Positions 1-64,000 of a stretch of 64,000 bases of DNA are shown here, piece by piece. Positions within the stretch are counted from its first letter, which is position 1. Each line of letters starts with the position of its first letter. The translations under genes were made by a program, and so were the position numbers. Source of the DNA: Psococerastis gibbosa (taxonomy: Eukaryota; Arthropoda; Insecta; Psocodea; Psocidae). The notes beneath the pieces are model-generated. The model did no database searches. It saw only the letters and a list, made by a program, of their open reading frames with translations, and had not been told where the DNA came from. The stretch lies in the NCBI GenBank assembly GCA_963971405.1, contig OZ020488.1, positions 11,101,261 through 11,165,260 of the forward strand, written 5' to 3'.

Positions 1-429
1 CACTAACGTTCTACGAACATTTGTGCAGTTAAGGTTAGCATGAAAACAAGACTTTATAGTCTTATTGTTCGCCTTTTGTTTTGTTTACAATAAAGTCGTA
101 TTTTCATTTCATTTCATTTCAGTACAATCATTTGCGAGTTACACCTACTACAAATTATATTTGCTTTATTTAATATGTGTATTATTTAATATTTGTTTTC
201 AAAGTAGCTGCGCTTCGGAGAAAAGCCTTATGGTCTCAGAGACGAAGAGGCAAAAATCCCTAAAGTGTACCTCCTCGTGGTGAAAATGGAAGCGCGTAAT
301 GGCGACTGAACAGATAGGGGACCGAGTTTGAGCCGGGATAAGCGAAAACCAGTCTTTTCTGGTCAGGGCACTGTTTTGTCCTGAGGTTGGGAAGCTGGCC
401 CCGAAGGCGGAGGAACTCAATAAAGAGTC

Positions 430-640
430 AACGGCATAAGGATGCAGAAGGCAACGGGAAACCACTGCATTTCTAGTAGAGTTATAAATCATGACTAAGT
501 GTATTCGATGTTCTAAATACTTGACTTCTTTATGGGGAGTCCGAAGTACGGAATATCTACGTGTGTGTTCGTTTAATGATTGATACGAATGTCATGATAA
601 TCGCCAATCTTTCATAGAAGAGGCATTAGAAGAAGAAAAT
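430..640 (+). mobile_element. SINE-like dispersed repeat, family D, copy 1
   Basis: Shares the block GATGCAGAAGGCAACGGGAA (about 453-472) with a copy at about 5900-6066. Its 3' part (GATAATCGCCAAT, then GAAGAGGCATTAGAAGAA) recurs at 61405-61480. The A-rich ends of the copies suggest LINE-mobilised retroposons. I cannot place the family. Confidence 0.55.
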
Positions 641-1303
641 AGCCATGGAATGCTTCAGAAAGGATAGCATCAGGCTATGTCACAAAAGATTAAATCTTTA
701 AAACTTAAATTAATTACACACCCATAAAATGTTATTTTCTACAACTCTACTATTGGGTATTACCACTAAGCATCAAAATAAGGAGCAGCAGTTAATTACA
801 CAGTAGAAATTTGTACCTTGCTATGGCAGGAAATCTTGGTAGCCAACTGGATACATGACATGGCTGTCAAGCAAGCTTCCATCTTCATGTCACCCTCCAC
901 AAATTTCCACGCCTTATTGTTTTGCGCTGCAGTGTTGCTGCATAGATAATGTAACCAAAACCTTTAAAAAAAATGTGCAGTGGTGAGCCGCAGGAACAAG
1001 GCTAGGAACAGTGAGGCGAAAGCCCTATATAATACAGTACAGGCATATCGTAAATAACTTAACAAAAGTTCACGTTTACTTTGTAAGTAAGGGGTCCGTC
1101 TCCAAAATTCAAATTTCTGCTAAAATGATACAAATATTGCCTGCAGTTTTATTTTTTTATTTTATAGTTTTTAAGGGCGTTTGCAAGTTGGATCTTGCTT
1201 TTACACCAGCCGCGTATGAATTTCCCTAGTTATATCTGGGTCATCAAGCCAGAGGAGGTTAGAAACTTTAACACTGCAGTCGTTTTGTTTTGGTTGTCAC
1301 TGA

Positions 1304-1698
1304 GGCGCCGATTCCACCGACCGGCTAGGGCTAAATACAAAAACGGTGACGTAATAGCAGACATTCAAGACTTAGGCGGAGTTTCCACCGACCCCGCATT
1401 GCAGAATGCAAATGACATTGACGGAAATGTTTGTTTTCCTCTATGCCATAGTTAAAATTGATCAATGATCATACAGTAAAATCACAAACAAACAAACTAA
1501 AATTAAAAAATGGCGTCATGGGATATGTTAAGTACAAACATTTTAATAGATTTCTATAAAAAGAAAAATTCTAATTTCCGTCAATGTCATTTGCATTCTG
1601 CAATGCGAGGTCGTTGGAAACGCTACATAAGTCTTGAATGTCTGCCACCACGTCACCGTTTTTGTATTTAGCCCTAGCCGGTCAGTGGAATCCCCGCC
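1304..1698. mobile_element. PIF/Harbinger-type MITE with a second MITE nested inside
   Basis: The outer element starts GGCGCCGATTCCACCGACC and ends with the inverted form at 1698, flanked by TGA and TAA (an original TAA duplication, now diverged by one base). Its arms include GACGTGGTAGCAGACATTCA-like sequence. Near its centre a related element (1375 to about 1626, GGCGGAGTTTCCACCGACC) has inserted at TTA. The inner copy carries the internal block ACTCTATGCCATAGTTAAAA seen in the 12642 and 14082 copies. Superfamily is inferred from the 3-bp TWA duplication and GG-starting TIR. Confidence 0.75.
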
Positions 1699-2065
1699 TA
1701 AACAAATAAATTCAAATGAGCTGACAGTAGTAAAAAATATTTGATGGCCTACTTGTCAAACATGTCGATGGTCAGGAAGAGAATCTCTGGCGGCATCTCA
1801 AAAAGGTGGCACACGCGATGGAAGAATTTAGCAGTCTTTCGTGAGTAGAGTCCAAATCTTAGTGAGTTTAATGGCATAGATAAGAGTTCGGACACTTCAG
1901 CCTTGTTTTTGCGATTTAAAAAAGAACGCCACTCTGAATGATAGATTCCAGGTTTTAATTCTTCATCTGCAATTTAAAGGGATTCCCGACGTATAACAGA
2001 TTATCAACATCACACTATAACATGAGCGAGTTTTTTTTTTTCATTTAGGGCGCGAGGCCACATTT

Positions 2066-2210
2066 GACTTCGATAGCCACTTGGTAGCGTGCTTGTACTT
2101 GTGCGAGTCTCTACGCGCCACGCGAACGGAGACGTGTGGTAACTCAACACGGGTAAAGAGGCGACTGAAGATGTCAATCGGATACATTCATTAACTTCTT
2201 TGTATGCCAT
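2066..2210 (+). mobile_element. SINE family A, copy 1
   Basis: Homologous copies lie near 16336 (reverse), 26545, 29852 and 31331 (reverse). The head (CGATGGCCAGGTGGTAACGTG in the best copy) resembles a tRNA A box; I do not see a convincing B box. The common 3' part ends GTCAATCGGATACATTCATT followed by an A/T-rich tail. Confidence 0.65.
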
Positions 2211-2290
2211 TATCCTTTTTAAAAAAAAATAAAAATAAAAATAAATGTTTGTGGCATATGCGCCAAATTATCATAGTAATTATATCATTG

Positions 2291-3523
2291 CTAGGAGTTC
2301 AGTGTGCTAGAGAAAGGCTGAAAGTGTCGTCTCCCAGGATTTGAGGGAGTGTCGATTTTATATTGTACTTTATACGGGCCGTCTGGTAGAACGGACAATC
2401 TTTGAGTGTGTGTTGCACAGTAAGTAGGCAAGTACACAGGTGGGCCAGCCGCCATACCAAGTTGAATCCAGCGGACCAGAGCAGGTTCAAAGCTGCAGAT
2501 AACTAGGTCGTGCACAGTACCGGTAGGGAAACATGGTAGGACTTGTCCTGGACTGACTTACTTTGACTTATGGTGGCTGGGTGGGTCCGGGGGGACCTTT
2601 CGCCGCGTACACACAAGCTCGCCATCTCTTTCGGTCATGCGCCGTCTCTCTCCAGCTCTGACGATCAATGCCTGTCCTGGTCCTTGTCCTGGTCACCTCC
2701 GAACTAAACGTGTGACTTCACTGTGTTTCCCAAGTGGTTCGGAATCCACTATAATCAGGAGGTCCACTGTCCTATGGGCTGGCGTAGGACAGTCAAGTCG
2801 TGGTCGCTCTTTGGGCCCAAATATGAGGCCTAAGCCGTTATTAACCGATGAACACTACTACTACTAAGTACACAGGTGTACTGGGGCGGTAGGTATACGT
2901 TCATTAGGTATGAGTGAGTCTAATGCGTATGTGCTAGGCCTATGCGCAATCTCGTGAGTGATATTTCAAAGGGGCGCAACCTTTTGGATGTCTCCCACTC
3001 GCCTATATTGGGCTTCATAAGTTTTTTATATGTTGTCTGGTGTGATTCCGTCTCTGCCGTCTGCTTAATAATTATGTGTTTAGTGGTAAAGTTTATTCTA
3101 TCTGCAGTTGGGATAACTGTTAGCGGGGAGGTAGCTAAACCTGCCGCTTCCTTGGCGGCTTTGTCTACACAGTCATTGAGCGTGACTCCTGAATAGGATA
3201 GCAACGGTAATATAACAATAATCTTGTCAATTAAATTCTGTAATTCGATGAGCCAGTCCCCCCCCCCCTTCTTCCATACAATGAGTAAGCTTGAACAGCA
3301 CTGAGACTGTTTCTGACACCGGGCACAGTAAAAGGCATTGTAAGATGGCATAGAGCTCTACAGTAAAAACTGAGTTAGCAGGATGTAAGGGGAAAAGGGA
3401 TTTTTCTTTGCTGGCGGAAACAAAAGCCACAGCACCCTCTCCTGCGTCAGATTTGGGGCCATCCCCACCTTGATCTGTGTAGAACTGAAGATAGGGCCGA
3501 CTTGAGTATTTCGCACGCATCAT
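2291..3523 (-). mobile_element. Non-LTR retrotransposon 3' remnant (RNase H and C-terminal region)
   Basis: The minus strand reads RNase H-like protein from 3523 downward (FYTDQG, GAVAFVSASKEKS, then NSVFTVELYAILQCLL), followed by the post-RNase H segment (SLTRLRIGLAHTH). After a 423-bp SINE insertion (2443-2865) it continues with a C-terminal block reading TVQHTLKDCPFYQTAR and ILGDD. That layout fits Jockey/R1-type LINEs with an RNase H domain. Reverse transcriptase is missing, and the frame is broken several times, so this is a dead 5'-truncated copy. Confidence 0.75.
2443..2865 (+). mobile_element. SINE-like retroposon family C, copy 1, with 13-bp target duplication
   Basis: Bounded by AAGTACACAGGTG at 2430-2442 and again at 2866-2878. 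Its right end is a short (ACT)n tract. Related copies lie at about 14760-15010 and 27205-27500 (reverse), 37255-37630 and 52690-53190. This copy has about 130 bp extra around 2545-2675 relative to the 27-kb copy. A perfect 13-bp duplication plus trinucleotide tail indicates LINE-type retroposition; the source of the head is not identified. Confidence 0.75.
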
Positions 3524-4969
3524 GTTAATGTGTTTTTGGATGAAGAGGGGCGAGATATTATTTTTGCTGCTAAAAGTCTTAAATCGTCATGGATAATAAT
3601 TTTGAGCGAGCTATTTCATATTTTTGTATGAATATGATGGGATAGATAATACGGGAAATTTTGTTACAAATCTGAGACGCATTTTCCGCTGCGGAACGCT
3701 TCACGGAACACATTCCAACTTTCACAAAGGCTTATTCGTCAATGGTCTAAGGCACATTACAAAAAGGACGGTACCTACCTAATAAAATTTATCATTATGC
3801 ATTTAAGAATATCGGCTACCTACTTTAGAACTTACCGAGCCATTCAGGAATCCAAAACTCTGCATCTCTTGACAAAATAGAGCTCATAGTCATATTTTAC
3901 ACAAGACAGTTCTATTGAACAATTAAATTATTCCAGAACCGTTAAGCCATGTGATTGTGTGAACTATGAAGCTATTGTCAGTTGTCTATGTTTAGTGTGA
4001 TTGCCAGTAATGCCAGTGATTCTGATTGGCTTGGCTAATTTTAATTTTTGTTTGTATACAGACAATAATGAATAAATTGAAGGTCAAATGTTTTCAGGGC
4101 CCTTTTTGGGCCTTGTTAAATTTTTAAAATTAACCGCCAAAATTTAAAGAGTATTTTTGAAAACAAATGCTTACCCTTTACATTTGTAAAAGAACCGGTG
4201 TGCTGGATAAGTACTGTAATAATTATGTTCATGGTAAATAAGTGTCCGTCAAAAATATTAGTTACTTTTGCAGAAATGCTTCTCTCCACTTCGATTCATT
4301 AAATTGGCCAGACCTATTACGTCGGGACGACCTATCGCTTTTTTTTTTTAATATAACAAATCCAATAATTGGCACTATCCGACCAGGACATTTTGGAACA
4401 CTTATAAAAATCGAATTAACTCGGGTGTTTTTGAACAAACTAAGTGTTCCAAATGTCATCTTATCGTCGTCGAAATGCTACATATCACTACGATTTATAT
4501 TTCATATTAGACTCACATTAATTTTCCTCCTTGGATTGCCTATGTCCCTAGTGTTATTCTGAACTTCAATTGTGAACGTTTCTTTTAGCTCCCAACTCTT
4601 CCTACTTCAACACTTCAGTTATCACTATAATTTAGTACCTTATTAAATTTGTCACTCCCAGGAAGTTCAACCTACGGGTTTTTTAGGGGAGCCTCGTTGC
4701 ATATGTGTATTTTCTTTATCTATATCCATTGTCCTCCTTCCTTACGATTGACCTACCGCATAAATAATGATAGCGCTATTTTTACTTTACCTCCATTCGC
4801 CTGTACTTGAATTTATTTTAATTCGTATCAATTTAGCCCAAAACCTCAGGAATCAGGATAAGTTATCAATCTGACTTGCCTGATTAAGTCCTCACTCATA
4901 AATGCCAATAAGACAATAGCACTGGTGACTGGTTAATAAATTAAAACATTAACCGAAAAATTATGTTTG

Positions 4970-4975
4970 TTTATT
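4970..4975 (-). terminator. Poly(A) signal overlapping the RPL14 stop codon
   Basis: The minus strand reads AAG AAA TAA ACA at the end of RPL14, so AATAAA is formed by the last two bases of the final Lys codon, the TAA stop and one following base. I see no other AATAAA just downstream. If used, the 3' UTR would be only about 10-25 nt, short even for a ribosomal protein mRNA. Confidence 0.65.
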
Positions 4976-7047
4976 TCTTTGCCTTCTGCGACTTCTTTGG
5001 CTTGCGACCATAGCCCTTCTTGCCTTTATTCTCCTTAGTTGACTTATCCCTAAGTCTGTTGTCGACCTTTACGAGCTTGTTGAACTCAATGGTTCGGATG
5101 TGATTCCTTACACGACGTGCTTGTCTCAGCTTGAACCTATCAAGATCCGTCATCGTGCGTCGCTGAAACAAAATAAAGCAATTGTTTACTATATTATATA
5201 TTATAAACGCTATTACGGATAGTAATAGAACTAGCAAAAAAAAAGTGGTAGTGAAGTCAGAAGATGACATGGCTTCATATATCGATCAGCCGGCAATTCC
5301 TATCAAAGAGTCATGGTTCATCATTTCTTCCACCAAAACTTGACACAAATACACAAAATTTTTCCATCGGACACAACGACTTTCGAATCTATTTGGTGGT
5401 GCCTTGCTGAATTGAAGAGATTTACTATTTACTATATTATATCTTATAAACGCTATTACGGATAGTAATAGAATTAGCAAAAAAAAATTGAAGAGAGCCC
5501 CTACTTATGTTTTCTTATTTTAAGCAGCGTGGCAGTTCTCATTTCTATTAGGCTTGTTTCATAGGGGTAGCCTACGCATAAGTGAGAGCATGGGCCCCCT
5601 GGAAAGCTCATTAGTTAGAATCAACGTGAAATGCAACAGATTTTCAATTGTAACCAAATTAATTACTTTGATACGTAGGGTGAAGAATGTCAGGCTCTTT
5701 TATAAATATATTGTATATGCCATTACATTTTACCTTCATAACACAGTAGGTTTAGCACAAGCACGAGAGGTAACTTAACCTGCTATTTAGATTTAATTAG
5801 CTTGTAAACAACAAAGGTAAGTTGTCAATTGTCTCGGGAAATTGTTTCTCCCCTTTTCAGATGAATTCGGGACCATTTGGGAGCATTTAGCAATAGCCCA
5901 CTGGGTAAGTTCTGTGCCTGTCCTAGGCCTGCAGGAAACCAGTATCCCTAGTTTTTAAAAATGCAGAAGGCAACGGGAAACCACTGACTTATAGTACAAT
6001 TCCCTAGTTAAGTCATTATGACAGCAATGATGATCTTCGATGAAAGAGGCATAAGAGAAAAAAAATGAAAACCACTTACCAGACGCTTGGCTTTATTATT
6101 AAGCGCCCATGCGCTTGTTTTCCATTGTTCACTGATTTTGTTTTCAGCCCAAACTTTACGTACAACTCTTGTGGAGGCCTTGTAGGGGAACTTGATCAAA
6201 TACTTGGTAAGTCGCATTTGATTCAGTCGAACTGCTATTCTGGGTACATCTGTTGCAGGACCATCGACCAAAGCCTGCAGGGAATAATAAGAAATTCTTA
6301 AAAATCACATAGACTTGCCAATAAAGAAACGTTAAAACATAATAGTATTCAGAGCATGTGTGCTGATCTTCAATTATCGATCAGTTGGCAATTCCTATCA
6401 AGACACAGGTTCATCATTTACACAAATGTTATGATATGATCACCCTTATAACTAACTTAAAACAACCTATGTATTAGGTACATGTAGTTGTTAGATAAGC
6501 TAGTACGCCATTACCATTTCAATGTTGAATCCGAAGTAATTCGTAATAATTTTAAGGTGGTTAGGGTTAGAAAACAGTAAAATGTATAGCTTAAAACATG
6601 AGACAGGTAGTGTGCAACTATAAATAACGTATTGAATTGTAAAAGCTACCTAATATTTGTCCGTTGCTGATATGCTGACGTTTAGAAACAAATGAGTACT
6701 CACCCGAGTTTGGTCAATAACGTCTACAATGGCAGCGAGCCGTCCAGAATAAGGTCCATTGGAAATATAAGCCACTCGGCCTGTCTCGACATATCTTGAA
6801 AACGGCTAAAACAAATTATTAACATTATCAAAAGACAAAATACACATTACAAACGTGGAACCACTACCAGATAAGGTTAGTCAGTACCTGAAGCAATGTC
6901 TGCAAATGGACATGCTACACTAATTTCTAAATAATCTAACATAATTTTTAATCTATTATTACACAATTGCAATAACTTGTAGGTAAGGGTACACACTAAT
7001 CAGCGCAAATTAAATTAAAAATATTTTTTTGATAATCAACTCACCAT
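4971..7047 (-). CDS. RpL14: 60S ribosomal protein L14 (eL14), four coding exons
   Basis: Structural protein of the large cytosolic ribosomal subunit. Coding exons on the minus strand: 7045-7047 (the ATG alone), 6704-6805, 6080-6274 and 4971-5162. They join into 163 codons plus TAA with no frame break. Every junction is GT-AG (donors GTGAGT, GTGAGT, GTAAGT). Residues 2-35 read [20 protein letters not shown] and on to IVDVIDQTR, the KOW-like eL14 fold. The next exon gives [20 protein letters not shown], then [20 protein letters not shown]. The last exon gives [17 protein letters not shown] and a Lys-rich tail. Wording and length are closest to insect L14. The ATG is chosen because it lies immediately at the first donor, as is common in ribosomal protein genes, and no other in-frame ATG exists upstream in that short exon. 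Confidence 0.96.
5185..5490. repeat. Local direct duplication inside RPL14 intron 3
   Basis: About 60 bp at 5185-5245 (TTATAAACGCTATTACGGAT core followed by AGTAATAGAACTAGC and an A run) recurs at 5428-5490 with few changes. Both units lie just upstream, in transcript sense, of the last RPL14 exon. It looks like a recent local duplication with no visible coding content. Confidence 0.7.
5900..6066 (+). mobile_element. SINE-like repeat family D, copy 2, beside the RPL14 exon 3 donor
   Basis: Carries ATGCAGAAGGCAACGGGAAA, then ACAATTCCCTAGTTAAGTCA, and ends GAGGCATAAGAG plus an A run at about 6057-6066. The A run stops some ten bases from the RPL14 exon 3 splice donor (GTAAGT at 6074-6079). The insertion therefore lies in the intron without touching the splice signal. 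Confidence 0.6.
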
Positions 7048-7110
7048 CTTGTTGCGAATTGCCGGAAATGGCCGAAGCTTAACAGGCGGTCGACAAAAAA
7101 GCCGGAAGGG
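7048..7110 (-). promoter_or_regulatory. RPL14 5' UTR and probable TOP start
   Basis: Upstream of the ATG the minus strand reads TTTCCCTTCCGGCTTTTTTG. A transcript starting at the C of CTTTTTT (about 7101) would have a 5' terminal oligopyrimidine tract, the usual translational control element of ribosomal protein mRNAs, and a 5' UTR near 54 nt. CTTCCGG next to it is a common core-promoter element. The start site is inferred from sequence alone. Confidence 0.55.
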
Positions 7111-8684
7111 AAATATGTCGAATTTACAAAATAGCGGGTAAAATCGAAATTTTATTCAGTATTTAAAATTTAAAGTTAATGTTAAGTTAAAATATATCAA
7201 TGTATATTAATTTTATTCCATTTTCAGGCTAATGTTGCGACAAAGCAGTCAATGAAAACAAATATACTGTTTTATACCCTTTATAGGATTTCTTCAAAAG
7301 CTTAGCTAGTAAAAGTGCCTAGTGGAGTGTGGAGGTACCATACTTAGATTGAACCCTTTGTTTTTACTTCCTCATCTATTGTGTGTCCAACCAATTTGCG
7401 ATAATATCCTTGTCTCAGTATAGTCTCAAGAAGGGATATTCACTTTTTATCATATGCATTGTTTACTATAAAGACATTCTTTAATTTTCTGTTTTTTTTC
7501 TTGCTGTATTCACCCAACTTGGCAGATGAATAGGGACAGCGAGAAAAAAAAATCGTAATTCTAAAAGTTTGAGACTTTGTCTATGTCAACGTGAAGCACC
7601 CTACAGATACAAACTCATAAATCTGACTATTAAACTTTGCGGCAGCTGTGGAATGGGGAATTATTTATCTTGCTAATACCGGCGCAACCATTGTCACCTA
7701 TACTTGGAAATCTTCGCCCTCAGTGATTACTGTACTGAGACTTCAATATAGCTAATGGGCTGGCCATACAATAAAATATTTTTCTATAGGCCTATGCCTC
7801 AACTCTATGGGGCTGGGCATTCCAAGAAGTATAGGCTACGTGACATCCAGTTTCCTCCTGATCGCATTTCTTCATCTATGACAGTTATAATTATCACTGT
7901 TCCCCCCAGGCAACCATGCGTCAAATCCTGGGACATACGAAGGAGCAAGTCAACGATGAGTTGATGCTCCTGTACACTTCAGGAATTATAGCCCAAATCT
8001 ACCTCAGGTAGCTTTCACACACTTACACACCAGAGCATATATTTTAAGGAAGCCCCATTGGGGCAAGCGTCCCCCCCAGTGAGGTGATTTTGCCCCCTAC
8101 TTTTGGGCATATTGCCCCACACAAATTTCAAATTCCAAGACTAACAAAACTAAAAATTAAAAAAAAGTTGTCAAAAATAAAAAAGTGCGATTATTTAGAA
8201 CTACTGTAGGTATACTAACCATTATTAAAAATAATAGACCTAATCTGAACTTATTTATGGAGGGGAGGTGGATACAAGCGAAATTAAGACTATATAGAAT
8301 AGGATTTCAATTTGTGACACCAAGTGAAAATTTCTTAAAATCTGCTCTGTCACACACATAATATAGGCTATACATTGAACTGTTTTGACGGTCCCTGGGC
8401 GACCTTGTCCAGTCCGCTCCTGATTACAGTCACAATTACACTGTAACGACAATAATGAACTAGGTGGGCCCATAAGCAAGCCCTAGCTTGCAGTCACCCT
8501 CAAAATAAGTTAAAACAAAAAGTTATATTACTAGCTGCCTACACACCTATCTATTGTATAAGTATACGGGCGCGGTACAACAATGGATACTGGTATAGGT
8601 ATAGGTTGTTTATATTTTATCATATAATTGCCCAGTTTCCATTTTGTAGAAACTCCAATCTGCCGTACGTCATGCGGTAAGGGA

Positions 8685-8870
8685 TCCAGCGGAAAAATTA
8701 GTGGGGGGGGGGGGGGGGGTTACAAGTTGTATGTAAGTTTAAAAGGTAATTTTTTTTGTTGAAAAGTTGAGTTTTATTCAATTAAAATAAAAAATATTAT
8801 ACTATCTTATGAAAATTTCTTTCTTCATTTCATGACCCCCTGAGCCTAAAACCACCCTCCGTTCAAAATG
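8685..8870. mobile_element. Partial hAT-like MITE with long G run
   Basis: GGGATCCAGCGG followed by an 18-base G run and TTACAAGTTGTATGTAAGTT matches the interior of the intact element at 48276-48445. A reverse copy of the interior lies near 33395-33530. The right terminal repeat is degraded here, so no target duplication can be read. Confidence 0.5.
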
Positions 8871-9342
8871 TTATATATATCGATTTTAGGAAACACTCTA
8901 ACTTCCGTAAATATTATCCGATTTTGATTTAACTTGGCACAAAAATTGATCATACAAATGTCTTGATCGAGTTCGTTAACCAGCTAGATCCACTATTTAG
9001 TTACAAGACGGCGGCCGATTGAAACCTTGTATAATTCATATCTCAGTTAATATTGGTCGCAGAGGAATGAATTAAAATTTGGCTGAAAGTCCGTATTATT
9101 ATCTACGATAATGGTAATCACCACTTTTTACGACAAATAAACCATTTTAAGATGGCATCCAGTCAGAGTGAAAATAATTTGATAAATGAAAGTTCATAGC
9201 CGGCATTGTGGTTCGAAATTTGGAACACAAGAGTGTTTTGTGTGTTGATGTTGTGGTAGGGAAAATAATGAAGTATTTTTTATTTGTTATTACATACATA
9301 GCGTAGAGGAACAGCAGGGTCTGCGGAATCTCCCTACTCCTG

Positions 9343-9514
9343 CAGCCTGATCGAGGCGATTATAATACCGGTATTTATTTAATCCCCTGGTATTAAAAAT
9401 GTAAACAAGATAATTGCATAATGGAAAGTGCCATTCAAAATTTGTTTGTTTACAGTTATAATCCTAGGGTATTTATTTAACCCCGGTATTATAATCGCCT
9501 CGATCTGCAGACTG
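9343..9514. mobile_element. Palindromic CAG/CTG MITE, copy 1
   Basis: Starts CAGCCTGATCGAGGCGATTA and ends with the inverted form. The interior has ATGTAAACAAGATAATT and TTGTTTGTTTACAGTTATAA arms that pair. Copies at 13326, 29784 and 35589 share the whole structure. No coding capacity. Confidence 0.7.
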
Positions 9515-11068
9515 ATCGGCCAGAGCCGAAAGGGATTTTTTTTTTCTAATTAAATCAGAACTTAACGAAAAAACGAAATTAACACTGTTAAAATGCAATG
9601 GGGTCCAACTGCATGTCCCAATGGGTTGTAAGTAGGGCCTGAGTATATTTTAACAACCAATTTATCGATTCTCCGGCAGTTTGGTCTATCTGGCGAAATT
9701 ATCAATTGGCAAATGTTAGAGGTAACCTAGATTTAAAAAAAAAGTCCATTGTAAAGTGCCTGTCGTGGAACCGCAGGAGATTGTAAAATTATAATATACG
9801 ATAAATTGATTTATAACAATATAGTCAATATAATATTATTGAGCCTCTAACGCAATAGGCCGAAGAGATTTTATGTTTGCATTGATTATAATCAAGGTTA
9901 TGGGAACCCCTAACGAGCTATCTACCTGTAGCTACCCCAACTCAATGTCAGCAGTTGTCCTTGGAGAACAAGGTCGTTGCGGAAATTTCAAAAAAACATA
10001 GTAATGGAGTGCTACCAAAAGTTGATCGTTATTGCAGGTTAGGTATCCAGCAAGTTAAAGGCTCATGCTATTTTCGATTTTTATGCCTATTTATTTTTTA
10101 TGGAAGTAATTTCCTACATTGGCTCGTAAACGTGCGAAATTACAAGTTATCCACCAGCCCTAACATAACTAAAAACCATTACGTCTAGTATATTAATGGT
10201 GTTCCTTGACTTGAAGAAATAAAATAGAAAGTTCCTATTACGGTACCCAATAAACTTAGGTTTGAAGGCAATTAGACGTCAAGTGTCAGGACTGTATGTA
10301 GTCTATTTTTCACAGTAAGGCAAGAAACTGTTTCAGGTGGGATCGCCAAGTTTACAAGTTAAAACAGCCCTTAGTCCACCATTTGAATGGTGGAATAGGT
10401 TAAATGAAACATTGACCACATTGAGCAAATGGAATCAAAACATCTCTTCGCATAGACGCAATTGTCATTTTGGAACAAAAATCAAAAGTCATTTAAAAAG
10501 TCAACAAAATCACAAATGAGAAGTTTGGAGGAAAACCAAAATTGGTGACAACTAATTAACATCTAAGACATGATTTTTTACATCACAACATCATCTTTAC
10601 CCCAAAAAATATCAGACAGCTCACGTTACTTAAATTCTGAAGCGTCTAACTCATAATGTATAAAATGTCTCATGGGTTCCCTCTAAACGCCTCAAATATT
10701 TCTGTTATAAATGATAAAACATTTAAAGGCCTACAAAGTTATTTACAAACTAAAAATAATAGACTATAGAAGATTACCACTAAATAGTCCAGCAAAATTT
10801 ATTTGAAAATTTGGCCAGATTGCATTGATTGTTTCTAAAAAAAATTCAATATACCCTAAGTCACTCACAGATATCTTCACTTGTTGAATAATTTCCTAAG
10901 TATTAACAAGCTACCATAACCTATATCGGCCCAGAATAAAATTTAACGTTCAGTTATGATATTAAGAATTGGATAACCATACACTCAAGAAAACACCTTC
11001 ATTTAGTTGATTGGCCAGTTAAACAAGCTATAAATCGTGTATTATGTAAAAGGTTCAAGAAATGAATT

Positions 11069-11074
11069 TTTATT
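11069..11074 (-). terminator. Candidate CPT1 poly(A) signal
   Basis: First AATAAA on the minus strand after the CPT1 stop, about 657 nt downstream. I see no closer canonical hexamer. Placement is by sequence only. Confidence 0.4.
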
Positions 11075-11730
11075 TTGTGTATTTATAACCTTGTGAGTGG
11101 TTATGGAAAGAAAGCGGCAAGGAGTTTTAATACTTGCATCATCTAGCTGGCGTTATTCTTACGCTTGCATGGGCATTCCATGCAGAGCACTTACACTTAT
11201 GTTCTCAAAATATTCATATTTATACTCTCAAATTTTTTTTCACATCTCGCATAAGTCAGTAATTCACAAAATTTCAATTCCCAGTTCCCACCTTTCCGTA
11301 ACACTAACAACACAGCCTAATTGGAGCCTTACACATCGTAATGCGCATGTGCAAAATTGAAGATTTCATTTCGGCCAAGACAACTAGTCTATAGTTAAAT
11401 ATATTTTTAAGGTTAATTAAACACAACGAAGTTAAATAATAATCCACAGCGGAAAACAATTTTCTCGTAAGTTCTATATCACCAGGCCAATCAACCACAC
11501 CAAGGAAAAACCATATTAAACGAAAAACACAGAAAGACTCGTGTTGTGGATTAAGTTAATTTTCTTAAGAACCCACCACATCCTCTACATACTATTAGTA
11601 ATGTCCTAACATAAAATTGACGCAACAAATCGTTCTAGGCCGTCCATGATTAATAGTAACACAAGTCAACAAAAAAGTAGCGCCATTACTATTCTTTAAA
11701 AAATCACTAGCTTAATATATGATTTAGCCC

Positions 11731-14700
11731 CTAGCTGTGAGCTCCGCCATTTGCTTTCTGCAACTCATTGCGGTACGCGATGAATAAGTTTTGAATGTCT
11801 GCTAGGGCGCGTTCTATTTTTTTTGAAAATTCACTTGAGCTCTGTAAAAGAAAAAGGAATAGTTTTAGGCCCGGTCCCATCATCATTTGAAAAGTATTTT
11901 AAAGAAATACTGGACGGCAAAGTAATCATTCAACGCATGGCGGTGCCGTACAGTATTCCTAACCGAGAGTTTTCAGTCCTTAGTTCTAGAGTTAGCTGGT
12001 GGAACAGTGTTTCAAGGAGCAATTGCCATCAGGACCTAGCCCAATGTGCGCAGAACACAGAAGCACCATGTGTCAGTTAAGGGTTTCTTGGTCACAAAAT
12101 ATAAGCATTCGACAGTCGCATGCCTGCAAAGCTTGCCATCGCAGGCTGCGGCATGTAGGCCTACATGCCTACAGTTTAATAAATACATATTGACTTTTTG
12201 TTCTATTACTAAACCAGCCTAGCGGAGTTAGGGTTATAAAGCCCATTCATCACGGAGAGGGACGATAATTCACCTACGTACAGTAAGAAGAAATTCGGTC
12301 AATAAATAAGACTTTTGGAGCCACAGAAACTGAAATGAATTGGGATGAACCTAGCTTAGTAAAGAAACTCGGTTAGTAGCCAGATACCCGTTCGTCCGGG
12401 GCAAAGTTGACCACAGTAACATACTCAATACGGTCCTGATGGGTAAAACTTTCTGCGCCAATTTCCAATTGAACCGGTCGCAAATATATGTGTGAAAAAA
12501 GGTTTTGCTCTCTGTACATGTCTCTTTTAATTAGTCAGTTATCGCATGGGGGTTCAAACCTCCCTCCCACAAAGTATTAATGCCCAAAGACTGTTTAGTC
12601 GAACTACACAATTGGGTTTTGTTGATCCGATAGCAGACTAAGGCGCTTATTCCGCAAACGTCAATAGTGATAGTAAATGTAGTATTGACGAAAATATGAA
12701 TTTTACTCTATGCCATAGTTAAAATTGATCAATGAACATAGAGTAAAATCACGCGTTGCAAACAATAACAAACTAAAATGGCGTCATGGGATATGTTAAG
12801 TACAAACATTTTATATTTTATTGTTTATAAAACAATTTTCATCCATTAAACAGATCGGTGAAGGTCGATCTCCTACTATTATTAGGTTTTATTAAAAATA
12901 ATAAGTGTACGAAGAAAACAAATACAAACAAAATTTCAAAAAACAAATGCAAACAAATTTCAAAAATTTGGCGCATACGTGTCATTAGAAGAAAAGTGAT
13001 CAATAGTAGAAAAAAAACTGTGGAATGGCGTGTTTCAATGAAAAATTCAAATTTCCGTCAATACTACACTTACTACCACTATTGACGTTGGTGGAATAAG
13101 AGCCTAAAGACTTAAAACAAAACAAATAAAAAAAAAAGCTTCTGCTAATACCAGTAGGCTCTTTCTAGGCTGATAATCACCATAGAAATACATTAATTGG
13201 AGCGGCGGGAGCCATAATATGCCTTACGAGGCACCCGTTAAACCATAAGCCAACTATCAGAGATAAGTACCAACGCAAAAAATATCGTAGTCTTACACAT
13301 TGCAGCATAGCAGAACGGATACCTGCAGCCTGATCGAGGCGATTATAATACCGGTATTTATTTAATCCCCTGATATTAAAAATGTAAACGAGATAATTTT
13401 ATAATGGAAAGTGCTATTCAAAATTTGTTTGTTTACAGTTATAATCCTAGGGTATTTTTATTTAACTCCGGTATTATAATCGCCTCGATCAGACTGCTGG
13501 ACCCGGTCAAAAACTCTGTACTTAGCTTGTGCAGGCTACACTTATCAATGGTTTTCCCCGCCAAATTGCGTACTTATCTTGTGCAGGCTACACTAGCAGC
13601 CATATTGATAACGGTCTCCAGCCACGGGATGATAACCACACGCACACACTATACTACTCACCGTTTGAGCACAGGACTTTTTGGAGGAGATGTGAAAAAA
13701 GATGCGGTCTTCACCGGCAATGATGTACGACACGCCGTACCCGTCGTCTGCTACAGGGCCGAAACCACCACCCGCTGATATGCAGTCTGGGTATTGTTTT
13801 AAGTCAAATTTGGGGGTCTGGCCGTGGGGGGTTTGCGACGTAGACAGCCGCCACGGCTCACTGAGAACCTCACTCAGGAATGGCGAATCAACCTGAAGAA
13901 ATATAATGTGATTATTCGTGAATCCATTTTGGTTCAGTAAATAAAAGAGCAAAATGCTCCATTCTCGGCAGAATCCCTGCATTTAACAACTCCCTCCAGC
14001 AACATACTGCGGAAAGCTTCAACCCGAAAAGTGAACCGCGGTTGACTCTAATAAATCATGCCACACAACTTTATGTCCATAGGCGGGTATTCCACCGACC
14101 TCTCATTGCAGAATGCAAATGACATTGACGGAAATTTTTGCTTTACTCTATGCCATAGTTAAAATTGATCAATGATCATAGAGTAAAATCACAAACAAAC
14201 TAATTTTAAAAAATGGCGTCATGGAATATGTTAAGTACAAACATTTTAATAGATTTCTATAAAAAGAAAAATTAAAATTTTCGTCAATGTCATTTGCATT
14301 CTGCAATGAGAGGTCGGTGGAATACCCGCCTAAGTCTTGAATGTCTGCTACCACGTCAATGTCTTTGCATTCTGCAATGAGAGGTCGGCGGATACCCTGC
14401 CATAGCAATCCTAACAACCAACAAAATTATGAAAACCAGAGAAGACATGGAAAAATTCGAACCCTTGCCGGGGTGGTACGCTCACCACTTCCCCAAATCC
14501 GTTGCCGGCTATGTCTCCACGTATTCCCGTACTTGTGCTCTATTGATAACGAGTATTTGCACCTTAATGCAGGTTCAATGCAGGCCTAGACCAATACATT
14601 TATTTATTCTAATGTATCGAAGATGTCTAGCCTTGCATATCAATGAACTACATTACACATGGAAAAACGAACACGGTCTCTGAGCAGCCCCGTGTTGATA

Positions 14701-17700
14701 TCAGTTTGGACACAGATACATACCATCAACACATAGTTCACAACAAATACTCCCAAGTAAAGGCGCAAATATTGTTTGTTTTCCAACGCTTGCTGTCAGT
14801 ATTTCCGCTTTAAGCAACCCTGTCAGCCTGGCAGGGGGAGTGAGTCTGTTTCTTAACTTGAGGCACCTCACGGTGAAGGAGAGTTGACTGACAGGATGGA
14901 CCTCCTGAATATAGCTGATTCCAAACCGTTCCCCTGCCAATGCTGTGCACACTACCATATTTGCTGCAGTTTTGAAAAGGCTTTCCTCTGGTGGATTAAA
15001 CTTGATAAGGTCGTTGACATGGCGCAAATATATGTAACGGAATAACCACCTTAAGAGGCAATAGATCTTAGAATTGTGACCATGACCTGTCTCTTCTCAC
15101 ATACAGCAAACCACTCACCTCGAGGTATTTCGAAATGACGTAGAGACAGAAGAGATGTCGATCGATGCCCCGGCCGCACATGGCGTCCTGGTAGGCACGC
15201 TGGTGCACGTTTGCAGCCTGTCTCAGTAGGTCCACCTTGGCCGCGAGCGGCTCGTCGGCGCTCTCCATAGCTCGGACCCACGCCGCGGACTCCACGGTGC
15301 ACGGCCTCACAGTCTCGGTACGGCCTTCGCGGAAGAGACGCGTCATCGCTGCTTCATACGTTAGCGAGAATTTACCGGAGTCCTATAAGTTAGAGAAGGT
15401 CAATGTAAAAACCTAATTAGCTGTCATCAAGCGCCCTTACTTACTCCTTACTTCATCCAACGCCCATACGAAGCCTTTCAGCCATCGGACGCCATGCCAC
15501 CCAGTATAAAGAAGCTCGTCCCTCTATTGTAGCTTCGCAAGTGACGCGAAGTATGAAATTTCAAGCTGCCAATTACCTACGGGACGTTTACTCTTAAGTA
15601 AAAATAAAATGTAAAACGAAAATTATAGGTGTGTACATACCATAGAAATATGTCAAAAGAATTATATAAATATAATAATATATATATATAAATATATTAA
15701 AAGACTATAGTAAACGGCGGGAGCCATAATATCCCTCACGGGGCACCCGTTAACCATAAGCCAACTATCAGAGATAAGTACCAACGTAAAAAATATCGAA
15801 GTCTTACATATTGCAGCATAGCAGAACGGATACCTGGACCCGGGTCAAAACTCTGTACTTAGCTTGTGCAGGCTATTTACCCAGCGAAATTGCGTACTTA
15901 TCTTGTGCAGGCTACACTAGCCGTCATATTGATAACGGTCTACAGCCCCGGAATGGTACATACCCTGAAATAGGCCAATTGCAAGGCCATTTGAATGAAA
16001 GCGTCAGGACTAATTCTGCACTCCTTCATGAAGCCTTTCCCATACTTAGTGTAATCCAAAATTCGGAGATCAATATCAGCGATTATTTTCTGTACTTCCT
16101 GCAACACACAATAAACAAAATAACCTACTGTATCTTACATTTGGTAGGATTACCAAAAAGGATATTTGTTGATGGCATGGGTTGATGTGATGGCAGTTAA
16201 CAGTTTACTAGGCATGGTAGTCTCTGTTATGTTTGATGTCAATTTTCACATGGAATTCCACTTTGCTAATTAACCGGGTACAAATAACCAGATATTAAGA
16301 ACAGACGACTTCTCCCTTATGGCACAAGAGTCCAGAGAACCCCTTCAGTCGCCTCTGTAGCTGGTCTATTGGTAAAGGTGACTGTGAGGCCCCTGCCTCT
16401 AATGACTATTAACACAGCAGTTGAGCTACGACAGGTCTGGGGTCGCCGCATGGTGTGGAGACACTCGCAATAGTACCAGCCATGCCACCAAAGACCTTAT
16501 CTTATGTGACTTGAAATAGGCTTACGTTATCAGCAATATCTATTGCGTCCAGATAAGGCTGCGTCAGGTCCCACTGGACCCGGATCGGGGCAGGGGGTGT
16601 GAATTCTGCTACCCCCACGCAATGTCCTTCGGGAGTGTATCTGCAATTACCACCACACCAATGTAAAAGAATGTTACCGCAAATACAAGACTTTCCCTGT
16701 CACCCTTATTTTTCTTGTCGCCTATCTATAAATGTGTTGTACAATCAATGCCTACTAACTCCTCATTTAAAAGTAGGTATTCTCTAAAAATTTTACATTT
16801 TTTTAGTTCAAAATAATACGAATATCTAAATGCTCCTGCAGCCCTATTATGGCAATGAATTTGGGATTAACATAACACCGGGGTTTATTCAATTGTTTTA
16901 AACTAATTATTGCAAGATACGCGGGAAATTTAAAGTGATAAATTAATCCTCAGCTATATTTTTGGAGTTTTCAATTTCTTCTCCCTTAGATGCAGACACA
17001 TTAATTAAAATTCTACAGGTACTATTTAATGTTTATTAGTATTTCCTTCAATTATAAATCAATGCAACCATTCTCTTGTATTCCAATAACTTATTAATTT
17101 GAATTTCCCGCATATAATTTAACACCGTCACGTGATACCTTCCTAAAGCTGTAATAAAAAATAAACCCCGGTATGATATAAACCACGGTATTGTGTTAAT
17201 CCCAAATCGTCATAATAGGGCTGCAGAGGCACTGGTAGTTTCATATACCTCAGTATTATATACTTGTCTGGAATTTTGAACTGCAATTTATTTAAAAAAA
17301 AAAAAAAACTGATAATTTCTGTTAAAAATTGGCAGAGCCAAGTTTGTTTTTAAATGCTTGAAATATCGCTCAACCTTGAAATATATCAACTGCGAAGTAG
17401 ACAATTTGGCGAGGTTAATTTAAAGCAACTAGAACATTTAAGAAATTATTAAAAAGGAAAAAAATATTAAGAATTGTCAGATTTTGGAGTGAACATTTTC
17501 TACGGCCTGTTATGAATAGAAGACTATAAATTAAATGAATAGGAGAAAATAGCAGTAGCAGTAGTGGATAAGCAAAAAGCATGCGGAAAATGAAAAATAG
17601 CATACCGAGGTGCGTCTTCATGTTCCCACCCTATGCATTCCTCCCATGCATGTGCCATCACGGGGGCGTCCGCCCTAAACAGAACCCACACCGTAAAGCC

Positions 17701-20700
17701 ACCTGCGGCTGCAAATAACTTGAGTTCCATCGGAGAGAGCAGACACGGCTCTTTTTGACCAATCAGAGCACGACAAGATGTATTGTTGTTTGGGAACGCC
17801 TCAGGCGTGTTCTGATTGGTCGATGATAAAAAAAAACGTGGCAGGTGGCAGCAGAAATTAAAAAATAATAATTAGCGTAAGCGAAAGTCCCATCCCTCCG
17901 AATTCTAAACTCTACCATTAACCGAGCCCAATACCTAATTATTATGTTACTGGAGTTATTTACAAATACATTTAGAAGATCGAGTAAAATACTGATAATC
18001 CTAATTAATGTTGATCAAAATTTACTGGATTTCAGTGCAGTGGCACGCACAATCAGAGATGTGAGGTGCAATCACTCAGAAAGTTGCAATGGATGGCGTC
18101 AGGTAAACTACAGTCTACAGGAACCGTGTCAAGGGTAAAAATTACACATCAGGAACTGCAGGCGAGACTAGATTCTATGTACTGTACTGCGGTACCAACC
18201 AAAATATTTCGTATGCGGTACGTGGGTTCGTGCACAAAACATGAAAAGCAGAACTCTATAAGGTTGCACTATTGCATTGTCATAATAATCATGTTGCTAA
18301 TATAAAAGCTTCGGCAGACCACCTAACAATATTTTACAAAATAATGAAGTTTAAGCCAATGACATTTATTACAATAAATCGAATAGATGCAAATCCGAGT
18401 TCCCATAAAAAATTAAAAACAGTCATTTTACTCTTTGGTAAATTAATTGTGCTTAACACTTAATTTTTAAGAAACAGCAATATTAAACGGATAGTAATAA
18501 AATGTCGGTATATTATAATAATGTCAGCGACTGAAGAGCTGCGACCAGAACCAAGCACGATAGGGAAGCAAAAGAGAAACTGAAAAATAAAGGAATAAAT
18601 AGAATGCACAGCTGAAATAAAGAAAATCATAATACCACGAGACCAAAACCGCAGTTAATGATGTTAACACTTTGATTTATAAGCTAGCAGTGTTTCTTTG
18701 TCTTGCTGCAGATGCCAAAAATGGATCCAAATCCAGGGGCGTCATTTGAATTTCGGGGGGGGGGGGGGGGCGCAAGATGGGTACATTTTTTAACAATCTC
18801 CTTGATAGTCAGGGTCAATGTCTTATAGGGCACATCACAACAAGGCGGATGCGGTTTGAACAGCTAGATGATTTGACACAGATACATCTTTTTTTTAAAC
18901 AAATGTTTAGGAAATACGTACTGCATACACCATTCTTGTGTTTGTATAGATACGGTGATCCTCTTTTAATGATAGTTTTTGTTCTTTCTTGCGAAAAACA
19001 GTGGGTGTACTGATTCTTTTCGGACCCACTAGCACTTAGCCGATGGAAAAAAAAATAGTAAACTATACCATCCAACACGAAATGAATAAAGGTGTGTTTT
19101 ACCATCGCGGAGAAGCAAGATGTTTGAGTGAAATTAATTTTAGGGCAAGTATCGCAAAACTGGGCTAGCTGAGTCCTCCATAACGATTAAGGCTTTGGAT
19201 TTGGTAACATTGTTTTTCTCTTTAATATTTTTTTGCGCCTAACACATCCCCTATTTGCCGATTGCGGAATTTTAGTAACCTATACCATCCAACACCAAAT
19301 GAATAAATTGTGGGTTTTGGCATCGCGGCGAAGCAAAATGTGTGAGAGAAATTGTTTTTAGGGTAAATACCGCAAACTGGGCCGGCTGAATTCTTCGACG
19401 AACACCCACTCCCACATGTGTGCCATTACGGCCGCGTCCGCCCTGTCAAACATACCACAAACAATCACAATCAGAATTATGAGCGATGCGGCGACGCAGC
19501 GTCTGAAACAGAACTCACGTAACGCAACACAAATACATCACAATTTACATATATGTTCAATAAGGTCAATACAAGGAAAGCCCCGATCACGTTGTGCAAT
19601 AAAAATTTCATTTTTTTCCAAGTTTACTACTTCTTTTTCTCCGAAAGGTAAATTGTTATAAAACTTAAAACCATAGAATGTAATCCATTTAGTTAAAAAA
19701 AAAATACGTTGGAATAGCTGGAAACGAAAAGGCGGACCTGCTGGCCAAGAGAGCCACATTTGCAGCGAATGTGGCAGATCCTCCAGAGAAGAAGAAGTGC
19801 GAAGCAGGTTATCAACAGGTCTATAAGGCGGAGATTCCACCGACCTCGTTTGTGTTTAATGTCTGCTACCACGTCAATATCACGCTGACAAACACAAACG
19901 AGGTCGGTGGAATCCCCGCCTAACCAGAGGATGCAAGAACGTTCTATCGACCAGTGTAGCAGGACAGCAATGGGAACCTCTGGTTAAGAATCCCATACCC
20001 CCATGCCTAGAGCTTATCGTTTTCGATGCGAAACTGCTTATGACCAATGCCCACTCTGCTACAGTGGACGTGTGGATGACGCCCACCAACAAACGTGCCA
20101 ATCTACATCTCAAATAACGACCTGCTTCCACTCTACTGGCAGGCCGGGCGCCAGGGACATAAATAAAATGAAAACTGGTAGCCTAAGCAGTTGTGCCAAT
20201 GAATTAATCGTTAGATGAGCATAATGTACAATAATATTAAAATATCATTAAAAATCCGCAATACTGTATCAGCAACATGCAGTGCAAATCGAGCGAAAAC
20301 TGCTTTAAAAATGGCAGAACTTACCACGAATGTTCAGCATTGAACCCAACCTAGAAACAAAAGAGAAATATAGGCTACATACAACTAGCTTTAACAGTAA
20401 TTTAATTGATTATAGTTACAGTCATTCACAGGAAATAATTTATGAAATAGGCTATTTGAAAGTGGAAAATAATAATTAAAATGCTAGAACTCTTCTGATC
20501 GGCGAAGATTTCCACACATGGACGATTCGCTCGCCAGTGACACGCTGAGAAATTGTCACTGTAGCAAATGGATTACTGGAAACCACTGAGTCAATTTCAG
20601 AAGATTTCTACGACTGGGGTGAACCCGACAGCACGCAGGTGCACACTGCATGGTTTTCCTTTTGAAACGCCCAGGACACGCCAGCTCATAGAAATCTTCT

Positions 20701-23700
20701 TAGTAGACTCTGGTTTTGCACCCATGACAAATTCCCAGCGAGTCACCAGTGTGTGAATCTTCTGAGTGGCCTATATATAAAAATAATGTCCTGAAGGAAG
20801 ATTTATAAACCTAGGCCAATTATTGATCCCTTCTCCAATGCCAACGAACCAATGGATTTCGGGCATTATTTACATTGTTTCCGTATGAATTTTGGGCCAT
20901 TGACAAATTGGTATATGGATTCGATGTCAACTTACATCGGCTTCAAGCGATAATGGACAAGCTGAGACGAGCTCACCATTGACGCAATGTAACAGGAGAA
21001 AGCATGACTTTACCATGTACAGATGTACGGGCCATAAGTGGAATGAAATTAATTTTGTAACCGTATCCGGTTGGAGTCAATTGTACCACAGCTTTCGTCT
21101 GCCTCAACAATATGGCAAAGTGCTTTCTTCTGAGGTATTTGCTATGCCTTACACAAAAATTTAGATGCATATTATGAATTATTCACGTACCCGACCATTA
21201 GATCCTATGCACAAAGTAAACGACTTGTCGTACCACCGGTCGAAGCCCTTGCCGTGCAGCAGGTGTGACCCGTATCGGTCGAGCAGTTTGGGTTGCTTCG
21301 GGTCGAACTCGTACGGGACGTCATCCAAGCAGACGACGAAAGCGGCCTTCTCCACACTGTCAAGCGCCGTTCTGTTGACGCCCTTGAAGAAAAGTTTCTG
21401 CCGCGTCTGCGCCCAATGCACGCGACTGCTGCCAGTCAACGCTGCCACCTTCGCTTCGCCTGGGGTGGGTTCGGATGTATCATCGAGTATTTGGCGCATT
21501 TGGCTGAAAATTGCAGAGGAATGATAAAGCATATTGTGCTGATAATTATCTTCAATTGCGTTGTAATGATTTACTCCTGACAGCTAGGTCTCATGGTGTA
21601 CCGTACCTATGGCCTGTTTTTACAATTGTGCGTCATTACTAGCCAATCAGAGAGCTAGTTACATGTATTTTTGACTAACGATGGGTAGACTTCCCTGAAG
21701 TGATGAAAGGCTCGTAAAAACGACTAAGAGGGCATTTCTCAGGAATTGGTAGACAGTGGTTAGGACTCCCCATGAAGATTGGTCGACGTTTTGGTACGAA
21801 AAGTTGGTTTTTTTTCTTACCAAAACCACGGCCTAAGTTAGTTCCAACTAACTTATTAATTACTACCACTAGGCAAGCTTTATGGGGCCACTAAACATCC
21901 ATAAAAAGCCCATCAATTGCATTATAATATTATATCTGGACCACTATTCAACATGCTAACATTAATACATTCACTCATGAGGGAATTATAGCCTAATATT
22001 GTATTTCTAAACTGACAAGAACAATCATAATAGTACTTACATTTCAATTTCACAGGGAGTGAGCAGTCTGTTCTTATAGTAAATGACGACTTTAAAATAA
22101 CGTCCCTTGTGGTAAACGACGACATGGTTGGAATCAGCGAAGTGGAGAATCCGGTCTTGATCCACGCCCGGGACGCGGGTGGTGTTGAATACACGTTCAT
22201 ACTGGGACGAGCACAGTGGCACCAGGCCTTGTACCAAGATCTGCAAAATACCGCAATGTCAAAATTAAAAAAAATAAACTGTCCCATCGCTGAATGACCA
22301 CATTGAACAAGGTGAATTCCCATTTCCCAGTCACGTCAATATTGCAGGGAACAAGAAAGCAGACATTCTCACAAAAATGGGCACCCTTCTACAACAAGCC
22401 CTAAGGTCAGCCAAAAGCACCATTGAACAAAGACGAACAAATAACACCCGTAAGCGGGCAGCAGAAGGAAAGCGCAAGTGCTCACAAGTCGCAAGTCACA
22501 AGTTTTCCGCCGCCTCTATTCGTCACACAACCGACAGGAGTCACCGGCATGCAACCAGTCTAAGGACGCTGCCTACCTGATGAGTTGCCCAGTATTAAGC
22601 GAGATGACCGAAATTAGAGGATATCGAAAAACTAGGCTTGGCGGGATTCGAATCCACCATCTACGCCTAACCGGGGCATCGTCTTAACCGCAGGACAGAC
22701 GGACGGACGGGCGCTAGACCAGCGGTTAAGACGACTCCCCGGTTAGGCGTAGATCGTTGGTTAAAATCCCGCCAAGCCCAGTTTTTCTATATTCTCTAAT
22801 TTTAGTTATAACGAGGAGGTTACCTCTTCAACCAAAGTTAATTTAATGTCAGAGTTATGTATACCATATAATACTGCAATATAATGTGTAAAGCGAGATA
22901 AGGCGGACCTTGAACCTAACGGCAGAAATGCCAAGTGCTATCAAGTACTGACCCATAAAACAGCTGTTTCAAGGTTTGTTACCCCCGTCCCCCTTCATAA
23001 ACGGTTCCCATAACTAGTATAAATCCATGAGTACAACACAGTATAATTGTTAATATACCAATAAATTAGTATTTAAGAAGTAAACTTACCGGGGCCAACT
23101 CCTGTCGTTCGATGGCCCTGCGGAACTGAAGCAAGGCGTAAATAATGCCACCAGCGCGAGCCGCTTGCGTAGGAATATCCGGTCTCAAAATGGCATCTAT
23201 TCCGTAGAAATTTGAATTAATTACTAAAGGCGACCGACCGCGTAGGTATACGAACTCTTCCCACCAATCAGAAACGTAGTTGGTGGCCCACCTGCAAATC
23301 ACAACAAAAACCATTAAAACTACAAGCACGATATAAAAATAATAGTATTTGTTCTACATTTAATGGGAAAGAAATCAACCAAGGTCGATCTCTCTGCCAC
23401 CATTGTTGCCACTTTACTAGTAGTAGTGTTTCAGTTCCGGGGAAGGCCGATTTTAACGGAGAACGTGTTTGAATAGCATTGGGGCTGTCTAACATTTCAT
23501 TGAATTTAATGTCAAGGTACGCAATAGATCAATCAATCAATCAATATATTCAAAATTAAGAATACAATACAAAATATACATATTAGAAAATGAACCCTAT
23601 AGGCCATGTGGCCCGTGATGAGTTCTTATATAGAGCAGCGTTTCTCAATCTCACGGCACACTAACTGACAATCAAATTTACTTACGGCACACTATGTTAT

Positions 23701-26700
23701 TATCATTTCATTACATTCAGTTAGGCAAAACTATAAAATAGTAATGCATGGCATGTTTACTAGGTTAAACAAATGAAAAACTCCTAGTTAGTGGTAAAAC
23801 GGCACAACAACAGAGTACCTATGTGAGCAACCGCATTTTACCGGGTGACAACTAACGGTCGTAACTGATGTCACAAAATGTTCGTCTTTTTTTGCGGCAC
23901 ACCTACAGACCCTTTACGGCACACCGGTTGAGAAACGCTGCAATAGAGGGAGATGGAGAGGAAAACCAAGGAAAAGAAGATACAGAAACCAAATTGAGGA
24001 AGATCTCAGGAGAGTAGAACTGGAACACTGAGTGATCAGAAGTGGAGGGGCAGGATGGAGTGGAGGAGGCTCACATATCACGCCCGAACAGCTGGAGCTG
24101 GAATATTGATGATATGTTAAAAACACAACGCAGCAAATGTTATCATTCCTTCAGCACTTACCAGGACTTGAGAACGAGATAACGCTGAAACTTCTTTCCA
24201 ATACCATTTTGAAATTCCGTAGCTAGTTTTTGTACACGTTCATATTGCTCATCGCCCAGAAGCGGACGTACGCTTCGCAGGTACTGCAACAAAAATCAAT
24301 TGAAAACGTGGCTTAAACGAAGAGGTACCTCCAAGAGTTAAGAGTGTACAGCCCGTAGGAAAGTGGCAGCCCAAAATTTAATACTTTTTATTTTTTATTT
24401 AATTAACTAAGCATGTTATTAAAGATTTAGCTCATCAAAGTTGTAGAAGACTACTTCATGCATCATATTATAAAATAGTTTTAATTTTCGAAATTGTAGT
24501 TTTTTTATAAAATCGATTATACGTGAAAAGTTATTGTTAATCAAATATTTGCATGTTTATGAAAAAACTACAATTTCGAAAATTAAAACTATTTTATAAT
24601 ATGATGCATGAAGTAGTCTTCTACAACTTTGATGAGCTAAATCTTTAATAACATGCGACGGAGCAGCAGTAAAGCAGTTTCACAGCGGTAAACATTTGGG
24701 AACAGTAAAGGTCTAAGGGTCCATTACTGTAGAAGTGGGATGTACATAACTCGCCTAACATATTCGATACTTAGCTACTCCCTAATCCGTCTGGGTGTCT
24801 AGTTCCTGAGCATGGGATGTTTTTGTTCCGGATCAGTTTATATCTTCTAAATATCAGAGTGAACATAGGCTACGACGTTTAAAGAGTAGGATTTACCTTT
24901 GATGAATATCAATGCAGTGCAAGCCATAGGCCGGCGACATACTATCCCTTATCACCGTCCCGCCAAAAGGGACAGGTTTAAAGGGATGGCATGAAGGCAT
25001 GGAGCCTAATGAGCGTGGTCACACTGTTCCGGTGGTGCTGCGGCAGGGTATGTAACCGGACACGGGGCAAATAAATAAACGTTGAGTGAGGCAAGATAGC
25101 ATTTCAACACATGCCACAATGTAACTTGAGTAAGAGAGATCAAGAGTATAAAATACTAGTCAGCCATTTTTAATCGGTCCCACCGGACAGTGTGGCAGCG
25201 TCGTGTCTTCCCGCCAGAATGCATCCCTCTCAGCCGCATACGGCAAAAAAGGATAGCATGTCTCCGGCATTCCATCTAACACAGGTGCAAACATTGTTTG
25301 CCAAACAATTGCGAGAATGGACGTAGGCAAGAAGAATTTACATTAAAGAAGGAAAGGTATGTATTGCTATCCGTAATAAGGCACACCATTACGCTATAGT
25401 AAATCAGCATTTAGAGTACGGCGCTAACACGCTGACATCTTTACATTATTGCTTGAATGTCCACAAATTGATGGCATCCATTTTATTTCTTCTCAATGTT
25501 TGTCCTTAAGAGGAACCTGACCGTGATATAGAATAACGGTAAAATCAGTTCGTTTATATTTTCTATTTAATTTAATATGGGAGCAATAAAGATTTGGTAA
25601 TAAGGTATATTAAGAGTGTACAGCCCGTAGGAAAGTGGCAGCCCGAAATTTAATTCTTTTTATTTTTTATTTAATTAACTAAGCATGTTATTAAAGATTT
25701 GGCTCATCAAAGTTGTAGAAGACTACTTCATGCATCATATAATAAGGTATTTTTAGTTTTCGAAATTGTAGTTTTTTTATAAAATCGATTATACGTGAAA
25801 AGTTATTGTTAATCAAATATTTGCATGTTTATGAAAAAACTACAATTTCGAAAATTAAAACTATTTTATAATATGATGCATGAAGTAGTCTTCTACAACT
25901 TTGATGAGCTAAATCTTTAATAACATGCTTAGTTAATTAAATAAAAAATAAAAAGTATTAAATTTCGGGCTGCCAAATTTCTACGGGCTGTACACTCTTA
26001 AAAGGATAAATTATGAATCATTCAAGAATATCCGTGAAACATGTTAGTACAGAAGGAAAAACATTAATAGTAGCCAATAATTTGTCCAGACTCTACTAGA
26101 ATATGCTCCTCATCGGTTATATTGCGCACTATACCAGAATGTCCAATTCGACAAACTGTATGGGTAAACTTCAAGCGTCCCCTATAGGTTATTTCGAGGT
26201 TGCTTCAATCAATCAACCAAACAAAAAATTGAAATAAATAAGAATGCCAAGTGATCTAGCAATGGCTGCATGTATAGCCGCCATTTTAGATTTCTATAGG
26301 AAAGATTGACTTACCCTAGTAACGGTCTCATTTAGCGGCGGGACGAAGAGCTTGGGGAGAGAGCCCTGGTAACTGTACAGCATGGGCCTGCCAAACGCAG
26401 TGAGCACCTTCACAGCCGCCAGCCAGACTTTAGTCCGCAGTGATATCGTCCGGCCTTTACCTCTCTCTTCGAACATCCAACCTGCATACATATTTTGGTT
26501 TTCATCCTATGAACGTGTGATACATACTAACTAGTGTTCTATGAAGCCGACTTCAATGGCAATGTGGTAGCGTGCTTGTACTTGTGCGAGGCTCTACACG
26601 CTATGTACTAACCTACAGAGACGACTGAAGAAGTCAATCGGATACATTTTTATTCTCAATGAGGTTCTGTAGGGACAGTTTTGGTCACTAGGTTCGCTGA

Positions 26701-29700
26701 CGACAAACCGATATCCATATTATTCAAAATGGCCGCCGTTTGCATGTGAAAACTAAGATCTTAGCATCTAATTAATTCTTTTAATACTTTTTATAATATT
26801 TTTACTATGCCTCGACCTTATTTCGCTGCATATAATTTAATATATATATTCTCCATGACTTATAGAAAAATATAATATAATACAAGAAACAATATCCGCA
26901 ACCCATTCAGTTGCTAAGGAGACATGTCGGCAGTGGTAAGTAGGCTACTCGGGCTGATTACGCTCAATGTGCCATCTAGGTAATATAGATAGTTGAGATA
27001 CCACTATAACTACCTATCACGTCCTTCTAAAAACTGTAATTCTTCCAGTAAAAATATAAAAATGTCTTGAGAACTGCGCTGATCTAGGTTGCGATCATCA
27101 GCGCCCAGATCATAGCATGACAAAGTGTTTAAAGTCATGGCAGTTGCAGTCTATGTAGTAATAATAATAAAAGCAATGTCTTTAAGGACTTTTTATGGAT
27201 CTAGCCCTATTAGTAGTAGTAGTGTTCGTCGGGTTAATAACGACTTAGGCCTCATATTTGGGCCCATAGAGCGACCCCGACTTGACTGTCCTACGCCAGC
27301 CCATAGGACAGTGGACCTCCTGATTATAGTGGATTCCGAACCACTTGGGAAACGCAGTGAAGTCACACGATTAGTTCGGAGGTGACCAGGACAAGCCCTA
27401 TCATGTTTCCCTACCGGCACTGTGCACACGACCAAGTTATCTGCAGCTTTGAACCTGCTCTGGTCCGCTGGATCCAACTTGGTATGGCGGCCGGTACCTA
27501 GCCCTATCGGTCCTTTGCCCATTACCAATGACCCTATGGATTTCGGACATTATGTATATTGTTTCCGTAAGAATTTTGGTCATAGGCAAACTGGCATAAG
27601 CCCTCGATGCCAACCTACACCGGCTACAAGCGATAATGGACAAGCTGACCACTGACGCAATATAACAGGCAAAAGCATGACTAAACCAAGTACAGATACG
27701 GGTCAAGCAGAAAAAAACTTAAAGGCCCTTACCTTTGTACATAAATAGGAGTTTATGTAAATATCGTATAATATGTATACAGAGGATCCACCATAAAAAT
27801 CCAACAATACAAGCAGCTATGAATTGCCATTGCATAGAATCTCTGTAACACAAACACACTAATTCAAATCAAATATACCTAATTATTTCCAAAGAAACCA
27901 TTACAGCATGTCGTACCTTAGACAATATTACTCTAGACACGCCATGTTAGAATTTCCGAGAGACCAACATAAAATGACGCCACACACCGGCAAAAGCGCA
28001 AAAGCAGCTTGCTTTCAGAGGCGTGAACCAATTATTTTTATAAGTTTTGTTTAGTTAATTAATTAATTGGAATGAGAGAACATTTTTTAGCTTTGGTAAA
28101 ACTTATTTAATATTCAAATATTCAATTAGAAACTTTTAACGATCAGTTCATTAAATTTTGAAGAAAAAAAAAACAATTAGTCTACAACAAAGTCATCCGC
28201 TGGCAAAAGATAAACATAATGTTGGTGCCCCAACTTTCTCATGCAGTGCATCTAGAATGCCGTGCCTAGAGTATTAAGAGTCGTACAACACAGTGATTTT
28301 GGTCTCATTACGTCCTCTGATACCTTATTATTATTAATATTTTTCTTCATGTAATGTAAAGTTTAATATTTCCTGAATATCACCAAAATGGATATAGTAG
28401 CCTCTTGTTGGCATGAGCATCAGCCTTTTAATTAGTCACTAAAGCTTTTATCAAAGTACCGGTTGATGTGGAAACTTGTGGCGACGAATTTGACACAGAG
28501 GTCAATATACCGGCCCGACAAGGTGGAGGGTTGAGTTTAAATTTTGTTTCTGTTCATTTTTTTATACCTTTCTTTCTCTATGGTAACTGGTAAACCTGGA
28601 TTGAGGCACCCTAGTGCTCATCCTAAGATGGAGGCCTGGGTTGGAATTCCGTTTCTGCTTATTTTTTTTAGATCTTCCTTTCTCTATGGTAACTGGTAAA
28701 CCTGGATTGAGGCACCATGTATTGCTAGTGTTCATCCTAAGATGGAGGCCTGGGTTGGAGTTCAGTTTCTGTTTATTTTTTTAGATCTTCCTTTCTCTAT
28801 GGTAACTGGTAAACCTGGATAGAAACACCATGTATTACTAGTGCTCCTCCTATCTACCAGTACTAGAAGATGGAAACCTCGGAAGTGGCGAAGACACCAG
28901 AGGGATTTCTTATCTCGACAGTACTATAGGAATTTCCACTTACTTGGGTAAATGAGGTTGGACTCGCTCTAAAAGCCCTCCAGGAACTCTGTAGCCCATA
29001 AAGTTGAAAGCTGCAAGAATCGCCACTGTTATCCAATAGCTTTCGATGCTGGCAGGATAGACGCCATTCTTGATGCCATTCTGCAAAAAGACCATTAACC
29101 AGTGAGTCATTACTTAGTTTTAATTTACTTATACTGCGCCTTATCCGCACGGAGGGTCGGCGGCCCGACAGCAGCGTTTCCACACAGTCCTGTTCTGTGT
29201 GTCTCAGGTTGAGAGCCCCAAACTTCTCGTATCTCAGGCGATCTTTCTTCCCAGTGTAACTTCCGGCCTCCCTGGTGATTTTCCTCCTAGTATCTCCCGG
29301 TTCATTACTTTTTTTGACTATGCTGTTGTAGTTTCTACGTAGTGAGTCAGTAATGCCTACAATTTACCTGAAATTTAGCAGTCACCGACGCAGTCAAGAG
29401 CTGCACCATGCACCAACAAAATTAGCAGTACACGGATTCAACCTCAATGTTGCGGACCGTGACTGTATGTGTGATGTGCGAAAATCAGGGTCCAAAATAC
29501 CTAATTGCGTGGTGTCCCCAGGGGTAAGATCTATTGCATCCTACGCCACCATGTCTGAGACAATGACCAGTTTGCCACCGGCACAGAACCGCACCTAGTG
29601 ATGTTCTGCTTTCTGATTTTGTGCTGAGGACTTCCTAGGGGAATTTCCATTCATCTTCTTCACCTTAGCCTCTTGCCTTGATTACGTTCATTAACGACGG

Positions 29701-30370
29701 GCCTCTTTAACATACACGGCAACATGACTTACTTCCGTTCCTAGATCCTTACGGAGTTATTATATCTCTCCGTTGAGGTCCAGCAGGCTGATCACGGCGA
29801 TTATAATACCGGGATTTATTTAATCACTGGTATTAAAAATGTAAACAAGATCGACTTCGATGGCCAGGTGGTAACGTGTTTGGACTTGTGCGAGTCTTTA
29901 CACGCCATGCAATCGGAGACGTGTCGTACTCATCACGGGTAATAACCTACAGAGGCGACTGAAAAGGTCAATCGGATACATTCATTAAATTGTTTGTATA
30001 CGATTTATCTTTTTTTAATAAAAAAAAAAAAGATAATTTTATAATGGAAAGTGCTATTCAAAATTTGTTTGTTTAGATTTTTAATACCAGGGATTAAATA
30101 AACCCGGTATTGTAATCGCCATGATCAGGCTGCTGGTCGGCCCATGGCAGCAAATTAAACGTGTAAGCGCTAGTATTTTACGTCTCAGAATTAATGATGT
30201 TTAAAAGTGGTGCAGCTATGTTGACGTACCTTGAACCTGGCCAGCCGCTTCTTCCACGACCTAACTCCCGAAGCCCAGACGACGTTGAGGACCTCCTTGT
30301 CGAAGTTAACGTCCCAGCCCTCGTGCGTGACAGAGAACGAAAACGCCACAGCAGAGTGGGCTTCTGCCAT
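11731..30370 (-). CDS. CPT1: Carnitine O-palmitoyltransferase 1, 15 coding exons, complete
   Basis: Outer mitochondrial membrane enzyme that moves long-chain acyl groups from CoA to carnitine, the malonyl-CoA-controlled entry step of fatty-acid oxidation. Minus-strand coding exons: 30230-30370, 28944-29080, 27733-27842, 26315-26481, 24162-24283, 23090-23291, 22041-22240, 21191-21503, 20325-20350, then 17606-17674 (10A) or 19371-19442 (10B), 16526-16640, 15964-16098, 15119-15382, 13662-13892, 11731-11841. They join without a frame break into 780 aa (10A) or 781 aa (10B); human CPT1A has 773. The N-terminus [15 protein letters not shown] keeps Glu3 and His5, linked to malonyl-CoA sensitivity in the mammalian enzyme. 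Two membrane segments lie at about 62-80 and 98-118. Catalytic motif NAEHSWADAP has His471. [12 protein letters not shown] is in the 264-nt exon, and LSTSQTP (Ser684-Thr-Ser686) plus [16 protein letters not shown] in the 231-nt exon. All junctions are GT-AG. Introns are full of MITEs and LINE pieces. Confidence 0.97.
12190..12262 (-). mobile_element. SINE family F, partial copy 1
   Basis: The stretch reading CCTAGCGGAGTTAGGGTTAT matches the tail portion of the fuller copy at 46650-46855 and, reversed, 60396-60500. Only the 3' part is present. It lies in CPT1 intron 14. Confidence 0.55.
12642..13104. mobile_element. PIF/Harbinger-type MITE, 463 bp, TAA duplication
   Basis: Starts GGCGCTTATTCCGCAAACGT and ends with the inverted form, flanked by TAA at 12639-12641 and 13105-13107. 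The interior includes the shared ACTCTATGCCATAGTTAAAA and GGCGTCATGGGATATGTTAA blocks. An open frame inside (12858-13085) is low-complexity and not a gene. Lies in the last CPT1 intron. Confidence 0.8.
13190..13625. repeat. Dispersed repeat next to the CPT1 exon 14 donor, copy 1
   Basis: The block from GGCGGGAGCCATAATAT through TTGATAACGGTCT recurs at about 15715-15955. In this copy a palindromic MITE (13326-13496) splits it; the other copy is uninterrupted. Its right end stops about 35 bp short of the exon 14 splice donor at 13661. It contains two tandem CTTGTGCAGGCTACAC units. Family unknown. Confidence 0.7.
13326..13496. mobile_element. Palindromic CAG/CTG MITE, copy 2, with known empty site
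   Basis: Starts CAGCCTGATCGAGGCGATTA and ends CGCCTCGATCAGACTG. CTG flanks both sides (13323-13325 and 13497-13499). The homologous repeat near 15834 reads TACCTGGACC with one CTG and no insert. That makes a 3-bp CTG target duplication here. Confidence 0.8.
14082..14401. mobile_element. PIF/Harbinger-type MITE, composite, ATA duplication
   Basis: Starts GGCGGGTATTCCACCGACC. An internal inverted end lies at 14330. After it a second arm (GTCTTGAATGTCTGCTACCA) leads to another inverted end at 14401. ATA at 14079-14081 and 14402-14404 flanks the whole. This is a chimera of inner and outer elements like the nested pair at 1304-1698, with one outer arm lost. Confidence 0.7.
14760..15010 (-). mobile_element. 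SINE-like family C, copy 2 (reverse)
   Basis: Reverse complement of the 37255-37630 copy over CCCTGTCAGCCTGGCAGGGG and the heart of the element. The tail end is near 14775. It lies in CPT1 intron 13, just before the 15119 splice donor region. Confidence 0.6.
15715..15955. repeat. Dispersed repeat next to the CPT1 exon 12 donor, copy 2 (empty site)
   Basis: Homologous to 13190-13625 but without the palindromic MITE, giving the pre-insertion sequence of that site. The right end stops about 10 bp from the exon 12 donor (GTATGT starting at 15963 on the minus strand). Confidence 0.7.
16336..16475 (-). mobile_element. SINE family A, copy 2 (reverse)
   Basis: Reverse copy beginning CAGTCGCCTCTGTAG, with a short internal insertion reading GCCCCTGCCTCTAATG relative to the copy at 31331. 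Lies in CPT1 intron 11, close to the 16526 exon end. Confidence 0.55.
16839..17223. mobile_element. Palindromic CAG/CTG MITE, diverged subfamily, 385 bp
   Basis: Ends are CAGCCCTATTATGG and its inverse, with subterminal TTTGGGATTAACATAACACC and CCGGGGTTTATT repeated inverted on the right. It resembles the CAGCCTGATCGAGG family in end sequence and spacing but not in the rest. Lies in CPT1 intron 10. Confidence 0.7.
17606..17674 (-). CDS. CPT1: CPT1 alternative exon 10A
   Basis: 69 nt encoding [20 protein letters not shown] then AP and the first two bases of Arg. The acceptor is TTCTGTTTAG; the donor is CG then GTATGC, a weak one. The first base completes the Trp codon begun in the 26-nt exon 9. 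ADAP is the conserved motif right after the catalytic His-Ser-Trp; its Pro is equivalent to human CPT1A Pro479. The frame matches exon 11, which opens with A TAC ACT. Confidence 0.88.
19040..19200 (-). repeat. Decayed tandem duplicate of part of exon 10B and its 3' flank
   Basis: About 19040-19200 repeats 19270-19400 (shared pieces TATACCATCCAACAC, CATCGCGG, GAAGCAA, GCAAACTGGGC). In the minus-strand copy the end of the exon reads GCCCAGTTTTGCGATACTTG, so the donor GT is lost, and the 5' half of the exon (ADA...HMWE) is absent. It is a non-functional third partial copy, showing that the locus duplicates in tandem. Confidence 0.65.
19371..19442 (-). CDS. CPT1: CPT1 alternative exon 10B
   Basis: 72 nt encoding [20 protein letters not shown] then PSL and the first two bases of Arg. 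The acceptor is GTTTGACAG; the donor is CG then GTATTT. Phases at both ends equal those of 10A. Nine of the first eleven residues match 10A (ADA.VMAH.WE), then the two diverge fully. The ADAP proline is Ala here. It lies upstream of 10A in the transcript. Splicing both keeps the frame too, so exclusivity is a prediction from analogy with insects and not forced by phase. Confidence 0.82.
19690..20210 (+). mobile_element. LINE remnant: RNase H end and C-terminal region
   Basis: Plus strand reads [17 protein letters not shown] (the end of a LINE RNase H domain) and after a Harbinger MITE insertion (19827-19920) continues toward [18 protein letters not shown], a Cys/His block typical after RNase H. 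Several frame breaks. Lies in the CPT1 intron between exon 9 and 10B. Confidence 0.65.
19827..19920. mobile_element. PIF/Harbinger-type MITE, 94 bp, TAA duplication
   Basis: Starts GGCGGAGATTCCACCGACCT and ends GAGGTCGGTGGAATCCCCGCC, flanked by TAA at 19824-19826 and 19921-19923. It split a LINE fragment, so it is younger than that fragment. Confidence 0.85.
20325..20350 (-). CDS. CPT1: CPT1 exon 9, 26-nt microexon with the catalytic histidine
   Basis: Minus strand CTAG then 26 nt encoding VGFNAEHS plus TG of the Trp codon, then GTAAGT. The His is residue 471 (human His473), the general base of carnitine acyltransferases. The preceding exon ends in phase 0 (SNGR), so the protein reads [14 protein letters not shown]. 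It is far too short to show as an open frame. Confidence 0.9.
20800..21015. repeat. Dispersed repeat pair, copy 1
   Basis: ATGGATTTCGGGCATTAT through CAAGCGATAATGGACAAGCT and GCATGACTTTACC recurs at about 27505-27700 in the same orientation. Unclassified; both copies lie in CPT1 introns. Confidence 0.6.
22322..22600 (+). mobile_element. LINE remnant: end of RNase H domain
   Basis: Reads [20 protein letters not shown], the conserved His/Asp end of a LINE RNase H, then basic sequence without clear motif. It is next to a head-to-head pair of tRNA-like SINE pieces. Dead fragment in CPT1 intron 6. Confidence 0.6.
22600..22800. mobile_element. SINE family E, two tRNA-like copies head to head
   Basis: Left copy (reverse) has GGATTCGAATCC-like B box and CTTAACCGC A box region; the right copy (forward, from about 22712) reads AGCGGTTAAGACGACTCCCC then GATCGTTGGTTAAAATCCC. 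A (GACG)n stretch separates them. A third copy is at 63300-63395. The two arms can pair as a hairpin about 90 bp long. Confidence 0.65.
23636..23940. mobile_element. hAT MITE, 305 bp
   Basis: TIRs CAGCGTTTCTCAATC and GGTTGAGAAACGCTG are classic hAT ends. Flanking octamers are ATATAGAG (23628-23635) and CAATAGAG (23941-23948), six of eight identical. The interior has repeated CGGCACAC. It has no coding capacity and lies in CPT1 intron 5. Confidence 0.85.
23946..24115 (+). mobile_element. LINE C-terminal remnant
   Basis: Reads [20 protein letters not shown] then a short tail with [18 protein letters not shown]. Basic arginine-rich sequence followed by EEDL is usual at the end of RTE-like and related LINE proteins. 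An in-frame stop interrupts it. Confidence 0.55.
24342..24655. mobile_element. Palindromic TTAA MITE, copy 1 (right end lost)
   Basis: Begins GAGTGTACAGCCCGTAGG after TTAA (24338-24341). Inverted arms carry TTGTAGAAGACTACTTCATG and its reverse. It breaks off at AATAACATGCGACGG, about 70 bp before the expected end. Confidence 0.75.
25614..25997. mobile_element. Palindromic TTAA MITE, copy 2 (complete, 384 bp)
   Basis: TIR GAGTGTACAGCCCGTAG on both ends, flanked by TTAA at 25610-25613 and 25998-26001. Arms of about 130 bp pair; the centre is AT-rich. TTAA targets suggest piggyBac or another TTAA superfamily, but the TIR does not start with the usual piggyBac CCY, so I leave it unassigned. Confidence 0.82.
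26545..26652 (+). mobile_element. SINE family A, copy 3
   Basis: GCCGACTTCAATGGCAATGT through GTCAATCGGATACATTTTTA. Lies in CPT1 intron 3. Confidence 0.6.
26655..26880. repeat. Dispersed repeat, inverted partner at 59400-59600
   Basis: AATATGGATATCG-type sequence with GGCGGCCATTTTCAATAATA (59-kb sense) is present here as the reverse complement, followed by CTAATTAATTCTTTTAATAC and GCATATAATTTAATATATAT. The two copies are about 33 kb apart in opposite orientation. Unclassified. Confidence 0.6.
27205..27500 (-). mobile_element. SINE-like family C, copy 3 (reverse)
   Basis: Reverse copy of 2443-2865 lacking its 130-bp extra piece; the trinucleotide tail (TAGTAGTAGTAG) is at the left end. Lies in CPT1 intron 3. 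Confidence 0.65.
27505..27700. repeat. Dispersed repeat pair, copy 2
   Basis: Partner of 20800-21015 (ATGGATTTCGGACATTATGT through CAAGCGATAATGGACAAGCT). Ends shortly before CPT1 exon 3. Confidence 0.6.
28540..28850. repeat. Tandem repeat, about 2.5 units of roughly 110-120 bp
   Basis: Three starts of CTATGGTAACTGGTAAACCT (near 28577, 28683, 28796) with following CTAAGATGGAGGCCTGGGTT. Units differ by small indels. Lies in CPT1 intron 2 just before exon 2's donor. Confidence 0.85.
29784..30132. mobile_element. Palindromic CAG/CTG MITE, copy 3, split by a SINE
   Basis: Starts CAGGCTGATCACGGCGATTA, ends with the inverted form. At 29852-30029 a family A SINE interrupts it; other copies show GTAAACAAGATAATTTTATA unbroken at this point. 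Lies in CPT1 intron 1. Confidence 0.8.
29852..30029 (+). mobile_element. SINE family A, copy 4, inside a MITE
   Basis: CGACTTCGATGGCCAGGTGG head, ends in an A run. AAGAT flanks both sides (29847-29851 and 30030-30034), a 5-bp or slightly longer target duplication. Best-preserved A-box-like head of the family. Confidence 0.75.
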
Positions 30371-30385
30371 CTTGGCTTCTTAATT
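30371..30385 (-). other. CPT1: CPT1 5' UTR part of the first coding exon, with acceptor
   Basis: A clean acceptor (TTGTTGTTGCAG) ends at 30386, leaving AATTAAGAAGCCAAG before the ATG. So at least one non-coding exon lies farther upstream on the minus strand. An acceptor at this spot fixes the ATG at 30368-30370 as the start; it matches the conserved MAEAH N-terminus. Confidence 0.8.
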
Positions 30386-31330
30386 CTGCAACAACAAAAA
30401 ATGAGTTTAAGCCGTTTACCAGAGTATAGTATTATAAATAATGCCGTAAAATATAAAAAAAAGAAATCTGAGAACCCCAGGACCGGCAAATTCCTAAAAT
30501 AGGCCCTAGCAACAATGCCAAAAATATCTGAAAACCCGACAGCGTCATTGGAAGGGCAAGGTTCAATAATAGTAATATGTCTCTATAGGCCAACAAGGAT
30601 GCTGGGAAATGGAAAGACGTAATTAGATTAATTACCAGATAACATTTGGAGTGATAAAGACTATACTTTAATGGAAGGATTATCTTTTACTTATCAAATC
30701 CACTTGAAGTCAACAAATAAATCACTCGAAACCATCAAAAAACAAGTGACACCCGGAACTACAGCATGCCATTATCTGCACATACTACTATAGTATATGG
30801 CACCTCAAAAATGTCTCCATAAAGGACTGTTCGAATTAATGCTATTAATGAGTATTTTTGGCATGTTTGCCAGTTAACAGCAAATTGGACACCCAGCACG
30901 CAATTAATTTTTACAAAGCCCCAAACATATGGCACTCCCAGGACATTGCCCACGGGGAAGACCCAATCTACCCTTCAAAAACTGTGGCCAGCTGATGTTA
31001 GTGCCGGCTACTTACTGCGTATTATAATGACCTATCGTCCACAGAACTGTTGCGGACAGATTCAAGTAGTTTTCCAGTAAAGCACCCTATAGATCTCTCT
31101 GTACCAGTCACTAAACTTGTCAGCAAAATCTTCTTTAACTTTTCCAGTACCGTTTTTCATTTCCCTATTGAAGAGGAAGGCGGGAAGGCGCAGGACCGAG
31201 AAGGATGATATGCAGGGAGTTGCTGCCAACCAATCGTTGAGATTGTGACCTCAGAGAGAGAGAGAGAGAGAGAGGACACCAAGGTCGAAGTGTGCATTTA
31301 TTTATTTTTTATTTTTAATAATAAGATTAA

Positions 31331-31487
31331 TCGCATACAAACAACTTAATGAATGTATCCGATTGACCTCTTCAGTCGCCTCTGTAGGTTAGTACCCGTG
31401 TTGAGTTACGACACGTCTCCGATCGCATGGCGTGTAAAGACTCGCACAAGTGCAAGCACGTTACCACCTGGCCATCGAAGTCGACTT
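31331..31487 (-). mobile_element. SINE family A, copy 5 (reverse)
   Basis: Reads GAATGTATCCGATTGACCTC at its left end and GGCCATCGAAGTCGAC at its right, the reverse of the 29852 copy. T/A-rich tail on the left. Confidence 0.65.
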
Positions 31488-31694
31488 TATTATCATATCA
31501 AATTAAAAACATTCAGGCTTAAGTTTGTTGGTTTGTTCAAGTTTTCAACACACTCAGAATAAGTTATAGGGCCCAATGGCCTTTGTCTATCCGGACAGTT
31601 GGCAAATAGCGAAGAATGTTGTCTAATACGTGTACATAAATTATGACGTTACAAGGAAAATACTAGATAATAGTCATATTTGTCTAGTATGGAG

Positions 31695-32338
31695 TAGACA
31701 GAACAACAAATAGAAATAGTCAACAACATACGCTCTTCCACAGGGAAAAGTTGAACTTAGACGAAAAGCTCGTAAATGGGAAGTCAACGCGGCAATCAAC
31801 AAAAAAAAAAGTATGTTGACCTCATTGAGATAGCGAGAAGGCCATTAGTAAATCACAGCACAGAGATCCTGTTATCGCCGTGACCGCATGATTCATCATT
31901 AAGAGCAAATGGAGCGAACTCCCGAACTATCCGTTTTTTGCACCTGATTTGTCATAAAATATCGATCGTAGAGTCGTAAATGAGATGTCATTAAGTAGAA
32001 TTAAGTAGAACAAATGGAAATAGTCAACAACATACGCTCTCCCAGAGGGAAAAATTGAGCTTAGAAGAAAAGCTCGTAGATAGAAAGTCAACGCGGCAAA
32101 CTACAAAAAGAGTATGTTGACCTCATTGAGATAGCGAGAAGGTCATAAGTAAATCACCGTACAGGGATCCTGTCATCGCTATGACCGCATGATTCATCAT
32201 TATTAGGCAAATGGAGCGAACCTCCGAACTACCCGTTTTTTGCACCTGATTTGTCATAAAATATCGATCGTAGAGCCATAGATGAGGTATCATTAAGCAG
32301 AACAAATAGAAATAGTCAACAACCCAGGGAAAAGTTGG
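31695..32338. repeat. Tandem array, about two units of roughly 300 bp
   Basis: GAAATAGTCAACAACATACG occurs near 31713 and 32017, with a third start near 32310 that breaks off. Units share TTGACCTCATTGAGATAGCG, GACCGCATGATTCATCATTA and ATAAAATATCGATCGTAGAG. Identity is high (few substitutions, some indels). No open frame runs through it; it looks like satellite DNA. Confidence 0.85.
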
Positions 32339-33798
32339 ACCCTTTGGAACAAAGTAACGCTTGTACATGCCTCCTGAACGCTCCCTACGCTGCGCAGCCC
32401 CAGGACTGCGAAAAGTCTGACACACGCATATCCCTTGCTTATCACACGGGTGTAGCCAGACAGGTGCAGGAGCCCCCCCCCCCCCCCCCTCTAAAGATTG
32501 CACGAGTTAATACTAGACAGAATTTGGTTTACTTTGATGAATTTACACAACATAAAAAAGTGCGGGGAATTCAAACTAAATAAAATAACGAAAATGTTTA
32601 TGTTAAAAATTAAAAAAAAAAAAAAAAAAACTGAAAACCAATCGAACTTTGGACCCCCCTATGACAGCAGGAATAGCATTATCCGAAATTTCAGTAGAAA
32701 TATGTAAATATAATTATATATTATGATGAAGTGGATTTTATGTGTCTAAACCCTATCCAGGAGCATAATACTTTTAGCCAAAAAAAAACAACAAGTAAAC
32801 AGGCTATTCGTACAGGCTCTCCGTCACGGTTCACGTACAAGCCCAAGACTTGTTTTTTCACGAGTTAAGAGTAGACACAAAGAACAGACATTCCCCGCAA
32901 TTAGTCACCGCATTAAAATTTTAATTACAATTACAATTAACAATAAAATAGCTTACCGGTGAAGTACAATGTTTTTTATTCGCGAAACTTTCAGCACGAT
33001 GAAGCAACAACGCACTTAAAATTAGTACTGTAAATAATTTATACGCAAAAACATTGATACCCTGCATCAAATTAAGAAGATGGGCTCGCTGTTTATCTGC
33101 AGCACTGTGGACTCTGACCTTTTTGGAGTTTGAGCCCCCAACGGCATCACTTATTGCCGGGAGCATAGGTCACTACAGCAATGAGTCATCGTCAACTGAA
33201 AGAAACTGAAGAAATCAAGAAACCCCTTGTAGAACCCACTTGAGTGGTTCTACATACCTGCATGTGGTAATTTACTAAGCTTAGCATGGAACTCAGAGAA
33301 GCGTGTTTTCCTCGAATATTTTGGGGGCGCCGTGGAGGACATTTTCAGTTGTTAGCATTGTAAACACATAGACCTACCCTATAGAATAGGAGATGTTCAT
33401 GGTTATGACCCCCCCCCCCCTAAATGAGTAAATTCATAAGATATTAAAAAAAAAATAGAATGAAACTCAACTTTTCATCAAACAAAAAATTACCTTCTTC
33501 AAACTTACATGCCCCCCTTGTCTGACGCAGAAAGGAAAATCTAACACTAAATTAAGGAAGGAATTACTTAACAGAACGAACAGGAAACGACTGCTATTGA
33601 CGTCAATAAGTTATAGGCCTACTACAAATCCAGAAGAAAATATTATCATATTGGTAAATCCTTGAAGTATTATAAAACCATTATTAAGCCCTATTAGGCT
33701 TAGCTTAGAGACAAAAATTCTAAATAACTAACTAAATGCTTGTACATTGTGGGATGTAATATTTTAATTAATTTTCTTTGATAATAAATTTTATTTGT

Positions 33799-34111
33799 TA
33801 AACAAAAAATAACAAAAACTTAGAGTTTTAGAAAAACTTGTTATAACAACCCGAATTAGTAAAACCCAAATAATCGTTAAGAAATTAACTTTGTCTAAGA
33901 AACCCACTTGTGTTAGTATAAAACCCTGAGCGCTTTCGGCAAGAACTGCCATCTACAGAGGGAAACCCACTAGCACAGTTACACCTTATCTGCGATTTGA
34001 GACTTGCTCAACTCGAGGAGAAGATGCAAATCGATTATTTGGGTTTTACTAATTCGGGTTGTTATAACAAGTTTTTCTAAAACTCTAAGTTTTTGTTATT
34101 TTTTGTTTATT
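33799..34111. repeat. 313-bp palindromic element
   Basis: Left arm AAAAACTTAGAGTTTTAGAA ... CGAATTAGTAAAACCCAAAT and right arm its reverse, about 80 bp each, nearly perfect. The middle holds AAGAACTGCCATCTACAG. Probably a MITE; the target duplication is unclear because the flanks are AT-rich. Confidence 0.7.
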
Positions 34112-35214
34112 AAAATGAAATACCACGAAGTCACGAGTAATCTAATTATTTAAATTTTATTTGTATTATTTCTAGCAGTCAATGCGACGATTCCACTGAT
34201 TCCAGTGATACTACCAACTCAAACATGATTTCTTTGTGACAAATCGCCTTTTGCATACATGTACCTACCTGTACCATTGCCACCCCCCCCCCCCCCCATC
34301 CTTGCACAATATTGAAATAAAGCCCCTGCCGAAGGGCCAAAAATTACCCTAGTCCGAAAATAAAAACAATTTTTCCCCATAATTTATTCCCCCTATTCAC
34401 GACCTATCCAATCCACAGAGACAAGCTAACAAATGGATTGTCGTATAATGCTAGCAAGCTTTCTTTTTACGACGAGCATGCCAAGGTCCCTAAACGGTTT
34501 GGATTGATTCACTTAACTGTACCGGCATCAGTGAATGGAGGTATTTAAGTGAGTTTTGCATAGGCTAAAAATGTTGGTTATGACATTTCAGAATGTGAAG
34601 TTTGAAATTTCAGATTTCGACTTTTAGGTGGACTGTCAGAGATGGAACGATGAAAATAATATACAGGTTCTTGTCTTACCTTGCCTGTTTTGTGCCTCTA
34701 AACAGTCTAAACCGATACCAGTCTGCCTGGCTTACTACATTACGCCGCTTAGAAACCAGCCAAAAACGCACAATATCAACTGAGGATCCAGGGAACACTG
34801 GTTATCACACACCACACACTCAGCCGCGTCACAAGGTAAACCGCACAACAATAAATAATTATTGCTAATGCACTAAAAGTCTAAAACCCAACTTAGCTTC
34901 CAGCTGTGGAACATACGACTGTACATAGGACTTTGTTTTCACGGTGACGCAAGTACAATGTAGTTTGTCCAGTCGAAGGGCCGAACAAGATGGCCCTGAA
35001 CGACGGACCGGAGGCCCCGACCAGCCTTGGCTTATTAATTAGGCCATCAAAACAACAACAACGTAAGCGACACAATTTGAAATGCAAATACGAGCATTTT
35101 GTACTCACGGTCACACGTGCTATTGATAGGGATGCCCGGGAACGGGAATGAACTGCACTGTTCCCGACCTGTTCCTGTGCAACGCCGAAATTCATCGGCT
35201 CTACGTACAATGCC

Positions 35215-35470
35215 CTCAGCGTCATTGACGATCTTAGAGCAAAAAGGCGACAATGGATAGGACATGTGCACCGGATGCCGGACAACAGACCCCCAAAGGC
35301 CTTGTGGGAAGACCAAGGGGAAGACCTAGGCGAAGATGGTCGGACCAGTTCCAGGAGGACCTCCTTCGAGTTGGCGTCGAGGCAGCAGTTTGGACAGCGG
35401 CTGCTCAGGATCGACAAAGATAGAGGGAAGTTGTCAGAGCGGCCAAAAGTCCCCCTGTGCTGATCGCGCC
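35215..35470 (+). mobile_element. RTE-like LINE C-terminal remnant
   Basis: Plus strand reads RRQWIGHVHRMPDNRPPKAL, then in a shifted frame GRPRGRPRRRWSDQFQEDLL and VVRAAKSPP. The pattern GH..RM.D.R..K...W..P.G.R.R.R..D....DL is the classic end of RTE/BovB-like LINE proteins. One frame shift is seen. Everything upstream (RT, endonuclease) is missing. Confidence 0.75.
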
Positions 35471-35588
35471 TCATTAAGAGAGAGAGAGAGTTCCCGACCT
35501 TTGTTCTGACGGGACGCGGGAATGGTAGGGGACGGGTCCTGAATTGAGGGACTCTATACTGCCCCCCCCCCCCCCCAAGGACCATCTG

Positions 35589-35757
35589 CAGTCTGATCGA
35601 GGCGATTATAATACCGGGGTTAAATAAATACCCTAGGATAATAACTGTAAACAAACAAATTTTGAATAGCACTTCCCATTATAAAATTATCTTGTTTACA
35701 TTTTTAATACCAGGGGATTAAATAAATACCAGTATTATAATCGCCTCGATTAGGCTG
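35589..35757. mobile_element. Palindromic CAG/CTG MITE, copy 4
   Basis: Starts CAGTCTGATCGAGGCGATTA, ends CGCCTCGATTAGGCTG. Preceded by CTG and followed by CAG, so the 3-bp flanks are not a direct duplication in this copy. Confidence 0.75.
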
Positions 35758-35814
35758 CAGATGCCTACATTATAAGGACTATGACATAATTCTGCTCTGG
35801 TTGAGTCAGTGGGC

Positions 35815-35955
35815 CTACTATGGCGATTAGTATTAACTTGTTCCCGGGGTAACAAAATAATGTAAACAAGACAATTTTAAGAAGGAAAGTGCTATTCAAA
35901 ATTGGTTTGTTTACATTTTTAACACCAAGAATAAGTTAATAATAAACGGGATAGT
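35815..35955. mobile_element. Palindromic MITE, CTATGGCGATTA subfamily
   Basis: CCTACTATGGCGATTAGTAT left end, shared core ATGTAAACAAGA and GGAAAGTGCTATTCAAAATT, right end ATAGTATGCCC. Same subfamily as 62546-62665. Relates to the CAG/CTG family by its core. Confidence 0.6.
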
Positions 35956-36208
35956 ATGCCCGCTGATAGGATAAATAATTAATAATAATAATAATATTAC
36001 CCGACCACGATAGGATGACATTTGGAGCACATAAATATCGAATAAACTCGGTGTTCCGCTTATGCAAGTTTTTAAACAAACAAACAAACAAACAAACTAA
36101 GTGCCATCATATCGTGGTGGGGGTACTAAATTTATTAATAACTAATTCGTGTATTTTTCATAAAATGTATTTTACACGACTAATAATATACTGGCCAATT
36201 GCAATAGT

Positions 36209-36420
36209 CGGTTACATACTGTACATCGTACATATTACCCCAACGTCCTGGACTAAGGTCTGATCCTAAGATGCATAGAATTTCAGTCGCTGGCTCTTCC
36301 TTATTGACAATCCCGGTCTTAAGCCTCTCTCACGGAACAGAGGTACAGTTGAGACTGGCTGGCTGTCCTCAGTCCAGGACGTTGGGGTAGTATGTACGAT
36401 ATACAGTATGTACCCGACTA
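36209..36420. repeat. Foldback with about 45-bp arms
   Basis: TTACATACTGTACATCGTAC and ACCCCAACGTCCTGGACT on the left are mirrored by AGTCCAGGACGTTGGGGT and GTATGTACGATATACAGTAT on the right. The loop is about 120 nt with no recognised content. Confidence 0.65.
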
Positions 36421-37254
36421 CTTGTGCACGGCGCATTGAAACTCGATCCGATCTTGCGAAGCGAAGCGCAGCTCTTGCAGTATTTTACTCCCGCCGTTGG
36501 CCTGTGCAAATGTTTATAATTTTTTTTGATAAACTGGGATAAACTCAGTTTACCGGCACAGTTTTCACGAGGAGGAAACTGTGCAAAATAACAGTATCCA
36601 AATATCTGAACTGAAGGCGTATGGCCTTAATTGATTAGTGCTTTATGGGTTTTCCAGGAGCCTAGAAGTTAGAACTGTGAGCCTGGATACAAGACTTCGG
36701 TTTGGTCCCACTTCGGCCATGACCGACAATCGGGCCCGCATCCATCACTAGTAAATAGAGAATAGTAAAAATGGTGAACAGAACAGGGATGTACCCAAAT
36801 GACGTCACAAATGTGGACTTTGAACATACCTTGCCCAATCAATTATATACACTTGGATGCACACGGCATTGCAGTAAAATGCCAATCCAGTAACTGTTTG
36901 AGGATGCAAACATTGCCAATGAAGTAGAGGGGCAAAATAAATAAGAGATAAGAGCTCTCTGAGTATAAGGTGATCATTTATGGAATTGTGCAACCCAGGA
37001 CATTTGTGGAATGAAATCCCGGGGTGTGGGGCATGAAATGGAGGGGGCCTGGGGGGGGGGGCAGGGGTACACCCCCGAGAAATTTTATAAATATTTAAGT
37101 CCAAATGGGCAGTCTTTAGCCAAGTTTTGCCTCCCTAAACTTGACTCTTCAACGTAAACTATACGTTTATATTGGCAAAGAGCAAAAAAACCAGGAGTTC
37201 CCAGGTAACTTATCCCCGAGGGTAGAATAGATCAAGGAATGGTGGAGCCAACGG

Positions 37255-37630
37255 CCTTTACATGTTGAATCCATAAGAGCAGGGCTTGTTTCAAACTGTG
37301 GCTAACTTGGTAGTGCGCACAGCGTGGGCAGGGGAACATGGTGAGACATGATAACACGCTGAGACTATACCAGTCAGTTTACGTGCGTGTCGAGTCCTGG
37401 TCACCTCCGATTTAATCGTGTGACTTTACCATGTTCCCCAAGTGGTTCGGAATCCACTATAATTAGAAGGACCACCCTGTCAGTCAACTCCCCTTCCCCC
37501 GAGGTGAAAGAGTCTACCCTAAGGGTGCCTCAAGTTAACAAACAGACTCACTCCCCCATCAGGCTGACAGGGTTGCTTAAAGCAGAAATGCTGAAAGCAG
37601 GCGTTGGAAACAACAACAACAACAACAACA
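37255..37630 (+). mobile_element. SINE-like family C, copy 4
   Basis: Runs from about TTGAATCCATAAGAGCAGGG to an (AAC)n tail of eight units (37607-37630). Inner marks: CAAGTGGTTCGGAATCCACT and GTGCCTCAAGTTAAC. The trinucleotide tail and shared body support LINE-type mobilisation. Confidence 0.7.
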
Positions 37631-38073
37631 GGAATGGGGGAGCTGGAAGGTAACCTTCAAAAGAGAGCTAAAGGGAAGATTTAAGAGACAATCGGCGGGG
37701 AAAAAGTCTTACAATGGTACAGAATCAAATTGATTATAAAATATCGAATTGAAAATGAAAAAATACTGTATAAAGCAGATCAGCAGAAAGTTCACAGTAT
37801 TATACCATAACCAAACGCACGGTAAGGTATAAAAGTCAAAATCTTTTGCTTGACAACGCGAAAGTGTTTGATATCAAAATCTGATAGTGAAACAATAGAT
37901 AGAGGCCTGTAATGTACCGGCTAATTGACTATCGAGCGGGACCGAAACGATTTGCGCAAACATATAGGCGGTTTGAACTAGTTGGACGCAGTGTTTGACT
38001 GCGTTCCATCGGGAGAACACCTCAATCAAGTTTTATCACAACTCACTCACTCATCAAATTCCCATAATCAAAG

Positions 38074-38502
38074 ATGGCGGCAGCTAAACAAGCAGACAGG
38101 GAATTTTGGCGGGAATTTATTGCATTATACCATGCTTTGCCTGAACTGTGGAAGATCAACAGTGATGAGTACAAGAATAGATTTAAAAAAGAGGCGGCAT
38201 ACGACAAACTGGTAGAAAAATATAGGGAAATTGATCCTAAAGCGGATAGAACAGCAGTGCGAACCAAGATTAATGTACTGCGAACGTCGTATCGACGCGA
38301 ACTAAAGAAGTTAAAGGAGAGTATAATATTTTTATCCAGGGGCGAGGAAGGTGAAATGTATATGCCGACATTGTGGCATTTTCATGACATGGACTTTTTG
38401 CGAGAGCAAGAGAGTGATTTTCAAGAAATTAGCGGAAATGCTGCTTTGGTGGCGGACGTTGCAGTTTACGAGGGAATTGACGAAACTAGTACAAACAACA
38501 TG
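38074..38502 (+). CDS. MADF first exon 1a of the MADF-BESS gene
   Basis: 143 codons from ATG (context AATCAAAG ATG GCGG) to a GTAAGC donor, phase 0. A MADF DNA-binding domain lies at about residues 9-110: [18 protein letters not shown], then [36 protein letters not shown] and [10 protein letters not shown]. If unspliced, the frame stops five codons on (38515-38517). It can join the exon at 42320 in frame. About half of the domain residues match exon 1b. Confidence 0.82.
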
Positions 38503-41500
38503 GTAAGCATTATCTGAGTATCTATAACTATCTTATGTATTTATAAGGATTTTACAATTTTGGCAGTGCATTATTGTTTGTACTGCCGGTAATTTCCTAC
38601 GTCCCCAGCAGCTGAGCAGCAGCAGCAACCAAAAACATTCTATAAATAGCAGAAACAATTTGGATCGAATCCGAATCTGTTGTCATTAGCTTAGAATTGA
38701 TCACAACCATGTTTACTTAATGTACCAAATAGCCATCCCCCATCATTAAGGGGGGGGGGGGGGGCTTGAACAATATTGAAAGGCCCAAATTAGACTCATC
38801 CGAACATAAAGGCATTTTTTTTTTTCATTCATTCCCCCTATTCACAACCTGTCTAATCCACAGAGACAAGCTTACAGCTAAGTTAAGCTTGGAATTCATA
38901 AGACGAGGCATGGTTGGCACGCAAATGGAATTCTTCTATTAATTCGCCGCGTCGTCATTATACACGTATAAGCTGAGTGTCAATATATTGAGAAGAACCT
39001 TGTTTCTAGTAATTTTTCATTAAAATTGAGCCTTTCATATTTTTTACGCCCTGACCCAGCCTAGTGGGTTTTGTTTAAAATAAAAAGTACTACAATAAAT
39101 GTGAATTTAAAAGAAATCTGATTTCATTCAATTCTGTCGAGTTATAGACAGACAGACATTTCGTAAAAAACACTTTTGAGGGTTCCTGGGACCTCAGAAA
39201 CGTACAAATTCACTATAATCTCGAAATCAATAATTTCGACCATCACAAAGTTTTCCTTATACTGACGTATAAATAGGAAAGCAAAAAAATAGCAACTCTA
39301 CGAAATGGGATTTGCAATCCAAGTTACTGGCACTCGCACAGTATGCAGGCGGTTTTATAAGACATTAAAATCATTTTTTTTTTTAATTAAAATTAAATCC
39401 GGAGAACAATTTTTATGGCATGATGTACCCTTTCCCAAAGCACGGATTTCAAGCCAGATGATCGGAGCCGTCCTAAGTAATAAAATTGCTTGGAATTTTT
39501 GACCTAGAACATATGAAAGTACCTGACCACGTTACGAAGACATTACGTAAGTCTAGTTTATTTTAATTCTCTCCCACTTTAACATTAAATATTGCATAAT
39601 ACACAATTCATTGTCTTTATAAATATGCAATTATACTACATATGTAATGATTCTTATCCTAACTATGACGAATATGTCATTTCTACATCACAAGAAGTAA
39701 AAGGCTAAAGCAAACCATAGACGTGCAATATTATTGCGCAATACCCCAGGTTGTACAATAAAATTGATCGTGTGTAGACGATATTGAAAGGTTGCACAAT
39801 ATATTGTGCGATTGACAAAGAGTTGAAAATATATTGTACAACCTGGGAAATATTGCGTCATCTGTATGTAGTATTGCGCAATATCCCGTCAGTTGGTCTC
39901 GAGTAGCGGTCGCGTCAACAAGTCCTCGCAACTACGCCTCATCATGGGTGAAAAGAAAGCGGAAAAACAATTTGTTGTTGAGTTTATAGAAGTATACCGT
40001 GGTCTTCCGGCTCTGTGGGATGTCAAGTCCAAAGACTATAGTAATCGGGCCAAAAAGGGGGAGCAGTATGACGTGCTAATAGAAAAATACCGCGAAAAAT
40101 ACCCGGAAGCCGAGAAACAGGATGTGGTTAAGAAAATAAATTCGTTGCGTACTAACTTCCGGAAAGAATTGAAAAGGATTCGCGATGCAGAAAGGAGTGG
40201 TGCAGGTGCAGACGATGTTGCACCTTCGTTGTGGTATTTTGAGGAACTGAGATTCCTTCAAACTCAAGAAACACCTAGTGCGTCAATAAACACGATGGAC
40301 ATATCTGAGGATACTACTGATGCGGTTGACAACAACGAGGATCGTGGTGATGCAAATGAAACAAACGTCCACAAAGTGAGTTCTCCATTTTATTAATTTT
40401 CTCTAGAAGTATATCCTACAAAAATAAATATTTTTGCTTTCCAATTTATACGTAGTATAAGGAAAGCTTTGTGATGTTCGAAATTTCCGATTCCGACATT
40501 TCAACGGAATTACACGTTTTGAGGTCCCAGGAACCCAAAAAAGTGGTTTTTACGAAATGTCTGTCTGTGTGTATGTCTGTCTGTTCATCTATTTCCGGGC
40601 AAACTGCTCCGCCGATTTTGATGAAATTTTGCATGTAGGTTCAAAAAAATCATGCCTCGAGACCATTTTTTTTATTTTGGGCTAACTCAATTTGGGGGGG
40701 TTTTATCGTATTCTCAAAAAACACCCAAAAAAAAACTTCTAAAAACATTATTATTTCTCAAAAACGGCTCCAACGATTTCTTTTAAATGCACATATATTG
40801 TAGTCGTTATTAATGTTAACAAAATGCGGGGGATCGCTTGCCCCTTGATAGTTAGCTTCTGGGGGTAAAAAAATAAAAATACCTCAATTTTAATGAAAAA
40901 TGACAAAAATATAATTTTATTGCGAAATCTTTCTATCGATGATTTCTACCTTCAGGCATGTTATACGTGTTAAATTGAGTAACGAAACCGGACAGGTTGC
41001 TTTGCCAAATAACTATTTGGTTTGTGCAAAAAAAATGTTTTTGAAAAAATTAAAATTCACGCTCAAATGCATTGCGTGCCTTGTCATTATTGCTGTGTGG
41101 TTATGTAATGTAATGTCTGACCTATCTAGAATTTACCTCATCTCCAGTGACGTCAGGTAGACAACCCCCCCCCCCCCCAATGTCCGAAATATAACTATAG
41201 GAAAATTATTTACCATGAAAGGACTCATTTTCTCTATCTACTAATTGATAAATTGGAAAGCATGTTCGAGTAAACTCGGACCGGTTTTTTCATTATCATT
41301 ACATTTAACATAATATTGTCCCAGTCACAATTAAAGAACACAAAATTGTGCAGGTAGCATACAAAATTCCAATTAATTTTGTGTTCTTTAATTGTGACTG
41401 GGACAATAGTTATTTTACTGGTTTTTAGTAATCATTATTATTTTTAGGTATACTCTTTCTAATTGTTAGTTGAGCGTGTTGCCCCTAAAATTTTCCAATG

Positions 41501-42640
41501 CCATGAAACCTACGAATATCTTCGTAACGCGGTCGGGATATATACATGATGTGGGCGCCAGCGCAAGTTTGAAGTTCATTGAACGCGAGCCAAGCCGATG
41601 CAAAACACACATACTTAACTTATACCGGGAAGTTTTAGTTTAGTGCCTAGCTGTCAAGCTTTCAAACACCAGTCAAGCTAGTGAATACAGTTAATCCAAT
41701 ATGGAGTGAATCCAATATGGCCGCGCGCATTTTCTCTACTCCTCTGTTTAACTCATGCCCGCCCAAATATCTAATTATGAAAAAACATTACGCTATTAAT
41801 AAAAATGTAATATGGAAATTCATGTGTCTAAATCATTTTATAGAAAAAACACTCGTCATATAAAAAGAAACGAATCAAAACTTTTAACGCTGGATAAGAT
41901 AAACATGTTGTTGATAGTAGCATGTAATTCTAATGATAGCCAATAATCCATCGATCACAATAAATTGATTTAGTGGTACCACAAAAAAAAGAGTGCCATC
42001 GTTCATCAATTCCTCATTGATTCATAGCTAGTATTTTGCACCAAAGGAAAGAAGCGAAAATTAAAAAATAATCCCCGCTAGGCAAGACATTCCTCAAGCA
42101 AACTCAAGACAAAAATCGTATTTCTTGCCCTGTTTGCGCAATGACTATACCTATAGGTACACAATGTCAACGTTGAATGCGGAAAGCATCTATTTTCGGC
42201 TCTGAATGGAAAAGTACCCCTCCTATGCCAGGTCAGACAAGTTATTAGTTTCAGAAGGTTTGCTAACAACTGCTCAAGGCCAACTACACTACAAATAACA
42301 GCCACATTTGCAATTTCAGGTTGAGGAATGCCCACCGAAAAGGGAACCACCTCCGAGGCGAAAAACTGAGGCACAAGAATTAATAACGATGGCATGTAAA
42401 CGTCTGAAACAGCCAGAGAACGAGTACGACGCGATAGCCCAGGTGTGGGCGATGGAACTGCAGAAAATGGCGCCCCTGCAGCAACTATTCGCGAAGAAGG
42501 CCATCAACGACGTATTGTTTGAGGGCCAAATGGGGACGCTGCATAGGCATTCGGTGCAGCTCAACGCGCAAACTGAGTATTTGGTAAATTCTTGTGAAAT
42601 CCAATCCAGTAGTCCCGGGCCGTATATAAAACGAGAATGA
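38074..42640 (+). CDS. MADF-BESS protein with two alternative MADF first exons
   Basis: MADF domains (Myb/SANT-like) bind DNA and BESS motifs bind proteins; such genes form large arthropod families of transcription regulators. Here two MADF exons, 1a (38074-38502) and 1b (39944-40375), both end at phase 0 donors, and one 3' exon (42320-42640) starts in phase 0 after TTTGCAATTTCAG. Splicing gives 249 aa (1a) or 250 aa (1b). The shared exon encodes [12 protein letters not shown], a basic stretch, then the BESS helix pair [20 protein letters not shown] and [15 protein letters not shown]. No second BESS exon lies between 1a and 1b. Each first exon has its own upstream region, so separate promoters are likely. 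Alternatives: two genes of which one has lost its 3' exon. MADF-like domains also occur in Harbinger transposon accessory proteins, but nothing else of a transposon is seen here. Confidence 0.8.
39105..39275 (-). repeat. 850-bp dispersed repeat, fragment
   Basis: ACAGACAGACATTTCGTAAA followed by TTTGAGGGTTCCTGGGACCT and TTTCCTTATACTGACGTATAAA is the end portion of the repeat found complete at 40436-41287. Same orientation as the 45016 copy. Confidence 0.65.
39734..39857. promoter_or_regulatory. Imperfect palindrome upstream of MADF exon 1b
   Basis: TTGCGCAATACCCCAGGTTG with TACAATA (39734-39760) is mirrored by TATTGTACAACCTGGGAAAT with ATTGCG (39832-39857). Further TTGCGCAAT-type palindromes lie at about 39871-39880. 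It is within 90-200 bp of the exon 1b ATG, so it could be a promoter element or a small MITE remnant. Confidence 0.4.
39944..40375 (+). CDS. MADF first exon 1b of the MADF-BESS gene
   Basis: 144 codons to a GTGAGT donor, phase 0. MADF domain at about residues 7-108: [64 protein letters not shown]; acidic tail afterwards. I chose the ATG at 39944 (TCATCATGGG) since it aligns with the start of exon 1a; an ATG-less extension upstream reads in frame but lacks conservation signals. Right beyond the donor lies the 850-bp repeat. Confidence 0.82.
40436..41287 (+). repeat. 850-bp dispersed repeat, complete copy, plus orientation
   Basis: Begins TTGCTTTCCAATTTATACGT, includes the short (TGTC)n run, GATTTTGATGAAATTTTGCA and a 16-base C run near 41165, and ends TTGGAAAGCATGTTCGAGTA. 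The terminal CTTTCCAATT-like motif occurs inverted at both ends. The reverse copy at 45016-45868 is nearly full length. No protein is encoded; class unknown. Confidence 0.75.
41314..41408. repeat. Perfect 34-bp hairpin with 27-nt loop
   Basis: TATTGTCCCAGTCACAATTA and on to 41347 is exactly inverted at 41375-41408. No mismatch in 34 bp. It sits in the intron between MADF exon 1b and the BESS exon, close to the end of the 850-bp repeat. Could be a young foldback or tiny MITE; a small-RNA hairpin is possible but unsupported. Confidence 0.8.
42320..42640 (+). CDS. Shared BESS 3' exon of the MADF-BESS gene
   Basis: 321 nt, 106 codons plus TGA. Acceptor TTTGCAATTTCAG. Codes for a proline/arginine linker, then the BESS motif (about residues 42-77 of the exon). 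It ends [12 protein letters not shown] Harbinger MITE starts 43 bp after the stop. A longer open frame on the opposite strand is a shadow. Confidence 0.85.
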
Positions 42641-42683
42641 GCTATAGGTGTAGGAGAATACATGAATAAGGACGTGGTCATAA

Positions 42684-42900
42684 GGCGGCTAGACGTGGAT
42701 TTTGAATGTGAATGTGTCATGACGTGGTAGCAGACATCATTAATTAATAAGTCTCTACCATATTAGAACTTAATTTATAATAGATTAGTTAAGTATCTAC
42801 ATAATAATCTTCTGAATATAAGGCAGAGACTTATTAATGATGTCTGCTACCACGTCATGACACATGCACATTGAAAAACGACGTCGGTGGAATAGCCGCC
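42684..42900. mobile_element. PIF/Harbinger-type MITE, 217 bp, TAA duplication
   Basis: Starts GGCGGCTAGACGTGGATT and ends ACGTCGGTGGAATAGCCGCC, flanked by TAA at 42681-42683 and 42901-42903. Arms with TGACGTGGTAGCAGACATCA match the 56362 copy. Lies in or just after the 3' UTR of the MADF-BESS gene. Confidence 0.82.
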
Positions 42901-43943
42901 TAAGGCCGTAGAGCTGCCTGAGGGCCCACAATTTTTTTAAAAAAGTCAATGTATTATGTAATTTTTCAAAACTTTTCATAATACCTTGAAAAATGTGCTT
43001 TTCATAATATTGTAAAACTCAAATTTTTAAAACAGAAAGGTTTCCCGCCAAAACTATATATACTAAAAATAAGATGTATTTTGTATTTATTATTATTATT
43101 AGTTCTTAATTGCAATGTTAGTCCCCCTACTAAGTAAGACTATAAACATAGAGCCCATTGAGGGGGGAGGGGGTTGCATAGGGGCCCAGGGAAGGTTAAT
43201 CCGGCCTTGCATACAGGACATTTCTACACGCTCTACATATCGGAATGGGTAGGTCCGAAATGGCTCCCCCCTTTGATGAATATTTCTGGGTTCCCCCTTG
43301 GACTACAAAGCGTATAGGTACTACGGCTATTTCAGAAATCGGCCTTCGATGCTTGCCTTTATTAAAGACCCAAGCAGCTGCCTATGCTCACTAGCTGTTG
43401 AAATTGTAAAATAAAACTGTTTAAGTGGAAAATAAAATAATATTCTATACAATCAGCAGACTTGGTATGACTCATGTTTACTATTGTTCGGACCAACTTT
43501 AAATTACCGAACAACTCCATACATCTTACCACTAAAATTCCAAATTTATACTATTACCAACAGTCTGGCCATTACCAAAAAATAAAGAACCCTGACTCAG
43601 CCAAGATTCAGCCTACGACCATGAACTTGAGGGTTCAAGTATAACCTGACCTTTTTGTACACTAAAAGAGAACTAAGCATGATGGGGCAGTTTTAGTTTT
43701 ATTCGTAATGCCAATGCATCAACAAATTTTAAGGCAGCCATAGGTTTTGTGACACATTTTGAATACGACGTATAAAATAGGCAACATGGCATTGCCAAAA
43801 GTAACATTACAATATGAAGGCATAGATTTAAAAAAAAAATGTTGTAAACAAAGAATAGCCGAGTCAATTTAACAAAATTAATTATTCCTCGTTCTACAAT
43901 CGCAAAGACTTTCTTGGCCACCTCTTAGAAACGAAACTGAGAT

Positions 43944-44239
43944 CAGTGGCGGACACAGAGGGGTGAGTGGGGGGGGGGGGGGGGGTCACAACGAGCCCCT
44001 AGAAAAATTTGAAAAAGGCGGCAAAATGACAACTTACATTTTTTTTCTATTTTGAAACATGAAATGTTATTGCGAAACATCCTTTTGTACGTACCAACCA
44101 GTATTGTCCGTAAAAATGAAATCAGTTACTTAAATCAAAAATCAAATAGCGTATATTGTTTTTATTCTCAATTTATGCCTGCAGAGGCGGCATTTTCAGG
44201 GATGACCCTCCCCAAAATGAAAAGCTGCTTCCGCCACTG
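43944..44239. mobile_element. hAT MITE, 296 bp, perfect 8-bp duplication
   Basis: TIRs CAGTGGCGGA and TTCCGCCACTG; ACTGAGAT directly repeated at 43936-43943 and 44240-44247. A G run of about 17 lies near the left end. The open frame inside is chance. Confidence 0.9.
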
Positions 44240-45015
44240 ACTGAGATTCGCACAACTTAACATGAATGAATGAGTTATTATTTTCAATCTTTTCTTCTGC
44301 TATTATTTCTTCTCATCCCTGTTTTTTCTTTGTTTTCTGAAAATGTTATGTTATAATAATGTGAAAAATAAAATAAATTGTAAATTGTAAATATGTTAGC
44401 TGGTAGAATAGCCCTTCGGGGCTAGAGCTTGCCTAATATAAAGCCGTTTTTCATTTATTCATTAATTCATTCATTCACTTATTGTTCCAATTATTATGGT
44501 GAATATACTGTATATTTAAGATGAAAATGGTGTCCACCACCGCGGCAACAGCGGTCATAATTAAAAAAATAATTTTGTGGAATTAAGCGCAAAGTTATTT
44601 ATAATTTCATTCTTATTTGTTAGTCTTCTACAACTTAAATGAGCCAATGCTTTAAAATTTTGCTTTGTTAATTAATTAAGAAATAAGAAATCTGTAAGTT
44701 TGATTTTTTGGCACCCATTTCCTACGGGGCACTCTAAAGACATTTACAGTCCGGCCACGAGTCCTATCGATCAGAGATTTAGGATCGGTTGCAGGACGTC
44801 TTGCTGGTTTTCTCGAGAAATCAAATATCAGAGCACCAACAATATGTACATGTACTGCGTTAGTACAATAGTTAATGAATCATTGTGACCTTGGACCTTA
44901 CAACGAGTTGCCATTAGAATTTTTAAATATTTTATGTGAACTTCGCTACAGTATGGCACCATCGAGAGTTAATTAATAAAATATAAACAAAAGTATGGAG
45001 TGAGATAAAATAAAG

Positions 45016-45868
45016 AACCGGTCCGAGTTTACTCGAACATGCTTTCCAATTTATCAAAATTAGTAGATAGAGAAAATGAGTAATTTCATGGTAAATAATT
45101 TTCCTATGGTTAAATTTCCGATATCTCGGGGGGGGGGGGGGGAGGGGGGGTGTCCACCTGACGTCACTCGTCACAGGTGGTGAGGTAAATTCTAGATAGG
45201 TCAGACCAACAAATCACGACACAGCAATACTGGCAGGGCACGCAATGCATTTGAGCGTGAATTTTCTATCATTTTTTCAAAAACATTTTTTTGTACAAAA
45301 CCAAATACTTTTTTGGGAAAGCAACCTGTCCGGTTTCGTTACTCAATTTAACACCTAAAACATACCTGAAGGTAGAAATCATCGATAGAAAGGTGTCGCA
45401 GAAAAATTATTTTTTAGTCATTTTTCATTAAAATTTAGTCATTTTTATTTTTTTACCCCCAGAAGCAAACTATCAAGGGGCAAGCGACCCCCGCATTTTA
45501 TCAACATTAACAACAACTACAATATATGTGAATTCAATAGAAATCGTTGGAGCCGTTTTTGGGAAATAATTTTTTTAGACGTTTTTTTGAAGTTTTTTGA
45601 AAATAAAACCCCCCCAAATTGAGTAAGCCCAAAATAAAAATGGTCCCGAGGTATGATTTTTGTGAACCTACATGCCGAATTTCATCAAAATCGACCGAGT
45701 AGTTTGGCAGGAAATCGACGCACAGACAGACAGACAGACAGACATTTCGTAAAAACCACTTTTTTGGGTTCCTGGGACCTTAAAACATATAAATCCGTTG
45801 AAATCTCGGAATCGAAAATTTCGACCGTCACAAAGCTTTCCTTATACTACGTATAAATTGGAAAGCAA
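45016..45868 (-). repeat. 850-bp dispersed repeat, complete copy, minus orientation
   Basis: Reverse complement of 40436-41287 over its whole length, including the poly-C run (here a G run near 45130) and a (CAGA)n run at 45722-45742. With that copy it forms an inverted pair enclosing 3.7 kb that includes the BESS exon. Confidence 0.75.
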
Positions 45869-46043
45869 TAATTAACGTAAATACTGCCTAACATAGTTGG
45901 GTATAGGTCATCAGGCTGTATAACATTAGAAATTTTCACTTTCAACCTTTCTCCAACACACTGAGTTTCTAAAAGTGATATAACTACTACGACAACTTAA
46001 GAGTCATGGCGCATATGCCACAAGCGTGGCCTCGCACCCTTAA

Positions 46044-46438
46044 GAGGACATGCTACCTAGAAAATGAGCACCCCAAAATTTGTTGTTTTTATTGACTTTT
46101 TATTTTTTATTTAATTAACAAAGCAAGTCATTAAAAATTTAGCTCATGGAAGTTGTAGAAGACTGCTTCATGCATCATGTAATAGGAAATATTGAATTTT
46201 TGGTACCTTAGTTCTTTCATAAATACCAGAACGGACTAAAATTATGCGTATTCTGGGATTTTTGGAAGAACCATAAAACCGAAAAGTAAAAATACCCGAT
46301 TATATGATGCATGAAGTAGTCTTCTACAACTTCCATGAGCCAAATCTTTATTGACTTGCTTTGTTAATTAAATAAAAAATAAAAAGTCCATAAAAACAAC
46401 AAATTTTGGGGTGCTCATTTTCTACGTAGCATGTCCCC
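46044..46438. mobile_element. Palindromic TTAA MITE, diverged subfamily, 395 bp
   Basis: TIRs GAGGACATGCTAC and GTAGCATGTCCCC, flanked by TTAA at 46040-46043 and 46439-46442. Subterminal GAGCACCCCAAAATTTGTTG and arms with TTGTAGAAGACTGCTTCATG relate it to the 25614 element, though the ends differ. Confidence 0.8.
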
Positions 46439-46649
46439 TTAAATTAAAAAAATATATATTATTATTTATACTATTATTGAGAATCAGTCAGAAACTACCA
46501 CAAGGTGATGACCGACAACAATTTAAGTATTTGGCTTAATATATCGGAGGAAAATAAATAAAGAAATAAAAAATAAATCCGTTTGCACCAATCCTAGCAC
46601 ACTATAACTTTTACATGAATGAGACATTAAGTAAAAATATTAATAAATA

Positions 46650-46855
46650 GATATTGACTTTTTTCTTCTATTACTAAGCCAACCTAGCGGAGTTAGGGCT
46701 ATAAAGTTCTCTCATACACTCAACTAGGAAGATCCGGGACAGCCTGCTTTACATGCATGGCCAGAAAATGTAGCTAAAGTGGGACTCGAACCAACAAGGT
46801 TTCGGGTGAAAGTCGGGGTCTGTACCACTACTCTACATATCCTGACAATATATGA
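46650..46855 (-). mobile_element. SINE family F, full copy (tRNA-derived)
   Basis: On the minus strand an A-box-like AGAGTAGTGGTACAG is followed by a B box GTTGGTTCGAGTCCCAC, then a body with CAGGCTGTCCCGG and a tail with CCTAACTCCGCTAGGTTGGC and AAAAAAGTCAATA. Partial copies at 12190-12262 and 60396-60500 share the tail. Confidence 0.75.
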
Positions 46856-47332
46856 ATGGCCATGGCATGCAACCTGTTTCAATATTATCTCATGTCAGTA
46901 GTATAGTAAAAACGCTAAAACGTTATGGTACACGAACAAGTTCTCTCTCACCGGGGCATTATCAAAGTCATTGACATAAAACACGAGGTTTGCCAGTCTT
47001 GCGTGGAAAAACTGGCATCAGTCGTCTGGTGTGAAGAAGCTAATATTAATGCTGAAGTGCCTATGAGAGTATTCTCACCATAGAATAAAATATTGTCGCT
47101 ATATTGTAGCTTGCGCTTATCGAGCGATCTTTGAGCAGTGGCACTGCAGAATATAATTTTAATTAATAATTCAATATAATAAACCATTACAGAGAAGTAA
47201 GTATTATAGAGTACCCACTGTATATCAATTAAATTAGCAGAAACGCCCCTCTACAATTCGTTACATTCAAAACGCCAATTAGCCACAGTTATTGAACTTC
47301 TTCCTCGGGACCATCACACCAATTGTTTTTTG

Positions 47333-47502
47333 CATGGCCGTGCCCAGCGGGGTGGTCCATGGGGTCTGGACCCCCCCCCCGAAATAAATGTTTGTATGTA
47401 AACCTGTATGGTTCGAAGAGTTTATCCATTAATTCATTAATAAATTACGTAAAAAGTATTTGTACCCCCCCCCCCCGAAATCAAAACCTGGGCACGGCCT
47501 TG
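47333..47502. mobile_element. hAT-like poly-C MITE, 170 bp, intact
   Basis: TIRs CATGGCCGTGCCCAG and CTGGGCACGGCCTTG. C runs of 10 and 13 sit just inside each end on the same strand. The flanks are GTTTTTTG and GTTTTTGT, nearly an 8-bp duplication. Copies at 50247, 50715 and 63911. Confidence 0.78.
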
Positions 47503-48275
47503 GTTTTTGTATAAGTCAAATTCAGTAATTGTGGCCCATCTGTGTTGGAAAGAGGTAGGCTACACACCAAAGATCGAAATCAGCAGAAAAATTATCTTCT
47601 GTTTGTTTTGACAGCTCTTCGACGATAGATATTTCATTAGACTTATTTACATCAATAAGGAATTTCCCCCTCTGATTGTCTCTTAGGAGATTATGAAGAT
47701 AAGTGTTGATTGTAAATACTACGGAAAGTAGAATGAGTTTTGACCATGGTGGACTGTAGGAGGTGTGTAGAATGCAACATTCGATCCTTATAAAATTATG
47801 GCAAAATATGAATATTGCTACAAGAATACTTCAGGGTCGTGGTCACCCTATGAAATGCATAAGTAAGGTTGTCTGAACGGCGGTACTGTCCAAAAAAGAT
47901 TTACCGGGACATTGCTAAGGGTGGCATGGTCCTAGGAATGGAAGAACCGTTCGGTTTAGGTAAACGAACTAAGAGATTCAAACTTAGCGACACCATAACT
48001 ACGATAGGATACCGCAACTCGAACACATTGCCACAAAAGGACTCAAACTAAGTTCCGGGTGAATTAATCAATCATTGCAGGTGTATGAGTATACAATAAT
48101 AGTTGACGCTATTGCAATAGAATGTAGGCAACAGGTCCCTGAGAGGTACCATCTGTTAATCCACAAGGTCAAAAAACATACGGCAGACCTGTGACACATC
48201 TTCGATTATGTCGAGTGTAAACATGTTTGCTATTGAGATACGAGGAATAAAAAGTAAACAATGCTTCCTTTGCTT

Positions 48276-48445
48276 AAAGGGCGGATCCAGCTTAAAATTT
48301 AGGGGGGGGGGGGGGTGTTACAAGTTATTTTGTAAGTTCGTAAGGTAATTTTTTTGTTGAAAAGTTGAGCTTTTTTTACTAGGTATTTTATGAATTTACT
48401 CATTTAGGGGGGTCATGACCCCCCTACCCCATGGATCCGCCATTG
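48276..48445. mobile_element. hAT MITE with G run, 170 bp, perfect 8-bp duplication
   Basis: Ends AAAGGGCGGATCCA and TGGATCCGCCATTG. CTTTGCTT is repeated at 48268-48275 and 48446-48453. Interior GTTACAAGTTATTTTGTAAG matches the broken copies at 8685 and 33395. Confidence 0.88.
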
Positions 48446-49445
48446 CTTTGCTTACTTTCGGGTGGGCAGGTAGACTTGGAGCTTCGCGTCAGTCATCTGA
48501 CCACATTTCGAGCAAAATCAGCATTAATTCCCTATAGTGTGGTGCACGATGGGACTTTCGGCTTTTCTGTTCTGGAGGTTACGGTTCTTCTTAAAGCCTC
48601 CCGCACTGGGTCTGCATTTCCCTCTTAATACAGCTACTTTGTGTAGTGGTGTGATTTGGGTTTTGAGCCATTACTTCGGATTTTGTATTTCTCCCAAGAA
48701 TTGTCACAGGCCCTTTGTGCCCTTTCAAAAAATTTGACTGTAGCCTTGTCTCTGCTGGTGTCTAGTGTTTATATCGCATTGACTTTTTATGTCTGTGATG
48801 GGAGATGAATGATGATGTAGCAGCCCCGCTAAATTAATCTTATTTTGCACTCAATTTTTTCTTTAGGTTATCGCAAGCTTCTGAGCAGTATTTTAGTACA
48901 GTATATTGTAGTAGGTAATTTTCAAGGCCTATGGCAGCTTAATTCTTACACGCTATTGGCCCTATTTCAATTCATTAATTTAAAATTTTGCCAAAACAAG
49001 ACAGTGACACACGTGTAGGCAAAAGTGACAAGTTTCAAGGCCACTGAGTACGGCACACCATGATATGCAAGACCTGGTTTACATTATAGATTTCAACACA
49101 ATTTACATTTATAGTAGGCCAGACCCTTTTAAGTTCTAAACATGACTATTTTACAACATACAATGGAATTATATCTTACTATCAAAAATAGAAGCAAATG
49201 GATGTAAACAGCACTTTAGCTGCACATCACGAGAGTTAAACAAACAACTTAAAGGCTTTAATGACGATTTGACAAAGTAAGGTTATTTGACCTAAATTTT
49301 CAATTATGCGACTATTGCAATAGTCAGACGGAATGCATGCGTTTCTTATACATAAGCAACAAACACGGTAATTATGTGTAATATGATATAATATAATATA
49401 ATATATGACTTTTCATAAATCTAACAACAAAGCAGGTTTACTTAC

Positions 49446-49540
49446 CACTGATTTCAACACCAAGAGAGCCAAGAGGAAAAATTCACCCAGCTGTATAGCA
49501 CATAACCACAAGCGCACGATAGCTTAAGATGTCACTGCTA
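49446..49540 (-). other. Candidate non-coding exon on the minus strand
   Basis: A strong donor (CAGTG then GTAAGTAAAC) sits at 49445 on the minus strand, preceded by about 100 nt with no start codon in a long frame. It faces away from the promoter elements at 49903-49940. It could be a 5' UTR exon of CPT1, whose first coding exon has an acceptor at 30386, or of a non-coding RNA. Extent of the exon is a guess. Confidence 0.25.
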
Positions 49541-49902
49541 GGTAAATAGGCTTTTAGCTCTAAAATGAAAATCAAAGCTAGGATTTGTATTATTAGCAAA
49601 GACAAGACCATGCGTCGTGTGACATAGATAAAAAATTACTTCGTTTTGGTTCAATCAAATCAAATATCAAAACAAAGTTAACAGACTAAAAGCAATATGG
49701 CGGCCGTGATCTGACCGACCTGTTAGATGCCGCCAATATTTAAATTTTGCATTTGAAAATAAAATGAATCAAATTTGAGGTAGATACATACTAAATATTT
49801 TATTGTGATCTGGTTCAATTATAATTCAACTTTTAACATCGAACACAGTTACGTAAAGAACAGTATATAGTAGTACTGTTAGAAAATGGAGTTCTTGTGT
49901 AG

Positions 49903-49940
49903 TGACGTCACAGTAAGAGGCGGAGCTAACAGCGCATGCG
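49903..49940. promoter_or_regulatory. CRE and NRF-1-like promoter elements
   Basis: A full CRE palindrome TGACGTCA (49903-49910), a GAGGCGGAG stretch and GCGCATGCG (49932-49940), the NRF-1 core, lie within 40 bp, about 120-150 bp upstream of the THAP ATG. This is the make-up of a CpG-type housekeeping promoter, possibly bidirectional. Confidence 0.55.
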
Positions 49941-50056
49941 TGGTTGCGAAAATAATGTAAACAAAATCAGCTGTTCGGCCATTGGAGGATATGAAATGCA
50001 TTGAGCGCTATTGATTTTTACAGTTTTAAGTTGTTATCATTCATATTTCTAGCGTT

Positions 50057-50492
50057 ATGGTCAAGCATTGCTGCTATGGCTTGTGTAATAGTGATAGCCT
50101 ACACCAGGACAGAACACATATGAGAGAGGCCCGAATTATATCGTTCCCCAAGCCACTGGAAAAATTAAGAAATGCAAGTGGAGGTTGCATCTTTGTGGCA
50201 GAACGAAGTCCACAATATTTAAAGTTACAAAATACACATATACATGCATGGCCGTGCCCAGGAGGTGGTCCATGGGGTCCGCACCCCCCCCCCCCCGAAT
50301 TAAATTTCTGCTGGTAAACCTGTATATCGTTTGAAGAATTTATCCATTAATTCATTACGTAAAAAGATATTTGGACCCCCCCCCCCGAATTCATAACCTG
50401 GGAACAGCCTTGTATATATGTTCAAAACATTTAGTGGATCCTACTGGGCCAACAAAAGATTATCCAGATCCAATCGGACAGTCGATTGAGAT
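50057..50492 (+). pseudogene. THAP-domain gene, disrupted
   Basis: Starts MVKHCCYGLCNSDS then ISFPKPLEKL, the N-terminal C2CH zinc-finger pattern of THAP proteins. After LEKL the frame shifts by one base; the shifted frame reads KCKWRLHLCGR and VTKYTYTC, matching the family. A 166-bp MITE (50247-50412) then interrupts the codons for the second zinc-ligand pair. On its far side the domain goes on as YICSKHLVDPTGPTKDYPDP, so the insertion broke a once continuous exon. A second MITE begins at 50493 and a third at 50715. A C-terminal transposase-like domain, present in some THAP proteins of this type, is not seen. Best read as a dead host gene or transposon-derived gene with a promoter still visible. 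Confidence 0.8.
50247..50412. mobile_element. hAT-like poly-C MITE inside the THAP domain, 166 bp
   Basis: Ends CATGGCCGTGCCCAGG and GGAACAGCCTTG. Flanks TATACATG (50239-50246) and TATATATG (50413-50420) match at seven of eight. C runs of 14 and 13. Confidence 0.85.
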
Positions 50493-50662
50493 CATGGCCG
50501 TAGCCAAGGGGGAGTTCAACCTCCCCCCCCCCCCCCGTGATGAAATGGCTTGATACTAAATATAATCGGATTTTGAGAGGAAAAATATAAGCTACTATGT
50601 AATATCCAATTAAATTTCTGAGCCCCCCCCCCCCCCCCCGAAAAATCCTGGCTACAGCCTTG
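50493..50662. mobile_element. hAT-like poly-C MITE, GTAGCC subfamily, 170 bp
   Basis: Ends CATGGCCGTAGCCAAGG and CCTGGCTACAGCCTTG. Flanks ATTGAGAT (50485-50492) and ATTGGGAT (50663-50670) match at seven of eight. C runs of 15 and 18. Confidence 0.83.
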
Positions 50663-50714
50663 ATTGGGATCAATAATGTATATTAATATATATCGTCGTT
50701 ACTTTCCAGTGGCC

Positions 50715-50876
50715 ATGGCCGTGCCCAGGTGGGTGGTGCATGGGGTCCGGACCCCCCCCCCCAAAATAATTTTTTATGTAAACCTGTATTGCTCGATGAC
50801 CATTAATTCAATAATAAATTACGTTAAAAAAAATTTGGACCCCCCCCCCCCCCCGAAAACACAAGCTGGGCACGGC
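50715..50876. mobile_element. hAT-like poly-C MITE, 162 bp
   Basis: Ends ATGGCCGTGCCCAGG and CTGGGCACGGC. CAGTGGCC (50707-50714) and CTGTGGCC (50877-50884) flank it, seven of eight. Third such element within 650 bp. Confidence 0.78.
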
Positions 50877-52689
50877 CTGTGGCCCTACGAAAATTAACTG
50901 CTAGGGTGCTCAGATAATAAATTAAATTCTAGTGATAGTATTATGGAGAGACAATAACCCTTTTTTTTACGCTACTAATATTTACAAACAACATGATAGG
51001 CTAGCGTGTCGGCAGCCCAGCCGACTAGGCTATATTTCATGGTAGTTATGCAGTAAAGTTGTATGGTTATGGTAATAAATCATTACTAATACATTAATTG
51101 TAATATGTATAAGCAAGCTTAGGCTCACATACCCATTTAAAAATCTGTTCTGCCCTCGCGGAAGTATCACAATCAATGAAATAAAATAAGATACACAAGT
51201 AAATAATATTTTTCGACAATTATTTGCAGCTACTTTGCCGCAATTTTTTTGTCAGTGCCCGCGCAAGTATTGAAGGAACATATAAATAGCACTAATTTGC
51301 CGTTGAAAAGCGAAAATTTCTTAAAATAAAATAAATTTCATTGGAAAGCCTATACACTCCATGTTAAAATGAGGGGGTGATGTCCGAGAATCAGGGGTAC
51401 CCCCTCCCTTTCCGACAGCCCACCATCTTTGTTTTACCTGCGCAAGAACTCCATTGTACATTTTACATCGGTAAAACACAATTCTTATCTTATAATATCT
51501 AGGCAACTTTGCTGTTGATGAAATTTGTTAGTTTGTATAGAAATCCAAAATTAATACGTGCTATGCGTCATTAATATATAAAAATGACGTCAAATCCCAA
51601 TGAAGGGATTGGCTAGCCACCAGCATTTCTCTAGATATCAAAGAGATCTATTATCTGGAGTGTGTGTAGTCAAAGAATTTTAATTGGAGTCTTTGCGCTG
51701 ATGGTTGGCCCTAAGTCTAACTGACTACTGCAAAGAAAAGCGATACAGTAGGTAGATATACTGTAGAGTGCAGACTAAGCCGAAATACAAGTAAATGTAT
51801 ATACTGTATTGCAACTGTCATCTTATACCCTTTCCAAAAGAGAATTCCTTTTAATTAATTGAATAATAAATAGGTATGGTACGTAAACTAGACAAGCCGT
51901 TTTTTTTAAAAATCGATCCATGCATCAGTTTGCTGGGCGCGAGCATAAGTAAGGCATAGAACAGCTTCCAAAGTTTGGGAGCAAGACATCTAATAAATAC
52001 AATATCAAGACAATAAAATGAGGTTAAGGAGCAATGCTGGCCTGCTAAAAGCATGTAACAAGCTGGTTTTGGTCCATTTAGTCCGACCTGATGATTTTTC
52101 AACTCACCAAATTATTCTTCTCACCTGTCTGACACTCAAAATAAATCCTCATTGGTGTTCAGTTAGTGAAGCTGATTTCAAACATGTTAAGTCAGGACAC
52201 AGGTGGTGGTAAAAATCAATATTCAAAATGAATGACTGAATAAATTATTGATTGGCATTGTTAAAACAGATTAAACATAATCATTATAAGGTACATTTTG
52301 TATACTATAATAACCTCAACATAAAATCTCAAAGTAGATTTCTTATGACATTTAAACGCAGTGAACATTAACGGATATACATGGAGTAGATAAGTCGAAT
52401 TCGGTTATTGAAAATTCCCGCGAAATTATACATACTAACCGATATTTTAAGAGGAAATTGACAAAATGGCGGGAACTATTGCGGTCATGAGCAGAGTCCG
52501 AGTCCGAGCTATGTCCTAGATAATTATGAGTGAAAAATGTGTGAGATTTGTTAAAGCTGGCAGAGCTGGTCGGATGAGATTTAGTACTTTTACAGGTCTT
52601 ACTTGATCGGGCGCATAACCGCACTAGTTCGCGCCATAATGTAAATTTCCCAATACAATATGCAATAAGACAATCTACAGTGCGAACCA

Positions 52690-53190
52690 AGGATTTACCA
52701 AGTTGAATCAACGAGAGCAGAGCGTGTTTCAAACTGCGGCAAACTTGGTTGTGTACACAGCGTTGGCAGGGGAACATAGTGGGACATGAGAACGCGCTGA
52801 GACTATACCAGTCAGCCTACGTACGTGACGAGTCACCTCCGAATTAATCGTGTGACTTTACTATGTTACCCAAGTGGCTCAGAATCCACTGTAAGACGGG
52901 GTTTCCACATACGTCAATAGTCAATATTAAAGGTGGTTTTGACGTGGTAGCAGACATTTTTAGTATGTCTTTAATGTCTGCTGCCACGTCAAAACCACAT
53001 TTACTATTGGCTATTGACGTATGTGGAAACCCCGCCTAATCGGGAGGTCCACTCTGTCAGTCACTTCCCCTTCTCCCCGAGGTGAAGGAGTCTGCCCCTG
53101 AGGGTGCCTGAAGTTAATAAACAGACTCATTCCCCCAGCAAGACTGACAGGGTAGCTTAAAAAGTAGAAATGCTGAAAGCAGGCGTTAGA
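52690..53190 (+). mobile_element. SINE-like family C, copy 5, split by a Harbinger MITE
   Basis: Body matches 37255-37630 on both sides of the MITE (CAAGTGGCTCAGAATCCACT to the left, GGGAGGTCCACTCTGTCAGT to the right). Confidence 0.7.
52895..53036. mobile_element. PIF/Harbinger-type MITE, 142 bp, TAA duplication
   Basis: Starts GACGGGGTTTCCACATACGT, ends ACGTATGTGGAAACCCCGCC; TAA at 52892-52894 and 53037-53039. The unbroken SINE copies near 2750 and 37460 give the empty site (CACTATAAT...). Confidence 0.88.
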
Positions 53191-53509
53191 AAAAAAGGAT
53201 ACAAAAAGTTAAAAACAGCTGTAAATTAGAGAAAGATAAAAAATAATAGTGTAGTAAATGAATAACTAAGCTACAAAAAAATAATATACATTTGAAATGA
53301 TTTTTCTATGAATGTGAAAATAGGCCTACTTGAAATGGGGGATAGCAGACATAAGGGATCAGTCAAGTATAAACGAGAAATACTTAACAATTGAAAACAA
53401 CTAACTATTCTACAAGGTTAGAGAAGTTAGTATTTAAGACGTTCACATAGTTAGGCTGGGAAGAAAGGAGGGAGGGAGAGAGGGGAGTGGAAGAATTATG
53501 TCTAGAGTT

Positions 53510-54525
53510 CTAAGGGAACGGACGCCGCTTGGCAGCTCTCTGTTTATCGAACCGCATCTCCATTTCTTCAAGAACTTTCGGCGTGTACCGCACCACCAGC
53601 TTCACAGAGCCCTGGGCTTTCTTCAAGAGTTCAACTGCCTTTTCATGGTTCTCTCCTTCAACAGACTAAAAAAGAAAGCATAAGTGTTAAATCGCCAGCG
53701 TGGCTCCTACTTGAAAATAATATTATTATTTACATAGACATATTATTACAATACAAGTATGGACAAATGAAAAGTTAGGGTTTTATTAAACCAGCATTTG
53801 GAAAAGATGGGGACCGCTACTTACAACCCCCATCCCCAGGAAGCTGCCCCGGGAAGTGGTGGTTCAGGATGGCCACAGGGCACGATTTCCTGCGACACCA
53901 TCTGCACAAAATCGGGGTGGTCGACAGCCCAATGTGCCCCTGTGCTGGCGGGAGGAAGGCACTGCAGACCACCTGGCCTACTGCCCTGCATGAAATCAAC
54001 CAAAATAACGAACACTTCGAGTCAAGGTTGTACTGGGAGGTACGGCGTCAAATGACTGAGCAGCAAGGACGGGCGTTGGCTGAAGTAAGTTAGTATTAGC
54101 ATACAAGTATTCAGGGATACTTACAACCCCATTGACAGATAGCAGCTGATCTCCACGCTTGAGACCCCCATGTCTGTCCGCAACTCCACCAGGAATGATC
54201 CTCGATATGTAAATAGGTGAGTTTTGTTCTTTCCCTCCCATCACGTTGAACCCCAGTCCTTCCTCCGTTTTGGGTAGTTCAACGACCCGTGGGTGGGCGT
54301 GTCCCTCACTCGCTGCGAACGCGGCGACAGTAGCTTTAGCCGTAGCAGAGGCTCTAATATCTTGTGATCCCTGGATGTCCACTGTTTCGTATACATGTTC
54401 ATACACCTCGCGTACTGAATTCAGGAAATCACTCTGAAGTACCTTCTGAAGTGCAGCGAGCTTTGTCGCAGGGACTTCCCCGCTTTTTTGAAGTTTATCC
54501 AGCAGCTCAATGGCACGGTTGACGT
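53510..54525 (-). CDS. Lin7: LIN-7/Veli scaffold protein, two of three coding exons
   Basis: Small L27-PDZ adaptor that pairs with CASK/LIN-2 and Mint/LIN-10 at cell junctions and synapses. Minus-strand exons: 54125-54525 and 53510-53665. The first reads [20 protein letters not shown] and [12 protein letters not shown] (L27, about the first 55 residues), [20 protein letters not shown] (start of the PDZ domain, with carboxylate loop GLGF) to LLSVNGV. The second reads [20 protein letters not shown] through [20 protein letters not shown] and ends RRPFP. The junction is GTT then GTAAGTA to TTTTTTAG. The exon at 54525 begins with two bases of an Asp codon, so a short first exon of about 12 codons is missing; I could not find it. 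With it the protein would be about 197 aa, as in LIN7C. A LINE piece at the donor has duplicated the splice site. Confidence 0.95.
53818..53830. repeat. Target duplication carrying a second LIN-7 splice donor
   Basis: TACTTACAACCCC here equals 54118-54130. On the minus strand it reads GGGGTTGTAAGTA, the last six bases of the LIN-7 exon plus its donor. The copy at 54118-54130 is the one in the exon. Confidence 0.85.
53831..54117 (+). mobile_element. LINE 3' fragment in the LIN-7 intron, 13-bp target duplication
   Basis: 287 bp. Plus strand reads [20 protein letters not shown] with PMCPC, then in a frame shifted by one [16 protein letters not shown], a Cys/His block found after the RT in many arthropod LINEs, and [17 protein letters not shown]. 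Flanked by TACTTACAACCCC on both sides. 5'-truncated, dead copy inserted opposite to LIN-7. Confidence 0.85.
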
Positions 54526-55649
54526 CTAAAATAAAATAAATTTGTAAATTGAAGTATTGTGAGGAAAAGGTAGTCTTGTTCAAAAAAGCATATAAGTAGA
54601 AATTTGTCAAAGAAAATTTTTTCTCAATTGCGGTACAGCTAGACGTTTTTTTTTATATACACTGGTCGATGTCTGACTTGAATGTTGCGAGTACTATTAA
54701 TGATTTCAAATGGATTGAAAAAGAATAAACAGGTAAGTAAAGTTATCTTAATTAAACTAAGTTGCCAAGATAGTTCAAGCATCACAAACTATGTCGGTTC
54801 ACTTAGAATAGAAGGAAAAGTTAATTACGACGAGGTGCTGACCCTAGAGAGGCTTACATATTTAAACCATCTGCAGCTGAGTCTTGATTGTGGTCAGGGT
54901 CTGGCATCATAGACCATAGTGGGTGTAGTACCTAAATAGCCTAATTACAAATTGCAACTTAAGAGTTGGCCTTGTCTTTTCCTACATTTCTGTCTCATGA
55001 CTATAACGAAAAAAATAGTAAATCTAGATTAGTGATGGAACGCACTAAGGTTGCGGAGATGTAACCTACCCGCAGAATAATACAAAATTGAAATTTGGGG
55101 AGTGTCGTGTTTGACATTATTGTTGTAGTCTATGTAGGTGCCTTTTTAACAGGGCTAATGTATAGCTGGATTAAAATATAAATTAATACCTTTGGCCAAC
55201 ATTAATGGCTCAGATGTTGCAGTCATTATAAATATGATCTCAATAAATTATGTCTCTCAATAGAAGAAATAAATTAGAAAAATTGTCAATTTCTAAAAAA
55301 ATTCAGCAAGAAACCATAACATACACTTTTTGACAATAACGTCTACTGCTTGTAACAATAGAACCATAGACAATAATTGCAACCGGTTTTAACGATTCCA
55401 ATCTGAATTTTTGTGTTATATAAAATTAACAAATCGTATACATTTTTATTAAATAAATTAGTGGAATTTATTATATAAAACTATTTAATAAAATCAAATT
55501 TAACCGTGAAATTCATTTATTTCAATTTTTGTCGACATTTGTAAAAGTGAAAAAATAAACAAAGATTATGAATATTTAAACAAATATGGCGGCTTTCTAA
55601 TAATCTGTTTATGTAATAGATTGCAATTATTTCAATAATTAACTAAGAA
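54526..55649. other. Region between LIN-7 and TMEM9 starts
   Basis: The two genes point away from each other, so this 1.1 kb could be a shared promoter region if the LIN-7 first exon lies within it. I could not find an exon with a suitable donor. AT-rich, no repeat recognised. ATATGGCGGC near 55588 lies just upstream of the TMEM9 start. Confidence 0.45.
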
Positions 55650-56929
55650 ATGGCTTTAAAATGGATAGGTTTAATTGCTGTAATGTGCCTACTTGCTTAC
55701 GAGGCCAAGGTATGTTTTTTGTTAAGCAATTTTCTCCCAGTTGCACCATATGACATGTTTGAATCCTGTGCTCTACTTTTGTAATTTTGCTTAAATGTAT
55801 TTTTCAGGCTGATAATTACGATGATGCTCGGTGTAAATGCGTTTGTCCGTATCCTTCAGTCGTAAATGGTACAAATAGGTCAAATCGGTTATTCTACATA
55901 GGAAACGGGCCTCCAAATAAATGGTAAGTTGATGTCTGGTGCATGTACAAATTATTGTTTTTTTAATTAACAGAGACAGATGTTGGAATGTTATCACTTT
56001 AAAAGAGTCAGGAATTTATGATAAAATTAACACTGCAGTGAGTGTGTAAAAGAATGAAACATATTTTGCTTAAAATACGCTAAAATGGACTATTTTGGCA
56101 CAATATATCATTTTGCTATGAGTGCTTAATAAAAGTTATGTTTTGCCATACGACAGCCTAACTAACTAAATAAGCCTACTTACTGTGTCCACGTCAGGGA
56201 AATTCGTTGTAAAATAGGTTGCGACAGACTAAATAATAATATTTTTATGTAAAACATGACGTGCGTCATCTTCAATCCATTTGAATTCATGAACGAATTA
56301 AATTTGCCCATTCCCCATTAGCCAATCGGTAGGCTACTCTAACTGTTGTGGTTTCGTATTAGGCGGGGATTCCACCAACGTCAATAGTGTTAGTAAATGG
56401 TTTTTGACGTGGTAGCAGACATTTTTAGAATGTCTAAAAATGTCTGCTACCACGTCAAAAAACATTTACTATCACTATGGACGTTGGTGGAATCCTCGCC
56501 TTAGAACAATCTACCTTTTATATTTTTAGTAATTGTGACGGCGTCGTCTTACCGCAGCTTGGTAACGATTTAAAAGGCAGAGAACAAGAGTTTTGCCCGC
56601 GATGTGAATGTATCTACGAGAATCGCAACACCACAATCATCAAGGTTGTCGTCATCATCGTGATTTGGGTCATCTCGCTGCTGTGCATCTACATGTTGTT
56701 CCTGATGTGTCTCGACCCGCTGCTCAACAAACGTGTCAAAGGAAACTACCAGGAACACACGAACGAAGAGGAAGAGGCTGGCGGACCATCTACTTCGCAA
56801 GAGCATCCCATGGGAAGTGTTAGGAGTGGTAATGTTCTCAACAGGGTGGGTCATCAACAGGATAAGTGGAAGAAACAAGTCCGAGAACAACGGAAGAACA
56901 TTTATGATAACCATACTATGCTTAATTAA
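55650..56929 (+). CDS. Tmem9: TMEM9 family transmembrane protein, three exons, complete
   Basis: Endosomal/lysosomal type I membrane protein; the vertebrate member binds v-ATPase parts and aids vesicle acidification. Exons: 55650-55709, 55808-55923, 56530-56929; 191 aa, no breaks, all GT-AG. Signal peptide MALKWIGLIAVMCLLAYEAK in exon 1. Cys-rich luminal part: ARCKCVCPYP, a CNC, and FCPRCECIYENRNTT, with NGT and NTT glycosylation sites. Transmembrane helix about residues 96-122 (VVVIIVIWVISLLCIYMLFL) followed by DPLL. Cytosolic tail with an acidic stretch (NEEEEAGG) and the conserved C-terminus KWKKQVREQRKNIYDNHTML. Human TMEM9 has the same order and near-equal length (183 aa). Intron 2 holds a Harbinger MITE whose end is 29 bases from the start of exon 3. 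Confidence 0.95.
56362..56500. mobile_element. PIF/Harbinger-type MITE, 139 bp, TTA duplication, near an acceptor
   Basis: Starts GGCGGGGATTCCACCAACGT, ends ACGTTGGTGGAATCCTCGCC, TTA at 56359-56361 and 56501-56503. Almost perfect palindrome with the centre AGAATGTCTAAAAATGTCTG. After the TTA only 26 bases remain before TMEM9 exon 3, enough for polypyrimidine tract and acceptor. Confidence 0.9.
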
Positions 56930-58928
56930 TTAGGTTATTCAATCAGAGATACACGTATATCAGATACTCAATCGGTGGTTTCAGCCACGTCATATTAAAA
57001 TGTTTTGTGCAATGAGCTCAAAGTAATTTTTGTAAACAAGGTGTGACTGAGCCAATTTGACGATTAATTGACCGCCACAAAGGCACGAATATGCACCGAT
57101 AAAAATTAATGCATGTAATTTCACACCTTAGAGTAAGGGATGATGCTGAGTAAAAATTTTAAGTTAAACTCTGATCTACAATGTTTTGGTGTCATAGTGC
57201 GACAATTTAATAATAGTCTCCCTGGTAACTTTGTGATAATTCGAAATAGTAAAGTTAAATTAATAGCCTACAATTCTTAGTAGATTCAATATCACAGTTA
57301 AATAACTCCCAAGTAGGAATTGTTTTGTTATTTTAACTTTTTTAAGGCTACTGCAATAATATTAAAACTTTTTATAAATTTGTCAAATTTCAGCAAATAT
57401 TTATTGGAGGCATGGCTGCTGACTAGGGTAGGATTATCCTGGAGAAAGGGCCTGCTTCACCCCTTTCACGCTCAATTTTATTTTTTTTATTTTATAGTCT
57501 GCCCTGTCTTGTCTAGAAAGTCTCTTCAATATTAAACTGCTATGATTGCCCTATTTTATGTAATATATTGAAAGTCTATACAAAACCATTCCATATTCTG
57601 TGAAATTCTAATAAATTGCCTGGTCTGAAAACTTTGACCCATTATTATATACAAATTGCTATAAACTAAGGACCACAGTCGTTACTACTTTGGCGTAAAA
57701 GTGTTTTTAATCATAAGTTCTTCGTATTGCATCACTGTTTTATTACTCTGGAACACTAGGTAAATTGTAATACGCTAAACAACTTGGGAAGAGATGTTAT
57801 TTGCTATTTGGTATCTTCGTAGGTCAATAAAATAAAATAGGTTGTTTATTATATAAGAACAATATATTGACACAACATCAGTCTTAGCTAACTATTGCTA
57901 TCATGGCATAGCTGATGAGCCATTTAACAAAAGGTAACTCAACGATATCCCCTGCTATCACAATTTATAGTGCAAACAAGGAGGAGTTTTTTTTTCAAAT
58001 ATTGGCCCAAGACTGGTGGAATAAAGGGGAATTGAAGTCAAGACTCAAATTTGACATCTAGCATATGCACAGTATTCAAGTATTTATGCTCCGCATAATA
58101 GGCCTACGAGATTTGAGTTCAATAAAATAGGATAGGCTCAGGCAAAGATCTCAAAATCTTTTTCAAACAAAGAATGGCTGTGTTAATTTGACAGGAATAC
58201 AAGTACAGCAACATACGGGACAATTATAAGACTATGGACAAGGGACGAAGTCCACAAATTACGTTAGCATTTTACAAATTTTACATACTGTATATACAAA
58301 CCTTTTAAAAAAAAATTATTCTTGAGTATAGGTAGCTGGGAAGGTATAAATTAGTTCTTAACTCGTAGTTAGCAAAAGTGTTTCGGGTTAATTAGGTATA
58401 GGTATTGAGTGCTACCCTTTCTTTGTAATTGTGTAAAACAAATGTACAGAAATACATGAATTATTATATTATAATATAAATTAATTCCTCGTTCAGCAGC
58501 CTCCAAAGTCCAAAGTGAAACTGATCACATGAAAAAAAATATTTTCGCGCTTGCAATATTAGGGAATTTTTTTAAAAATTCGACAAAGTGCATTAAACAG
58601 ATTTTATACCTACAAGTATCAGTAGCAGAATCCGTAGTCTGAATTTGGTGAAAACGTTTTTCATCTGACCATTTTCGTATTTTTGTAGCTGTGGAAGGAG
58701 GAATTAATTAATTTCGTCAAACTGACGCGGCCATTCTTTGTGTATAAAATATTTTGAAATCTCAGTCTCAACGCAGTTTTGCAATCTACACTCTTTGTTT
58801 AAAAGCGCGACTGCGACAACATTTATGATACAGGTCCTCGACTAGAAGGGCAGGAAATCTTCAAAGGCAGGCGGACCGTCATATTATGGCTGAGGTAGAA
58901 CACGTCTGTTTTTTTTCCTGGCAGTCTT
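56930..58928. other. TMEM9 3' region and convergent gap
   Basis: TMEM9 (plus) and the His-rich gene (minus) converge here. AATAAA near 57610 is a candidate TMEM9 poly(A) signal. No other exon or recognised repeat seen; AT-rich. Confidence 0.45.
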
Positions 58929-60345
58929 CTAGTAATAATCTTCATGACTCTCTCCAGAGTAGCCGTATTCCTCGTGGTCATCCTCCCTACGAATAAGAAA
59001 ACATAATAAGCTAACTGCAGAAATAATTTAAATAAGGCCATTCATAGGCAGAGTTTTGCAAAAATGACAGACATTTTTGAGTCTAAAAATGGCTAATTAT
59101 TGGGCGTATTGTCTATGTGGTTAGCTTAGAAGTGAATAAGGAGATAACGCCAGCATTTTTTGAAGTATGCAACTGTCTGAGTGCTTGGCTTGTTAATATA
59201 TTATAAAGTTCGGTTATTATGCAACCGCGCATGCTATACGTTTAGTGAGAGCATCCGAAGAATGAGGTTCATTTGTGTAGTCATTTTGTAGATGGCAGCA
59301 CCAGTTGCTAAGATATCAAAGCGTTGATTTTTCCATAAGGCTCAATGATATTTTAAAATGATTTTATTTACGTATTATTTTAAAGTGATATTTTTCTGCA
59401 AATCACGGAAAGTATATATATTAAATTATATGCAGCGCAATAAGGTCCAGGCATAGTAAAAATATTAAAAGAATTAATTAGATGCTAAGAACTTAGTTTT
59501 CACATACAAACGGCGGCCATTTTCAATAATATGGATATCGTCAGTCGTCAGCGATCTTAGTGACCAAAACTGTCACAGAACCTTATAGAAATTTTTATAG
59601 TCCAGTCTGCAGATCAGTAAACATTTGTACAAAATACGTTTGGTCCGATCGTCCCAAGATAGGCCTATAGGAGTTCCAAAAATGTAGACAGTTAGTACTA
59701 GTGACGGCGACCACAAATTATCAAAATGTGGAGGAGAATTTCTGCTAATTTAACCTATGTGTTATTTTTCATAGCTCTGCTATGACATGTCCTGGGAAAT
59801 TAGGCCTTGCATAAAAAATCAGTCCGATATTCTCATAAAATAAAATTTTAAATATTGCAGCCTTCAGATCAGCACAAAATTAGGGTAGAAGCTGGAAGTG
59901 TACCTGTCATAACCGTCGTGATGATGGTCGTGGTGCTCCACTGGCTCCTTGTGATGGTGGATATGTTTCTTGATGTGAATGGGCACCTTCTCCACTTTGA
60001 CGTGGTGGATTGTGTGGTATTTAATAGGCACATGGATGACATATTTGACACTGAAAAGCGTTAGGATCAATAATTAATTCAGAATATCATAAGACAAGAA
60101 CAGGAAGTACATACAAAGTGGCAGCTGATGTACAAGCAACATCAATTTACTAATTTACTAATTATTAGGCTATTACATAACCGTATTTTTGCAGAGAGAA
60201 AGTTGTTTTGATATGATTAGTGGTCGGATGTTACTAGGCCACGAGAAAAATAATTGAAAATAAGAGATACTCACTGTTTAGAGTCCCCTCCTGGTGTAGG
60301 AGCGCATAGGGCAAGACTCATCACAACGGTGGCGAAAACGATTAA
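58929..60345 (-). CDS. Small histidine-rich secreted protein, exons 2-4
   Basis: No named family recognised. Minus-strand exons 60275-60345, 59904-60050 and 58929-58986 join with consistent phases (GT-AG; donors GTGAGT and GTACAC) into 91 residues plus TAG. Exon 2 gives LIVFATVVMSLALCAPTPGG, the hydrophobic core and cleavage region of a signal peptide. The mature part is VKYVIHVPIKYHTIHHVKVE, then KVPIHIKKHIHHHKEP and EHHDHHHDGYD, and an acidic Tyr-rich end DDHEEYGYSGESHEDYY. About a quarter of the mature residues are His. Exon 1 should end in phase 0 with a Met and a few residues; I did not find it in the window. Arthropods have many small His/Tyr-rich secreted proteins in cuticle, salivary glands and haemolymph, some of which bind metals; the actual job here is unknown. 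Confidence 0.72.
59400..59600. repeat. Dispersed repeat, inverted partner of 26655-26880
   Basis: ATTATATGCAGCGCAATAAG through CGGCGGCCATTTTCAATAAT and AATATGGATATCGTCAG. Lies in intron 3 of the His-rich gene. Confidence 0.6.
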
Positions 60346-60395
60346 CTGCAACAAACATTAATTATTGATTAAAACACACTTGCTATATTGCTTCG

Positions 60396-60500
60396 GAGGG
60401 CATGTAAAGCAGGTGGCCCCGGGTCTGCCTAGTTGAGTGTAAGTGAGGGCTATAAAGTCTTAACTAGGTTGGGTTTGTAATAGAACAAAAAGTAAATATT
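60396..60500 (+). mobile_element. SINE family F, tail copy
   Basis: GGGCATGTAAAGCAGGTGGC through TTAACTAGGTTGGGTTTGTA and ATAGAACAAAAAGTAAATAT; 5' head missing. Confidence 0.55.
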
Positions 60501-61082
60501 TATATTTGCATAGTTCTAAAACTGTTCAAAATGCTATAGTTCTTTAATATTACAAACCTTTCAGAACTGAAATATTTAGTGGTATACACATACACTTAGA
60601 CTGCAGGCCTATCTGATTGAAAATTATAGTATAAATTGTATAAAATATATAACATGAGCTGGTAAAATGCAAAATAAAACACGAAAAAATAATCTCTTCA
60701 ACAATATTTGTATATTTCAAGGAGCATTAGTAAAATGAGCCAATTGTCGTTGCGTTCCTCAAGTCAACATCCTCTTCAGCATATTCTGAGATGAAACTAA
60801 AGTTGACAACAACCTGAACCGCTGTACGCGGAAGCCCAGAACGGCAAAGCACCTATCTACTAATTTTTAATGAAAATAGTAAAAATAACTTAGTTCGGTA
60901 AGCCGCAAATGCAATACTATTCGTAAATAGGCTAATTAAGAGCATCTTATTAATAAGAAGTTATGAAAGGTACATAATTGCATAGTTTAAAAATTGAAGA
61001 CGTTTATGCTAATAACGCCCCACTTTTAGCAATGCAGCACACGCCACAAAATTGTTATTTAATTGTTTATTGTTATTTAAAT

Positions 61083-61405
61083 TGTTTATTGCTTTCCAAT
61101 TTATACGTAGTATAAGGAAAGCTGTGTGATGGTCAAAATTGTCGATTCCGAGATTTCAACGGATTTACACGTTTTGAGGACCAAGGAATCCAAAAAGTGG
61201 TTTCTACGAAATTATGTGTCTGTCTGTTCATCGATTTACGGGCAAACTACTCGGTGGATTTTGATGAAATTTTGCACGTAGACCTTCACAAAAGTAAAAA
61301 ATTATACCTCAGGACCATTTTCTTTATTTTGCGATACCGGTAAATCAATTATGGGGGGTTTTGCCCCCAAAAAAACTTCTAAAAAAATTATTTCTCAGAA
61401 ACAAA
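61083..61405 (+). repeat. 850-bp dispersed repeat, first 320 bp
   Basis: TTGCTTTCCAATTTATACGT start, then GATTTTGATGAAATTTTGCA; breaks off after TTTCTCAGAAAC. Confidence 0.7.
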
Positions 61406-61480
61406 AAGGATGCAGAAGGAATTACAATTCCCTAGAATAACCACCACGACATCATTACCATGATAATCGCCAATATTCGA
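61405..61480 (+). mobile_element. SINE-like repeat family D, fragment
   Basis: GGATGCAGAAGGAATTACAA, TTCCCTAGAATAACC and GATAATCGCCAATATTCGAT with GAGGCATC; the middle is deleted relative to copy 2. Confidence 0.55.
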
Positions 61481-62545
61481 TATAAGAGGCATCTAAAGGA
61501 ACGAAAGAAATTGTATCATAATATACTGTATACACCGTACGGTAGAATAGTGACGAAATTAATTTTCTCAAGTAGGTACTTAGTGAAAGGTTACACAGCT
61601 GGAAGCCATATCCACAGTAACATAATATACTGTACCTACCTACCTTGCTTATATTCAGATTGTTCTGTAATACTATAATACAATAAATAGGACGTAAAAA
61701 CTTGCACTTAAACTACGAGTTGATCATTAGACCAATGCGCTAATGACTCCGGGTATACCTTCAGGCTGCTTACAGGCTAATATTATCTATGGCGTGACAT
61801 AACTGGTCAGTGCAAGTGGTCCAGCGCAACCTTTGACCCTGAGGCCCTGTCACGGAAGTGAAGTTAAGGGTCGAATTACAGGTCAATGATCTTATCTTTG
61901 CAGGGAAGTATGCCACTGAATAAAAGTAAGCTACTATTGCAGTCTACTAAGGGTGACCAGACTTTTGGAAGAAAAAAGTACAGTACAGTATAGTACAGTC
62001 TGGCGGGTGTGGGATAATAGTAGTAATAATAGTAATTTTGGGCTTAGTCTTTCTTTGAAAAATAGGCATAGAGGCAAAGTGTTAAAAAGACAATGATGGC
62101 TCCCATTGGGATGTATTAATAAAACGAAGAATTGTAATTTAGTAGCAATTTTTTTAAGGTAAACAAAAAATAGCGGTAAAAAATAAGTCTACTAATGCAT
62201 TAAGATAGATTTTCAGAAATGGTCAAGTAGCCTATTTCTGATATTGCGTATGATATGCAATATCATGAATTGTATGATATTATAGATACCAGGTCGGTCA
62301 GTAGGTCCATTCCTTTCTCCATTCACTGCATACTGTCCCTTAACAATAACATTATCATTCATCTTTCATTGTATAGTCCAATTATGTAACACGCTAAATC
62401 AAAGAGAATGCACTGAAGATGACAGATATGATGAAACAAGCCTTCACTTCCAGCGCCGAAATCCCAATATAGACTAATTGATTTCATGCAGGCATTCAGG
62501 TTAGGTAGCCTAGTTAACCAATCTCACCTGTGGGCATACTATGCT

Positions 62546-62665
62546 GGCGATTATTTTTAATCCTAACCTATAAAAATGTAAACAAGATAATTTTACGATG
62601 GAAAGTGTTATTCAAAATTGTTTTGTTTACATTTTTAACCCCAAGAATAAGTTAATATCCATCGC
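62546..62665. mobile_element. Palindromic MITE, CTATGGCGATTA subfamily
   Basis: GGCGATTATTTTTAATCC left end, shared core ATGTAAACAAGATAATTTTA, right end ATATCCATCGCCATAG. Like 35815-35955. Confidence 0.6.
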
Positions 62666-62994
62666 CATAGTAGGTAAATGGTTTAAGGCTGAAACCTTTA
62701 AGGTACCCTGATATCATCATATTGTTGAATGACATGTCATATATTATTTTTGTTTACAATGGAATATGGATATTTCCTGATTGTAGCTCTCACATTCTGC
62801 TAGCTCGTCTAAAATTGTGATATGCCTATAGAAGAAACTTCGATAAGAACTGCTCTCTAAGGCTCTCATAATGACTTGTCCACGAGGAAAATGTTACTAC
62901 TACAACCGAAGCAATTTTTATGGAGGAAGTATGATTTAATGATGAGGTAATATTAACGGAACTGCAGTAGCCGGTGGATGGTCAAGTATTTATT

Positions 62995-63100
62995 GATTAG
63001 AGGTCGGAAAAGACCAAGAAGAGGTCAAACACTGGCGAGGGAAGTAAGGAAGACGTTATGCAACATGCCTGGGGAAGATACCTGGACCATAAACCTATAA
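62995..63100 (+). mobile_element. Possible LINE C-terminal fragment
   Basis: RGRKRPRRGQTLAREVRKTL then a stop; basic, short and weakly like the ends of RTE-type proteins. Confidence 0.3.
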
Positions 63101-63299
63101 CTGCACCATGCTCTGATTAATTTCAATGCATTTATGTATGCGATACGTGACAGTTACTTGCTTTTCCTATATCATGTGTCCAAGACATGGTACCGTGCAG
63201 GTAGGCCTACTACGTGGCGGATAGTTTTTTATTTTGAAGAGGTTATGACCGAAATTGGCGCCCTTTGCTAACAACGTTAGACCGGTTTACGGTAAGCGA

Positions 63300-63395
63300 A
63301 ATTAGAGGATATAAAAAAAAAACTTGGTGGGATTCGAATCCACGATCTATGTCTAACCGGGGCGTCGTCTTAACCGTTGAACCACATGCCCCAAC
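63300..63395 (-). mobile_element. SINE family E, tRNA-like copy
   Basis: Minus strand reads GGGGCATGTGGTTCAACGGT (A box region) and GTGGATTCGAATCCCAC (B box with T arm), then a T run. The acceptor stem does not close, so it is tRNA-derived and not a tRNA gene. Confidence 0.7.
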
Positions 63396-63910
63396 AAGTA
63401 CAGTCCTTCTATAATCAAGTTAAAACCTGACTAAGGAGAAATCATACAAAAGTTAGTCCGAAAGTAATTCCTGTACGAGTAGGACACAACCAGATCTGCA
63501 TTATTTCCATTTGCTTGTTTCAATTTTATTTAAATATTATAGTTTGTTGTGCTGTGGTGCCCCCCCCCCCTTTTTGCTACCGGATCTGCAAATGTGAACT
63601 CAACGGGCGCGGTCTCGTCTACGCCAAGAAGTCTTCGGTAAGCTTTTTCTGCACCCTAACCCCCCCCCCCCCTAAATGGCTAGACTTTAGGGAGGGCAAC
63701 AAGTGCATTACAATTCCCTAGTATGGCATGGAGCAGAAAGTAGAAGAATGCTTTCACGGGACTTGGAACCCTTAGGGTGGCTTAGGGTGACCAATTTAAT
63801 TCGGTAGCAATTTAATAGATATTGTTTATTGCGGGTAAAGCACGGCAGGCCCAACCTAATTTTATGTTCATATTTCAGTATTACTGTTGAATATAGGTAC
63901 AAGGTACATG

Positions 63911-64000
63911 CAAGGCTGTGCCCAGGTTTTTGTTTGGGGGGGGGGGGGTCCAACATTTTTTTTTACGTATTCCATCCATTAATGAAATTACTTTCTATCC
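63911..64000. mobile_element. hAT-like poly-C MITE, cut by the window end
   Basis: CAAGGCTGTGCCCAGG end, then a G run of about 14. Same family as 47333-47502, reverse orientation. Another poly-C pair at 63559-63672 may belong to a related copy. Confidence 0.65.

Follow-up and report, generated by a model that had tools for sequence, protein, structure and literature searches.

The window analyzed here is a 64,000-nt stretch of Psococerastis gibbosa contig OZ020488.1. Its minus strand carries a gene for animal CPT1 (mitochondrial outer-membrane carnitine palmitoyltransferase 1), the coding region of which (11731 to 30370) is divided into 15 exons and encodes a predicted protein of 781 amino acids with exon 10B or 780 amino acids with exon 10A. 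The model rests on tblastn with human CPT1A, exon borders, a single open frame, and matches to the PF00755 and PF16484 profiles; a working version of the human sequence served both for tblastn and for the identity figures. GT is present at 15/15 donors and AG at 15/15 acceptors, and the final coding exon, exon 15 (11731 to 11841, minus strand), includes the stop codon. The joined proteins share 50.6 to 50.7% identity with this version of human CPT1A across 770 to 771 columns and fit the choline/carnitine acyltransferase profile PF00755 about equally well (545.7 bits for isoform B and 543.4 bits for isoform A). Residues 1 to 47 match the whole CPT_N profile PF16484 (positions 1 to 47 of 47; 93.9 bits), a domain that marks the predicted product as CPT1 rather than CPT2, CrAT, or COT. 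Exons 2 and 3 encode hydrophobic stretches, as judged by eye. A tRNA scan and an Rfam scan at gathering scores gave no matches. In two non-eukaryote collections, no relative of the joined CPT1 protein was encoded in viral_contigs, and none of the 12 stretches that fit the pattern in genome_contigs encodes one. Exact repeat patterns taken from the window likewise had no match in either collection.

The exons around the active site all lie on the minus strand. Exon 9 (20325 to 20350) is a 26-nt microexon that encodes VGFNAEHS plus the TG of a Trp codon and carries the equivalent of the catalytic His; the motif NAEHSWADA, read across exons 9 and 10, aligns with EHAAAEG of carnitine acetyltransferase. 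Exon 10 is present in two versions, transcribed in the order 10B (19371 to 19442; 72 nt, 23 full codons plus CG) and then 10A (17606 to 17674; 69 nt, 22 full codons plus CG), with an intron of 1,696 nt between them. Exon 11 (16526 to 16640) begins with the A that completes the Arg codon (CG/A) after exon 10. The first-pass annotation had described both versions as starting with GGCGGAC and ending in CG before a GTAT donor, as joining exons 9 and 11 in frame, and as encoding the segment directly after the catalytic His-Ser-Trp. These features were confirmed at exactly the coordinates given: the donors read GTATTT (10B) and GTATGC (10A), AG directly precedes each exon, both have the phase set by exon 9 (TG/G), the microexon ends in His-Ser-Trp, and either version alone yields an uninterrupted full-length CPT1 frame. 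Splicing exon 9 straight to exon 11 creates a TGA at once (HS-stop). Inclusion of both 10B and 10A, on the other hand, stays in frame and adds 23 or 24 residues, so the frame does not enforce exclusion. The proposed alternative use is supported as regards gene, phase, position after His-Ser-Trp, and an open frame with either exon; that 10A and 10B are used exclusively is what we infer from the sequence.

The two exons were said to share ADA.VMAH.WE and then to differ completely, and alignment bears this out. Nine of the first 11 residues are identical, through 6 unchanged and 3 synonymous codons, the other 2 codons being residue changing. Of the first 34 nt, 27 agree, while the remaining 38 nt of 10B and 35 nt of 10A resemble each other no more than shuffled sequence does (492 of 1,000 shuffles score as high). 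Synonymous changes account for three of the five codons that differ in this half, which is, in so small a sample, in line with selection on both exons at the protein level. When AG-open frame-GT candidates were scored for likeness to ADAPIVAHLWE, 10A and 10B scored 52 and 47, and the next candidate on the minus strand of the 3,684-nt stretch between exons 9 and 11 scored 7. The next-best score was 15 when the whole window was scanned on both strands and 17 on the minus strand of the exon 9-11 interval when splice constraints were lifted; the maximum among 500 dinucleotide-preserving shuffles was 23. Searched alone by tblastn, each exon gave a weak result (E values of 0.63 and 0.48), as is to be expected of a match this short. 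Tandem homologous exons of equal phase, with lengths that are multiples of 3, have the traits of mutually exclusive exons, and we consider it very probable that exon 10 of this CPT1 gene consists of two old tandem duplicates, one of which is used at a time.

Duplication has also left a fragment in the same region. A stretch made up of the final 24 nt of exon 10B and the next 117 nt of intron (19254 to 19394, minus strand) is the source of a partial tandem duplication, and a degenerate copy lies in the 10B-10A intron (19036 to 19177, minus strand); local alignment and blastn both recover the pair, the latter over 118 columns at 83.9%. A usable third exon at 19177-19036 was rejected, since only the exon end is covered, the exon start is absent, and the donor GT reads AT. 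The window as a whole is rich in repeats.

This broken copy shows that duplication and decay do occur here. It lends some weight to the idea that only one version of exon 10 is in use while the other, intact in appearance, has been silenced, as do the weakness of both donors (see below) and of each exon alone in tblastn. We nevertheless regard silencing as improbable: both exons are fully open, are bounded by AG and GT, and lie in the right phase; three of their five differing shared-half codons are synonymous; and the 83.9%-identical copy has already lost its donor, whereas the more diverged 10A/10B pair is intact. Two expressed splice forms are, moreover, on record in Drosophila. It is less probable still that 10B and 10A are often included together, which would lengthen the segment behind the catalytic His. 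The frame permits this, and the PF00755 match over the segment tolerates the insertion, but its score of 138.0 bits falls below those for B alone (142.0) and A alone (139.6), each exon repeats the ADA.VMAH.WE start beside the active site, and the insect design, to judge by the Drosophila isoforms and by what Price et al. reportedly found, is one of alternative use. That the pair reflects misassembly or belongs to a pseudogene rather than to a working CPT1 is barely credible even in a repeat-rich window, given the single open frame of 780/781 amino acids with 50.6 to 50.7% identity to human CPT1A, the complete set of GT donors and AG acceptors, and a divergence between 10A and 10B that is too great for one exon assembled twice.

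If one version of exon 10 is chosen at a time, as we favor, several causes of the exclusivity come into question. Steric hindrance is unlikely with a 1,696-nt intron, and frame-based decay of double inclusion is excluded, since the frame is kept. Pairing between introns was also considered; among inverted repeats, a 98-column palindrome (19826-19921) and a pair inside the 10A-11 intron are the strongest. For incompatibility of U12 and U2 sites, no U12-type signal was seen: in the 60 nt that immediately precede each of exons 9, 10B, 10A, and 11, TCCTTAA is missing, and TTCCTT was not found by eye in the same four stretches. The 10A donor, GTATGCTA, shares 6/8 bases with the U12 consensus, GTATCCTT; the middle of the consensus is absent, and we judge this donor to be of the U2 type.

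Pairing with the U1 end, computed on the 9-nt duplex, is weakest of all 15 donors at 10A and 10B (-4.4 kcal/mol each, with 5/9 consensus positions), and the donors of exon 11 (-4.6 kcal/mol) and exon 7 (-4.9 kcal/mol) are nearly as weak. Weak donors are common in regulated exons. The pentamer TGTGG occurs at -17 of the 10B acceptor (19455 to 19459), -16 of the 10A acceptor (17686 to 17690), and -17 of the exon 11 acceptor (16653 to 16657), all on the minus strand; the 12 other acceptors lack it within 60 nt. It was noticed post hoc: 3 of the 455 possible acceptor triples share some 5-mer at a like position, and 10B/10A/11 is one of them.

A two-exon CPT1 design is mostly expected in an insect. 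Price et al. (J Biol Chem 285:7857-7865) are said to have found it in 2010 in every insect genome then examined, with a single CPT1 gene per genome, an alternative segment of 21 residues, both variants present in mRNA with a bias by tissue, and isoforms of unequal affinity for palmitoyl-CoA and unequal inhibition by malonyl-CoA; since all insects examined reportedly had it, our data yield no new inference as to the age of the design within insects. That the design is old across arthropods, as the first-pass annotation suggested, is a weaker point of that reading. As in the single CPT1 gene of Drosophila (withered, whd) and other insects, two versions of one short exon lie just after the catalytic His, but the segment here has 22 or 23 full codons plus split codons against the 21 residues reported for insects, and a broken partial third copy sits in the intron; the comparison is one of exon design. 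The work of Price et al. is cited in PMC10352773 and PMC3793950. That Drosophila makes two CPT1 isoforms by alternative splicing, as the earlier annotation stated, agrees with PMC7767417, which describes different kinetics and tissue use; the same paper attributes the several kinetic forms of vertebrates to separate genes (CPT1A, CPT1B, and CPT1C) rather than to exon choice. Tandem homologous exons used one per transcript are likewise reported for other arthropod genes, namely, muscle myosin heavy chain (PMC2257972) and exon 11 of the Na+/K+ ATPase, with two to four copies by species (PMC3793950). Passages on mitten crab CPT1 alpha and beta (915 and 775 amino acids) do not mention splicing (PMC6070261), and SR proteins affect fat storage in flies in two reports whose passages do not mention CPT or carnitine and which give general support only (PMC11830124 and PMC7838711). 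Our search found no literature on mutually exclusive exons in arthropod or insect CPT1; most subscription papers lay outside it, and absence is not proven.

While the design itself is real and already described in insects, what is new are hints as to how the choice between the exons may be made. The splicing machinery would select one version of exon 10 by tissue, with weak 10A and 10B donors that need enhancer proteins contributing to the choice and the TGTGG element common to the three competing acceptors perhaps doing so as well; transcripts lacking both exons would be removed by nonsense-mediated decay. The segment after His-Ser-Trp would then shape acyl-CoA and malonyl-CoA binding differently in the two proteins, so that one gene would supply CPT1 in two kinetic forms. 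Should both exons be used, this animal would tune mitochondrial fatty-acid entry by splicing and not just through separate genes. Several features of the locus offer testable handles: the stop on double skipping, the weak donors, the acceptor motif, and two residues at disease positions.

These two residues, the only ones that differ in the shared 11 codons, align with P479 and L484 of human CPT1A in what we take to be the human numbering: position 479 is Pro in 10A and Ala in 10B, and position 484 is Ala in 10A and Met in 10B. Both are listed as CPT1A-deficiency sites in a review. Reports on the activity of P479L conflict, some finding it reduced or nearly lost and another increased (PMC4920407). 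The review places L484P, with Y498C, among mutations that affect stability and lie far from the active region; this argues against a catalytic role for position 484. It is conceivable, though we think it rather doubtful, that by altering the equivalents of 479 and 484 exon choice would make the 10B form, through splicing, a counterpart of a change at the residue hit by the human Arctic variant P479L, its activity or its response to malonyl-CoA being altered, and that one UGUGG-reading factor acting at all three competing acceptors would decide between the exons, for example, in flight muscle as against fat body. Such an arrangement could tie a strongly selected human variant to a switch that occurs naturally in another animal. 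A CELF/Bruno-type protein would be our guess for the reader of UGUGG. Exon 10A has a single TGCATG, presumably an Rbfox-type motif, at 17650.

The first-pass annotation had proposed that two alternative exons encode the stretch directly after the His-Ser-Trp of the CPT1 active site, and that either can join its neighbors in frame. On the minus strand, exon 9 (20350-20325, 26 nt) encodes VGFNAEHS and ends with two bases of the Trp codon, which is completed by the first G of either exon 10B (19442-19371), the first of the two in transcription, or exon 10A (17674-17606). Both begin with G GCG GAC and end in CG, as had been described, and the terminal CG forms an Arg codon with the A of exon 11. 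On human CPT1A the exon 9 His is residue 473, which PMC10076611 names as the catalytic residue. The two exons had also been said to share a start, ADA.VMAH.WE, and then to diverge; this holds and can be made more precise, in that 9 of the first 11 residues are identical and two differ (six codons are the same, three differ synonymously, and two change the residue), while the second halves are no more similar than shuffles.

The 3684-nt interval between exons 9 and 11 was scanned on the minus strand for AG-open frame-GT stretches resembling ADAPIVAHLWE. The two exons scored 52 and 47 and the next stretch 7, and the best of 500 shuffles reached 23; scores this far above the shuffle maximum indicate that the pair is not due to chance. 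Alike first halves beside unrelated second halves suggest that the two exons arose by an old duplication.

The CPT1 coding region is complete from start codon to stop codon on the minus strand of the window. Matches to a human CPT1A query (tblastn), some of them weak, span 30370 down to 13656; exon borders beyond these matches were read directly off the sequence, and the last coding exon scored 41, against 17 for the next best, in a short scan with human C-terminal pieces. All identities and residue numbers refer to this human sequence. Joined together, the 15 exons form a single open frame, 781 aa long when 10B is used and 780 aa when 10A is used, bearing out the claim that either exon fits, with 50.7% and 50.6% identity to human CPT1A, respectively. 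PF16484, the CPT1-type N-terminal domain, matches the N terminus (93.9 bits), and PF00755 matches the joined catalytic part with 545.7 bits for the 10B form and 543.4 for the 10A form. The matching solved structures comprise 15 distinct sequences, each a carnitine acetyltransferase, CPT2, carnitine octanoyltransferase, or choline acetyltransferase; CPT1 is absent among these 15. The intron between exons 4 and 5 holds a 300-nt direct repeat with 97% identity (24338-24637 and 25610-25909), partial copies of which lie at 46095-46223 and 46259-46387.

The first-pass annotation observed the exons accurately and interpreted them for the most part correctly, but such a design was already known. Price et al. 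in 2010 reportedly found that all the insect genomes they examined have two alternative CPT1 exons, located in a stretch of 21 residues said to be important for substrate and malonyl-CoA binding; judged by its sequence, the present locus agrees with this design in one structural feature, a pair of in-frame alternative exons in the corresponding position. That work is cited in PMC10352773 and PMC3793950, and the former describes high triglyceride in flies in which splicing factors acting on CPT1 are altered. If the animal is an insect, such a pair of exons is to be expected; in some other arthropod it would widen the known range, as far as we are aware. Modest interest is added by a shared acceptor motif, a match to human P479 and L484, a stop upon double skipping, and a broken third copy.

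The reading frame protects against double skipping, not against double inclusion. Joining exon 9 to exon 11 creates TG|A, a stop directly following His-Ser, whereas inclusion of both exons keeps the frame and adds 23 or 24 residues. Over an equal stretch, PF00755 gave 138.0 bits with both exons, versus 142.0 with 10B only and 139.6 with 10A only. Since the frame permits double inclusion, exclusion, if any, must come from splicing control. Steric exclusion is unlikely, because the intron separating 10B and 10A is 1696 nt long. Pattern search and reading by eye revealed no U12-type branch signal in the last 60 nt before exons 9, 10B, 10A, and 11.

GT starts all 15 donors and AG ends all 15 acceptors. 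Pairing with the U1 end is poorest at the 10A and 10B donors (-4.4 kcal/mol and 5/9 consensus bases each), with the next weakest close behind (exon 11, -4.6 kcal/mol; exon 7, -4.9 kcal/mol). Over the 21-nt stretch ahead of the last four bases, G content is highest in the 10B, 10A, and 11 acceptors (0.33 to 0.38; next, 0.29). These three are also the only ones of the 15 in which TGTGG occurs within 60 nt, at -17 for 10B, -16 for 10A, and -17 for exon 11. As a control, 3 of the 455 acceptor triples, including this one, share a 5-mer at a like position, and none of the 455 shares a 6-mer; the motif common to the three competing acceptors, noticed post hoc, is suggestive. TGCATG, an Rbfox-type motif, lies within exon 10A (17645-17650, minus), and GCATG is found at 17584 in the intron just downstream; across the window, the minus strand contains TGCATG 17 times.

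The two residue differences fall at residue 4 of exon 10 (Pro in 10A, Ala in 10B), computed to be human P479, and at residue 9 (Ala in 10A, Met in 10B), which is L484 by counting on from P479; Tyr immediately past the exon 10/11 junction is Y498. Patient mutations of CPT1A listed in PMC10076611 include P479L, L484P, and Y498C, of which the latter two are said there to affect stability and to lie far away from the active region. P479L, the common Arctic variant, has almost no activity or 20-22% residual activity in reports including PMC10076611, and increased activity instead in PMC4920407. The match of the 10A/10B differences to P479 and L484 is a post hoc coincidence, but it leads to a prediction: activity or the response to malonyl-CoA should not be equal in the two isoforms, and residues 4 and 9 may account for part of the difference.

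A fragment of exon 10B was duplicated at least once more. The source, 141 bp at 19394-19254 (minus), comprises the last 24 nt of the exon and the start of its intron; the degenerate copy at 19177-19036 (minus) is 83.9% identical to it over a blastn core of 118 columns. The copy is without the exon start and has AT in place of the GT donor, so it could not act as an exon the way 10B would. Other matches in the window are at most 13 nt long. The intron before exon 10B also contains an imperfect palindrome (19826-19921; 98 columns, 77.6%), perhaps a small inverted-repeat transposon.

Elsewhere in the window, an open stretch at 54128-54532 (minus) encodes an L27 domain together with the beginning of a PDZ domain, which we take to be a probable lin-7 (Veli) gene. 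Two open frames on the plus strand (38068-38514 and 39872-40393) carry the MADF DNA-binding domain (PF10545) and are perhaps transposon parts or duplicated genes.
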